Source of the DNA: Salegentibacter sp. R32
GTDB taxonomy: Bacteria; Bacteroidota; Bacteroidia; Flavobacteriales; Flavobacteriaceae
Reading direction: 5' to 3'
Assembly: GCF_008692195.1 (NCBI RefSeq)
Contig: NZ_RXOM01000026.1
Span: 1 to 50,680, forward strand
Length of the DNA stretch: 50,680 bases
Within the stretch, counting starts at the first letter, position 1. Each line of letters starts with the position of its first letter. The notes under the pieces are model-generated. The model worked only from the letters and a program-made list of their open reading frames with translations. It was not told the origin of the DNA and made no database searches. Shown here one piece after another: positions 1 to 50,680 of this stretch. A program made the position numbers and the translations under genes.

Positions 1-40
1 AATGAATACTTGGAACATCACCGGCGTGATTCGAGTGATA

Positions 41-118
41 ATTCCAATTTTATATTGGAATAGTAAAGGGGACTTTTAGTCCCCAGTATTAATGAACCTC
101 TGCACTTTTAGTGCAGAG
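41..118. repeat. Three tandem perfect hairpins with 5-nt A/T loops
   Basis: Three unrelated perfect stems follow each other: 41-61 (8-bp stem, loop TTTAT), 68-84 (6-bp stem GGGGAC/GTCCCC, loop TTTTA) and 98-118 (8-bp stem CTCTGCAC/GTGCAGAG, loop TTTTA). The last two share the closing AC/GT pairs and the loop, giving the common core ACTTTTAGT. They could be terminators of a gene to the left of the window or members of a palindromic repeat family. A related hairpin lies at 42858-42890. The third hairpin overlaps the first codons of the GGDEF reading frame, which argues that this gene starts further downstream. Confidence 0.75.
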
Positions 119-982
119 TGGTTTAGTGAAAAAGGATTAAAACTCTATACTATCATAGTGCCTGATGGTAATTTTTTAAATTGGAGATTCGTAATTACGA
201 TATGCTTTGTATTTGGACTAATCATTTGGTTCATAATGAATCATTTTTGGAGAAAAGAATTTGAAAAAAACCAAACTTTAAAATTTGAAAAAGAAAACTA
301 CATAGATCTTCTAAAAATATCTGAGAATGAACGTTTAACAGATATTGTCACAGGAGTTCCAAGCTTACAAAGTTTAAAAAATGATATTGAAAATTATTTT
401 AATTCCAAGAATATATCTTGGGAATTACAATTTATTTTAATCGATTTAAAAGATTTCAGAAAAATCAATAATAAATATGGATTTCTTAAAACAAATGAAC
501 TGTTAAGAGTATTAGCTCAAAGTATTTATAAAAAAATGCGTAGGAATGAAGATATGTATAAATATCCTGTTGATTGGAATAAACAAAGTGGAGAACATTT
601 TTATCGTTTACACACAGGTGGAGATGAATTTGCATTTATTATAGAGGGAAATCAAGCTGAAGCACTTGGATTTGTTAATCGATTAGTAAAAAATCATTTT
701 AAAAATATTTCAGGCCTGACCGAAAGTATTCTGGGGAAATCTATTAAATTGTCATTCCATTGTGCGGTTTTAGAAATGGACACAAGAGATGATATTAATG
801 ATATTTTAAGAAAAGCGAGTGAATGCTATTTAATTGCAAAAGAGGGTAAAAAAGACTTTAATATTTGTTGGCATCCAAATAATTTAGAAAATAATTTTAA
901 AGAAGATTGGGCAAAAAATATTTATAAAGAGACTAGAGAACTATTTGATGTTCTTACTATAGAAAATAAAGATTATTCATAG
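92..982 (+). CDS. Membrane-anchored GGDEF-domain protein (diguanylate cyclase-like)
   Basis: The 296-aa frame has one hydrophobic segment at about residues 33-50, followed by a GGDEF domain. Visible motifs are a degenerate DxLTGLPN-like element near residue 83, the IDLKDFRKINN stretch at 117-127, which is the usual metal-binding and substrate region, and an intact GGDEF signature at 176-180. GGDEF enzymes make cyclic dinucleotides from two NTPs; an intact signature suggests activity, but the product is not known here. The first codons fall inside a perfect hairpin (98-118), so GTG at 158 is a plausible true start that keeps the membrane segment; ATG at 236 would lose it. The gene sits 290 bp upstream of the GHKL/PRTase pair in the same orientation, with its own possible promoter in between, so linkage is suggestive only. 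No partner receptor, HD-GYP or EAL domain is visible in the window. Confidence 0.75.
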   Translation: MNLCTFSAEWFSEKGLKLYTIIVPDGNFLNWRFVITICFVFGLIIWFIMNHFWRKEFEKNQTLKFEKENYIDLLKISENERLTDIVTGVPSLQSLKNDIENYFNSKNISWELQFILIDLKDFRKINNKYGFLKTNELLRVLAQSIYKKMRRNEDMYKYPVDWNKQSGEHFYRLHTGGDEFAFIIEGNQAEALGFVNRLVKNHFKNISGLTESILGKSIKLSFHCAVLEMDTRDDINDILRKASECYLIAKEGKKDFNICWHPNNLENNFKEDWAKNIYKETRELFDVLTIENKDYS

Positions 983-1221
983 AAATCTAAGGTAGAGTAA
1001 GTTTCAATTTCAAAATAAATACGTACGCATAAAATTATTGTAGAAATTAGATCAAATTAGTAAACTTTTTGGAAAAAAATCACAAGCCAGTAAGTTGTCC
1101 AGTTGCTGAAAATGAAACTGAAGACTCAGAATGCAATTTTAACTTTATATATTGTTATTTAAAAAAAGACAAGTTTAAGATTCGGTAATTTTTCTGTCTT
1201 CGTTTAATTCTATAGAAAATA

Positions 1222-1229
1222 TAGCTTTG
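1222..1229 (+). promoter_or_regulatory. Possible Bacteroidota -7 element (TAnnTTTG)
   Basis: TAGCTTTG fits the flavobacterial/Bacteroides -7 consensus TAnnTTTG and lies 43 bp before the ATG of the GHKL gene. The upstream -33 box is weak (TTTA near 1203). The remaining part of the 983-1272 gap shows no gene. If real, this promoter would make the two-gene unit independent of the GGDEF gene. Confidence 0.35.
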
Positions 1230-1272
1230 AAATGTTAGGTTAGTATAATTAATTTTTAGACATAAAAAATAA

Positions 1273-2451
1273 ATGACAGAAGAAATAAGAATCAATAGAA
1301 ACATAACACCTTCTAAGTTAAGTGATTTATATAGAAATATAAATTATTATAAATCAAAATATTCAATACTTATTCTCCCAAATCAATTTGACAAATATAG
1401 ATTTGGAATTTTAGCAGACTTACTAAGGTTTATCATCACCTTAAATAAGAATTGTAATATTTTGAAAGTTAAAATCGATGTTGAGAAAAATAATTTGGAT
1501 CAATTCTATGACCAAGAATACGCTTATCCAATAATATCTTTATTATGGAACACCTCAAGGTTTGTAGATAAAAATGATAAATCAATAAAGAGTGATTTAA
1601 GGAATTTACAAAACAGTTTTTTCACGACAATGAACTCTCTATCGAAAATGAAAGGAAATAAGTATATTTTTGTAAATACTGATCATTTGTCTGAAAATAG
1701 AGGATTAATAAGATTGTTTGAAAATTCTCAAGGCTTCAATGATGATGAAAATTTGATTTCAGAAAACGTTAAAGATATTCTTACCAACTATGTATTAACA
1801 TTCAATAAAAATAATATTAAGGAGATTCAAAGTGTTCTACAAGATATAGGAGCCATAATCTATGAACTTACTAAAAACACATATGAGTGGGGTAAAACAG
1901 ATTCAAATTTAGTAGAGATCCCAACAAGTATTAGAGGGGTCTATATGAGGTTTCATAAAAATAAGAAGCAAAAGATTATAGAGGATTATCAGAACACTCC
2001 AATAGCAAATTTCTTTAATCATCCTATAATTAATGAAAAGTCACTAAATGACCTCAATCAAATATATTATTTGGAAATTTTAGTCTTCGATTCCGGAGTA
2101 GGTTTCATAAATAAGTTTGGAAAAAATAACGATTTAAGTGATATAGAAATTATAAAGCAATGCTTGATGAAAAATCAAACATCTTCAAGCACAAATTTAA
2201 AATCTAAAAAAGGTATTGGTTTAGATAGGATACTAAGGATATTAAATAAAAAAGGATTTTTAAGAATCTATACTGATAAATATGCCATATACAGAGATTT
2301 AATCGAGAATGAGTATGAGTCCGTTGAGAAAAATAATCTGTCTTCACTAGAATTAAATGATTGGAACAAATCAGATTTTAATTCAAAAAAAAATGTACAA
2401 TCGCAAGGTTCATATGTAAGCATATTGTACCCTTTTCAAAATTATAGTTAA
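1273..2451 (+). CDS. GHKL-fold (HATPase) protein, first gene of a two-gene unit
   Basis: The 392-aa protein has the ATP-binding motifs of the GHKL superfamily (histidine kinases, Hsp90, MutL, SpoIIAB-type anti-sigma factors). The N box is ELTKN at residues 198-202, the G1 box DSGVG at 273-277 and the G2 box KGIGL at 313-317, and a final GSYVSILYPF strand near 379-388 completes the fold. Residues 28-70 form an alternating hydrophobic segment resembling a STAS-like domain. No HisKA dimerisation helix, transmembrane segment or receiver domain is visible, so a classical sensor kinase is unlikely. The stop codon is followed immediately, with no gap, by the ATG of the PRTase-like gene, which points to translational coupling and a shared function. 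The cell process is unknown; the position next to a restriction locus suggests a defence or stress-signalling role, which is inference. Confidence 0.7.
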   Translation: MTEEIRINRNITPSKLSDLYRNINYYKSKYSILILPNQFDKYRFGILADLLRFIITLNKNCNILKVKIDVEKNNLDQFYDQEYAYPIISLLWNTSRFVDKNDKSIKSDLRNLQNSFFTTMNSLSKMKGNKYIFVNTDHLSENRGLIRLFENSQGFNDDENLISENVKDILTNYVLTFNKNNIKEIQSVLQDIGAIIYELTKNTYEWGKTDSNLVEIPTSIRGVYMRFHKNKKQKIIEDYQNTPIANFFNHPIINEKSLNDLNQIYYLEILVFDSGVGFINKFGKNNDLSDIEIIKQCLMKNQTSSSTNLKSKKGIGLDRILRILNKKGFLRIYTDKYAIYRDLIENEYESVEKNNLSSLELNDWNKSDFNSKKNVQSQGSYVSILYPFQNYS

Positions 2452-4710
2452 ATGGGGAAATTCTACATTTTTAATTCATCATCAAAAAATAAAGAGTACA
2501 ATAAACTAACAGTAATATTTAATCCTGATACAAGTTTTGATTTTAATATTTTAAATAAAGAATTATCCCAACATTTTAAAAATTTTCACCAGACCAGCGC
2601 TCTGTTAATTTTTTATTGTGGTAGTATAAAAAATATAGAGGAAGATTTTCAGGAAAACTTAAATTCATTATTTAAGAGCATTCCTAAAGTTGAAGAAGAA
2701 TCATTAAAAAAAAGTATTTTTTTTATCTCTTATGATAATTACTCCTTCCAGACTAATAAAAAGTCAAAATTCTTAGATAAACATCTAAAAGAAATTATTA
2801 ACCAAGGTCTGTGTGAAGTATTTACAAAGAATGGTGGTTTGATTGAAAGTAATGGAATATCGCACCACTTTGAATTTCCATCCGGTAAACATTCCGCTAA
2901 ATTCTTACGAACTGCCAATGTTCTTGTCTATAAATCAGAAATTGATTTTATAGCTATTAACACCCTTCATCTTTTTGAAGATCAAAATTTTGAAAATATT
3001 TATTGTGATACATTATCTATAAATGTGATCGCCTATTCAATGACAAAATATATCAGAAGATTTCTTAAAGATAGAGAAATTAATATTGAGTCATTTCATT
3101 CTTACGAAGGAATATATAACAAAAATTCGACTTTCTATAATAAATCAATTTTTTTAATATCTGCTTCAACATCTGGGGGCTTAATACACTATATTCAAAG
3201 GAATCATCCAGAAATAAAATCTGCCATGATTTGTACTTTATTCTATTTACCAATTGATAAAAATTCAAGGATGATTTTGGAGAGGGTATTATGTAATCTC
3301 GAAAGGAATGAAGACTTAAATTATGGAATCGAATTATTTTATCAATCTAAGAAGAATGAAAAATGTAAATATTGCGAAAGTCATTCGACTCCAATTAAGA
3401 TTTTGGGAGACTCATTTAGTTTGGATGAACCTATTATTAATAGTAGGAATGTAACCACAGCGTATATATCAAAATCATTAAAAGATTTTGTAGAAACTTT
3501 CAAGTATAATAAAGAAATTGGAACATGCTTAAAAGTTTCTTACAGTGAGCAATCAATTGAAAGAAAAAAATATGATTTATTTATTGATTATGAAAAGGTA
3601 ATTTCCAATATCACAAATCAAAATTTTGAAGACCATAAAAACAAATTAGATGCCTATATAAATCAATACATTCCTGCCTCTACTAAATATATCATTCATT
3701 TAAATGATAAGGGTTCTTCAAAATTATCTGAATACATCCATAATAAAGTGAAGGAGCACTCTCAAAATGAGATTCAAATACTAAATCAGTCTGACTTAGA
3801 AGAAAAAATCATAGATGTGAAAGAATCAGGCGCAATACTTATTGTTGGTTCATGTATTACAAATGGTAAAAACTTACTTTATTTAAGCCGATTTTTTAGA
3901 AATCATGAGGCCATTAGACTTATTTATTTCATCGGAATAAATCGAATTGATAACAATTTAAAATATAGAGAACTTAAAAGCAATATTAAGTATGGACTCT
4001 ATGGACCTGAAAATAGTTCTTTTATTGAAATTGAAAGTATAAATTGTGATAACACTAATTCTAAAACTTCTTGGGAGATTGAGTTAGAATATTTAAAAGA
4101 AATTCGAGAAAATTTAGATGAGGCTCCAGACTTTGTTAATAATAGAATAAATCATATTCAAGCATTTTCTAATATTGATAAAAAAGGAGGCGAGAACAAA
4201 ATATTTTATGATGATATCAAAGAACAAGAATTAAAGATTAGAAAAAATTCGGCTTTTTTTCATGACAACTCTTATTATGAAAACATAACGCAATCCGATG
4301 TGTATTTTACTATTTCGTGTGTTCTAAACAACATGAGAAATAACACAAAAAATGGCTTGATCCAGACTAGTTTTGTTAAGAATTTAATTGATCCATTTGT
4401 ATTTAATAGATTCAATGATGGTATTATACAAGCTTCAATTTTGAGAGCTGCAAAAGATGAAGAATTGAATTATTCGGTTAGTCATAAAATATCCTCAGAC
4501 ATGCTTTCCTTATTGAAAACTTTTATAAAATATAAAAATGATTATCAAGGAGAAGCTATTTTCGAATTTTTATACGCATTAGCAATTGGAAAAATGAGGT
4601 TATATAAAGATCATTATCAAATAATTATTAAAGAAATGGAAAAAATTAAGAGTAAAGAAGTATCTGTTTTTAGAGATTCTATTATCAGTGTATACCAAAA
4701 TTCTCTATAA
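2452..4710 (+). CDS. Large protein with two phosphoribosyltransferase-like segments
   Basis: This 752-aa protein is not from a family I can name. Residues about 138-265 resemble orotate phosphoribosyltransferase: HFEFPSGKHSAKFL (139-152) matches the HFxLxSGxHSxxF element of that family, and SIFLISASTSGG (232-243) sits where the PRPP-binding loop DDxxTTGG is expected, but its acidic pair is replaced by SA. A second segment, ILIVGSCITNGKNL (462-475), again has the hydrophobic-strand plus T-x-G loop layout without the acidic pair. Both loops therefore look altered, and PRPP chemistry may be lost or changed. A CKYCESH element at 305-311 could bind metal. There is no membrane segment or signal peptide. 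The gene starts directly after the GHKL stop codon. A fused or duplicated PRTase acting as sensor, effector or nucleotide-salvage enzyme is possible. Confidence 0.6.
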   Translation: MGKFYIFNSSSKNKEYNKLTVIFNPDTSFDFNILNKELSQHFKNFHQTSALLIFYCGSIKNIEEDFQENLNSLFKSIPKVEEESLKKSIFFISYDNYSFQTNKKSKFLDKHLKEIINQGLCEVFTKNGGLIESNGISHHFEFPSGKHSAKFLRTANVLVYKSEIDFIAINTLHLFEDQNFENIYCDTLSINVIAYSMTKYIRRFLKDREINIESFHSYEGIYNKNSTFYNKSIFLISASTSGGLIHYIQRNHPEIKSAMICTLFYLPIDKNSRMILERVLCNLERNEDLNYGIELFYQSKKNEKCKYCESHSTPIKILGDSFSLDEPIINSRNVTTAYISKSLKDFVETFKYNKEIGTCLKVSYSEQSIERKKYDLFIDYEKVISNITNQNFEDHKNKLDAYINQYIPASTKYIIHLNDKGSSKLSEYIHNKVKEHSQNEIQILNQSDLEEKIIDVKESGAILIVGSCITNGKNLLYLSRFFRNHEAIRLIYFIGINRIDNNLKYRELKSNIKYGLYGPENSSFIEIESINCDNTNSKTSWEIELEYLKEIRENLDEAPDFVNNRINHIQAFSNIDKKGGENKIFYDDIKEQELKIRKNSAFFHDNSYYENITQSDVYFTISCVLNNMRNNTKNGLIQTSFVKNLIDPFVFNRFNDGIIQASILRAAKDEELNYSVSHKISSDMLSLLKTFIKYKNDYQGEAIFEFLYALAIGKMRLYKDHYQIIIKEMEKIKSKEVSVFRDSIISVYQNSL

Positions 4711-4760
4711 AAAAGATGTTTGTAACAAAAAAAATGGTAAACATATATAAAATAAATTAA

Positions 4761-6350
4761 ATGTCTGAAGAACAAAAAAAAGCACTCGAAAAACAATTAT
4801 GGGCTATTGCCAACTTGTTACGCGGGAAAATGGATGCTGATGATTACCGTAATTATATTTTAGGATTCATATTTTTTAAATACTTATCTGAAAAACTACA
4901 CCTATATGCCAATGATATTTTGGCACCGGATAATTTAAAATACCTAGACATCGATGAGCATTCAGAGAACGGAAAACTTTATATAGAAGCGGTTAAAAAA
5001 GCCTGTATCAAAAATTTGGGTTATTTTTTAAAGCCTTCCGAATTGTTTATCAGTATCGCTAGCAAAGGTTTTAATTTAACGGAAGTAGAAACCAACGATA
5101 ACGACGAAGCTACGCAGTTTTTTATCATTGAAGATTTAGAACGCATTCTCAATAATATTGAGCAAAGTACCATGGGTACCGATAGTGAAGATGATTTTGT
5201 ACGTTTGTTTGAAGATCTGGATTTAACGTCTTCTAAATTGGGAAGAACCCTAAAAGCTAAAAATGAACTGATTGCTAAAATATTAGCGCATCTGAACCAA
5301 ATTGATTTTCAATTGGAAGATTTGGAAAGTGATGTATTAGGTGACGCCTATGAATACTTGATCGGGCAGTTTGCCGAAAGCGGAGGGAAGAAGGCCGGGG
5401 AATTTTATACGCCTCAAGAAGTTTCTATGATTTTGGCAAAGATTGTAACTTCCCGTAAAAAGCGTATCAAATCGGTATATGACCCTACCTGTGGGTCGGG
5501 TTCGTTGTTATTACGGGTAGCTAAAGAGGTAGAAGATGTCGGTTATTTTTATGGACAAGAGTTGAATAGAACCACCTACAACTTAGCCCGAATGAATATG
5601 ATTTTGCACGATGTGCATTTTTCAAAATTCGATTTAAAGCAAGAAGATACCTTAGAAGAACCACAGCATTTAGACGTACAGGCAGAGGCCATTGTTGCCA
5701 ATCCGCCCTTTTCTGCAAAATGGAGTGCTAAAGGGGTTTTTTCTAGTGACGATCGTTTTAGTCAATATGGCAAGTTAGCTCCAAAGAGTAAAGCCGATTT
5801 TGCCTTTGTACAGCATATGATTCACCATCTCGATGAAAGTGGGATTATGGCCACCGTGTTGCCGCACGGGGTGTTGTTTAGAGGAACTGCCGAAGGGCAT
5901 ATCCGGAAATACTTGATAGAAGACCGTAATTATATTGATGCCATTATTGGTTTACCGGCAAATATTTTCTTTGGAACGAGTATACCCACTTGTATTCTGG
6001 TCATCAAAAAATGTCGGGAGATTGATGAAGATGTCCTGTTTATTGATGCGAGTAAAGAGTTTGAAAAGCAAGGCAATAAAAACCGATTGCTGCCGCAACA
6101 TATTGATAAAATTACCAATTGCTATACTACACGCGAAGAAATTGAAAAATTCAGTTACCGGGCAAAACTGGAAGAAATCAAGGAAAATGATTATAACCTG
6201 AATATTCCACGTTATGTGGATACGTTTGAGGAAGAAGAACCGGTGGACATTGAAGCGGTGATGAAGGAAATTAAAACCTTGGAGGCCGAACGAGCAGAAT
6301 TAGACAAGGAAATTGAAGGCTATTTTCAAGAATTAGGCCTTAGCTTTTAA
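4761..6350 (+). CDS. hsdM: Type I restriction-modification DNA methyltransferase subunit HsdM
   Basis: The 529-aa product is the usual size for HsdM. It transfers methyl groups from S-adenosylmethionine to adenine in the recognition sequence as part of an M2S1 or R2M2S1 complex. The N-terminal helical HsdM_N region (about 1-135) is followed by the N6-adenine methylase domain with the SAM-binding motif DPTCGSGSLLLR from residue 241 and the catalytic motif NPPF at 313-316. The charged C-terminal tail (from about 490) is predicted to be coiled coil and would pack against HsdS. The gene starts the hsd locus, with the first hsdS 47 bp downstream. The sequence appears intact. Confidence 0.95.
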   Translation: MSEEQKKALEKQLWAIANLLRGKMDADDYRNYILGFIFFKYLSEKLHLYANDILAPDNLKYLDIDEHSENGKLYIEAVKKACIKNLGYFLKPSELFISIASKGFNLTEVETNDNDEATQFFIIEDLERILNNIEQSTMGTDSEDDFVRLFEDLDLTSSKLGRTLKAKNELIAKILAHLNQIDFQLEDLESDVLGDAYEYLIGQFAESGGKKAGEFYTPQEVSMILAKIVTSRKKRIKSVYDPTCGSGSLLLRVAKEVEDVGYFYGQELNRTTYNLARMNMILHDVHFSKFDLKQEDTLEEPQHLDVQAEAIVANPPFSAKWSAKGVFSSDDRFSQYGKLAPKSKADFAFVQHMIHHLDESGIMATVLPHGVLFRGTAEGHIRKYLIEDRNYIDAIIGLPANIFFGTSIPTCILVIKKCREIDEDVLFIDASKEFEKQGNKNRLLPQHIDKITNCYTTREEIEKFSYRAKLEEIKENDYNLNIPRYVDTFEEEEPVDIEAVMKEIKTLEAERAELDKEIEGYFQELGLSF

Positions 6351-6427
6351 ATGGTCAAATCCTCTAGGTTAATTTAAGAAGTAAAGGAATAATCAAGATG
6401 AACAAACATAGCAAAAGTACACCTAAG

Positions 6428-6456
6428 GTCCCCAATTTGAGATTCCCGGGGTTTGA
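6428..6456 (+). repeat. Left 29-bp inverted repeat of the hsdS inversion switch
   Basis: The 29 bases here reappear exactly, in reverse complement, at 8808-8836. They lie in the region encoding the LRFPGFE stretch near the N-terminus of HsdS. Recombination between the two copies would invert about 2.4 kb and place the other hsdS reading frame behind the hsdM-linked start codon. A recombinase gene lies 74 bp beyond the right copy. Confidence 0.9.
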
Positions 6457-6971
6457 GGAAGAATGGAAGGAGAGAAAGTTATCTGACTTTCTGAAATTCA
6501 AAAATGGAATAAACGCTTCTAAAGAATCTTATGGATCTGGCTATAAATTTATTAATGTGCTAGACATTATTGAAAATGATTTTATTAATCATCAAAATAT
6601 AATTGGAGCGGTAAAGATATCTGAAGAAGTATTTAATAAAAATATTGTTGAGTATGGAGATATATTGTTTCAAAGAAGCTCCGAAACAAGGGAAGATGTA
6701 GGACAATCTAATGTATATTTAGATAAAGAAATGCCAGCAACTTTTGGTGGTTTTGTAATTCGTGGAAAACAAATTAAAGATTATAACCCCTTATTTTTAA
6801 ATTATCTATTAAAAACTTCTCCTTCAAGAAAGGAAATCACTTCTAAAAGTGGTGGTAGTACAAGATATAATATTGGACAAGAAACTTTAAGCAGTGTTGG
6901 TATAATAACTACGGAAATAGAAGAACAAGCAAAAATAGCATCATTTCTTTCAAGTATCGAAGGTAGAATCC

Positions 6972-6990
6972 AAACCCAAAACAAAATAAT
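6972..6990 (+). repeat. Left copy of an internal 19-bp inverted repeat in hsdS
   Basis: Nineteen bases encoding the QTQNKII part of the central conserved helix are present exactly in reverse complement at 8280-8298 in the inverted hsdS. Recombination at this pair would exchange only the second target-recognition domain, giving further specificity combinations. Confidence 0.75.
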
Positions 6991-7636
6991 AGAGGACTAT
7001 AAATTGTTTAAGAAAGGAATGATGCAAAAACTCTTCAAACAGGAAATTAAGTTTAAAGACGGTGAAGGTAATGATTACCCTGAATGGAAAATCAAATTCC
7101 TCAAAGAATTTTTTGATTTTCACAGGGGTTCAAACTTATCTAAAAATGATATAACTAATGAAGGGAGTAATTACTGTATACATTATGGCGAGCTATTTAC
7201 AATCTATAATGAGATAATAGATACTGTACAATCAAGAACAAATAATACAGGAAAAAAAGTAAAATAGGAGATATTTTGATGCCAAGTTCAGATGTAACTC
7301 CAAGTGGTTTGGCTACAGCAAGTACTATTCTAAAAGATGGTGTGATATTAGGAGGAGATATAAATATTCTCCGACCTAAAAATAAAATAAACAGTAGCTA
7401 CATGTCTTATTATTTAAATTTTGCTAAAAAAGAAATTATTAGACTAGTAACTGGCACCACGATTAAACATATTTATAATAAGGACTTGAAACAACTTAAA
7501 TTTAAAGTTTCCCAATCATTAGAAGAACAACAAAAAATTGCAGAAACTCTTTCAGCTATCGATAGAAAAATAGAACTTGAAATAAAACTGTTAACTCAGT
7601 TAAATCAACAAAAGCAGTACTTTTTACAAAATCTGT

Positions 7637-8827
7637 TTATATAAATAAATTTTGCAATAGGTATTTTTTTTGCTCTTGATATTGCGCTAAGAGTAGTTTT
7701 TCTTTTTCTAATTTCTTATCGATTAAAGATAGGAAATTTGCGATTTTTTTCTGTTCTTGAAAAGGTGGTAACTTGATTTTTATTTTAGAAAAATCAGTTC
7801 TATTAATAATTGGTAAAGTTGTATTGGCTTGAGTAGCCTTTATTCTAGGAGTTTGATTTAATAGAGCATAATACACAAATTCATTGAAGAAATTACAATT
7901 TACAATTAAAGAGTTTATTTGTTGATTTGAAATTGAACGAGTTGTTGTTATAGCTATTTTTCCGATAGATGCAATGCAGGTGTACAAAACTGTTCCGATT
8001 GGTAGAATTTTTATGCTTTTAGTTTCTTTAACTTTTCTAGAAACATTTTTTTGAAACTTTTTTCCTTCCTTAATATCAGTAGGTGTTATGAAATCTATAT
8101 TACCATTCCATAATTCCTTTTTAGAAGTTTTAGGGGTTTTCCCTGTTACTATTTTTCCTATTTCGCTTAACTTCTTTTCATCCCAATTTGAAAACTTATC
8201 TCCATCATCATCCAGAAAACGTAATTCTTGAGAAAAAATCTTTTGTCTGAACCCAAGCATTAAGGATTCTAATCGGTCAATTATTTTGTTTTGGGTTTCT
8301 ATTCGGTTATCTATTAATGTAAGGAATGAAGCAATTTTCTGTTGTTCAGAGACAGAAGGAAAGTAAATTTTAAAATTTTTGATACTCTGGAAATTTAATC
8401 CTTCGCGACCACTTCCTGTTTGTCCTTGAAAAACCAATTTTTGACCGATTTCTGAGCTTAGGATGCACTGAACAAAATTAGGGTTATATTGCTTTAGCCT
8501 GATAATAGAAACGTGTTGATTTACATTTCCTTCTTGAAAATCCCTAGGCACCACACAGCTTCTCCCTATAGATCCACCGGTAATATTCAAAAGTATGTCT
8601 CTAGATAAGACTTTACTGCTTTTCATCTTTTCATGCACTTCCTCTGAAATATGTGTTTCATCAAGTAAAAGGCAATTATTATTTACATTTTGACTTCTTA
8701 TAAATGGAATTCCATCAGTTTGATATACATTCTCACCTCCTTTGGGAGTTTTGCCACTACCTATTTTTGAGCATAAATTTCCTAGCTTTTCCTTTTTCCA
8801 CTCATTTTCAAACCCCGGGAATCTCAA
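7637..8827 (-). CDS. hsdS: Inverted, probably silent hsdS cassette
   Basis: The 396-aa frame encodes a full two-domain specificity subunit: TRD1, a central helix with IASFLTLIDNRIETQNKII, then TRD2 and the C-terminal helix ending YLLQNLFI. It faces the opposite way to hsdM. Its only available start near the N-terminus is TTG within the 29-bp inverted repeat, and an in-frame TAA (8837-8839) stands directly before that repeat. It therefore lacks the MNKHSKSTPKVPN leader of the forward copy and is best read as a silent cassette that becomes expressed after inversion between 6428-6456 and 8808-8836. Unlike the forward copy it has no internal frameshift, so inversion would restore a complete HsdS. 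Confidence 0.85.
   Translation of the reverse strand: MRFPGFENEWKKEKLGNLCSKIGSGKTPKGGENVYQTDGIPFIRSQNVNNNCLLLDETHISEEVHEKMKSSKVLSRDILLNITGGSIGRSCVVPRDFQEGNVNQHVSIIRLKQYNPNFVQCILSSEIGQKLVFQGQTGSGREGLNFQSIKNFKIYFPSVSEQQKIASFLTLIDNRIETQNKIIDRLESLMLGFRQKIFSQELRFLDDDGDKFSNWDEKKLSEIGKIVTGKTPKTSKKELWNGNIDFITPTDIKEGKKFQKNVSRKVKETKSIKILPIGTVLYTCIASIGKIAITTTRSISNQQINSLIVNCNFFNEFVYYALLNQTPRIKATQANTTLPIINRTDFSKIKIKLPPFQEQKKIANFLSLIDKKLEKEKLLLAQYQEQKKYLLQNLFI
8280..8298 (-). repeat. Right copy of the internal 19-bp inverted repeat
   Basis: Exact reverse complement of 6972-6990, in the central conserved-helix coding region of the inverted hsdS. Confidence 0.75.
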
Positions 8828-8836
8828 ATTGGGGAC
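8808..8836 (-). repeat. Right 29-bp inverted repeat of the hsdS inversion switch
   Basis: Exact reverse complement of 6428-6456. The inverted hsdS frame begins inside it, and an in-frame stop lies just outside it at 8837-8839. Confidence 0.9.
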
Positions 8837-8910
8837 TTAGCCGAAATCTTTTCCTGAAGGATATTAAAGTCTATATGTTTTAGCTTTGGGATTTTAACAT
8901 AAACCAAATT

Positions 8911-9837
8911 ATGAATAAACAACAAACAATCTCAGCAGTAACTCAACTTTGGCAAGTAGACAAAAAACAATATGTAAAGAAGTCAACAATCTCAGCGTAT
9001 GTGCTATTATTAGAAAATCATTTATTACCGGCTTTCGGCCATAAAGCTGAACTAGAAGAAGTAGAAGTACAGAACTTTGTTTTTAAAAAACTGGGAGAAG
9101 GCTTAAGCCATAAAACCATAAAGGATATGCTTATTGTCTTAAAAATGATCTTAAAGTATGGGGCAAAACATCAATTATTGAAATATAAAGCCTTTGATAT
9201 ACAATTCCCCACAGAACGGGAACGCCAGCAATTAGAAGTATTGAATAGAGGCGATCAAAAAAAACTGATGAAGCACATTCAGGAGAACTTCACCTTTAGG
9301 GGCTTAGGTGTTTATATCTGTTTAAGTACCGGCTTACGTATAGGGGAAGTTTGCGCCCTGCGATGGGAAGATCTGGATGTGGAGTTAGGAATGGTGAAGG
9401 TTAATAAAACCATACAGCGTATTTATACCATTGAGAATGGCATTAGAAAAACGGAATTGATTATTGATAGTCCGAAAACAAAAAATTCCATACGGGAAAT
9501 CCCGATGAGTCGTGATTTATTAAGAATTATAAAACCTATAAAAAAGATTATGAATGATTCTTTTTTTATCCTGACCAATGAGGCTAAACCCACCGAACCG
9601 AGAACCTATCGGAATTTTTATAAAAACCTGATGATGAATTTAGGAATGCCCAAATTAAAGTTTCACGGGCTGCGGCATAGTTTTGCTACCCGATGTATTG
9701 AGAGCAAATGTGACTATAAAACGGTAAGTGTACTGTTAGGGCATTCCAATATAAGTACCACCTTAAATTTATATGTTCACCCTAATGATGAACAAAAGAA
9801 AAAAGCTATTAATCAAATGTTTCGTTCTTTAAAATGA
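8911..9837 (+). CDS. Tyrosine recombinase, probable hsdS invertase
   Basis: The 308-aa protein has an N-terminal SAM-like core-binding domain (about 1-100) and a C-terminal catalytic domain with the tyrosine-recombinase residues: R143 in TGLRIGE, the HGLRH box at 252-256 (H252, R255), H278 in LGHSNIS and the nucleophile Y288 in NLYVH. Such enzymes break and rejoin two DNA sites through a covalent 3'-phosphotyrosine. The gene sits immediately beside the right inverted repeat of the hsdS pair, the standard arrangement for phase-variable type I systems in Bacteroidota, so it most likely inverts hsdS rather than integrating an element. A TAGCTTTG element at 8881-8888 may be its promoter. Confidence 0.9.
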   Translation: MNKQQTISAVTQLWQVDKKQYVKKSTISAYVLLLENHLLPAFGHKAELEEVEVQNFVFKKLGEGLSHKTIKDMLIVLKMILKYGAKHQLLKYKAFDIQFPTERERQQLEVLNRGDQKKLMKHIQENFTFRGLGVYICLSTGLRIGEVCALRWEDLDVELGMVKVNKTIQRIYTIENGIRKTELIIDSPKTKNSIREIPMSRDLLRIIKPIKKIMNDSFFILTNEAKPTEPRTYRNFYKNLMMNLGMPKLKFHGLRHSFATRCIESKCDYKTVSVLLGHSNISTTLNLYVHPNDEQKKKAINQMFRSLK

Positions 9838-9881
9838 TATGATTATTTTAGTAAGGACATAGTTGAAGCTTTATTCTCCTT

Positions 9882-10629
9882 TTGAACTTAGAATTAAAGA
9901 AATATTACCTTTTTATTGATGAGAGTGGGGCTCATGGATTAGTAAATCTAGACCCCTCTTTTCCCGTATTTCTACTTTGTGGTATGTTATTATCAGAAAG
10001 TAATTACCAGCTTGTAAAAGAAAAAATTAATAGTTTAAAACATAAATTCTGGGATGATAAAGAAGTTATTCTACATTCAAGGGATATTCGAAAGTGTGAA
10101 AAGGAATTTCAGGTATTGTTTGACCTTGATTTAAAAAAAGAGTTTTATAAGGATATAAATGCTATTATAACCAACAGCAATTACCGCATAATTTCATCAG
10201 CTATTCAAAGAAAGATATATTAAACGTTATGGAAAGCTTTCAAATGATGTCTATGAGTTAGCTTTGTCATTTATCATAGAACGAACAATCTTTTCCTTAG
10301 ATGAGGTTAATGACGATGCAAAACAGTTGAGTATCATTATTGAAAAAAGAGGAAAAAAGGAAGATCGGAAATTAGCAGAGCATTTTCAAAAATTATTGGC
10401 TCGTGGTACCGGCTATGTAAGTGCTGAACGTTTAAAAGAGGTAAATGTAAAAATTCAGTTTAGTGATAAGAAAGAAAATATAAACGGTTTGCAGCTATGT
10501 GATTTATTAGCCTATCCAATTGCTAGGTATGTCATCAATAAAAATAGAGCCAATCCTGCTTTTGAAGTATTGGAAAGTAAAATTTATCAAAAAGGAGGAA
10601 AGCGATATGGATTGAAAATATTCCCATAA
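9882..10629 (+). pseudogene. DUF3800-family protein, frameshifted
   Basis: The first part (9882-10223, TTG start) begins YYLFIDESGAHG, the aspartate-containing first strand typical of DUF3800, a family with an RNase H-like fold often found beside restriction and other defence genes. The second part (10264-10629, open from about 10206) carries the second half, including the late aspartate in GLQLCDLLAYPIARY, another family hallmark. The two are in different frames; removing one base near 10205 joins them as AIKERYIKRYGKLS. The gene is therefore broken by one base or misread. It lies between the recombinase and a hairpin terminator. Confidence 0.7.
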
Positions 10630-10635
10630 AAATAA

Positions 10636-10657
10636 AAGCCAAACAAAAGTTTGGCTT
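10636..10657 (+). terminator. Hairpin terminator after the DUF3800 gene
   Basis: A perfect 9-bp stem AAGCCAAAC/GTTTGGCTT with loop AAAA starts seven bases after the DUF3800 stop codon. It lacks a long T run but is well placed to end transcription before the chimeric hsd ORF. The rest of 10658-10777 shows a short GGGG-ACA-CCCC palindrome and AT-rich sequence without a gene. Confidence 0.6.
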
Positions 10658-10777
10658 CTATTCGACCGGGGACACCCCAATCCTTATACTTAATACTGTT
10701 TTTTCTTAAAAAATTGTAGTACAAATATAAGTTAATACTTACATTTAATAAAATTTTTAACATCATTATCTTTTTTA

Positions 10778-11125
10778 ATGACTACCCAACCCGAACAAGT
10801 ATTAGAGCATAATCTCTTATCGCAGTTAGATCGTTTAGGGCATCAGCCAATACTTATCAAAACAGAAAAAGACTTATTAGAAAATTTAAAAACGCATGGT
10901 TCTGATATTTATAAAAAACAAGTTTTTCAAAATCTAGGAGCAACAATCAATTCAATTAATGGAAGTGATTTGAAGAAATTTAAAATCCCGTTTCCTTCAA
11001 AGCAAGAACAAACCAAGATCGCTACATTTTTATCGGCACTCGATGCTAAAATAGAAACCGTAAACACCGCCATTACCCAAACCCAAGACTTTAAAAAAGG
11101 CTTGTTGCAGCAAATGTTTGTATAG
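10778..11125 (+). CDS. Chimeric mini-ORF: HsdR N-terminus joined to an HsdS C-terminus
   Basis: The 115-aa frame starts with about 37 residues nearly identical to the start of the complete HsdR encoded at 12752 ([10 protein letters not shown], then the same [15 protein letters not shown]). It then switches, at a shared TTAAAAACGCA, to an HsdS C-terminal part: the end of TRD2 ([29 protein letters not shown]) and the terminal conserved helix ending LLQQMFV. The HsdR part is too short for nuclease or helicase activity and the HsdS part lacks a complete recognition domain. It looks like a recombination scar left when genes were inserted between hsdS and hsdR, or a relic of a second hsd copy. Whether it is expressed or could act as a decoy subunit is unknown. 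Confidence 0.7.
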
Positions 11126-11128
11126 GTT

Positions 11129-12301
11129 ATGGAGAGGAAAAAACTACATAATCATAAGGAGCTTTATGCTGAAATAAATACAATTACATCGGTAGGTCGT
11201 AAATTAATACCATATCTGGAAAATTGTGAAATACTGTTTTACGTAACTTTGCCATTAGATGGAAAAAGGTTTCAGATTAATCAAGAAGGAATTTTTAATG
11301 GCTTGTATATAAATAACTGTAGTTTTCCTCAAGAGTTTGCTTTCAATAGCAATGATCATCTTATTTATTTTGAAAGATGTGAATTTACTTCAATTGATTT
11401 TGATGATGTTATATTTAAAAACAAAATCAGGTTTCATCATTGTGTTTTCAATAACAATCTTATTCTAAATAATACAACATTTCAAAATTTAATAGATTTC
11501 TGGTCTTCAGAATTTAAGGGAACTACTATATTTTATAAAGTTAATTTTGAAAGTACAACGGTCTTTTCATCTGTTATTTTTAGAGAAAATATACTTTTCA
11601 CATTTACGACAGTCCTTAAGCTTATAGTCTTTAAGGGAACGGTGTTTGAAAAAGGGGTGGATTTGACCACTGCAATTATTGAAGGTAAATTAAGTTTGTT
11701 TAATATAAAACTAGATAATTTCCAAACGAAACATATAAGTCAAAAAACGAATAATGATAGTTCCGTTAATTGGTTAGATACTTATGATGGATATATTACG
11801 GATTTAGGGATAATACCAACAATAAACAAAAGAGAAACTTATAGAGTTTTAAAAGAAGAGTTTGAGCGTTTAAAAAATATTCCAGAATCACTTCGTTATA
11901 AAGTTTTAGAGCATAGGGTCTATCGTGATCTGCTAGGTTCAAAAAAGAAAAATACCCATGAATTTTTTGATTGGTTAAACCTATGGTTAAATGATCTATC
12001 AAGTTTTTATGGTACTTCTTACGCTAGAGCGTTTGTCTTTACTCTATCGATAGGTTGGTTGTTTTTCTATTTATCCATAATGAATACGGGATTGTATAAT
12101 TTCAGTTTTAATCCTATAAAGTGGGAATTTACTGAAGGCTTAAAATATTTTGTACAATTTTTAATACCAACTCATAAGTTTAATTATTTAGGTGATAACA
12201 TTGATTTAAAAACAGGTTTTTATCTATTCGATTTTTTCGGTAGGTTATTAGTTGGTTATGGTATTTACCAGTTTATTCAAGCATTTAGAAAATATAAGTA
12301 A
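11129..12301 (+). CDS. Pentapeptide-repeat protein with C-terminal membrane segments
   Basis: The 390-aa product has a central stretch (about residues 60-200) of FxxxxF-type pentapeptide-like repeats (for example VIFKNKIRFHHCVFNNNLILNNTTF), predicted to form a right-handed beta-helix. A linker with a charged helix follows (about 225-270), then hydrophobic segments near residues 298-322 and at the C-terminus (LLVGYGIYQFIQAF), with a shorter hydrophobic stretch between them. Similar pentapeptide plus channel-like proteins occur in Bacteroidota beside restriction genes, but their function is not settled. The gene starts 3 bp after the chimeric ORF and precedes the GIY-YIG gene, so it is probably cotranscribed as cargo inside the hsd locus. 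A membrane-acting effector is possible but unproven. Confidence 0.6.
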   Translation: MERKKLHNHKELYAEINTITSVGRKLIPYLENCEILFYVTLPLDGKRFQINQEGIFNGLYINNCSFPQEFAFNSNDHLIYFERCEFTSIDFDDVIFKNKIRFHHCVFNNNLILNNTTFQNLIDFWSSEFKGTTIFYKVNFESTTVFSSVIFRENILFTFTTVLKLIVFKGTVFEKGVDLTTAIIEGKLSLFNIKLDNFQTKHISQKTNNDSSVNWLDTYDGYITDLGIIPTINKRETYRVLKEEFERLKNIPESLRYKVLEHRVYRDLLGSKKKNTHEFFDWLNLWLNDLSSFYGTSYARAFVFTLSIGWLFFYLSIMNTGLYNFSFNPIKWEFTEGLKYFVQFLIPTHKFNYLGDNIDLKTGFYLFDFFGRLLVGYGIYQFIQAFRKYK

Positions 12302-12319
12302 AAGATTAAATTATTAAAT

Positions 12320-12747
12320 GTGAATTATAGTAAAAATGAAATTATTGAATTTGTAGAAAAATTTGAAAAAGAATTATTCAAATCAAATCCAATAAAATTT
12401 AATTTTGATAAAAAGTGGTCTTCTAATTTTCCAAATAAGGCAGGAATTTATGCAATTTATGATATTGATAAGTTATTATATGTTGGAGAAACAGCTAACT
12501 TGAAAGAAAGAATGAAAGAAGTAAAAAGAACTTACAATCATAGTTTTCGTAAAAAATTGGGTAAATTTTTAGTTGAAGGATCTAAAGTTGTTAAAGGTAA
12601 ATTTGAAGAGACATTAGAATTGAAATTGAATGATTATTATATAGAGAGTTAAATTTTGGAAGATTAGAAGTTGAATCATATTTAATACATAGACATTGTG
12701 AGAATGGTTTATTAAATTCAGTAGGTAAAAGAAACAGAATAAATTAA
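12320..12747 (+). pseudogene. GIY-YIG nuclease-like protein, frameshifted near its C-terminus
   Basis: The N-terminal frame (GTG at 12320 to a stop at 12650-12652, 110 aa) contains the GIY-YIG core: GIYAIYD, then LLYVGETANLKERM, with the GIY and YVG elements and the arginine that normally follows. After the stop the next frame stays open to 12747 and reads NFGRLEVESYLIHRHCENGLL, the usual C-terminal part of this fold with its conserved glutamate. One extra T near 12649 restores a single frame (ESLNFGRLEVE). The gene ends 4 bp before hsdR. It is a small nuclease-fold accessory gene, broken or misread; whether it acts on phage DNA is unknown. Confidence 0.65.
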
Positions 12748-12751
12748 ATTA

Positions 12752-15586
12752 ATGACAACCCAACCCGAACAAGTATTAGAGAATAATCTTTTATCGCAAC
12801 TCGATAGTTTAGGACATCAGCCTATTCTTATCAAAACAGAAAAAGATCTTTTAGAAAACTTAAAAACGCAATTAGGGAAGCATAACAAAACCAGTTTTTC
12901 TGAAGAAGAATTTAATAAAGTGGTTATTCACCTTAGTAAAGGGAATATTTTTGATAAAGCCAAAACCTTAAGAGATAAATTTGTACTTCAACGAGATAAT
13001 GGAGAAAAGTCTTATATAGAATTTATCAATCAAGATTATTGGTGTCAAAATGAGTTTCAGGTTACCCACCAGATCACAATAAATGGAAAACGGGAAAATC
13101 GTTATGATGTGACGTTATTGATTAATGGTTTACCCTTAGTGCAAATAGAACTCAAACGAAGAGGGATAGAGCTAAAAAAAGCGTTTAACCAAATACAACG
13201 TTACCAAAGAGATTCTTTTGCTTCCAATCACACGCTCTTCCATTATGTTCAAGTATTTGTTATCTCTAATGGAGTGAATACAAAATATTATGCAAATAAC
13301 CCTAAGAGTAGTTTTAAACAAACTTTTTATTGGAGTAAAGAGAATAACGCTAACATCACTCAACTCACCGATTTTGCAAATGTATTTTTAGAGCCTTGCC
13401 ATATCGCCAAGATGATTACTAAATACATCGTGTTACACGAAAGCGATAAATTACTTATGATACTTCGACCTTATCAATTTTATGCGGTAGAGGCGATTAT
13501 CAAACGAGTAAAAGATACCTCTAAAAACGGTTATATTTGGCATACTACCGGTTCGGGTAAAACATTGACTTCTTTTAAAGCCAGTCAGATTTTAACGCAA
13601 AACCCGAAAATAAAAAAAGTGGTTTTCGTGGTAGATCGGCAAGATTTAGACGATCAAACCGTAAAGGAGTTTAGAGCTTTCGATAAAGATAGTATAGACG
13701 GTACAGAGAATACCAAAATGTTGGTGAAACAGTTTTTAGATGATAGCAGACCGTTAATGATTACAACGATTCAAAAATTGAATACCGCCATTAGTAAAAC
13801 ACGTTTTAAATCACAAATTGAAAAATTAAAAGAGGAGAAGATCGTGTTCATTTTTGATGAGTGCCACCGTAGTCAATTTGGTGATACTCATAAGCGTATA
13901 ACCAACTTCTTTACCAATCATCAGTTATTTGGTTTTACAGGGACACCAATTTTTGTGAAAAATGCCCATCGGGAAAACAGCCTAAAGTATACTACCAAAA
14001 TGCTTTTTGATGAATGTTTACATCAATATGTGATTACTGATGCGATACGAGATGAAAACGTTCTTAAATTTTCAATTGAGTATTATAATGTTTTCAAGCA
14101 AAAAGAAGAAATTGAAGACCTAGATGTCGAGGGAATCGATAAAAAAGAAGTATACGAAAGTGATGAATATATTGAAACGGTAGCTGATTATATTATTGCT
14201 AATCATGGTAGGAAAACAAAAGGAAAAGCATTTACAGCCATGTTTTGTGTAAGTAGTGTGGATATTTTGGTGAAATACTATGATTTATTTCAACAAAAAC
14301 GAGAAGCAGGCGAGCATAATTTAAGAATAGCTACTATTTTTTCTTATGCTCCTAATGAAGAAGATAAAAATGCTGATGGGATGATTCCCGATGAAGATTT
14401 TAGTATGGCTGCTGAACCACAAGCGGCTTATAAAATCCCGCATCGAGATAAATTAGATCACTATATTGAAGATTATAATAAGTTATTCAATACAAGGCAT
14501 TCCATGAAAGATGGAAATGCGTTTCTCAACTATAAAAAAGATATTTCTAAACGAGTTCGTAATCGGCAAATCGATATTTTGTTAGTGGTGAATATGTTTT
14601 TAACCGGTTTTGATAGTAAAACACTAAATACCTTATATGTCGATAAAAATCTAAAGTATCACGGGCTTATCCAGGCTTTTTCCCGCACTAACAGAATACT
14701 AAACGAAAAGAAATCACAAGGGAATATTTTAGCTTTTAGAAACCTTAAAAAGGCGACCGATGAGGCAATTGGTTTATTTTCAGATAAAAATGCTAAAGAA
14801 ACCATATTAGTTGCTCCCTATGAAGAGTATGTACTTCAGTTTAATGAAGCTTATAAGAAGTTAATGGCAATTACGCCAACCGTAAATAGCGTAAACGATC
14901 TTCAAACTGAAGAAGAGGAGTTATTATTTGCCAAGGCATTTCGGGAGTTGATGCGAGTAAAAAATATCTTATCCACCTTTACCGATTTTGATTTTGAAGA
15001 TATTTATATGGAAGAACAAGAATTTGCTGATTATTCGAGTAAATACCTTGATCTCTATGATAAAATAAAAAGTGATACGCAAAAAGAGAATGTTTCTATT
15101 TTAGATGAAATAGATTTTGAATTAGAGTTGATACATCGTGATGAGGTAAATGTTGCCTATATTATGAAACTTCTGGCTGAATTGAAAAATGCACCGATAA
15201 AAGATCAGCCTAAAAAAGAAAAAGAAATCATCGATATGGTTGTCGGTGAAACTGAACTAAGAAGCAAGAAGGAGCTCATTCAAAAATTCATATTAAACAA
15301 CTTGCCGGCATTAGAAAATGACGATGATGTAGAAGAGGAGTTTAACCGTTTTTGGAAAGAAGAGACCAAAAAAGCCATGAGTGAGTTAACCCTAAAAGAA
15401 AGTTTAGATCAGGACAAAGTAGAAGAAATCATTAACGATTACCTCTTTACCGGTAGAATGGCAACAGAAGATGAAGTAATCGATGCCTTAGAAAAACAAC
15501 CGAGTGTCTTACAACGAGAAAGCATAAGCACCCGAATCACCAACAAAATACAAGACTTTATTACCACTTTTATAAGTGGGGTTTAA
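12752..15586 (+). CDS. hsdR: Type I restriction enzyme endonuclease/translocase subunit HsdR
   Basis: The 944-aa protein is the motor and nuclease of the type I system. Residues about 20-200 form the HsdR N-terminal nuclease domain, with a PD-(D/E)xK-like core near YDVTLLINGLPLVQIELK. The superfamily 2 helicase part shows Walker A TTGSGKT at 265-271, the DECH box at 369-372 and GFTGTP near 392-397, then the second RecA-like domain with the QAFSRTNR motif VI. The C-terminal helical region (about 700-944) binds the methylase core. With HsdM and an intact HsdS it would cut unmodified DNA after ATP-driven translocation. If neither hsdS state is functional, restriction would be off. Confidence 0.95.
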   Translation: MTTQPEQVLENNLLSQLDSLGHQPILIKTEKDLLENLKTQLGKHNKTSFSEEEFNKVVIHLSKGNIFDKAKTLRDKFVLQRDNGEKSYIEFINQDYWCQNEFQVTHQITINGKRENRYDVTLLINGLPLVQIELKRRGIELKKAFNQIQRYQRDSFASNHTLFHYVQVFVISNGVNTKYYANNPKSSFKQTFYWSKENNANITQLTDFANVFLEPCHIAKMITKYIVLHESDKLLMILRPYQFYAVEAIIKRVKDTSKNGYIWHTTGSGKTLTSFKASQILTQNPKIKKVVFVVDRQDLDDQTVKEFRAFDKDSIDGTENTKMLVKQFLDDSRPLMITTIQKLNTAISKTRFKSQIEKLKEEKIVFIFDECHRSQFGDTHKRITNFFTNHQLFGFTGTPIFVKNAHRENSLKYTTKMLFDECLHQYVITDAIRDENVLKFSIEYYNVFKQKEEIEDLDVEGIDKKEVYESDEYIETVADYIIANHGRKTKGKAFTAMFCVSSVDILVKYYDLFQQKREAGEHNLRIATIFSYAPNEEDKNADGMIPDEDFSMAAEPQAAYKIPHRDKLDHYIEDYNKLFNTRHSMKDGNAFLNYKKDISKRVRNRQIDILLVVNMFLTGFDSKTLNTLYVDKNLKYHGLIQAFSRTNRILNEKKSQGNILAFRNLKKATDEAIGLFSDKNAKETILVAPYEEYVLQFNEAYKKLMAITPTVNSVNDLQTEEEELLFAKAFRELMRVKNILSTFTDFDFEDIYMEEQEFADYSSKYLDLYDKIKSDTQKENVSILDEIDFELELIHRDEVNVAYIMKLLAELKNAPIKDQPKKEKEIIDMVVGETELRSKKELIQKFILNNLPALENDDDVEEEFNRFWKEETKKAMSELTLKESLDQDKVEEIINDYLFTGRMATEDEVIDALEKQPSVLQRESISTRITNKIQDFITTFISGV

Positions 15587-15679
15587 GCAAGGGGATATTT
15601 ATTTTGTTGAATTTGAACCTAGAAATTGTTTGAGGTTAAAGTATATAAAATGTTTTGAAATCATAGAATAATCTAAAAA

Positions 15680-18600
15680 ATGGAAAACCCATCAACTTTT
15701 AAAGTTCATTTAAATTATCCACCAAATGAGTGTGATTGTGCTATAGTATCAATTGATAGTAATGGCAACCAGGGAGAATTAAACCAGCTTGTTTTAAAAG
15801 CGTATGGGTATCAACATTCTGATATAAATATTAAAGAATTAAGTCGTGGTTTCTATCTACTTCAAAAAGAAAAGAAAAAGCCTATACTTTTTATAGTAAC
15901 TGTAGGTAATAATCCAACGGCTAAAAATCTAAATAAAAATCTTTTTGATGGTTTAAAAAGGCACATTAAAGATTTAGCCCGAAGAAGTATTTGGGTACCA
16001 CTTATGGGTACAGGTACTGGAGGACTTACTTTAGAGGAGAGTTATAAAATAACCTTAGAAGTAATAGCAGAATTATCGCAATATGCTAATTTCTACATCT
16101 CAATACCCGATAATGAAGAAGGTAAAGAATTTTATAGATCTATAAATCCTAAATTAAATCTATTTGAAAAATTAGATAAAGATTCAAAAGACATAGTATC
16201 AATAATTGGAAATAGAAACTTTTTTCTAGCTGGACATCTATGGGGCAATGAAGATCAAATGCCTCGTTTCCTAGAGCAAAATATATGGGAAAATGGCCAT
16301 GAGTTTAATGATACTAAGGTAGTAAATAATGCTAAAGAAGGAGATTTAATTTTTATAAAGTCAACTTATGCTTATGGAGAGGTAAGCTATCTAAGGATTA
16401 AAGCAATAGGGGTTATTAAGGAAAACAAATTAGATGGACATAATCTTGATGTTAATTGGTACCGGTTTAATAACATAGATATTGAACACTTAGGTAAATA
16501 TAGAAGAACATTTCAAACGGTAAGTAATGATGATATAGAAACTATCTTGATAGAAGTTTTTGATGCTTATCCAAATTTGCCAAATATTATTAAGGGTTTA
16601 GCTGAGAAAAGGAAGCCTGAAGATATAAATGAAAAAAATGAGGAATTAAGTAGGGCAGCTGAAAGAATAATAACCATTCCAGGTTTATTGAGCGATGTGG
16701 ATTCTGGAACCGATTATTTAGACATATCCAAAGATATCAATGCTTTTGCTAAGGTAATGTCTGCAAAAAGTTTTAATCCACCACTTGCCATAGCGCTTTT
16801 GGGCAAGTGGGGATCTGGTAAAAGTTTTTTTATGCGCAAGTTAAAAGAGCGTATAGATAAACTTTCTAGCGTTAGCACTACAGAGCAGGTTTATTGCAAT
16901 GGCATTGCCCATGTACATTTTAATGCTTGGTCCTATATGGATGCCAACTTATGGGCCGGTATGATAACAAAAATTTTTGAGGGTTTACAAGAATATATTA
17001 CCAATGATAGTAAAGCGAAGGGTAAAATAGATGATATAGCAAAGGCATTAAATCAGAAACTCAATATTGCACAAGAAGAGATTAGTCATTTAGAACATCG
17101 AAAACACAGCATAAATAATAAAATAAAGGTTTTAGAGGGCGAAAAGACTAAAATTGAGAAGGCGCTTAAACAAAAGATCAATCAAATTAAAAGCAGGTCG
17201 ATAAAAACGGTTTTGAAGAATCTTGATAATTCTTTTCATATAAAAAATAAAATAGAGGATGCTTTATCTAGCAATGAATCCTATATAAAAACAGAAGAGC
17301 AGTTAGACAATATTGTACCCAAAGAATATTGGCAAAATCCTATTGGTCTCTATCAAAGAATAAATTCTAAACGTACTTTCTATAAGATGTTCTTGAAAGG
17401 ACCACGGGCTTTAAAAAACTTATTTTGGTTATGTATAATTATTCTTATAATTTTTTTAATCAAAATAGCATTGTTCTTTTTCATTCCTGTATTAGGTAGA
17501 TTAGATTTTACTTTTCCTGATAAGTTGCTTTATTTGATTTCAATTATAGGTGCTTTTATCTATAGGAATTATAAAACGGTTAATCATTTACAACCTTTGA
17601 TTTCTAAATTTTGGAAAATAAAGGAAGATTACGAATTAAAAAAGAAAGAAGCTCTATTTAAATTTAAACAGCAAGGAAAAACTATAGAATTTGAAATAGA
17701 AAACTATAAAGAGGAAATACAGGTTATTAATGATCAAATTAATAAAGCCAAACAGTCAAAGTTAGAAATAGAGTATAAGTTAAAACATACTCTTACTACT
17801 GAGGCACTTTTTACCTTTATAGAAAAGCGGTCCTCAAGTGATGATTATAAAAAGCATTTAGGTATTGTATCGATTATCAGAAAAGATTTTGAAATACTAA
17901 GTGAGTTGTTTAGTGGTCACCAAGATGAGATTAACAATTCCGGAGAGTCTGAAGAATTTAAAAAGTACTTTAGCAGACCACTTGAGCGCATTATTTTATA
18001 CATAGACGACTTAGATCGTTGTTCAGACGATCGAGTGGTACAAGTACTCGAAGCGGTTAATTTATTGATGGCTTATCCATTATTTATTGTAGTGGTTGGT
18101 GTTGACCCACGATGGGTTAAAAATGCATTAAGTAAGAAATATGAATTGCAATTTGGTAATAAAAATTTACCTGATAATGAAGCTATAGAACCTTCAGGCT
18201 ATTTAGAGAAGATATTTCAAGTACCTTTTCAATTAAAGTCAGCTACTGATGATAATGTAAAGCATATGCTTAAAAATTTAGCAGAGTCTCACCCTCAAAT
18301 AAAATCTATGGAAGAACCTATAGAGTATACAGATGAAGACGAAAAAGAAATCAATACAGATAATGTTGAGAATGATCTTGATATAGAAGGTGGAGACGTG
18401 GACCAACAGTTAACTGTTGAAAAGTCAATTATTATAAAAGAAACCATAGAAGCTTTAAAATTCTCAGAAAAAGAAATAGTCCTTTTACAGTGTATGTCCG
18501 GTATTTTAGGAAGTAATCCCAGAGCTTTAAAACGTTTTGTAAACATATACCGGGTCATTAAGGCACACGAGGATTTTAATTATACAGATGCCTCAGAGGA

Positions 18601-18865
18601 AAGTGAGGTATTAACAGTTATGTTTTTAATAGCTTTGCCTTTAGGTTGTTATAAAAAGCTAGCCAAGCCATTCGAGAAATGGCTTAAAGATGAGGAAAAT
18701 AAATTTAAACATCTCGGAGCTTTCGAAACAGATAGTTATAATGAGTTACGTGATGATTTAATCAATACAGTTGATCAAAATGCTCCATTACTTCTTGAAA
18801 GTTCTATTATAGACTTTAATAAACATTATCCATTTATTAAGCGTTTTACTTTCACTCATATTTAA
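15680..18865 (+). CDS. KAP-type P-loop NTPase with macro-like and EVE-like N-terminal domains
   Basis: The 1061-aa protein has three parts. Residues about 10-160 look like a macro domain (WVPLMGTGTGGLTLEESYKI at 105-124 matches its ligand-loop region). Residues about 172-265 resemble the EVE-like, modified-base-reading domain found at the start of McrB-type proteins (HLWGNEDQMPRFLEQNIWENG, then GDLIFIKSTYAYG). From about 350 a KAP NTPase follows, with Walker A GKWGSGKS near 374-381, a coiled coil (about 450-520), two membrane segments inserted within the domain (about 582-600 and 614-629, as is typical of KAP proteins) and Walker B ILYIDDLDRCSD near 771-782. KAP NTPases are membrane-associated STAND-type ATPases and several act in phage defence. 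A sensor (macro/EVE) coupled to a membrane NTPase effector is a reasonable reading. The gene starts 94 bp after hsdR. Confidence 0.8.
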   Translation: MENPSTFKVHLNYPPNECDCAIVSIDSNGNQGELNQLVLKAYGYQHSDINIKELSRGFYLLQKEKKKPILFIVTVGNNPTAKNLNKNLFDGLKRHIKDLARRSIWVPLMGTGTGGLTLEESYKITLEVIAELSQYANFYISIPDNEEGKEFYRSINPKLNLFEKLDKDSKDIVSIIGNRNFFLAGHLWGNEDQMPRFLEQNIWENGHEFNDTKVVNNAKEGDLIFIKSTYAYGEVSYLRIKAIGVIKENKLDGHNLDVNWYRFNNIDIEHLGKYRRTFQTVSNDDIETILIEVFDAYPNLPNIIKGLAEKRKPEDINEKNEELSRAAERIITIPGLLSDVDSGTDYLDISKDINAFAKVMSAKSFNPPLAIALLGKWGSGKSFFMRKLKERIDKLSSVSTTEQVYCNGIAHVHFNAWSYMDANLWAGMITKIFEGLQEYITNDSKAKGKIDDIAKALNQKLNIAQEEISHLEHRKHSINNKIKVLEGEKTKIEKALKQKINQIKSRSIKTVLKNLDNSFHIKNKIEDALSSNESYIKTEEQLDNIVPKEYWQNPIGLYQRINSKRTFYKMFLKGPRALKNLFWLCIIILIIFLIKIALFFFIPVLGRLDFTFPDKLLYLISIIGAFIYRNYKTVNHLQPLISKFWKIKEDYELKKKEALFKFKQQGKTIEFEIENYKEEIQVINDQINKAKQSKLEIEYKLKHTLTTEALFTFIEKRSSSDDYKKHLGIVSIIRKDFEILSELFSGHQDEINNSGESEEFKKYFSRPLERIILYIDDLDRCSDDRVVQVLEAVNLLMAYPLFIVVVGVDPRWVKNALSKKYELQFGNKNLPDNEAIEPSGYLEKIFQVPFQLKSATDDNVKHMLKNLAESHPQIKSMEEPIEYTDEDEKEINTDNVENDLDIEGGDVDQQLTVEKSIIIKETIEALKFSEKEIVLLQCMSGILGSNPRALKRFVNIYRVIKAHEDFNYTDASEESEVLTVMFLIALPLGCYKKLAKPFEKWLKDEENKFKHLGAFETDSYNELRDDLINTVDQNAPLLLESSIIDFNKHYPFIKRFTFTHI

Positions 18866-19313
18866 TATTTTTTGAAACTTTTTCAATAAAATAAATACCA
18901 AGAGGTCTTAAGTTTATATGAATGAAATTTATAAGGGTGCATTAAATGTTATTGAAAAATTATTAGCTATTAAAATGAAGTCCCTTAGCGGAAGACATTA
19001 ACCTTTAAAACTTATTTACTTCCTAGCCATAGGTTTATGATAATAGGTTAAATATGTTGCCATGCTTTCCTTTCCGTTGTCCCTTACTTGTCGGAGGCAA
19101 GTTGCTAACAGTATGTGGTATACACTTGATAACTAATTTACTATGTAATACCCGCCCAAACTAGTTGGAGCTTCGCTATTGTGAAAATAACAACTTGGAC
19201 AGGTTCAGGGTGACCAATGAAAAATGAAGTCTAGCCTCTAATATCTAGTTTCTAGAATCTTGTTTTCTTCACTTTACTAATAAATTCCAAACTCCAACTA
19301 ACCAATAACCATT

Positions 19314-19369
19314 CTTCTCAATACAATTTCATTCTCGCTATTACTATCTAAAATTACTGGAAGTGACGG
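19314..19369 (+). repeat. Dispersed ~55-bp repeat, copy 1 (most diverged)
   Basis: Begins CTTCTCAATACAATTT, continues with TCTCGCTAT, TCTAAAAT and ends GGAAGTGACGG. It matches the copies at 20065-20119 and 20218-20274 over most of its length with substitutions. Confidence 0.6.
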
Positions 19370-20064
19370 TTATGAAAATGAAGTTGAAATTGAAAACGTA
19401 TCGTATAGAAACGGCCTATCGGGGAAAGTGTTAAAAATCAAGCTAGCAGCGAGGGGGAAAAGATAAAAAGCTGTTTGACCGTAGGGAGTTCTTTTTATCT
19501 GTGGAGGAGGGTAGCGTAGTATTTTCTTATGCTTTTCTCGTCAGCCTAGATTTTTTGCTTCTTTTTTATCCATGGAAAAAGAAGAGGGGATAATAAAAAG
19601 AAACGATACTATAATTCTTTTTGTCAAACCACATTTGAAATCGAAAAATACTGCGAACTGAACACTGAATATTGAATAAAGAATAATCAATAACAAGTAC
19701 CCAATTTCAAATCTCAAATTGTGTTTTATTCTTTTGCATTGCCCAAAAGAATCAAACATGCCTGCCGGTAGGCAGGAGTCTAGGCTTATTTTCCTAAGCT
19801 TGAAAATCTGGCGCAACACCTTTAGCCTGCGGATGGCAAACGCTTCGCAGTGCATTCCTCTCCCTTACGGTCGTCGGATGCAGACCTTCGTTGCACTCCA
19901 ACGCTTAAGGTATTGCTTGATTTTCTACGCTCATGAAAAGTATGCCGGGTTTGAAATTTTAAACTTCAAAATCTAAATTTAACATTGTTAATTCTTCATT
20001 CTATATTACTCATTAAAAAAACATTCTCTAACCTCTAGCTTCCTGTCTACTGTATACTGAATTC

Positions 20065-20119
20065 CTTCTCGATACGATTTTATCCGCACTATCGCTTGTC
20101 TAAAATACTCGAAGTGACG
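20065..20119 (+). repeat. Dispersed ~55-bp repeat, copy 2
   Basis: Begins CTTCTCGATACGATTTTA, then CTATCGCTTGTCTAAAAT and CTCGAAGTGACG. It is preceded by CCTGTCTACTG, as is copy 3. Confidence 0.7.
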
Positions 20120-20217
20120 CTTCCTATCTACTGAATAATGTATACTGAATGCTGAATAACAAATATCCAACTTCTAGATTCTAGTCTCTAACCTCTAGTT
20201 TCCTGTCTACTGAACTA

Positions 20218-20274
20218 CTTCTCGATACAATTTTAGCCTCGCTATCGCTCGTCTAAAATCATTCGAAATAATAG
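20218..20274 (+). repeat. Dispersed ~55-bp repeat, copy 3
   Basis: Begins CTTCTCGATACAATTTTA, then GCTATCGCTCGTCTAAAAT and ATTCGAAATAATAG. It adjoins the 3' end of the frameshifted secreted-protein gene, ending just before its stop codon. Confidence 0.7.
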
Positions 20275-20276
20275 TA

Positions 20277-20677
20277 TTACTCCATAACTTCACTTATCTC
20301 AAGGGGGGTAATGGGGGTTTCAGACCGGTATTTCGTATTGTATTTTTCATCTAAAACAATCACCAAGAAATCGGTATCTGCTTGCTGTAGTTTTTGTAAT
20401 CCCCAAACTTCATTAACCGGTCATTTTCCTCCTTAAAAAAGGATTGCACGCTTTCTGGGGTCACTAAATAAGGTTGAATGTTGCGTTTAGCAAAAAACTT
20501 TCTTCCGTTTTCAAAAATATCGTATTGTTCCTGTACTTTAGGTAAATTCCTATCAGCGGTGACCACCACTACATAACCTGAATTGACAGGTTTTTCTGAA
20601 TCTGTTAATTGAATAGGTTCTTGTGCAGCCAATAAACTGCTAAAAGTAATTGATAATACGAGTAGTAAATTTTTCAT
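20277..20677 (-). pseudogene. Small secreted protein of unknown function, frameshifted
   Basis: The 5' part (start at 20677) encodes a signal peptide (MKNLLLVLSITFSSLLAAQE) and a short alpha/beta domain (YVVVVTADRNLPKVQEQYDIF). In the called frame it stops at 20360. One extra A near 20413-20416 shifts the frame into DRLNEVWGLQKLQQADTDFL followed by a clean end (VIVLDEKYNTKYRS to a TAA at 20277-20279). The joined product is about 133 aa and looks like a periplasmic thioredoxin- or DUF4174-like fold by strand pattern, but I do not recognise it with confidence. The start overlaps the topoisomerase stop codon (ATGA), so the two are cotranscribed on the minus strand. Confidence 0.6.
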
Positions 20678-21771
20678 GACTTTTCTTCTTTTAAATTAAT
20701 TCGAAAATTTTCCATCAGCTCCAAGATGACTTTTTCGGTATGAGAAAATACAGGAGAAGACGTTCCGGCAGATTTTTCATCTACCTTATCAAAGTATTCC
20801 TGGATTTTTCCGTTCTGGTAATATTCGGTAATCACGGGGTGAACGTAATAATTTCTGCACACCGTTCTGGTATTTCCCAACGCTTCTGCCGCTTCATCTA
20901 AAGCTGATATAATATTTTTATCTTGTTCTTTTTCTTCTTCTACATAACCCAAATCGCGCAGTGCTTCAAAATAAATTTTAGTGGCCGCCCACGTCCTAAA
21001 ATCTTTGGCTGAATAATATTCGCCACATATATTTTGAATGTATTCGTTAATCATTCCGCTATCGATACAATCTTTATCACCGTTTTCATCATAGTATTTA
21101 AAAAGCTCCCAACCCGGAATTTCTTCACATTCGTTCACCAATTCAATTAAATCTTGGTCGGTGACTTCAATATGATGTTCTTTTCCCTTTTTACCAATAA
21201 AATTGAAAGTGAGAATATCTTGACTCATATTTACATGGCGGGAGCGAAGGGTAGAAAGTCCGTAAGTTTGGTTGTTTTTGGCGTAATAATGATTACCAAT
21301 TCTAATATGGGTTTCTTCCATTAAGCGTACGACCAAGGCCAAGACTTTTTGTTTGGGCATTCCTTCCAGTTCTAGGTCTTTATCGACTTGTTTTCTTATT
21401 TCGGGTAATTTCTCACCAAACGAAGCCATTTTAAAGAACTTGGTTTGGTTTTTAAATTTGGACCATAAATCGTGATAACGGTAAACTTTTCGGTTTTTGG
21501 TGTCCCGGCCTACCACTTGTAAATGCCCGTTCTCTAAATGGGTAATCCTTACCTCTTTCCAAGCCGGGGGAATCACCAATTTTTTTATTCGTTCTAGAGA
21601 AGGCTTATCGGTAATTTTTCTTTTTTCTTTGTTGGTATAGTAAAAACCGCGGCCGTGTTTATGGCGCTGAATGCTTAGTTGATGGTCTTTTACATAAACC
21701 AAATTCGCTAGGGCCGCAAATTCTTCCGGCTGTTGCGTTATTTTTTCAATTTTTTCGGCGGTCAGGTTCAT
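20674..21771 (-). CDS. DNA topoisomerase IB
   Basis: The 365-aa product has the size and layout of bacterial (poxvirus-like) type IB topoisomerases, which relax supercoils by transient 3'-phosphotyrosine cleavage of one strand. The N-terminal domain (about 20-110) has RGFYYTNKEKRKITD and VIPPAWKEVRI. The catalytic domain carries the active-site set: R157 in HIRIGN, a lysine in the FIGKKGKEH hairpin (193-199), R259 in KDFRTWAATK and the nucleophilic tyrosine in TVCRNYYVHP (Y308 or Y309). The gene lies at the edge of the accessory region and looks like an ordinary housekeeping gene. The small secreted-protein gene overlaps its 3' end by 4 bp. Confidence 0.9.
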   Translation of the reverse strand: MNLTAEKIEKITQQPEEFAALANLVYVKDHQLSIQRHKHGRGFYYTNKEKRKITDKPSLERIKKLVIPPAWKEVRITHLENGHLQVVGRDTKNRKVYRYHDLWSKFKNQTKFFKMASFGEKLPEIRKQVDKDLELEGMPKQKVLALVVRLMEETHIRIGNHYYAKNNQTYGLSTLRSRHVNMSQDILTFNFIGKKGKEHHIEVTDQDLIELVNECEEIPGWELFKYYDENGDKDCIDSGMINEYIQNICGEYYSAKDFRTWAATKIYFEALRDLGYVEEEKEQDKNIISALDEAAEALGNTRTVCRNYYVHPVITEYYQNGKIQEYFDKVDEKSAGTSSPVFSHTEKVILELMENFRINLKEEKS

Positions 21772-22200
21772 AGGAAAATTAAAAATGCCTATAAATGTAG
21801 CTAAGAATAAAGTGGAATAGGTATAATAAAAAGTGAATGTTTTAATAAAACCGTACTAATTAAGACTTTTTAAACTTTTGTTGAATTGATTTTGTCTCCT
21901 TTGATTTCATTATTTATGTGAGTTTGATATAAAAGTTTTTACAAGCATTTTTGGTATTGAGTGAATTTTCATGGAAAATTTGTATCGAATAAAATACTTT
22001 ACAAAGATTTCACTCAGTCTCTGGGATTTTCTTAAATCGAAATTACCTTACTTTTCTCAATAGAAAAATCTTAATGATTTTCTTTATCACAAGCCGTTTG
22101 CATTTATTTATAGATATACGTACAAAATTAAATAGTCTATCATATAAAATTAAGGTTAATATGCTTAAAGTAGGGGCTGTTAGGGTTATCCTCCAAACAG

Positions 22201-22290
22201 ATGTCTGCAATTGTCCATTATTGTCTGTAATTGTCTTTAAATGTCCACTTTTGTCCATAATTGTCATTAATTGTCATTAATTGTCAATTT
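22201..22290 (+). repeat. Nine 10-bp tandem units, consensus (T/A)TGTCnnTAA
   Basis: The nine units follow one another without spacing, each with TGTC at positions 2-5: ATGTCTGCAA, TTGTCCATTA, TTGTCTGTAA, TTGTCTTTAA, ATGTCCACTT, TTGTCCATAA, TTGTCATTAA (twice) and TTGTCAATTT. The period is close to one helical turn, so the same DNA face is presented nine times. It could be a protein-binding array or a repetitive element. It lies about 490 bp before the TcA start codon. Confidence 0.9.
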
Positions 22291-22312
22291 TTATTGATTT
22301 TATAGGGGTTTT

Positions 22313-22342
22313 GTTCGGGTCTCGTTCGGGTCTTGTTCGGGT
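22313..22342 (+). repeat. Three 11-bp tandem units containing GTTCGGGT
   Basis: GTTCGGGT recurs at 22313, 22324 and 22335 with an 11-bp period, shortly after the 10-bp array. The two arrays and the following hairpin appear to form one composite module. Confidence 0.85.
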
Positions 22343-22346
22343 GGGT

Positions 22347-22372
22347 TTCGGTAAAATGGAACTTTTACCGAA
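22347..22372. repeat. 10-bp perfect hairpin next to the tandem arrays
   Basis: TTCGGTAAAA and TTTTACCGAA form a perfect stem around a 6-nt loop (TGGAAC). It could be a terminator for either strand or part of the composite repeat module. Confidence 0.7.
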
Positions 22373-22781
22373 GGATGGTCGAAGAAAGGTAGAAGAAGAG
22401 TGGGAGGGATGAAGCTGAAATTGACCCTTTGCATAACTTTTTTCAAATGCATTACGGGTTATATGCATAATATTTTATTCCGTTATTATATTCATAGTGA
22501 GTATGTTGAATATTTTAAATGTATAAATATTTAATTATATTTTGTACTGTTGAATATTTTTATCTAACTTTAAGCAGTATTGAATTTAAAAATTCATTTC
22601 TATAAATTAGATCATACACACCCCACGTGTAAGTTTTAGAATATATTCCTTATAGTAGAGATTTAATTTTGGTTGGGTAGATTGATGAAGTACCCATAAA
22701 AGCATTCTTAAGTATATGTAGGTAGGGATTGCTGCGTTAGTAATTGTAAAAACTTTTATAAATTATAAACCTTATCGTACT

Positions 22782-25700
22782 ATGGCTGATTCACAACCTA
22801 CCTGGGATGGATTTTTTGCTTATTTTATCCCAGATTATCAATCTGTTCTTCAAGCCCTCAAAGAGACCTATGAAACAAATCTTGACATCACAACTTTTGA
22901 GCAATTTTCAGAACGTCTAGCTAATCCAGGGCGATTGGAAAGTGAAATTTCCAACTTTGCGTCTGACACTCCATTTATCTTGGCATTTTGTGAATATATA
23001 AAGAGTAAAGCCAATGAGTTAAATAGTTGGGAAGAATTTTCCGTGGATAATGATATATATAATGGGGAAATAATTGCTAATTTTTATCAAGCCCGTGAAC
23101 TTAGCTTTCAAGAGTTTCAGAATATTGAAGTGGCAAATTTTGCGAAAGATTTTGTTAGTTCAATTGCTCAGGATACTGATTTTTTGGCAGACTATGTGGT
23201 TAATCTTCATAATATTTATGTAAACAACCCTAATCCACCCACCCTAGAAATTATTGAGCAACCCAAAGATTTTGTAGGTTGTTCCGGAGACCTGGCTACA
23301 TTTAATGTACAGCCCAATATTAAAAATGTAAGATATGAGTGGTATAGAACTGATAATGTAACACAAGCCAATTATGGTAACAGTTACAGTTTTGAACTTA
23401 CTGCAATTAATCCTGAGCTAGAAGTTGTTGCTATTATTTATTATAAATATAATGAACCTAATATGCAATCTGTAGTCTCTAACAGGGTTATGGCACTTGT
23501 TAACATACCTATAATTGAAACACAACCTCAGTCTAAAAATGTAGAAATTGGTCGTACAGTTAATTTTAGTGTTTCCGTACAAGGGCAGGAACTTCAATAC
23601 CAGTGGCGAAAAGATGAAGAAAACATAGAGGGAGCTATAGAACCTACGTTAACAATTAACAATGTTGGTTTAGAAGATGCAGGGGGATATGACTGTATAA
23701 TTGTTAGTCCTTGTGCAGGGAGAACTACAAATAAGGCTACTTTAGAAGTTAATACTTCAGTCTCCAATACTATAAGAGGTAAAATACTTACTGCCCAACG
23801 GGAGCCGGCTCAAGAATATACGGTTAAAGCTTTTAGGTCTTATCTTGGTGAAGAAACTATTATTGGAGAGACAATTACCGATGAAAAAGGGAATTACACC
23901 ATTTATTATGAGCCTTCTGAAAATATCAATAGCAAAAAACTTAGCTTACTAATTGAAGTTTCCCATCCTGGAGTTAAGCAGCGCTCCCCATTAATTATGG
24001 GGGCTGCAAAGCATCAGGTGATTAATATGATTACCACTAAAGAAAGATTGGTGGGAATTAATGAATTTGAGCAATTAGAAGAATGGTTTAATAAGAACTT
24101 AGCTAGTTTTGATTGGGATCAAGTAAAAGAACAGGATATTGAAAATTTTTCAGAAGCTTCTAATTTTCCCTCTGCTTGGATTCGCGCATACGCACAAGCT
24201 AAAACTTTTACTGCTAATGAAAGTCACATACAAGGCTATTATGCGTTAATAAGGTCAAATAGTGCTTTTAAGAAAAAAAACTTTCTTTATAAAGAAGCTA
24301 ATGAAGCGATAGATGCTCTAAAAACAGCTAAAAAGCGAAAAATTATTCCTGAATCTTTTGATGAAGATCAATTTACTACTTATCTGTATAACGATTTTAA
24401 AAGTGAGGTTGATAATTTATTATCTTCTGCTCCAGATAGCAAAATAAATAATTTTATTGACTTAGCCGGTTTTAGTGGGGCATCTCAAAATGTAAAGTCT
24501 AAATTTTTTACCTTACAGAAACAATATCAAAATAATGCGAAAGAATTTTGGAGCCAGATAGATAGTGATGCCGATTTTGATACCTATCAACAAGGTTTAA
24601 AATTGATATCACAAATGGGAGCGGTGACCGCTGTGAATATGGATTTAATGCAGCACATCAAAAGTTCACACTCCTCTTTATCCGGTCCAGAAGATTTAGT
24701 GCTACTAAATGAAGCTGATTTAAAGCAAGATATACTTGATTCAGGAAGTACAGTTCCTTCTTTTATTAAAGGAAAAAATAGCACTGAAAAACGTAATAAT
24801 TATGCTAGATGGATTAGTGAGCGTATCGAAGAAAGCTATCCAACTTTATATATGTATGTCAGAATTAAAGAAAATCCAAGTTTTCCTTCCCAACAAGATT
24901 TTGGAGTATTCTTTAGTAATAATACCGATTTTGAATTGGATAAAATTTCTATCCATCAATATTTAAGTGATAACCCCAATGCGTTAGAAGGCATCACCGA
25001 TCCTGAAGAATTTACAGATAACTTATTAAGAGTTCAACGCTTTCATTCCATTGCTCCTAGAGGTAATCGCGCAAGGGTAACCAGTGCATTAGTTGCCAAA
25101 GATTATAGAAGTGCACCTCAGATTGCACAAACCCCTGCACAATTATTTTTTAGCAATGTGAGTGATGTGTTAGATCATAGAACAGCAAGTCAATTATATA
25201 ATACCGCGAGAGAAGTTACTGCTCGTTCTATTAATTTTTTAGGTAAATATCATCAAGGGCTTAATGCTTCTGAATTCAGTGTGATTAGAGGAAATGTGAT
25301 TAATACAGATAATACCAGCCTTAGGCAAATTTTTCCCAATATAGAAAGTTTATTGGGAGAAACTGATTATTGTGCTTGTGAACATTGTAAATCTGTATTT
25401 GGCCCTGCTGCATATCTGGTAGACTTACTACAATTTTGTCAAGAAATTGAAACTAATGGCATCAATTTATACGAATTACTCACACAAACCTACGAAGGCT
25501 TAAGTTCTCCAAGACGTGGGGATATGCCTAAAATAGATCTTACCTGTGACAATACTAATGTAGTACTCCCTTCCATAGATATTATCAATGAACTTTTATG
25601 TAAGCTGGTTGATCATAATTTTCCTTCCAATAGACAAACTGCCAAAACCGCAGCAGAGTTAAGAATTACTCCACAATACCCACCAACAAATGAGGTCAAT

Positions 25701-28700
25701 CAAAGTTTGATAGATCAAGTTTTTCCTTGGGTGCTTCCGTTTGATTACTATGCTACTTCTGCGTATTTGCAATTGCCTATAGCAGATACTTCCCGTAACG
25801 AAATTGCTTGGAAGTTTCCAAAACAAGGAGGTGATGGTTCAAGCGAAGAGCTTCAAATCATAAGAACAATGACTGGCTTAGAGTTAAGTGTTGGTAATTG
25901 GTCCCGTCTTAAGATGGATGCTTTTGATTTATCACAAACTTATGGAGTGGAGGGAAGTGTTAGTGGTATATTTGAAAGTAGTGGAAGCTTATTAATAGAA
26001 AAATTAATAGACCATGTAGGGCTTTCTTTTGATAGGTTTAAAAAATTACTTCAAACAGCAACTTTAAATCCTTATAAAGCCAGTGGAGACCGAACTTATT
26101 CAATTACCTATACAGGGGATGGATGTTCTTTAGAAAGTGCAAGAATTAACAATATTGCTAACTTCTATCAACGATTATATTATCTTGAAAAACTTTCTTC
26201 TACTCTAGATTGGAATTTAACGTTAAGTGACCACTACATTAGGGGCAACAACTTGTTAAATGCGATTGATAGTGCAAATACAGATGAACTTACCCAAGCT
26301 CTTCACAACTTAAGTTTGCAACAAAAACTTTCTGAAAAATTAAAAATACAATTCAATGATGTGTTAAGTTGGTTGACGGTGCTCAATACCAATAGTTTAG
26401 CTGAAGATACCCTTACACAGTTTGAACAGATTTATAAGAACCCCGAATTAGGCTATAATTATACCGATGCAGAACTGGAAGGTCTTCAACTAAACGGGGA
26501 ACGAACAGAAATTGAAACTCCCAAGTCTTTACTAGCCATGAAAGGTGTAGTAAGAGCTTCTTTACAAATAAATAATCTAGATGAATTAGTAAATTCGAAT
26601 TGGTTAGGTGATGATAACTATCAATTAAACCTTAGCCTAAAACGCTATTCTCAATTATATGCCTATGTGGAATTAGCTAATGCTTTAAATCTAGAGATAA
26701 ATGAATTGGTGGTGTTATGGGGTAAATTTAATGATATTGAACAACCTCCTCTGGAAAACAACTATGATAATTTACTGGATCTTCTAGATTTTGTTGAATT
26801 TATGGAGCGACTTCATCGTTCCAATTTTAAGGTAGATGAACTTTTGTACTTATTTACCGATAGAAGTTTAGAGCCTATCTTACCAGAAGCAAAACAAACA
26901 GAGTTTTTAATAGAATTAAGAAAGTTATTAAAAGAAACTTGGGAAACTAAATTATTGGGGTTAAAAAATACCGCTTCGGGAATTCACTTTTTATTGAAAA
27001 CCCAAACGATTAGTGAAGTACAAACCGATGATTTAGATCATATAGATTTAATTATTAAAGGAGAATATGATGAAGAAGTTGAGTCTCAATTGCTTGATTG
27101 GTGGTATGATTTTGATTTGCTAAGTGCCACGAATATAAATTTAGGAGAATTTCAAAGTCGCGTAATAGAGATTTATGCCACAGAACCCTATTTAAAAGAT
27201 CCTCAAGATCGTATTCACTATATTTATAAAGTATTCGCTGATGCTCAACAAACATCTGCAGGAGAACCTTCGTTAATGGATACCGTATTTTCCAATTATT
27301 TGCAACAATTTGCGGTAGAAAGTTTTGTTTCGCATTTCATTAAAGACTATCCTAATGTAGCACCGCTTCAAAATGAACTATTAACAAAAGCTAGCTACTT
27401 AACCATACCACAAGATTCAACTACTCCTGTAATAGATATTTTTACCGATAGGGGTTTTGTGGAGGAGGAAGATACTATAAATCCTTCCAATTATCCTCAA
27501 ATATATAGTGCTTTTCAGTTAATATTTAAAAATGTAGTCTTTTTATCAAAGTTCCCGAATATAGATAAGTATTACCAACTGTTTTATAATCAAATTCCAA
27601 ATGGTTGGCCGCAGCCAGCTAAACTACCATTAACCGGCCAACCTGATCCTGAAGAAGATGCAATGATAAAAGGTTTACTGGAAGTATGGAGACTGCAACA
27701 AGTAGAAAAATACCTAGCACTCCATCAGTCAGAATTAGTATTAATGTTATTGCAAATACAAATAGGAGAATTAGCTGGAGAACAAAATATTCAAGAACGT
27801 TTAGAAATTATTTCTACATGGAGAATTGACCAAATTCAACATCTTACTATTAGTTTTAATTTCAGTGATGCTTATTGGTTAGGTTCTACTTGGCTCTATC
27901 AGCTTTACCAAGCTTTTCAAGTAGCAGGTAAGCTTGATGCTTTCCCTTCAGTAGTACAACGATGGAATAAAGAAAATCTTCATAAAGCTGATTCTATAGG
28001 TATTCAACAAACCGTACGAAAACAACTAAAAACCGAAAGTGACCGTAAAAAACTAATTCAAGCAAATGATTATTTACGGGAAAGTCTGAGGGATGCTTTG
28101 GTAGGTTATGTAGTGCGTCAAACATCTGTATTAGATGGTGAGTTGTTTGAAAAGAGCAAAGAAGGCTTGGCCGATTTTCTATTGGTCGATATCCAAAAAA
28201 GTTCATGTTCCTTAACCTCAAGGGTAAAGCAAGCATTATCGGCTATTCAAATGCTGGTTCAGCGAAGCTTATTAGGTATAGAGCGTCTTAGTGATACAAC
28301 AACTTTTGAAATCCCTGCTCCGGCAGTTAAAGAATGGGTATGGCGCAAAAATTATAGGGTATGGGAAGCCAATAGAAAAGTTTTTCTCTATCCGGAAAAT
28401 TGGTTGTTGCCTGAAACCCGGGATGACCAAACCCAGCTTTACCAATCTTTTGTAGAAGAAATCTCTCAAAATGATGTCACCGATGAAAATGCTCGACGGG
28501 CCGTATCCAACTATTTAAAAGGTCTTCATGAAATTGCCGATATGGAGATTTGCCAAATTTATCATGAAGAAGAATATGAAGATGATAATTATGAAAATGG
28601 CTACTTAACCGATACAGTACATATTTTTGCCAGAACGAAGAATGAACCGCATACCTATTATTACCGTAAATGGGTTGACGATGCTTATTTTACCCCTTGG

Positions 28701-31700
28701 GAAGAACTGCCATTAGAAATAGAAGGAGATTACCTTATCCCTACAAAATATGCAGGAAAATTATGGCTGTTTTGGCCTATTTTTATTGAAAAAGGAGATG
28801 GAGGCGGAGAAGTAGAAGCTTCTATGGACGTTAGCTCAGGAGGAAATAAAAATACCTATTCGGGAACGCCACCGCAACCTAATAAATACTATGAGATAAG
28901 AATAGCTTGGTCCACAGAATTTCGGGGACAATGGCAGCCTAAGAAAATCACCAAAGAAACGTTTAAAACCCAGCCTTCAGATTTTGAAGTATTAAGCAGT
29001 AAGCGTAATTTTATTTTTAATACTAAAATTTCTAATGAAGGTGATCTTCTATTTAAATCAGGCTATTATATAAATAGTGATTCCAATAGTTCATCATATA
29101 TGATGAATAAATCTTTACGGTTTTACAATAGTAATTCCCAACCGAAAATGATAGAGTTAGATGTCGATCCTAATAGAGAATTATTGCCCTATGCCGATCC
29201 TTATTTTATGAAAAATAAGTTTATGCAAGAAGAAGACGTTAGCAGGTATAATGCTGCGAATTATCCTGAGTTTTCACGCTTAATAACTTCTGAAACTCCT
29301 GCATCGGCCACTTTACCTCAACAATTTCCGAAAGATGCTTTAGCTTCAGATTACGCGTTCTTTTATGGAGATGAAAAGCATAGCTTTTTTGTAAATCCGG
29401 AAGTAGGTGTACCTGTTGCAGAAGAAGTGAATGGTTTAACCCGTCAAGCTTTTAGTCTGGAAAATACAACCGCTTTGGGAAGTACTTCTATGAGTAGCCT
29501 AGGGATTATTGTGAACCAGTCTCTTCCAACCGGTCCAAGTAATCTTACCGAAACGGTATTAGCCCAACCTATGGGGAGCAGTTTAACAGATACTTATTTT
29601 GGTGCTGCAGATGAGCAAACCACCATTGTGGTAGATCATCCTGATCCCGACTTTCCTGAAGATCCAGGAGATCCAGGATATCCAGGATATCCACCTTTAA
29701 GACCTATAGGCCCTCATGATCCCATTGTTTTGGAGCCCCATAATCCTGAAGAACCTGAAGAAGAAACCGTTAATCAACCAAGTCATCGTTTTTATACTCA
29801 TTACCATCCTTATGCCGATGATTTTTACAGGGAAGTCAACCGCTATGGGTTAGAAGGTATTTATCAACCTATTCAGGAAAATTTAAAACGACAGTTGGCA
29901 CAAAGTGATTTTGATTTTGCGGCAACCTATAATCCTTCCGATAAAGTCATCCCAAAATACCCGGTAGAAAATATTGATTTTTCTTCTTTTGGTGCTTATA
30001 GTGTGTATAATTGGGAATTGTTTTATCATATCCCTATGGCAGTAGCCCAATTGCTTACGGCCAACTTTAGGTTTGCAGAAGCACAACAGTGGCTCCATTA
30101 TATTTTTGATCCTACCGAATCAGAAGGTAAAACCCCGGAGCGTTTTTGGAAGATAAAACCTTTATATGAATTTTCTAAAATTGATACCGAACAAGAATTC
30201 TTAGAATTCACACAGGGGAATGATGAAAATTTAGAAAAACTCGTCAAACAATGGGAGAAAAATCCATTTAATCCACACCTCATCGGTAGGTTTCGTGTAT
30301 CTACTTACATGCGTCGGGTAATTATGGTATATATTGAAAACCTGTTAGCTTGGGCAGATCAATTATTTACACAAGATAGTATAGAATCGATTAATGAAGC
30401 TTTTCAATTGTACATGCTTGCTTGGAGAATTTTAGGTAAACGTCCAGAAAAATTACCTGCTCCATCACAAAGTGTTAAAAATATTGGGCAACTTATCGAT
30501 CCGACTATTCCTCATTTTTCCACCTTAGAAAGGATTGCAGATGGAGTGTCATTAAACACCATTAATAATGATATAAGTTTTAATACCACAACTTGGCAAC
30601 CTGCTTCTTTTCACCTGCGTCAAAGTCCGGTACATCAATTAAGTGATAATAGAAGATCCCTTAATCTGCAAGTTGCTCAATCCGGTACCTTACAAAGTAC
30701 AGCTGTTTTAGGAGGAGCGCAACCTGCTGTATCCAACTTTTCCGGTATTCGGAATAATTACAACCAAATAGGTATCTTCCAAGCCCCCAATCCAGAACCT
30801 TTTAATCCTGCCGGAGATCAATTTAATCAAGCTGCTTCTTCTATAAATACACTAGGTTATTTTTGTGTATTGCCCAATACGCAATTAAATGAATATTGGG
30901 ATAAAGTAGAAGATCGTCTATATAAAATTAGGCATTGTCTTAACATTGAAGGAGAGGAGCGTTCATTGGCTTTATTTGAACCTCCAATTGATCCGGGTGC
31001 CATTATTGCTGCTTTAGCTGGAGGGGCAAATCTTGCTTCAGTAATCCAAGGATTAAATGCTCCCTTACCTTACTACCGCTTTAGATACCTCATCGATAGG
31101 GCGATGGCACTTACCGCTGAAGTAAAAGGTTTAGGGCAATCTTTAAAAGAAGCTTTAGAAAAAGCCGATGCAGCAGAGCTTTCCCTGTTACGTGAAGAAC
31201 AACAGCAATACGTATTGGATGCTGTAAGAAAAGTAAAAATTAAAGCCGTAGAAGAAGCAGAGCAATCTCTTGTGGTCTTACAAGCTCAACGAGAAAATAT
31301 GAAGTATCGGGAGCAATTCTACCGCAGTCGAAAATATACCATTACCGAGGAAGAGAATTATCTAAAATCGATGCAAAAGTCCAAATCTCAACTGGAAACA
31401 GCTAGAGCTTTGAGCTTCGTAATCGGTACATTAAGTACAATACCTGAGATTTCTTTCGGAGTAAATGGCGCCTTTGGTTCCCCTCACGCCGCAACCAAAA
31501 TAGGAACCCACGTATTTACAGGGGCATCCAGAGCTGCTGCACAAGCACTACAGACTTCATCAAGTATATCAAGCAGTCGTGGAGGTATTGAAAATACTAA
31601 AGGCGGTTGGTTACGACGTCAGGACGAGTGGACCTTTCAGGCAGAATCGGCCAAGAAAGAACTTGCTCAATTAGAAGAGCAAATAAATGCTTCGCAAATC

Positions 31701-33095
31701 AGGATAGAAATGGCGAAACGAGACCTAGACGCACACGATCGTCAAATATCCAATGCGGTAGAAATGCAACAAGTAATTGATGCCCAGTTTGCCAATCGGG
31801 ATTTATTTATCTGGATGCGTACAGAATTAAGTAACCTTTATAGAAGTGCTTATAACGATGCTTTAAGTTTAGCAAAACAAGCAGAACAATGTTTTAATTT
31901 TGAACTTTGGGATGTAGAAGGACCTTCTAATGCTGTATTTATCACCACAGATCACTGGAATGGACTGAAAAAAGGATTACTATCGGGAGAGAAACTAGAA
32001 CGTCAGTTGCGAACCATGCAAACTAATTATGATGCTCAAAACGACCGTCTATTTGAATTGAATAAAAATATTTCTTTAGCAGAAGTAGATCCGGGCGCTC
32101 TATTGAGGTTTAAGCAGACCGGAAAAACCGTATTCAGTATTCCAGAGTTTATTTTCGATTTGGATTATGCCGGACAGTACCAACGTCGAATAAAATCTAT
32201 AGCCATCACCATTCCTTGTGTGGCCGGGCCTTATGGAAATGTAACTGCACGTCTTTCCCTTACCGGAAATAGAGTACGTAAAGAGGCAACCTTAATAGAA
32301 GGTGAATATGCTGAACAAAATAATGATGCAAGGTTCCGTGCGGGAATCTCTCCTTCACAAGGGCTTTCTACCACTATTGGTACCAGTAATGGAAATCAAG
32401 ACCGTGGGTTGTTTGAATTTAACTTCAACCAAGAACGCTATTTGCCTTTTGAAGGAGCAGGGGTTATTAGTAATTGGGTATTAGAACTTCCAACGGTATA
32501 TCAACAATTTGATTACGATTCCATTAGTGACGTTATCTTACATATAGATTATACCGCTAGGGAAAATACAGGAACTTTTAAGCAGGCGGCTGAAAACTAT
32601 ATAAAAGATAATGTAAACCAGGCCTTTTCTGAAGGAGCAGGATGGTCAGAATTAATCAGTTTAAAGTCCCAATTCTCAGATGCCTACTATCAATTTCTTC
32701 ATCCTGCAGAAGGAGCCAATATGGAAACTAGTTTTGTGATAACGAATAAACAGTTCCCATACATATTTAATGGTTTAGCTACGGAAATTACCAGTATGAT
32801 GGTACTCATCAGACCCAAAGAAGGCTATGAAAATGAATTTGATGAGCCACAAGTAAATGTGAAGTTAGGGGAAACCGAGAACTTACCAGGTTATCAATCT
32901 ATGGATTTTGGAACAAATCAAGATGATAAAACCAAAGGACTTCTTTATGCGTCTTTTGATTATGCTTCCTCGCCAATAGGAGGAAAGGAGAAAAGTATCA
33001 CACTCAGAAAAACAAGTGATTCTACGGTTCCTCCTATAGTTGTTCCCGAAAAAGTAGAAGATATTTTACTATTGGTGAATTTTAAAGAAGAGTAA
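22782..33095 (+). CDS. Tc (ABC) toxin subunit A, TcA/TcdA-like
   Basis: TcA forms the pentameric receptor-binding and injection channel of Tc toxins and docks the TcB-TcC cocoon. At 3437 aa it is much longer than TcdA1-type proteins (about 2500 aa). The N-terminal part includes two Ig-like segments (about 155-240 and 240-326; YQWRKDEENIEG and LEDAGGYDCII in the second) and a carboxypeptidase-regulatory-like domain (about 327-410). The family hallmark CACEHCKSVFGPAAYLVDLL starts at residue 864. A neuraminidase-like stretch (about 1937-2003) and a proline-rich linker (about 2285-2327) follow. The long helical pore region (about 2783-3100) leads to the C-terminal TcB-binding domain (YAGQYQRRIKSIAITIPCV, about 3128-3146). 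No signal peptide is present, as is usual for Tc toxins. The TcB-TcC fusion follows 222 bp downstream. Confidence 0.9.
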   Translation: MADSQPTWDGFFAYFIPDYQSVLQALKETYETNLDITTFEQFSERLANPGRLESEISNFASDTPFILAFCEYIKSKANELNSWEEFSVDNDIYNGEIIANFYQARELSFQEFQNIEVANFAKDFVSSIAQDTDFLADYVVNLHNIYVNNPNPPTLEIIEQPKDFVGCSGDLATFNVQPNIKNVRYEWYRTDNVTQANYGNSYSFELTAINPELEVVAIIYYKYNEPNMQSVVSNRVMALVNIPIIETQPQSKNVEIGRTVNFSVSVQGQELQYQWRKDEENIEGAIEPTLTINNVGLEDAGGYDCIIVSPCAGRTTNKATLEVNTSVSNTIRGKILTAQREPAQEYTVKAFRSYLGEETIIGETITDEKGNYTIYYEPSENINSKKLSLLIEVSHPGVKQRSPLIMGAAKHQVINMITTKERLVGINEFEQLEEWFNKNLASFDWDQVKEQDIENFSEASNFPSAWIRAYAQAKTFTANESHIQGYYALIRSNSAFKKKNFLYKEANEAIDALKTAKKRKIIPESFDEDQFTTYLYNDFKSEVDNLLSSAPDSKINNFIDLAGFSGASQNVKSKFFTLQKQYQNNAKEFWSQIDSDADFDTYQQGLKLISQMGAVTAVNMDLMQHIKSSHSSLSGPEDLVLLNEADLKQDILDSGSTVPSFIKGKNSTEKRNNYARWISERIEESYPTLYMYVRIKENPSFPSQQDFGVFFSNNTDFELDKISIHQYLSDNPNALEGITDPEEFTDNLLRVQRFHSIAPRGNRARVTSALVAKDYRSAPQIAQTPAQLFFSNVSDVLDHRTASQLYNTAREVTARSINFLGKYHQGLNASEFSVIRGNVINTDNTSLRQIFPNIESLLGETDYCACEHCKSVFGPAAYLVDLLQFCQEIETNGINLYELLTQTYEGLSSPRRGDMPKIDLTCDNTNVVLPSIDIINELLCKLVDHNFPSNRQTAKTAAELRITPQYPPTNEVNQSLIDQVFPWVLPFDYYATSAYLQLPIADTSRNEIAWKFPKQGGDGSSEELQIIRTMTGLELSVGNWSRLKMDAFDLSQTYGVEGSVSGIFESSGSLLIEKLIDHVGLSFDRFKKLLQTATLNPYKASGDRTYSITYTGDGCSLESARINNIANFYQRLYYLEKLSSTLDWNLTLSDHYIRGNNLLNAIDSANTDELTQALHNLSLQQKLSEKLKIQFNDVLSWLTVLNTNSLAEDTLTQFEQIYKNPELGYNYTDAELEGLQLNGERTEIETPKSLLAMKGVVRASLQINNLDELVNSNWLGDDNYQLNLSLKRYSQLYAYVELANALNLEINELVVLWGKFNDIEQPPLENNYDNLLDLLDFVEFMERLHRSNFKVDELLYLFTDRSLEPILPEAKQTEFLIELRKLLKETWETKLLGLKNTASGIHFLLKTQTISEVQTDDLDHIDLIIKGEYDEEVESQLLDWWYDFDLLSATNINLGEFQSRVIEIYATEPYLKDPQDRIHYIYKVFADAQQTSAGEPSLMDTVFSNYLQQFAVESFVSHFIKDYPNVAPLQNELLTKASYLTIPQDSTTPVIDIFTDRGFVEEEDTINPSNYPQIYSAFQLIFKNVVFLSKFPNIDKYYQLFYNQIPNGWPQPAKLPLTGQPDPEEDAMIKGLLEVWRLQQVEKYLALHQSELVLMLLQIQIGELAGEQNIQERLEIISTWRIDQIQHLTISFNFSDAYWLGSTWLYQLYQAFQVAGKLDAFPSVVQRWNKENLHKADSIGIQQTVRKQLKTESDRKKLIQANDYLRESLRDALVGYVVRQTSVLDGELFEKSKEGLADFLLVDIQKSSCSLTSRVKQALSAIQMLVQRSLLGIERLSDTTTFEIPAPAVKEWVWRKNYRVWEANRKVFLYPENWLLPETRDDQTQLYQSFVEEISQNDVTDENARRAVSNYLKGLHEIADMEICQIYHEEEYEDDNYENGYLTDTVHIFARTKNEPHTYYYRKWVDDAYFTPWEELPLEIEGDYLIPTKYAGKLWLFWPIFIEKGDGGGEVEASMDVSSGGNKNTYSGTPPQPNKYYEIRIAWSTEFRGQWQPKKITKETFKTQPSDFEVLSSKRNFIFNTKISNEGDLLFKSGYYINSDSNSSSYMMNKSLRFYNSNSQPKMIELDVDPNRELLPYADPYFMKNKFMQEEDVSRYNAANYPEFSRLITSETPASATLPQQFPKDALASDYAFFYGDEKHSFFVNPEVGVPVAEEVNGLTRQAFSLENTTALGSTSMSSLGIIVNQSLPTGPSNLTETVLAQPMGSSLTDTYFGAADEQTTIVVDHPDPDFPEDPGDPGYPGYPPLRPIGPHDPIVLEPHNPEEPEEETVNQPSHRFYTHYHPYADDFYREVNRYGLEGIYQPIQENLKRQLAQSDFDFAATYNPSDKVIPKYPVENIDFSSFGAYSVYNWELFYHIPMAVAQLLTANFRFAEAQQWLHYIFDPTESEGKTPERFWKIKPLYEFSKIDTEQEFLEFTQGNDENLEKLVKQWEKNPFNPHLIGRFRVSTYMRRVIMVYIENLLAWADQLFTQDSIESINEAFQLYMLAWRILGKRPEKLPAPSQSVKNIGQLIDPTIPHFSTLERIADGVSLNTINNDISFNTTTWQPASFHLRQSPVHQLSDNRRSLNLQVAQSGTLQSTAVLGGAQPAVSNFSGIRNNYNQIGIFQAPNPEPFNPAGDQFNQAASSINTLGYFCVLPNTQLNEYWDKVEDRLYKIRHCLNIEGEERSLALFEPPIDPGAIIAALAGGANLASVIQGLNAPLPYYRFRYLIDRAMALTAEVKGLGQSLKEALEKADAAELSLLREEQQQYVLDAVRKVKIKAVEEAEQSLVVLQAQRENMKYREQFYRSRKYTITEEENYLKSMQKSKSQLETARALSFVIGTLSTIPEISFGVNGAFGSPHAATKIGTHVFTGASRAAAQALQTSSSISSSRGGIENTKGGWLRRQDEWTFQAESAKKELAQLEEQINASQIRIEMAKRDLDAHDRQISNAVEMQQVIDAQFANRDLFIWMRTELSNLYRSAYNDALSLAKQAEQCFNFELWDVEGPSNAVFITTDHWNGLKKGLLSGEKLERQLRTMQTNYDAQNDRLFELNKNISLAEVDPGALLRFKQTGKTVFSIPEFIFDLDYAGQYQRRIKSIAITIPCVAGPYGNVTARLSLTGNRVRKEATLIEGEYAEQNNDARFRAGISPSQGLSTTIGTSNGNQDRGLFEFNFNQERYLPFEGAGVISNWVLELPTVYQQFDYDSISDVILHIDYTARENTGTFKQAAENYIKDNVNQAFSEGAGWSELISLKSQFSDAYYQFLHPAEGANMETSFVITNKQFPYIFNGLATEITSMMVLIRPKEGYENEFDEPQVNVKLGETENLPGYQSMDFGTNQDDKTKGLLYASFDYASSPIGGKEKSITLRKTSDSTVPPIVVPEKVEDILLLVNFKEE

Positions 33096-33185
33096 TAAGG
33101 AACGGAGGTCTCGACTCCACTCGACCTAACAAGGAGGTTGGTTTTGACTGATTTGCTAAAGAGTGTCTCTTCGAGCTTGCCTGCC

Positions 33186-33221
33186 GAAGGAAGGCGGATT
33201 CGAGAAGGAAGGCGGATTCGA
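33186..33221 (+). repeat. 18-bp direct tandem duplication between TcA and TcB-TcC
   Basis: GAAGGAAGGCGGATTCGA occurs twice head to tail (33186-33203 and 33204-33221), with a partial third unit after it. It belongs to a GC-rich patch (about 33100-33240) unlike the coding sequence on either side. Confidence 0.85.
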
Positions 33222-33242
33222 GAAGTAAAGCGGTAGCGAAAG

Positions 33243-33279
33243 TGAGGAATCTTTTGGTTGAGAAGAAAAAGATTCCTCA
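33243..33279. terminator. 13-bp perfect hairpin between TcA and TcB-TcC
   Basis: TGAGGAATCTTTT (33243-33255) pairs exactly with AAAAGATTCCTCA (33267-33279) around an 11-nt loop. It may reduce read-through from TcA into TcB-TcC, setting subunit ratio, or it may be a dispersed palindromic repeat. The downstream start codon is 39 bp away. Confidence 0.6.
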
Positions 33280-33317
33280 TCCTTCTAGAATTTAGAATAC
33301 CAAAAAAAACTTAGAAA

Positions 33318-36300
33318 ATGGAGAAACAAAATAATAACCTTAACCAAGACCAAAAAGCATCTACAGCTAGTCCTGCAAATAATACTATGCAGAATAATAG
33401 TTCTACTTCTTTTACAGGTTCTTCTGCAGCAAGTAGTTCTACTGCAGTAGAATTGCCAAAAGGGGGAGGAGCTATTCGTAGTATGGGAGAAAAATTTTCT
33501 GCTAATCCCGTCACCGGTACCGCTTCTTTTTCCATTCCTTTACCCCTAAGTAAAGCAAGAAATAAATTTCAACCTGAGCTTTCACTTTCTTATAATTCAG
33601 GAGGTGGAAATAGTCCTTTTGGAATGGGATGGGACGTAGGTATAGCTTCCATTACCCGTAAAACCAGTAAAGGACTTCCTAGATATACCCCCGAAGATGT
33701 ATTTCTATTGGCAGGAGCCGAAGATTTAGTGCCCATCCTAAATGAAAATGGAGAAGTTTATAAAAGGGAAGAAAGCGATGCGATTGTTTTTAGATATCGT
33801 CCACGGGTAGAAGGTCTTTATAACCGTATAGAACGCTGGGAAGATAAAAATAGCGGAGTGAGCCATTGGCGGGTAACTGATAAGGAAAATGTAACTTCTG
33901 TTTTTGGACAGACAGCGCAAGCAAGGATTTTTGACCCCAGCAATCAAAAAAATGTTTTTCAATGGAAAATAGAAAAACGTTTCGATGCCTTGGGAAACTG
34001 TATTCAATTTGAATACAAACGAGAGAACCAAGAAAATATTAATGGACAGGAGAGTTGGGAGGGAAACCGATTGGTTCAAGGAAAATCTTACAACCAATTA
34101 TATGTGAAGCGAATTTTTTATGGAAATTCAGTAATGTATCCTTCAGCTTCTTTTGAAACAGATAACCAGTGGTATTTTCAATTGGTGTTTGATTATGGCG
34201 AACACCCACAAGAAAACCCAACCCCCGTTGAAGAAAATACTTGGCCGGTAAGAAAAGACCCATTTTCAGGTTACAAAGCAGGGTTTGAGATTCGTACGTA
34301 CAGAATGTGTTATCGGGCACTTTTATTTCATCAATTTTCCGAAGAAAATGAAGGCAATCCATTTCTGGTGAAAAGTTTAGAACTGGAATATGATGAAAAT
34401 CCTATTGCTTCTCAATTAACTAAAGTTTTCAAAAGGGGATGGAGAGAAGGAACTACTGAAACCATTCCGCCTTTAAAGTTTTCCTATACCCAAGCGCAAG
34501 TAAATCCAATGGTGCAAACCCTTGATGCGGAAGAGGTGAAAAATCTTCCGGCAGGAATCGATGGGAATCAATACCGATGGATAGATTTATACGGTGAAGG
34601 AATCTCGGGAGTGATTACCGAACAAGGAGAGGCATGGTATTACCAACCTAATGAAGGAAACCTTAATTACTATGAAAACCATCCTGCGGAAGAAACCCCA
34701 GTAGCTCAATTAAAACTAGGAGCTGTAAAACGTCTCAATTATCACCCGGTGCCCGGAGGCCCTTCTAATTTACAAGATATTGATGGCGATGGAAAACCAG
34801 AAATGGTCATTCGTCAACAAGGAATGCAGGGGATTATGGAATGGCCTCTCAAAGCCGATCAAGAAGAGGAACCACAAGTTACAAAAGGGTATTTTCGCCC
34901 ATTTACGGGAGCTCCCAATTTTACAGAGGCTAATCCCAATGTTCGGTTTTTAGATTTAACCGGTGATGGCTTGGCCGATATGATGATTACCGAACAAGAC
35001 AAAATTCAATGGATTCCTTATCATAACGATCCACCGGGTTATGATCGCCCGCATGATATTGCCAATGCTTTAGAAGAAGAAAATGGCTCCCGTGTAGTAT
35101 TTGCCAATGCCCAACAAAATATTTTCTTGGCCGATATGAGTGGTGATGGACTATCTGATTTGGTTCGTGTAGAAAACGGAGCACTTTGTTATTGGCCTAA
35201 CTTGGGTTATGGACGCTTTGGAGCCAAAATTATGATGGGAGGAGTTCCCACTTTTGATCGTTCCGATCTTTTTGATCCTCAGCGCATTCGTTTAGGCGAT
35301 ACCGACGGTAGCGGGACCACCGATGTTATTTATTTGGGAGCTACAAAAACTACCTATTACCTTAACCAATCGGGAAATAGCCTAGCAGATGGAGTAGAAT
35401 TGGAGCTATTTCCACGAATGGATAATTTACAGAATGTGAGCCTTCAGGATATTTTTGGAAATGGGACCGCGTGTTTGGTATGGAGTAGTCCCGAGGAAAA
35501 AAGTAAACCTTTTCAAGTACGTTATATCGATTTGATGGGGCAAAAACCTTACTTACTGGAAGAAACCGATAATAGCATGGGAGCTCTTCGTACATACAGT
35601 TATGCCCCTTCTACCAAGTTTTATTTACGGGATAAACGTGAAGGTAATGCTTGGGCTACCAAACTTCCTTTCCCTGTGCAAACGCTGGAGCGCGTGGAAG
35701 TTTTTGAGCAAATTACTGAAAGACGTTTTGTAAGTCGCTATGCGTACCATCACGGGTATTTTGATCCCGTAGAGCGGGAATTTCGTGGCTTTGGAATGGT
35801 AGAACAGTGGGATAGCGAAACTTACGATTCCTTTAACCTTCCGGCCCTTTATGAAGTTGGAAGTAATGCCTTAGAAGAAGAAAGCCATACACCGCCTATT
35901 TATACCAAGACTTGGTTTCATAATGGTTATTACAGTAAAACCACCAAGTTAGAAGAAGCTTATAAAAAAGAATACTGGAAAGGAGATCCAGAAGCTTGGC
36001 AACTTCCCTCATTAGTGTTCTCCATAGAACAATACCAAGAGTTAACGCCAGAAGAATTTAGGGAAGCCCATCGGGCCGTAAAAGGAAGCATGCTAAGGCA
36101 GGAAATCTATGAAAGCCCCCTAGCCCCCGAAGGGGGAACTATTGAGGGTGGGGAAGAAGTGGGTGTACCCTATCAGGTGGTGGAAAACAGTTTTTTTACA
36201 GAATGCCTTCAGAAAAAGGATATTAATAAACATGGGATATTTCGGGTATATCAACGGGAAGCCTTAAGTACCCATTATGAGCGTGATTCAGCAGATCCGC

Positions 36301-39300
36301 GTATAGAACACCAATTAACTTTAGCGACTGATGATTATGGCAATGTATTGCAAGCTGCAAAAATTGGTTACCCTAGAAGAGAAGCCCCCTCCGGCTCCCC
36401 CCAAGGGGAAGGGTTTGGAGAACAGCAGCGGAGTTATATCTCGGTAAGTGAGGCAAGTTTTATCAATAAAGCCAATAGCTTAGATTTTTATAGAATTGGG
36501 GCACCACAAGAACAAAGCCTTTGGGAATTCCGTACGAGTAACCCACCTTACTCTGTCAACAGTTTGCCGCCTTGGCGTCCCGAGCATTTAAAAAATGTAA
36601 TAGATAGTGCCGCTATTATTCCGCCGGAAGATAATTTCTCCAGTGGTAATGAGAAGCAATTGCAAAGCCAAAATGCGAGTACTTATTACAGTCAAGATTT
36701 AAGCGGGGAACTCCCTTTAGGGGAAATTTCTGCCCATGGATTGCCTTACCGTACCTATCAATTAGCTTTTACTGAAGCATTAATCAATACCATTTACAAT
36801 ACAGATACAACCCGAATTGATGTAAACGAACTATCTAACCCACTTACCGAAAGCGGTTATGTAAAAGATCCCTTCGACTCTGCTCAGGACAAGTGGTGGG
36901 TGCCTTCGCCAAGAATGGTTTTTAACGCCAATACCTTTTATTTGCCTATAGAACAACATGATGCCTTTGGTGGGATCACCCAATTAAGCTATGATGCTTA
37001 CCATTTGCTCATTACCCAAATGGAAGATCCTATAGGTAATACAAACTCCGTTAGTAACGATTACTGGAGCTTACAGCCCCAACAAATTACCGATGCCAAT
37101 GGTAACCGCCGAGCGGTAAAAATGGATGCACTTAATAGGGTAATTGCCCTAGCCGTTATGGGGAAAGCGCCCGATGATCCTGACTATCCCGGTTATGAAC
37201 AAGGCGATTCGCTAGCTGTACCAGGTACAAGTTTTACGTATCACCTGCACGCGTTTGAAGAAGAAGGCAAACCCGCTTCAGTCACTACTGTAAAAAGGGA
37301 AACCCATATTCACGATCCCAATGCCAATAACGAAACCTTAACTGAAGTAACCTATACCGATGGACTCGGGGTAGCACTACAGCAGCGTGTACAGTTTGGA
37401 GCAGAAGAAAATGGCGTGATGCCGGTAGCCGTCACCGGCAGGCAAATTAAAAACAATAAAGATTTGGTGGTCGTACAATACGAACCCTATTTAGACAGTG
37501 GCTTGGAGTATAGCGAAAACACTCCGCAGGAAGCCACAAAAATAAAAATGACTTATGATGCCTTGAACCGTTTGATACGGACAGATTTTGATGATGGTAC
37601 CTTTACCAAAGTAGAATTTAATGCTTGGCAACAAAAAGAATTTGATCAAAACGATACCGTTTTAGACAGCCAATGGTATATTGATCGCGGCAGTCCTGAT
37701 CCTTCTGGTGATGAACCTGGACCTACCTATCCTGAAGAACGTACAGCATGGTTGGCTGCACAAGCCTATAATACACCACGCGTGTTAGAATTAGACCCAC
37801 TGGGACGTATGTTTTTAAGGCGGAATGATAATGGCAGCGATGGCTCTCCGGTCTATTACGATACCCGTTTTGTGCTAAGTATTAAAGGCAATAAACAACA
37901 AATGATTGATGCCCGGGGTATGACTACCGAGTATAGGCCCCCTCTAGCTCCCCCCAAGGGGGAGGATGAAGATCCCGTTTTTAATTTAATTGATAACCCT
38001 GATAGTGGGAAGACCTGGTTTTTGCATGATGTTGCCGGTAAGCCGGCCTACCGCTGGGATGCCCGTGGCTACCGGCAACGTATGGAATATGACGAAGCCC
38101 AACGCCCGGTAGGAAAATGGGTACAACCACCCAATGAAACCCAGGAACTACTAAAAGAAAAAACCTTATATGGTATTCTTGCCGATGAGGCACGCAGTCA
38201 CAATTTAAAGGGGCAAGTATACCAGCAGTTTGACCAAGCGGGGCGGCAGTTTTTTTTGGATTACGATTTTAAAGGAAATTTAAAAACCGAAGCGCGACAG
38301 TTTGCTCAAGTTTTTGATGAGGTGTTAGACATAAGTATAGATATTGCCTTAGAAGAAGAAATATATACCACTGCCTATACTTACGATGCCTTAAACCGGC
38401 CTACCAGCAAAACCACTCCCGATGCCAGCACGTGTACCTATACCTACGCCAAGAATGCCATGTTGCAGAGCCAAAGTGTGGAAGTACGGGACAGCGGAAC
38501 TACAGAACAGGCCATTAACAATATAGCTTACAATGCCAAAGGCCAACGTACCGATATTTATTATGCCAATGGTAGCAAAACAAAATATGAATACGATAAG
38601 GATACTTTTCGTATTATTCGTATATTAACTACTAGAAATAACGGGCAAGAAGTCTTGCAAGACCTCAATTATATTTTTGATGCCGTAGGGAATATTACCC
38701 AACAGCAAGATGATGCCCAACAAACCATTTATTTTAGTAACCAAGTGGTGCAGCCGTTAAGTAAATATACCTATGATTCGCTTTATCGCCTTAAAAAAGC
38801 GACAGGGCGTGAACAGAACGGCTTAACCCAACCCGGTGCGAGCGATTGCCCTATACAAACTCCTGTACCCGATACAGAAACTAATGCCTGTAGAAATTAT
38901 ACCTTAAATTATGATTATGACGAGCTGGGGAATATCCTGCAAATACAACACCTAGCGCAAAACGCCAATTGGACAAGGGAATATTTTTACCCTACCAACA
39001 GCAATAAATTAATAGGCCACACCAGTGGACAGACCGATTATACCTACGACGAAGCCGGAAATATGCTCAGCATGCCGCATCTAAACAATATGGTTTGGGA
39101 TGAAAATAATATGTTGTTAGAAGCCGATCTAGGAGGAGGCGGAACAGCCTATTACCGTTACGATAGTAGTGGCAATAGGGTACGTAAAGTTATTGTAAAC
39201 GGAAGCGTAAAAAAGGAAAGGTTGTACGTAGGTGAATGGGAGCTTTGGCAACAAAGCAGTTCAGGAACTATACAAACCGAACGGGAAACTTTGTCCATTA

Positions 39301-40475
39301 GTGACAATGAAAAGTCATTTCTTCAGTTAGAAACTTTAACTGTTGATAATGGAAACACAGTTTCAAGCCCAACTACCAACTGGCGTTACCAATATGATAA
39401 TCATTTAGGTTCTGCCTGCTTAGAATTAGATAAAAATGCAGCGGTAATTTCTTATGAAGAATATTACCCATTTGGGACAACTTCTTACCGATTAGGTAAA
39501 AACGAAAGCGAAGTAAAGTTAAAACGTTACCGATATTGTGGAAAAGAACGTGATGAGGAAACAGGATTTTACTACTACGGAGCTAGATATTATGCTGCTT
39601 GGATTGGAAGGTTTATTTCTGTCGATCCTTTAGCGGAGAAATTCCCACAACTTACCCCTTATAATTATGCGGGGAATAAGCCTATTACGCATAAGGATTT
39701 GGAAGGGTTGCAAGGGACAGGAGATAATGAAGGGGATGTGAATAAAAATAAAGAAAATTCAAAGAAAAGTAATATTCAGCCTAAAGATGAATATGAAGAA
39801 GCAATTTTGAATAAAAAAATTTCATTTACATCAAATTATGGTTGGGTAGATAATACTCATGCATTTACTGACACTAGTAGAAATGAACCATTTATTGGTG
39901 TTGAAAAACTTTGGGAACAACTAGAAAATGAACCCAGTTCTGAACAAATCTATTTAGGTTATTATTCCGTAAATTATAAGCAAGATATAGTAGTGGGGAA
40001 TTTATCAATTGGTATAGAAAGGCAGTATCTTGTTAAAGCCGGATTAAATCTCGAAGAAAGAAAATCAGTTGCTCTTGCAATTTTTCAAGATGTTTCAATG
40101 GCTTTTGAGCAAATGCAAGGCCTTCACCCAACTTCAGGGTCATCATTCGAACCAGCGGATTTACCATCAAATATGATAAGTTTTTATAGAACTGTAGAAG
40201 GTATGAGTAGAGATGAAATTGAAGCCGTTACGAAACCAGTCTCTCCTGAACAATCCCTTGAGGTATATAGAGCCTACCCTGGAACATTTACAGATAGTCG
40301 CTATAAAAATAAGAGTTTTCAACCCAAATATTTTGATTCGCCTTATACTTCAAGTAGTTTTGGTGTTCCTGATATTTTAAATACAATAAAACCTTTATCT
40401 ATTAAATCTTATAAAGATTTAGGTAAAGCAAAATTAATTTTTCTTGAACAAGATTTAATAAGATATAGAAATTAA
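33318..40475 (+). CDS. TcB-TcC fusion protein with RHS core and C-terminal toxin domain
   Basis: The 2385-aa protein combines the TcB and TcC parts that form the hollow cocoon enclosing the toxic enzyme. Residues about 40-340 are SpvB-like (GTASFSIPLPLSKARNKFQP, LSYNSGGGNSPFGMGWDVG). Integrin/FG-GAP-like DxxGDGxxD elements occur near 487, 544, 605 and 661, then the TcdB middle region, then RHS repeats (about 1400-2030). The RHS-associated core (about 2038-2135) includes GKERDEETGFYYYGARYYA, DPLAEKFPQLTPYNYAGNKP and KDLEGL, where self-cleavage is expected. The last roughly 245 residues are a variable toxin tip (FTSNYGWVDNTHAFTDTSR, later GSSFEPADLPSNMISFYRTV) that faintly recalls DUF4056; its activity is unknown. 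Four short palindrome-derived insertions are translated in frame near residues 932, 1022, 1185 and 1540. The candidate immunity lipoprotein starts 5 bp downstream. Confidence 0.9.
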   Translation: MEKQNNNLNQDQKASTASPANNTMQNNSSTSFTGSSAASSSTAVELPKGGGAIRSMGEKFSANPVTGTASFSIPLPLSKARNKFQPELSLSYNSGGGNSPFGMGWDVGIASITRKTSKGLPRYTPEDVFLLAGAEDLVPILNENGEVYKREESDAIVFRYRPRVEGLYNRIERWEDKNSGVSHWRVTDKENVTSVFGQTAQARIFDPSNQKNVFQWKIEKRFDALGNCIQFEYKRENQENINGQESWEGNRLVQGKSYNQLYVKRIFYGNSVMYPSASFETDNQWYFQLVFDYGEHPQENPTPVEENTWPVRKDPFSGYKAGFEIRTYRMCYRALLFHQFSEENEGNPFLVKSLELEYDENPIASQLTKVFKRGWREGTTETIPPLKFSYTQAQVNPMVQTLDAEEVKNLPAGIDGNQYRWIDLYGEGISGVITEQGEAWYYQPNEGNLNYYENHPAEETPVAQLKLGAVKRLNYHPVPGGPSNLQDIDGDGKPEMVIRQQGMQGIMEWPLKADQEEEPQVTKGYFRPFTGAPNFTEANPNVRFLDLTGDGLADMMITEQDKIQWIPYHNDPPGYDRPHDIANALEEENGSRVVFANAQQNIFLADMSGDGLSDLVRVENGALCYWPNLGYGRFGAKIMMGGVPTFDRSDLFDPQRIRLGDTDGSGTTDVIYLGATKTTYYLNQSGNSLADGVELELFPRMDNLQNVSLQDIFGNGTACLVWSSPEEKSKPFQVRYIDLMGQKPYLLEETDNSMGALRTYSYAPSTKFYLRDKREGNAWATKLPFPVQTLERVEVFEQITERRFVSRYAYHHGYFDPVEREFRGFGMVEQWDSETYDSFNLPALYEVGSNALEEESHTPPIYTKTWFHNGYYSKTTKLEEAYKKEYWKGDPEAWQLPSLVFSIEQYQELTPEEFREAHRAVKGSMLRQEIYESPLAPEGGTIEGGEEVGVPYQVVENSFFTECLQKKDINKHGIFRVYQREALSTHYERDSADPRIEHQLTLATDDYGNVLQAAKIGYPRREAPSGSPQGEGFGEQQRSYISVSEASFINKANSLDFYRIGAPQEQSLWEFRTSNPPYSVNSLPPWRPEHLKNVIDSAAIIPPEDNFSSGNEKQLQSQNASTYYSQDLSGELPLGEISAHGLPYRTYQLAFTEALINTIYNTDTTRIDVNELSNPLTESGYVKDPFDSAQDKWWVPSPRMVFNANTFYLPIEQHDAFGGITQLSYDAYHLLITQMEDPIGNTNSVSNDYWSLQPQQITDANGNRRAVKMDALNRVIALAVMGKAPDDPDYPGYEQGDSLAVPGTSFTYHLHAFEEEGKPASVTTVKRETHIHDPNANNETLTEVTYTDGLGVALQQRVQFGAEENGVMPVAVTGRQIKNNKDLVVVQYEPYLDSGLEYSENTPQEATKIKMTYDALNRLIRTDFDDGTFTKVEFNAWQQKEFDQNDTVLDSQWYIDRGSPDPSGDEPGPTYPEERTAWLAAQAYNTPRVLELDPLGRMFLRRNDNGSDGSPVYYDTRFVLSIKGNKQQMIDARGMTTEYRPPLAPPKGEDEDPVFNLIDNPDSGKTWFLHDVAGKPAYRWDARGYRQRMEYDEAQRPVGKWVQPPNETQELLKEKTLYGILADEARSHNLKGQVYQQFDQAGRQFFLDYDFKGNLKTEARQFAQVFDEVLDISIDIALEEEIYTTAYTYDALNRPTSKTTPDASTCTYTYAKNAMLQSQSVEVRDSGTTEQAINNIAYNAKGQRTDIYYANGSKTKYEYDKDTFRIIRILTTRNNGQEVLQDLNYIFDAVGNITQQQDDAQQTIYFSNQVVQPLSKYTYDSLYRLKKATGREQNGLTQPGASDCPIQTPVPDTETNACRNYTLNYDYDELGNILQIQHLAQNANWTREYFYPTNSNKLIGHTSGQTDYTYDEAGNMLSMPHLNNMVWDENNMLLEADLGGGGTAYYRYDSSGNRVRKVIVNGSVKKERLYVGEWELWQQSSSGTIQTERETLSISDNEKSFLQLETLTVDNGNTVSSPTTNWRYQYDNHLGSACLELDKNAAVISYEEYYPFGTTSYRLGKNESEVKLKRYRYCGKERDEETGFYYYGARYYAAWIGRFISVDPLAEKFPQLTPYNYAGNKPITHKDLEGLQGTGDNEGDVNKNKENSKKSNIQPKDEYEEAILNKKISFTSNYGWVDNTHAFTDTSRNEPFIGVEKLWEQLENEPSSEQIYLGYYSVNYKQDIVVGNLSIGIERQYLVKAGLNLEERKSVALAIFQDVSMAFEQMQGLHPTSGSSFEPADLPSNMISFYRTVEGMSRDEIEAVTKPVSPEQSLEVYRAYPGTFTDSRYKNKSFQPKYFDSPYTSSSFGVPDILNTIKPLSIKSYKDLGKAKLIFLEQDLIRYRN
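36114..36136 (+). repeat. In-frame GC-rich palindromic repeat in TcB-TcC, copy 1
   Basis: AGCCCCCTAGCCCCCGAAGG followed by GGG contains a 5-bp G/C stem around GAA and is translated as SPLAPEGG. Its C/G-run composition differs sharply from the flanking coding sequence and matches copies at 36384-36412 and 37937-37964. Confidence 0.75.
36384..36412 (+). repeat. In-frame GC-rich palindromic repeat in TcB-TcC, copy 2
   Basis: Starts GCCCCCTCCGGCTCCCCCCA and continues AGGGGAAGG; translated as APSGSPQGEG. Same unit type as copies 1 and 3. Confidence 0.75.
36870..36895 (+). repeat. In-frame CTTCGACTCTGCTCAGGA-type repeat in TcB-TcC
   Basis: CCCTTCGACTCTGCTCAGGA continues with CAAGTG and is translated as PFDSAQDKW. 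It resembles the CTCGACTCCACTCGACC fragment at about 33108-33126 and a kind of dispersed repeat known from Bacteroidota genomes. Confidence 0.55.
37937..37964 (+). repeat. In-frame GC-rich palindromic repeat in TcB-TcC, copy 3
   Basis: GGCCCCCTCTAGCTCCCCCC continues AAGGGGGAG, with a near-perfect CTCCCC/GGGGAG stem; translated as RPPLAPPKGED. The closest to the canonical form of the unit. Confidence 0.8.
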
Positions 40476-40479
40476 TAGT

Positions 40480-40899
40480 ATGAAAAAACTAAAGCGTTTT
40501 AATCTATTTTATGTTTTGATTTTTACCCTGCTTATTTCTTGTTTTTCTAATAAGTATGAATTAATTGGAAAAAAGAAAGTTAAGGGTAGCAAGAATTTAT
40601 ACGTAAAATTCTTTCAATTAGATGCATTTGAGCATATATCACCAATTGATTTTGAACTTTTAAATGAAAATGATTCTATTTTAATAAGAAAACAATATTT
40701 AACGGGAGATACACCAATGTTAGAAAGTGTTACTGAGTTTTCTCCATTTTTATATGATAGTATTTTCTATATCTGTTACCCATACCCAAAGGTTTATACT
40801 ATTCATCACCTTAATCCATCTAAATCAAACTTATCTAGAGATGAATTATTTAAAGTAATTAAAAAATATAATGATGATTTGATTGATAATGAAAAATAA
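40480..40899 (+). CDS. Small lipoprotein, candidate immunity protein for the TcC tip
   Basis: The 139-aa product starts with a lysine/arginine-rich signal (MKKLKRFNLFYVLIFTLLIS) that runs into a lipobox-like LLISC, so it is probably a lipoprotein anchored in a membrane facing the periplasm. The mature part is not recognised. It begins 5 bp after the TcB-TcC stop codon, the place where immunity genes of polymorphic RHS toxins are found. If this is an immunity protein, its location suggests the cognate tip acts in the periplasm or on the envelope. Confidence 0.5.
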   Translation: MKKLKRFNLFYVLIFTLLISCFSNKYELIGKKKVKGSKNLYVKFFQLDAFEHISPIDFELLNENDSILIRKQYLTGDTPMLESVTEFSPFLYDSIFYICYPYPKVYTIHHLNPSKSNLSRDELFKVIKKYNDDLIDNEK

Positions 40900-40946
40900 T
40901 TCAATTTGTTACTATAAGTTGCTGTTTTAGGATATAGCTAAAGTAA

Positions 40947-41930
40947 GGTGGAATCCAAAGAAAAATATTCTACGGAAAAGAAAGAGATGAGGAAACAGGA
41001 TTTTACTATTACGGAGCCAGATATTACGCCGCTTGGATTGGAAGGTTTATTTCTATAGACCCTTTAGCAGAAAAGTTCCCACAGCTTACCCCTTATAATT
41101 ATGCGGGGAACAAGCCTGTTACAGCCAAGGATTTGGAAGGGTTGCAAGGAACTGGAGATACACCTGTTACGGCATATCATAATACTTCGATAGAAGCAGG
41201 TGAAAAGATTCTTCGAGAAGGTTTCAAATCAGGAAATAGTAGATGGAATTATTTTATGACTAATGCTAGCGGAACTAAAGCAGGTAGTGAAGTTGCAAGA
41301 TTACCTCTACAATACGAAACATCTATAAATACTATTGGAGCACAAGAAATTAGTTATAACCAATGGAGAACTTTTTTTAATGAGGCTAAAATAGATTTAG
41401 GTCTTGAAGGAATAGAAAATATGAAATTGTCTAAAGAAGAAATACGGGCAGCGAATGCGATTAGAAATCAAAAAGCTATACAATTTATGAATCAAGCAGG
41501 TGGGGATATATTTGTAATTAAAGCTGAATCTGGTAGTAAATCTGCACAAAAATTTATTGTATTATCAGACAAAGCTGTTGAGGCTAGAGTTGAAATAAAA
41601 TCCATTCTAAGAGGTCAACAAGCTTTACTAGAACAAATGGAAAAAACAGTTTTAGCACAAACATCAAATATAAATAGCTCATTTTCAAGAGCTAGTTTAG
41701 GAAATAAGATGTTTAGATATGGAAGATTAGCTTTAAGGTTTGCAGGAGAAACATTATTAATAGAAGGAACCATACATGGTTTGAGACAAAAACATGAGTC
41801 TGCTATACACTATGTCCAGCGCAAAAGTTTAAATGGTCGTTCCCCTTTTGAAAATTGGATGACAGATACTTATACGGATGTAGGTCTTTATTACTGGTAT
41901 AAATATTCTATAGATTTAGATAAAAAATAA
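40947..41930 (+). CDS. Orphan RHS C-terminal cassette with ADP-ribosyltransferase-like toxin domain
   Basis: From about 40968 the frame repeats the RHS core of the main toxin (YGKERDEETGFYYYGARYYA, DPLAEKFPQLTPYNYAGNKP, VTAKDLEGLQGTGD). It then diverges into a roughly 260-aa domain starting TPVTAYHNTSIEAGEKILRE. The YHxTxxxxAxxILxxGF pattern is typical of the first strand-helix of several ADP-ribosyltransferase-type toxins, so such an activity is suggested. There is no normal start codon: the frame opens after a TAA at 40944-40946, and the first available start is TTG at 41133 inside the core. This is the usual form of a displaced, silent toxin tip that can replace the active one by recombination through the shared core. 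Confidence 0.7.
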   Translation, partial: GGIQRKIFYGKERDEETGFYYYGARYYAAWIGRFISIDPLAEKFPQLTPYNYAGNKPVTAKDLEGLQGTGDTPVTAYHNTSIEAGEKILREGFKSGNSRWNYFMTNASGTKAGSEVARLPLQYETSINTIGAQEISYNQWRTFFNEAKIDLGLEGIENMKLSKEEIRAANAIRNQKAIQFMNQAGGDIFVIKAESGSKSAQKFIVLSDKAVEARVEIKSILRGQQALLEQMEKTVLAQTSNINSSFSRASLGNKMFRYGRLALRFAGETLLIEGTIHGLRQKHESAIHYVQRKSLNGRSPFENWMTDTYTDVGLYYWYKYSIDLDKK

Positions 41931-41940
41931 AAATAAAAAA

Positions 41941-42336
41941 ATGAGAAATGAGAATTTAAAGTGCATTTACATACCAAAAAAGAATGATGATTGGGTCATA
42001 ATTATAACCGAGGAGAATGTTTATACTTTACGTTTAGGAGGTTTTAAACTTGAAAATGATGTAAATATAAATAATTCGAATTATAAGAGAATTGATTTTA
42101 AAAATAAAGGAAATACAAAAATTACAGAAATCTACACAGATGAAGAATGGGTATATTTAGTACTAGCAAATGGTCAAATAATTGCTCATGGTTGGGTTAA
42201 TGTTAATTTTTTTGGGGAAATGGAGTTAGGGGTGAAAATTCAAGATCGTTCCAATTATGAAAGTGATTTTTTTGATAATGATGATTTTGATAGTATAGAG
42301 TTGGGCCCTGATGGATGGTCAAAGATCAAAAATTAG
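41941..42336 (+). CDS. Candidate immunity protein for the orphan toxin cassette
   Basis: This 131-aa acidic protein has no signal peptide or membrane segment and is probably cytoplasmic. It contains alternating strands (NVYTLRLGGFKL, VYLVLANGQIIAHGW) and an acidic C-terminus (FFDNDDFDSIELGPDG), a composition common among immunity proteins. It starts 10 bp after the orphan tip. The toxin family it would neutralise is unverified. Confidence 0.5.
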   Translation: MRNENLKCIYIPKKNDDWVIIITEENVYTLRLGGFKLENDVNINNSNYKRIDFKNKGNTKITEIYTDEEWVYLVLANGQIIAHGWVNVNFFGEMELGVKIQDRSNYESDFFDNDDFDSIELGPDGWSKIKN

Positions 42337-42407
42337 TAATAACAAATACTTGAATGTAATATATAGTTTTTTATAATTTAATTTTTCAGTAATGATTGTT
42401 TAGTGTC

Positions 42408-42887
42408 AGATAAAAATGCAGCGGTAATTTCTTACGAAGAATATTACCCATTTGGGACAACTTCTTACCGATTAGGTAAAAACGAAAGCGAAGTAAAGTT
42501 AAAACGTTACCGGTATTGTGGAAAAGAACGTGATGCGGCCGAACGTTAAAAAAACAGCCAGTGGCTGTTTTTAGTGTAGGCGCGAGATTGGCGCGGTGGA
42601 AAGGATTTTACTATTACGGAGCTAAATATTATGCTGCTTGGATAGGAAGGTTTATAAGTATAGACCCTTTAGCAGAAAAGTTCCCACAGCTTACCCCTTA
42701 TAATTATGCGGGGAATAAACCCATTACGCATAAGGATTTGGAAGGTCTTCAAGGAACTGGGGGAGATGAAGGAAATGGTGATGATAACTCAAATAAGAAA
42801 GGCGATCCTACTATAGTAGGTTTTATCCAAAAAGCCATAAATAATTTACCTATAACTAAACTACTCTTTACTTGTAGTGCAGAGTAG
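42408..42887 (+). pseudogene. Second orphan RHS core, interrupted and truncated
   Basis: From 42408 the sequence copies the main RHS core almost base for base (AAVISYEEYYPFGTTSYRLG, then KRYRYCGKERD). At 42536 a 66-bp element interrupts it and the frame stops after RDAAER. The core resumes at 42602 (GFYYYGAKYYAAWIGRFISI), now behind a GTG inside the element, and continues through KDLEGLQGTGGD into only about 35 residues of a toxin tip (DPTIVGFIQKAINNLPITK). The tip ends at a hairpin repeat (42858-42890). It is a decayed cassette rather than a functional gene. Confidence 0.75.
42536..42601 (+). mobile_element. 66-bp hairpin element inserted in an RHS core copy
   Basis: Comparison with 39551-39563 shows that about 8 bp of the core was replaced by 66 bp. 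The insert contains CGGCCGAACGTT, a 10-bp stem AAAAACAGCC/GGCTGTTTTT around AGT (42550-42572), and GGCGCGAGATTGGCGCGG (42579-42596). No transposase is encoded. It resembles a REP- or MITE-like short element. Confidence 0.7.
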
Positions 42888-42890
42888 TTT
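42858..42890. repeat. Imperfect hairpin related to the one at window start
   Basis: AAACTACTCT pairs with AGAGTAGTTT (10 bp), with an inner TTAC/GTGC closing a TTGTA loop. The right arm (GTGCAGAGTAGTTTAGTG) matches 111-128 at all but one position. It lies between convergent genes and may serve as a terminator for both. Confidence 0.7.
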
Positions 42891-42912
42891 AGTGTTTTCA
42901 TATAAATAAAAT

Positions 42913-44001
42913 TTATTCAAAATAACTAAAGGTTTCCCCATTTTTAATCTGAAGTAAACTTTCGTAAATTAATTTAATCACATTTTCAACATCATCACGA
43001 TGAACCATTTCTACCGTGGTGTGCATATAGCGCAACGGAAGCGAAATTAAAGAAGAAGCCACTCCGCCATTGCTATACGCAAAAGCATCAGTATCGGTTC
43101 CTGTCATTCTACTCGCCGCTAAACGTTGAAAAGGAATATTGTTTTTCTCGGCTGTTCCAATAATCATATCCCGAAGGTTGTTTTGTACGGCAGGGGCGTA
43201 ACTAATCACCGGTCCGTCACCAATCTTGGTTTCTCCTTCTTTTTTCTTGTCAATCATTGGGGTAGTGGTATCGTGGCAAACATCGGTCACAATAGCTATA
43301 TTCGGTTGAATGCGTTGCGTAATCATTTCCGCACCGCGTAAGCCAATTTCTTCCTGTACTGAATTGGTAATATAAAGTCCGAAGTCTAATTCTTTACCGT
43401 TTTCTTTTAAAAGTCGGGCCACTTCAGCAATCATAAAACCACCCATCCGATTATCTAAAGCACGGCAAACAAATTTGTTTTCATTCAGTACAAAAAACTC
43501 ATCAGGGTAAGTGATCACACAACCTACATGAACGCCCAATTTTTCCACTTCTTCTTTAGAAGTACAGCCTACATCAATAGTAATATTTTCTAATTTCGGG
43601 TGTTCTTCATTGCTTTTATCTCGCGTATGAATGGCCGGCCAGCCAAACACACCTTTTACAATTCCGTTTTTGGTATGAATATTCACCCGTTTAGAAGCCG
43701 CGATCATATGGTCGCTACCCCCATTTCTAATCACGTGAATTAATCCGTTATCGGTAATATAGTTCACGTACCAAGAAATTTCATCGGCGTGACCTTCAAT
43801 AACCACTTTAAACTTAGCCTCGGGATTGATCACTCCGACTGCTGTTCCGTAAGTGTCGGTGATAAATTCATCTACATAAGGTTTTAGGTAATCCATCCAA
43901 AGTTTTTGTCCCTCACTTTCGTAGCCAGTTGGCGCGGCATTGTTAAGGTATTTTTCTAAAAACTTTAAAGATTTTTCGTTTAGGATACTATTTTTTGACA
44001 T
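42913..44001 (-). CDS. M42-family metallo-aminopeptidase
   Basis: The 362-aa product fits the M42 glutamyl/deblocking aminopeptidase family, cytosolic di-zinc enzymes that trim N-terminal residues from peptides. Metal and catalytic motifs are visible: GHADEI (70-75; first metal histidine and aspartate), CRALDNRMGG (bridging aspartate), NSVQEEIGLRGAE (catalytic glutamate and metal ligand), VTDVCHDT and MHTTVEMVHRDD (last metal histidine). It reads toward the RHS remnants and is separated from them by the hairpin at 42858-42890. It looks like an ordinary chromosomal gene and marks the right edge of the toxin region. Confidence 0.9.
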   Translation of the reverse strand: MSKNSILNEKSLKFLEKYLNNAAPTGYESEGQKLWMDYLKPYVDEFITDTYGTAVGVINPEAKFKVVIEGHADEISWYVNYITDNGLIHVIRNGGSDHMIAASKRVNIHTKNGIVKGVFGWPAIHTRDKSNEEHPKLENITIDVGCTSKEEVEKLGVHVGCVITYPDEFFVLNENKFVCRALDNRMGGFMIAEVARLLKENGKELDFGLYITNSVQEEIGLRGAEMITQRIQPNIAIVTDVCHDTTTPMIDKKKEGETKIGDGPVISYAPAVQNNLRDMIIGTAEKNNIPFQRLAASRMTGTDTDAFAYSNGGVASSLISLPLRYMHTTVEMVHRDDVENVIKLIYESLLQIKNGETFSYFE

Positions 44002-44061
44002 AATTTTATTTGAGAATTTCTACGAAAATAAGAATTCTTATTTATTTGAATAAAGAATGAT

Positions 44062-44069
44062 TAATTTTG
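44062..44069 (+). promoter_or_regulatory. Possible -7 element for the DUF4294 gene
   Basis: TAATTTTG matches TAnnTTTG and lies 46 bp before the TTG start codon. A TTTG at 44045-44048 could be the upstream box but the spacing is shorter than usual. The gap 44002-44114 holds the promoters of two divergent genes. Confidence 0.35.
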
Positions 44070-44114
44070 GAATGATTTTAGATTATCTATAGGCGAATTA
44101 TTGAATTACTAAGG

Positions 44115-44834
44115 TTGAAAAAAATCTTCTTCATACTATTTGTATTGTTTACCGGATGGTCTCAGGCCCAAATCCGCCATCAGTTAGTGAATTCAAAATC
44201 GGCTACAAAGACCAAAGAGTTTAAAAAGGAACAGGACTCCACATTTGTAGATTCTTCTAGCCAAAAGCAATTTATGGTGATTGATGATGAAGTCATGGAA
44301 GCCATAGATTTAGACGAGGTTTTTTTGGTTGGGCCCTTTAAATTTAAAAATAGGGAAGAGCGTAGGCGGTATTTAATCCTTCAGAAAAAAACCCGTCATG
44401 TTTGGCCTTATGCCATTTTAGCTTCGGAAAGATTAACAGAACTCAATGAAAGGCTAAATAAAATTGATTCAAAATCAAGAAAAAGAAAATATACCAAGAT
44501 GGTACAGAATTATATAGAAGAAGAATTTACCGAAGAGTTAAAAAAACTGACTAAAACGGAAGGACAAATTCTAGTGAAATTAATGTACCGCCAAACGGGA
44601 ACTACTACCTTTGATATTGTAAAAGAATTGAAAAGTGGTTGGCGTGCCTTTTGGTATAATACGACTGCAAGTCTTTTTAATATTTCTTTAAAGGAAGAGT
44701 TTAAACCTGATGAAGTAGAGGAAGATTTTTTAATAGAGCACATTCTCCGAAGAAATTTCCAGAAAAAACGTTTGGAAGAAAGGAAACCCGCCATCGAAAT
44801 AGATTTTCTACAAGCTGTTGAGAAATGGCAATAG
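44115..44834 (+). CDS. DUF4294-family secreted protein
   Basis: The 239-aa product starts with a signal peptide (KKIFFILFVLFTGWSQAQ) at a TTG codon; no ATG would keep the signal. The mature part has the features of DUF4294: VFLVGPFKFKNREERRRYLI, then KKTRHVWPYAILASERLTELNE, KLMYRQTGTTTFDIVKELKSGW and AFWYNTTASLFNISLK. This family is common in Bacteroidota and its function is not known; it is predicted periplasmic. It diverges from the M42 gene and converges on the OmpA-family gene, with 8 bp between the stop codons. Confidence 0.8.
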   Translation: MKKIFFILFVLFTGWSQAQIRHQLVNSKSATKTKEFKKEQDSTFVDSSSQKQFMVIDDEVMEAIDLDEVFLVGPFKFKNREERRRYLILQKKTRHVWPYAILASERLTELNERLNKIDSKSRKRKYTKMVQNYIEEEFTEELKKLTKTEGQILVKLMYRQTGTTTFDIVKELKSGWRAFWYNTTASLFNISLKEEFKPDEVEEDFLIEHILRRNFQKKRLEERKPAIEIDFLQAVEKWQ

Positions 44835-44842
44835 TTGTATAA

Positions 44843-46885
44843 TTAATAAAAGCTTTTAATCACAAACTCACACCTTCTATTAATTTCGTGTTGTTCTTCG
44901 GTACAAGATTCTTCGGTTTCGCAATGAATAATGGGTTGCGTTTCTCCGTAACCAACAGCTTTTAGTCGGGTTAAATCAATTCCGTTTTCGTTGAAATAAG
45001 TCAGCACAGCATCCGACCTTTTTTGTGATAACTCTAGATTGTATTTGTTGTTCCCACGAATATCAGTATGTGTCCCTATTTCAATTTTCATACTTGGATA
45101 CTTATTCAAAAGAGCAATTACTTTATTCAGGGTTTTACGTGACTCTTTTCGAATGTACCACAAATCGTAATCAAAATAAATAGGTTCGGTTTTGATAAAG
45201 GTTTTCTCGCCTTTCTGAACAATACTAGGTTCGTCGTTTATGATTTGTTTGACCTGTTGTTGTTTTGCTTTTTCTTCTTCTATTTTTTGCTGTTGTAAGC
45301 GTTCTTTTTCGCGTTCTACTTTTTCTTGTTTTCGTTCGGCAATCACCTTTTCGCTTAACAAATATAAATCTGCTACATTTTCTTTCTTCCGTTGTGAAGA
45401 AGTATTGAACGTCTTACTGTCTTTGGTATATTCAGCTTTACTAGCGATAATTTCAAAGGAAGAATTACAATTAATCTTAAATGAATAAGCGCCCGTCGTA
45501 TCGGTTAGTAAACTATCGATGGCAATTTCATTTTCAAACAAAACAACTTTAGCCTCCGCAAGAATTTCTTTGGTGGTTTCGTCAAAAACTTTTCCTTTTA
45601 AAAATTGATAGCAATCTTCAATAAGTAAAGGTTTAGTTTCGTGAATTTGGTAAATATCGTCACTTCCTTTTCCTGAAGGTCGGTTAGAGGAAAAGAATCC
45701 ATCTTTGGTATGGGTATCGATGTAAAAAGCAAAATCGTCATAACTCGAATTTAAAGGAATCCCCACATTATCGGGTTTTTGAAATCCGTTAGTAGTAGGT
45801 TTGGCAATGAATACATCGAGCATTCCAAAACCCGGATGGCCGTTAGAAGAAAAATATAGGTTTCCTTCTGCATCAATAAACGGAAATTGTTCTTTTTTAG
45901 CAGTGTTAATTTGATTTCCTAAATTTTCAGGGGAAGAAAAATCACCGGTATTTACTTTATAAATATCAAAACCTCCAAAACCACCCGGTTTGTTGGATGC
46001 AAAATAAAGCGTTTTGCCATCGTTGCTCAATGCGGGATGTTCACAAGAATAGTTTTTGTGGTTGAAGGGAAGTAAGGTGATATTCGTCCATTTTTCATTT
46101 TCTAATTCTGCTTTGTAAATCTGAAGCTGAGTAACCTTGGCAGTGTCTTTCTCTTTTTTACCATTTAAATAATTATTCCGGGTGAAGAAAACCATTTTTC
46201 CGTCTTTGGTAAAAACAGCGTTGCTTTCGTGTAGTTTGGTAGTTAATTCTTCCGCAAAAAGTGAAGTAGTTTCTGTTTCTAAACTATCTGAAGGAATGCT
46301 GTAAAGGTTTAAATAGGGAAGGTTGTTCCAATAATAAATTTTAGCAAAAAGTCCCTTTTGATCTTTAGTGGAAGAAATTAAAACTTGGTCTTGATAAATT
46401 CCGCTGAAAAATTCAGACTTTTCTGTATTTAAATTCAAATTTTTCAAGGTATAGCGTTCGCCAATGGCTTCAACATTTTCAAGATAAACTAAGGATTGCA
46501 GGTAATCGTTTTTTTCAGAAGCTTTAAGTAAGTGATTTTGAAATAGGTTATCAGCTACCTCATATTTTTCTTGAGCTTTTAAGGTCTGGTAATAATAAAA
46601 GAGATGGGTATCATCCATGAATGATTGATCTCTCTTTAAAAGAAAACGGTACCATTTTTCAGCATTTTTAAAATCGAAAGTATAGTAGTAAGCATCGGCT
46701 AAATTTCTGATAGCTTCCGTAGAGGATTTATAATTGATGACCTCTTCATATAATGGAATTGCTTTCGCGTAATATGTTCTTGCAAAATATTTATCTGCTT
46801 GTTTGGTAGAGAAATCTTGAGCGCTAGCTATAAATGAAGCTAGCGCTATAAAGGTGAATAATAAATATAAGAAAGGCTTTTTCAT
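44843..46885 (-). CDS. OmpA-family protein with PD40 repeats (T9SS/gliding-associated, PorE-like)
   Basis: The 680-aa product has a signal peptide (1-22), TPR-like helices (about 25-120), PD40 beta-propeller repeats (about 215-405; ALSNDGKTLYFASNKPGGFG, KDGFFSSNRPSGKGSDDIYQ), a carboxypeptidase-regulatory-like domain (about 425-500), a charged coiled coil (about 515-555) and an OmpA domain (about 570-680; GTHTDIRGNNKYNLELSQKR, GYGETQP). OmpA domains bind peptidoglycan, so the protein likely bridges the outer membrane and cell wall. The same order occurs in PorE and in proteins paired with PorP/SprF paralogues that carry T9SS substrates. It is the last gene of the minus-strand operon, 9 bp after the PorP-like gene. 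Confidence 0.85.
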   Translation of the reverse strand: MKKPFLYLLFTFIALASFIASAQDFSTKQADKYFARTYYAKAIPLYEEVINYKSSTEAIRNLADAYYYTFDFKNAEKWYRFLLKRDQSFMDDTHLFYYYQTLKAQEKYEVADNLFQNHLLKASEKNDYLQSLVYLENVEAIGERYTLKNLNLNTEKSEFFSGIYQDQVLISSTKDQKGLFAKIYYWNNLPYLNLYSIPSDSLETETTSLFAEELTTKLHESNAVFTKDGKMVFFTRNNYLNGKKEKDTAKVTQLQIYKAELENEKWTNITLLPFNHKNYSCEHPALSNDGKTLYFASNKPGGFGGFDIYKVNTGDFSSPENLGNQINTAKKEQFPFIDAEGNLYFSSNGHPGFGMLDVFIAKPTTNGFQKPDNVGIPLNSSYDDFAFYIDTHTKDGFFSSNRPSGKGSDDIYQIHETKPLLIEDCYQFLKGKVFDETTKEILAEAKVVLFENEIAIDSLLTDTTGAYSFKINCNSSFEIIASKAEYTKDSKTFNTSSQRKKENVADLYLLSEKVIAERKQEKVEREKERLQQQKIEEEKAKQQQVKQIINDEPSIVQKGEKTFIKTEPIYFDYDLWYIRKESRKTLNKVIALLNKYPSMKIEIGTHTDIRGNNKYNLELSQKRSDAVLTYFNENGIDLTRLKAVGYGETQPIIHCETEESCTEEQHEINRRCEFVIKSFY

Positions 46886-46894
46886 AACAAATGT

Positions 46895-47827
46895 TTAAAA
46901 GAATCGCGGTGATTTGTTATAACCTTTAAACAAATCTAGATTATACAAAAGGAAAATTTCGTGGGTTCCACTAGTGAAATTTGCTAGATCGGTAGTGGTG
47001 TAATCATAGGCATAGCCAAATTTTAAAGTAGGAGTAATGCCAATACTCATTAAAGCACTTATGGAATCGTCATACCTATAAGAAACACCAACTTCAAATC
47101 TATTGAGGTATAACACATTTGTCGAAAGGTCGACCATGGATGAGGAACCTTTAACTGTTCTGAGTAAAAATGAAGGTTTCACTTTTAAGCTTTGTGAAAT
47201 TTTAAACACATAGCCTCCGGTTAAATATAGATGAAGTTCCTCTCCGCCAGTTTTTTGAATACCATTAGCGTCATTTAAATGTTTACTCTGTAAGAAGTTG
47301 GGAGTCGATAAACCTATATAATAATTATTGGTAAATAAAAAAGCACCTGTCCCTAAGATAGGATAGGTTTGATTGATATTTTGACTAAATGCCGGGTCGG
47401 TATTCGGACCTCCACTTTCTAACCTAAACCTAGAAAAATCGGTATTTAAAAAGGTGGCTCCTGCTTTGAGTCCCAAGGAGATTTTAATTTTTTCTGAAAC
47501 TTTTAAGATGTAAGCCAAATCTGCGGTTACATTATTTTCTTTAAGCGCATCTTCACCAATTTCATCATTTATAAAAGAGATTCCTGCTTCTAGTTTGCTG
47601 CTTAATGGTAAATGAGAGAAAAAAGAATAGGTGGTTGGATTCCCAATAATGTCTACCCATTGCTTGCGGTAAAAACCTCCGAAATGCAAAGTCTCCGGGG
47701 TGTCATTTACATATCCCGGATTTATGATTTTCTGGTTATACATATAATGGGTAAACTCAGGGTCTTGTTGAGCAAACGATTGTAAGTAAAAAGTGGAGGT
47801 TATAAGAATAAGTAATTTTATTTTCAT
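46895..47827 (-). CDS. PorP/SprF family type IX secretion outer-membrane protein
   Basis: This 310-aa protein has a signal peptide (MKIKLLILITSTFYLQSFA) and the PorP/SprF opening QQDPEFTHYMYNQKIINPGY followed by FGGFYRKQWVDIIGNP. The remaining sequence alternates like an outer-membrane beta-barrel. PorP/SprF-like proteins anchor or assist export of one dedicated T9SS type-B substrate, usually encoded just upstream, as here. The gene follows the large secreted protein by 15 bp. Confidence 0.9.
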   Translation of the reverse strand: MKIKLLILITSTFYLQSFAQQDPEFTHYMYNQKIINPGYVNDTPETLHFGGFYRKQWVDIIGNPTTYSFFSHLPLSSKLEAGISFINDEIGEDALKENNVTADLAYILKVSEKIKISLGLKAGATFLNTDFSRFRLESGGPNTDPAFSQNINQTYPILGTGAFLFTNNYYIGLSTPNFLQSKHLNDANGIQKTGGEELHLYLTGGYVFKISQSLKVKPSFLLRTVKGSSSMVDLSTNVLYLNRFEVGVSYRYDDSISALMSIGITPTLKFGYAYDYTTTDLANFTSGTHEIFLLYNLDLFKGYNKSPRFF

Positions 47828-47842
47828 CTATTGTATGTTAAA

Positions 47843-50452
47843 TTATCTATTTAAATATAGTCTCCCTTGTTTTGGGGAAATGTTGTTTTTGTTGAAATTC
47901 ACTATATAAAAATAGACTCCGTTGGGTACGACACCATCCGATAGGACTAATTCGCTTTCCGCTTCACCATTCCAATAAGGACGGTTAATATCTCCCTCAT
48001 ACAAAAGTTTACCGTATCGATTATAAATCTCGTAGGTATAATCTGGATATATATATTCTATATCCGGAATTCTAAACACATCGTTAACTCCGTCTTTATT
48101 CGGAGAAAAAGCATCGGGAATAAAAAAATCATAATCCTCATCGCAAACGGTAAGAGAAACGCTAACTGCTAGACCATCGGCAGCTTCACAATCGGTAACC
48201 GAATCGTAGGTGTAAGCATAATAAACTTCAGTTTCAGAAAGGAGAGTGTCTTCACTTAAGGGATTTCCATTCTGGTCGTACCAATGTATTTGATATTGGT
48301 TGAATTGAGTGATATTATTACTCAAATCTAAGAGGCTAGGTTCATCGGCGCCACAAAATTCATCACCAGCAGGAAGTAAAGTAGCTGTGGGTATTTGATT
48401 GATAAGAACACTAACTGGATTTTTATTAGAATAGCAACCATTTGCATCAACTTGTGCAACCCAATACGTCCCGTTGGATAATGGTGTGTCATCAGCAAGT
48501 GAATTCTGACTGTTTTCTGAAGCATACCAAAATATACTGGATTGATTGGGGATTAACTCAGAAACAGTTGCAGCATCTACTTCGCAAAACTCTTGTAATG
48601 GTGGAGCATCTGGAGGGTTGGGGAGCGGATAAACTTCAAAAGTAAAATTGATATTCGTAGTGTTAGAACATCCTGTTTCTGCATTCGTCAGTTCGTGGAC
48701 TATAATTGTAGTAGCTCCAGCGTTCGTGAGCAAACTTTCTAAAATTACTAATTGAGCATTCGCATTGCTTACACTTATAATTTCCGTTTCATTATTTACT
48801 GAATTGGTTCCGGTTAGTGAATATTCAATTTCCAATTGATTTATTCCGGTAAGATTCCCTAGTGCTGCTATCGCATCATCTCCCAAACAAATATTTTCTA
48901 TAGCTACTGTTAAAGACGGATTGGGATTTTCGAAGACTTCAAAATCAAAATTAAGATTGGTAGGATTGGTAACACATCCATCTACAGTAGTAATTTTTGT
49001 GATTTCCAGTTGATTTGTCCCTGAATTAGGTAGTAAATTCCCCGGAATTTGAAGAGCTGAAGTTCCATTAGAAAAATTAAGCGTTACATCATTAGCAGAT
49101 AAAGTATTGGCGCCAGAGATATTATAATCTATGATTAAATCTTCATTTAAAGTACTATTTGCGATATCAAAATCAATAAGCAGATCTTCTCCTATACAAA
49201 TATCTGCGATATCTATTATAATATCATCTTCAAAAACAGGGTAAATTTCAAAAGTAGTGTCTAAATCATAAATAATCTCACAAATGAGCTCATCTGGATC
49301 GTTTAAAATTTCAATCTCTGTGATTTCTATGTGATATACTCCTGGGGTAGGGGTAAATGTATTTGGAAGTTTAAAGTTGGTAGGACTATTTAGTACAATT
49401 TGAGTACTTTCTGCATATATGTTTATTGGTCCATTGATATCATATGTGATAACAAAAGTATTGCTAGGCAAATTATTTAAACTCGGAAGCCCAATAATTT
49501 GTGCTTCTATAGGAAAACTAGCAATTGCATTTTCGCAAAGAGATTCAATTTCTAAAGTTGCATTAGAAAAATCTAGTTTTCTTCTAATTTTAATAATAAC
49601 AGTAAATATTTGAAATTCACAGATAGGATGATTAGGGATAGCTGTGTGGCTAAAACTATATTCACCATAGCCGAAATTGTTAAATATATTTTGTATATCT
49701 ATGATAGTATCGCTATTACCATTAATTTCGTTAGTACCAGAATCATCGCTCCAGTAACCGTTAGATGAACCTGCTGGAATATAAGTATTTAAATCTATAG
49801 TAGAATGGTTTGCAATTTCGTCCAGTCCACACACCTCGTACTCAATCGATCCTTTAGGAGTAGGAAGAGGGTGTACAGTCAATTCCACGGTAATTGTATG
49901 CGTTGCACATATATTTTGTGAAGAAACATTGTAGGTAAAGGTATAGGTGCCAGGACCTTGTACACTAGCATTGTAAGTGTTATTAGTTAATGCTCCAGTA
50001 TTGCTAACATCTACCCAGTATCCATTTAAATGCGGATTAGGGTTGCTACTTATGAATTGAAATAGATTTACACCAATATCGTCTTCACAGGCATTAGCAT
50101 TGTAATTATCCTCACCGGCATAACCTCCAATAATTAGGGTTAAAGTTGCGGAGTTATTAGAACAACTTGAAGAATTTACCTGATAAGTATAAGAATAAGT
50201 GCCACTTTGATTGATTTGCCAAATATTTATTTCATCATGAGCCGAATTAGTAAACACATTTAAATTATTATTATCAGTCCAACTTCCTCCACTAGTAGGA
50301 TTGCCATTTAGAGCATTTAATAAATTAAAATTTTGGTTATTAATATTGGAATAATCACAAATTGTAATGGTGGTATCTTGGCCAGCGCATTGCCCAAACG
50401 CATAAAATTTCACTAATAATAAAATAAGTAGTAGAGGATAAGTTTTAATCAT
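47843..50452 (-). CDS. Large secreted protein with T9SS type-B (gliding-motility-associated) C-terminal domain
   Basis: The 869-aa product has a signal peptide (MIKTYPLLLILLLVKFYAFG) and several repeated segments rich in cysteine, asparagine and threonine that look like PKD/Ig-type adhesin modules (YSYTYQVNSSSCSNNS, GTYTFTYNVSSQNICATHT; later PLPNPPDAPPLQEFCEVDAA). It ends in the type-B sorting domain: FFIPDAFSPNKDGVNDVFRI, YEIYNRYGKLLYEG and GVYFYIVNF at about 785-869. Type-B substrates are displayed or released through T9SS with a PorP/SprF partner, encoded next in the operon. It resembles SprB-like adhesins but is much smaller. Confidence 0.9.
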   Translation of the reverse strand: MIKTYPLLLILLLVKFYAFGQCAGQDTTITICDYSNINNQNFNLLNALNGNPTSGGSWTDNNNLNVFTNSAHDEINIWQINQSGTYSYTYQVNSSSCSNNSATLTLIIGGYAGEDNYNANACEDDIGVNLFQFISSNPNPHLNGYWVDVSNTGALTNNTYNASVQGPGTYTFTYNVSSQNICATHTITVELTVHPLPTPKGSIEYEVCGLDEIANHSTIDLNTYIPAGSSNGYWSDDSGTNEINGNSDTIIDIQNIFNNFGYGEYSFSHTAIPNHPICEFQIFTVIIKIRRKLDFSNATLEIESLCENAIASFPIEAQIIGLPSLNNLPSNTFVITYDINGPINIYAESTQIVLNSPTNFKLPNTFTPTPGVYHIEITEIEILNDPDELICEIIYDLDTTFEIYPVFEDDIIIDIADICIGEDLLIDFDIANSTLNEDLIIDYNISGANTLSANDVTLNFSNGTSALQIPGNLLPNSGTNQLEITKITTVDGCVTNPTNLNFDFEVFENPNPSLTVAIENICLGDDAIAALGNLTGINQLEIEYSLTGTNSVNNETEIISVSNANAQLVILESLLTNAGATTIIVHELTNAETGCSNTTNINFTFEVYPLPNPPDAPPLQEFCEVDAATVSELIPNQSSIFWYASENSQNSLADDTPLSNGTYWVAQVDANGCYSNKNPVSVLINQIPTATLLPAGDEFCGADEPSLLDLSNNITQFNQYQIHWYDQNGNPLSEDTLLSETEVYYAYTYDSVTDCEAADGLAVSVSLTVCDEDYDFFIPDAFSPNKDGVNDVFRIPDIEYIYPDYTYEIYNRYGKLLYEGDINRPYWNGEAESELVLSDGVVPNGVYFYIVNFNKNNISPKQGRLYLNR

Positions 50453-50472
50453 TCTAATGGTTTAATAGGTAA

Positions 50473-50619
50473 ACGAATATAATATTTTATTACAAAATAA
50501 CAATTAGTAATATAAAATCCCCCTCTATATTCGAAGGTAACAACAATTACTCTGCCCCTTCACAGCCTTACCGTGATTTTGTGATCCGCTTCGGCCTGGT
50601 CTGGAACTTCTTTTTGTAG
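50473..50619 (+). pseudogene. C-terminal remnant of an outer-membrane beta-barrel protein
   Basis: A plus-strand frame, open after a stop at 50470-50472, ends FEGNNNYSAPSQPYRDFVIR, then FGLVWNFFL and TAG at 50617-50619. A final strand ending in alternating aromatic residues is typical of the last beta-strand of outer-membrane proteins read by the BAM machinery. From about 50521 the composition is more GC-rich than the upstream AT-rich spacer. No upstream part of the gene is present, so it is a leftover fragment. The last 60 bases of the window show no gene. Confidence 0.4.
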
Positions 50620-50680
50620 TTAATTATTTTTAAGGCAGAAAAAGCTGTCGTCTAGCCCTTTAGAACTGAATTTAAAAAAA

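Follow-up and report, generated by a model that had tools for sequence, protein, structure and literature searches.

The two adjoining genes described here, termed A and B, form a near-obligate pair whose members have diverged in parallel. Together they are tentatively read as a mobile candidate anti-phage system, in which A would act as the sensor and switch gating B and B would provide the output, a reading that we hold to be possible, if somewhat short of probable. Both genes lie in a window of 50,680 nucleotides (the whole stretch of DNA that was analysed) and correspond to the PADLOC candidate PDC-M65, whereby A matches the model M65A with an E of 8.9e-155 (residues 1-390, profile positions 1-395 of 398) and B the model M65B with an E of 0 and 1040.6 bits (residues 1-750, profile positions 1-761 of 763). 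Both matches being full-length, the window locus is a plain member of this candidate. The original prediction had called the pair unrecognised, which does not hold as far as the catalogue is concerned but holds for its content, as the PADLOC entry comes with no description, domain content or mechanism and a full-text search of the literature found no paper naming PDC-M65. In the sources searched, PDC-M65 was hence previously only a pair of unnamed models. According to PMC12988326, which refers to Payne et al. (preprint, 2024), the PDCs were identified by 'guilt by embedding'. For neither A nor B did any Pfam or NCBIfam family score above its cut-off. New here are the pairing, the PyrE homology of the first domain of B, a C-terminal domain of B seen in none but this family across 395 genomes and an apparent kinship of A to CapK-like GHKL proteins. 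The features are as follows:

1273..2451, + strand: gene A (PDC-M65A), with an N-terminal alpha/beta domain (residues ~1-150, possibly STAS-like) and a GHKL ATPase/kinase domain (~176-392).
2452..4710, + strand: gene B (PDC-M65B), with an N-terminal cap, two PRTase-like domains and a helical C-terminal domain.
2773..3441, + strand: remodelled domain of orotate-PRTase type in B (residues 108-330), bearing a CxxC knuckle (C305, C308) and assigned by PyrE profile ranking, hhalign and invariants.
3484..4107, + strand: second PRTase-like domain of B (residues 345-552), which lacks the acidic pair and in which R483, W541 and E544 are invariant.
4174..4686, + strand: B residues 575-745, C-terminal helical domain, assigned by invariants and a family-restricted profile.

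Pairing, spread and genomic neighbourhood

The open reading frames of A and B are both present and abut with a gap of zero on the + strand, as had been claimed. Of 91 loci, 89 carry A in full or in part immediately ahead of B and the remaining two are contig ends, and no intact A or B without its partner was seen in the loci and genomes examined; one plasmid carries only a broken remnant of B. The gene order is thus kept, and its recurrence in distant bacteria shows that the pairing is not due to chance. Gene calls at these loci were longest-ORF calls, and the relatives were collected by means of a single peptide pattern lying in the C-terminal domain of B, which selects for this motif, the best 80 of 127 relatives being listed. 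At 81 A/B junctions, overlaps of 4 bases (29 junctions) and of 1 base (16 junctions) were identified. Distances among A and among B correlate with an r of 0.957 across 72 loci, a value reached by none of 2000 permutations. The spread is patchy, with full-length A and full-length B being found in the same five of 395 Bacteroidota genomes; some copies reside on plasmids and one Maribacter genome holds two. No relative was found among 50,697 phage records (E <= 0.01), nor was a relative of the pair found in three E. coli DNA scans, while a scan of IMG/VR gave five pattern matches with no relative among them, using a one-sequence query which detects only close relatives. On the basis of these E. 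coli scans, the E. coli PRTase system that appears in a figure legend of PMC13092281 may or may not be the same as the present pair.

Downstream of the pair in the window, type I restriction-modification (RM) genes and a KAP NTPase were located by Pfam, in agreement with the neighbourhood given by the original prediction. Type I RM genes occur in 14 of 88 loci, and HsdM is the commonest third gene family, yet it is found in only 12 of these; the HsdM background of 219 matches in 148 genomes refers to Bacteroidota only and was obtained by a detection method different from that behind the count of 12. Among 136 immediate neighbours, six match type I specificity models, and AriA is likewise represented. 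Ten neighbours chosen by size from 141 include HamB, ThsA/SIR2, an Avs3b-like protein and LmuB; eight of the ten match a PADLOC model at E <= 1e-5, those of L017 and L034 only weakly, and those of L027 and L086 match none at this threshold. On a plasmid, Qat genes adjoin the pair. Some neighbours are therefore type I RM, Hachiman, SIR2, Lamassu, PARIS or Qat genes, and the immune role proposed earlier gains support as an immune-island reading from such defence-type neighbours in part of the loci.

Other loci show no annotated defence gene adjoining the pair and only metabolic neighbours, and a thyX-type gene adjoins it in 4 of 88 loci (L011, L013, L064 and L088, with thyX being annotated in two) and on one further plasmid. 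These neighbours would suit a regulator of stress or nucleotide metabolism that drifts into islands and has no part in defence, which we regard as very unlikely in view of the patchy spread, the embedding in RM loci, the plasmid copies, the two Maribacter copies and the defence-type neighbours. As a component of the system, thyX was rejected; these few loci all stem from Rhizobium, Agrobacterium or Bosea. A GGDEF gene upstream of the pair in the window (92-982) was also rejected as a third member, since the closest relative of the locus (L016), whose B is 94% identical to window B, possesses an AriA-like gene in that place; the window GGDEF protein gave no neighbour-protein match at E <= 1e-8 in the other 87 loci.

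Gene B and its remodelled orotate PRTase domain

The AlphaFold model of B is confident (pLDDT 89.2), and a Foldseek search with it returned a best E of 6.4e-6 at a probability of 1.00, with 56 matches at E <= 0.001, of which 50 were listed. By title, the listed PDB entries are PRTases or UMP synthase except for 2dy0 and 4paw, whose titles give a project or a hypothetical protein; another listing names 4paw as orotate PRTase. The PRTase fold is thus matched for B, whereby the output does not give which of its two domains is the matching one. A search of BFVD yielded mixed matches, comprising giant-virus PRTases, helicases and a PRTase-CE protein; a literature search found no papers on PRTase-CE.

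The entry motif HHFEFPSGKHS occupies residues 138-148 of B, and H139, F151, R153, D186, S217, Y218 and S237 of the first domain are invariant in 78 aligned B sequences. In PRTases, an acidic pair in the PRPP loop binds the ribose of PRPP. Neither in loop 1 (236-238) nor in loop 2 (466-467) does any of the 78 sequences hold an aspartate or glutamate, the loop register having been fixed by PyrE alignments and motif spacing. The description of B as having two PRTase-like loops, an HFxxxSGxHS entry and no acidic pair is hence borne out. As a consequence, B is unlikely to catalyse OMP synthesis, and PRPP sensing in its plain form, which the original prediction had considered, finds no support with the pair missing; sensing of nucleotides by B may still take place, given that the hood and the TSG-type loop are kept.

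When 581 ORFs were ranked with a profile of the first domain, the 15 Thermus-type PyrE sequences took all of the top 15 ranks (E 2.9e-7 to 3.9e-3), with the first ORF after them at E 1.8, and hhalign with the Thermus-type set gave 93.9% and an E of 1.6e-7. All eight Thermus-type PyrE sequences scanned belong to TIGR01367 (pyrE_Therm). The 17 PyrE loci above the cut-off of TIGR00336 (L126-L142) are missing from the matches of this profile, and a search of 60 genomes with it gave no recognisable PyrE at E <= 0.1. One match of the latter search, L162 (E 7.4e-4), was discarded as a relative, as reading of its sequence identified an unrelated protein of 610 residues. Judged from these comparisons, the first domain of B is homologous to Thermus-type PyrE, the HFxxxSGxHS hood and the CxxC tail being arranged alike in both. 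Unlike Thermus-type PyrE, B lacks the acidic pair, carries family-specific invariant motifs in its other loops and has this domain fused to a second PRTase-like domain and a C-terminal domain. Conservation within the loops of the first domain amounts to 0.71 versus 0.39 and is reached by none of 222 shifts, a descriptive value as the loops were picked with PyrE motifs in mind after the conserved columns had been seen. These loops being changed but conserved, the domain appears to have been repurposed and not to have decayed.

For the second PRTase-like domain, homology to PRTases is weakly founded, with hhalign giving 67% and an E of 5.1e-5 against a mixed PyrE set, 0.55% and an E of 0.11 against the Thermus-type set and 4.9% against the first domain; the best HMM match among the 581 ORFs has an E of 0.085, and loop composition and the model complete the basis of the assignment. 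The C-terminal domain contains R653, D656, I659, Q660, A661, L664, R665 and E705, each invariant in 78/78 sequences, and in a search of 395 genomes its profile hit nothing but full-length B proteins, present in five of them. Mean column identity is 43% for this domain, 41% for the first PRTase domain and 34% for the second PRTase-like domain. That the C-terminal domain is conserved like the first PRTase domain suggests B to have an output of its own.

This conservation argues against the assumption that B is a catalytically dead sensor of phage-altered pyrimidine nucleotides, which would license A, the latter being the working ATPase or kinase with a third component as its target. The kept hood and TSG loop, the universal loss of the acidic pair and the strongly conserved pocket loops would all fit such a sensor, but the commonest third gene family, HsdM, accompanies only 12 of 88 loci, and we consider this assumption unlikely. 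Similarly doubtful is the idea of B being an active, non-canonical ribosyl enzyme (a nucleotide or NAD hydrolase or transferase) which A holds off until infection. Here, the invariant H139, R153, D186, S217, Y218 and S237 fall in loops equated with the PyrE active site, and PRTases are described as probable effectors of other defence systems in the parts of PMC9122126 and PMC12548924 consulted; set against this are the absence of the acidic pair in all 78 sequences and the finding that, of the PADLOC models, none but PDC-M65B matches B at E <= 1.

Gene A and its GHKL relatives

The AlphaFold model of A is confident as well (pLDDT 91.3). The N box (E198-x3-N202), the G1 box (D273-x-G275-x-G277) and the G2 box (G314-x-G316-L317) are each present in 72/72 aligned A proteins, window A included, and a Pfam scan of window A and of 12 A proteins of alignment A2 showed no histidine-kinase dimerisation domain. 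Complete GHKL boxes without histidine-kinase parts, as originally described, are thus confirmed. In the structure search, all of the 50 listed Foldseek matches of A are GHKL proteins (GyrB, ParE, Hsp90, TRAP1, MORC2), albeit weak ones with a best E of 8.6e-3, which suggests a Bergerat fold. Neither of the conditions set by the original prediction for its own failure occurred, as both folds came up in the searches and no intact A or B was seen on its own.

GyrB, ParE and Hsp90 take the top of this list and MORC2 ranks lower, which, together with the ExxxN glutamate being kept in 72/72 proteins, could indicate an ATP-driven DNA clamp of the gyrase/MORC type with B as its regulatory partner. We judge a clamp to be quite unlikely, as the GHKL domain extends to the C-terminus of the model with no transducer domain after it and profile comparison points elsewhere: hhalign gave 97.1% and an E of 6e-11 against ten CapK-like proteins found here, a set that does not contain CapK and VapK themselves and was collected using one of A's own matches as query, but 36.8% against a HATPase_c_3 set of 27. 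Searched with A, the 395 genomes yielded two short GHKL proteins (E 1.2e-9 and 1.2e-5) as the top hits not belonging to such a pair, and a DUF4325 STAS-like gene comes after one of them. Among the ten CapK-like relatives, only one gave an N-terminal STAS match, a weak one (E 0.0051), while a C-terminal DUF4325 STAS-like domain occurs in two and a DUF4325 gene accompanies one as its partner. When proteins were ranked by HMM, two others, a hybrid histidine kinase (L184) and a large protein without a name (L183), came to lie among the CapK-like proteins. By sequence comparison, the closest relatives of the A GHKL domain appear to be GHKL proteins, some of them STAS-linked, that resemble CapK. The N-terminal domain of A is possibly STAS-like, as its order of strands and helices resembles STAS upon reading of the model; compared with the N-termini of the CapK-like set, it gave no match (E 0.14).

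Proposed mechanism and comparison with known systems

The preferred reading, a two-gene anti-phage system, assumes that A binds ATP and acts as sensor and switch by analogy to the STAS-GHKL immune kinase CapK. It would respond to a sign of infection, for example single-stranded or damaged DNA, and would then phosphorylate B or switch its conformation, whereupon the remodelled PRTase pocket of B would bind a nucleotide-like ligand and either the C-terminal domain or the pocket itself would stop growth or phage replication. Located in or beside type I restriction loci, the pair may constitute a second layer which fires when restriction fails or causes DNA damage. This reading draws on the PADLOC membership, the near-obligate pairing with overlapping or abutting frames and correlated divergence, the GHKL boxes, the conserved loops of the first PRTase domain, the C-terminal domain seen only in this family, the defence neighbours in part of the loci, the profile match of A to the CapK-like set and the precedent of CapK/VapK (PMC13373217). 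It is weakened by the N-terminal domain of A lacking a match to CapK-like N-termini, by the Foldseek result that weakly favours GyrB/Hsp90, by the few STAS links and the interspersed L184 and L183, by the origin of the CapK-like set from one of A's own matches, by loci that have no annotated defence gene adjoining and by an incomplete kinase-substrate analogy, CapK itself being outside the comparison and B being no STAS protein.

SpoIIAB phosphorylates a serine of its STAS partner. By analogy, B could be an orotate phosphoribosyltransferase turned immune switch, whose former PRPP loop (S237-A-S-T-S-G) would accept phosphate from a GHKL serine kinase, or be gated by a ligand in its service, and would control a putative C-terminal effector, a conjecture to which we assign a low probability. 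If true, it would define a new class of defence, in which a kinase gates a pseudo-PRTase. The two-gene system, if true, would add a kinase-gated effector of nucleotide fold to the immune repertoire and exemplify the recruitment of a core metabolic enzyme to immunity; the remodelled orotate PRTase in B and the likeness of A to DNA-damage-responsive immune kinases already offer concrete residues to probe.

Among known systems, CapK-CapS and VapK-VapS-VapC come close in that a GHKL protein lies beside or inside immune loci, often near RM systems, with RM neighbours being given for 88 of 443 capKS loci in the consulted part of PMC13373217, where activation by single-stranded DNA is shown for CapK but is no more than a prediction in the case of VapK. 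The likeness of A rests on CapK-like proteins found here, partly STAS-linked, and not on CapK; moreover, the partner of CapK and VapK is a STAS protein, whereas A is partnered by a PRTase-like protein in which Pfam gave no STAS match. In VcSduA Shedu, a GHKL domain was proposed to control the defence output (PMC12137116, as far as consulted); there it is fused to a PD-(D/E)xK nuclease, whereas in A and B no nuclease family was recognised by Pfam. Type III retrons and the DprA-PRTase system resemble the pair in placing a PRTase-like protein, suggested as the probable effector in the consulted parts of PMC9122126 and PMC12548924, beside a sensor. No retron, reverse-transcriptase or DprA models were among the best 25 PADLOC families listed for each of eight window proteins, and the pair differs from these systems in that the partner is a GHKL protein and the PRTase-like part is doubled in B.

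Gene order, catalogue status and distribution

The genes encoding the GHKL ATPase-like protein A and the double PRTase-like protein B were found to adjoin without a gap on the plus strand of the window, which belongs to an assembly of 68 contigs totalling 4.08 Mb; a type I restriction locus lies downstream, as does a KAP NTPase, both as originally predicted.

Features of the window (coordinates, strand where assigned, description)
92-982, plus: GGDEF-domain protein, upstream of the pair
1273-2451, plus: A, ORF of 392 aa
2452-4710, plus: B, ORF of 752 aa, abutting A
6398-11125, both strands: type I specificity genes
8911-9837: tyrosine recombinase, between the specificity genes
9882-10629: two ORFs matching DUF3800, one its first half and the other its second, probably a single gene that is disrupted
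11129-12301: pentapeptide-repeat protein, inside the RM locus before hsdR
12320-12652: small GIY-YIG domain protein, inside the RM locus before hsdR
22782-33095: large ORF with Pfam domains of two kinds, TcA-type Tc toxin complex and immunoglobulin-like
33318-40475: next large ORF

The specificity genes and the recombinase are arranged as in phase-variable inversion systems, and one specificity gene seems to be split into 6398-7267 and 7276-7644. The GGDEF protein was not found beside the pair in the 87 other loci compared.

The idea that the pair is unrecognised was upheld only in part: both proteins matched PADLOC-DB entries at full length (PDC-M65A, E 8.9e-155; PDC-M65B, E 0), yet these entries carry no description. 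The pair is hence a catalogued candidate rather than an unknown, and the window locus is a further member of the known but undescribed candidate PDC-M65. In Pfam and NCBIfam, no family above its cut-off was obtained for A or B, a full-text literature search found no paper naming PDC-M65, and the kinships of A and of B domain 1 (to PyrE) were not met in the literature searched. According to the relevant passage of PMC12988326, PDCs derive from a guilt-by-embedding approach, cited there to a preprint by Payne et al. 2024.

A genome scan returned 131 pattern matches, of which 127 were relatives of B; the best 80 of these 127, among which an uncultured Mesonia is the closest named relative (94% identity in B), were taken as loci and formed, with the window and seven plasmid records, a first set of 88. 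Hosts include Bacteroidota, alpha-, beta- and gammaproteobacteria, Acidobacteria, Verrucomicrobia and Planctomyces; relatives of B occur in 11 of 72,556 plasmid records, and none was found in phage records. BLAST clustering placed A directly 5' of B in 83/88 loci; at L009 the beginning of B is split off and sits between A and B, and at L032 A carries a frameshift. The remaining five loci begin close to a contig end, whereby three (L023, L035, L060) retain the end of A 5' of B (HMM E 3e-13 to 3e-41) and two (L081, L093) have too little sequence. As A also precedes B in three further plasmid records (E 1e-71 to 2e-85), A, whole or partial, lies 5' of B in 89 of 91 loci. The eleventh plasmid record, Caballeronia pSBC1_4 (L257), matches B residues 607-720 only, over two small ORFs, and is a remnant of B's C-terminal part.

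Among 81 A-B junctions, 29 overlap by four bases and 16 by one, and the distances of A and B correlate across 72 loci with r 0.957, a value reached by none of 2000 permutations. Within 395 Bacteroidota genomes, the B C-terminal domain and full-length A occur in the same five; with the PADLOC B model, seven genomes gave matches, the two beyond these five being weak hits to PyrE genes. Maribacter aquimaris carries two copies (L017, L018) with A-B 97% identical and outer flanks unrelated; since both share an upstream 459-aa gene, the mobile block may comprise three genes there.

The PRTase-like protein B

The structure of B was predicted confidently (pLDDT 89.2), and Foldseek against the PDB returned PRTases (best E 6.4e-6). 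When 581 ORFs of PRTase loci were ranked with a profile of domain 1 (residues 108-330), 15 PyrE (L007, L008, L143-L155) took ranks 1-15 with E 2.9e-7 to 3.9e-3, the next ORF having E 1.8; all eight of these scanned exceeded the cut-off of TIGR01367 (pyrE_Therm). The alignment spans the HFxxxSGxHS hood and then the CxxC tail, with the order kept (C305 in 74/78 and C308 in 73/78 B sequences), and hhalign gave 93.9% (E 1.6e-7) for the hood region against Thermus-type PyrE. Judged by sequence, this ranking and the shared hood and tail argue that domain 1 is homologous to the pyrE_Therm-type orotate PRTase, from which it would most simply be derived. Against this counts that the same profile picked out no PyrE at E <= 0.1 in 60 genomes of relatives; in the window's genome and three of the same family, PyrE exceeds the TIGR00336 cut-off and is the other type. 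Bacteroidota possess two PyrE types, the Thermus-like one having a CxxC tail that resembles B's knuckle.

As originally predicted, the acidic pair is missing from both PRTase-like loops, in 78/78 sequences. Of the eight residues that are invariant in domain 1, seven (H139, F151, R153, D186, S217, Y218, S237) fall in four loops, which we equate with the active-site loops of PyrE; mean top-residue frequency is 0.71 there and 0.39 elsewhere, the loops having been picked after the conserved columns were known. A repurposed active site would look like this, its loops being conserved though changed, whereas a decayed site would look different. Domain 2 (345-552) appears PRTase-like by model and motif, its sequence support being mixed. 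The densest invariant run of B (R653, D656, I659, Q660, A661, L664, R665) lies in the C-terminal domain (575-745), as does E705; this domain was not found outside B's family in the 395 genomes.

The GHKL protein A and its relatives

All 72 aligned A proteins carry the predicted full set of GHKL boxes, including the ExxxN glutamate, and these boxes strongly imply that A binds ATP. The predicted structure is confident (pLDDT 91.3), and the Foldseek matches listed were all GHKL but weak (best E 8.6e-3). Outside the five genomes that hold the pair, four of the 395 gave partial matches to the profile of A (E <= 0.001): G016 (1.2e-9), G053 (1.2e-5), G225 (L183; no Pfam family above its cut-off) and G014 (L184, a hybrid histidine kinase). 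After the G016 protein (L181, 324 aa) comes a gene of 211 aa without a Pfam family above cut-off, and after that of G053 (L182, 292 aa) comes one of the DUF4325 STAS-like kind (E 7.4e-11); HsdM matches lie at about 6 kb and 2.5 kb, respectively. Both genes with their partners may be Bacteroidota pairs of the type of CapK/CapS, the STAS-GHKL immune kinase system of PMC13373217.

A CapK-like set was gathered as the ten matches of a search with the G016 protein, itself included. An N-terminal STAS match was found in one (weak, E 0.0051) and a C-terminal DUF4325 domain in two (4e-16, 2e-13); we read the other N-termini as STAS-like. When 717 ORFs were ranked against A, the A protein of L012 came first, and the ten, interspersed with L183 and L184, ranked above every HATPase_c_2 and HATPase_c_3 ORF (E up to 0.022 as compared to 0.18 and more). 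In profile comparison the ten scored 97.1% (E 6e-11), whereas 27 HATPase_c_3 sequences scored 36.8% and a HATPase_c_2 set of only 4 scored 7.6%; this comparison is biased towards the CapK-like set, as it was gathered with one of A's own matches. The A N-terminal domain aligned to the CapK-like N-termini without significance (E 0.14).

Defence context and proposed mechanism

Type I RM genes homologous to those of the window occur within the flanks examined at 14/88 loci, with orders that include the following.

Arrangements of the pair and type I RM genes
hsdS-A-B-hsdR: L025
hsdR-A-B: L021, L022, L024, L053
hsdS-A-B: L037, L045, L061
A-B-hsdM: window

HsdM was found at 12 loci over 1.65 Mb, as compared to 148 genomes with 219 matches; if genomes average 3.5 Mb, HsdM would be enriched near the pair very roughly seventeen-fold, whereby the locus and genome counts differ in method and the loci are partly related. 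Among 136 immediate neighbours scanned, at least six gave matches to type I specificity models and at least one to an AriA model (25 of 268 families listed; the AriA match refers to the first family member). Eight of ten chosen neighbours matched PADLOC models, including HamB (E 3e-286), ThsA/SIR2, Avs3b-like and LmuB (two), and on a plasmid of Pseudomonas the pair has Qat beside it. At L011, L013, L064, L088 and L258 (Rhizobium, Agrobacterium, Bosea) the pair adjoins a gene of thyX type, for an FAD-dependent thymidylate synthase; L258 also has a TIR-domain gene and dgt nearby.

The observations of the original prediction were confirmed, and its interpretation is partly supported. The pair is likely to be a defence system, and that it is a kinase-gated one is a tentative reading that we hold to be rather doubtful. 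Most economically, A would serve as sensor-switch and B as output; control of B by A is suggested by their pairing and by precedent, and a trigger, ligand or toxicity proposed for the pair would be guesses. As to that precedent, PMC13373217 shows activation by single-stranded DNA for CapK, proposes DNA activation, which its authors were unable to test, for VapK in a toxin-antitoxin system, and reports 88 of 443 capKS loci directly downstream of an RM system.
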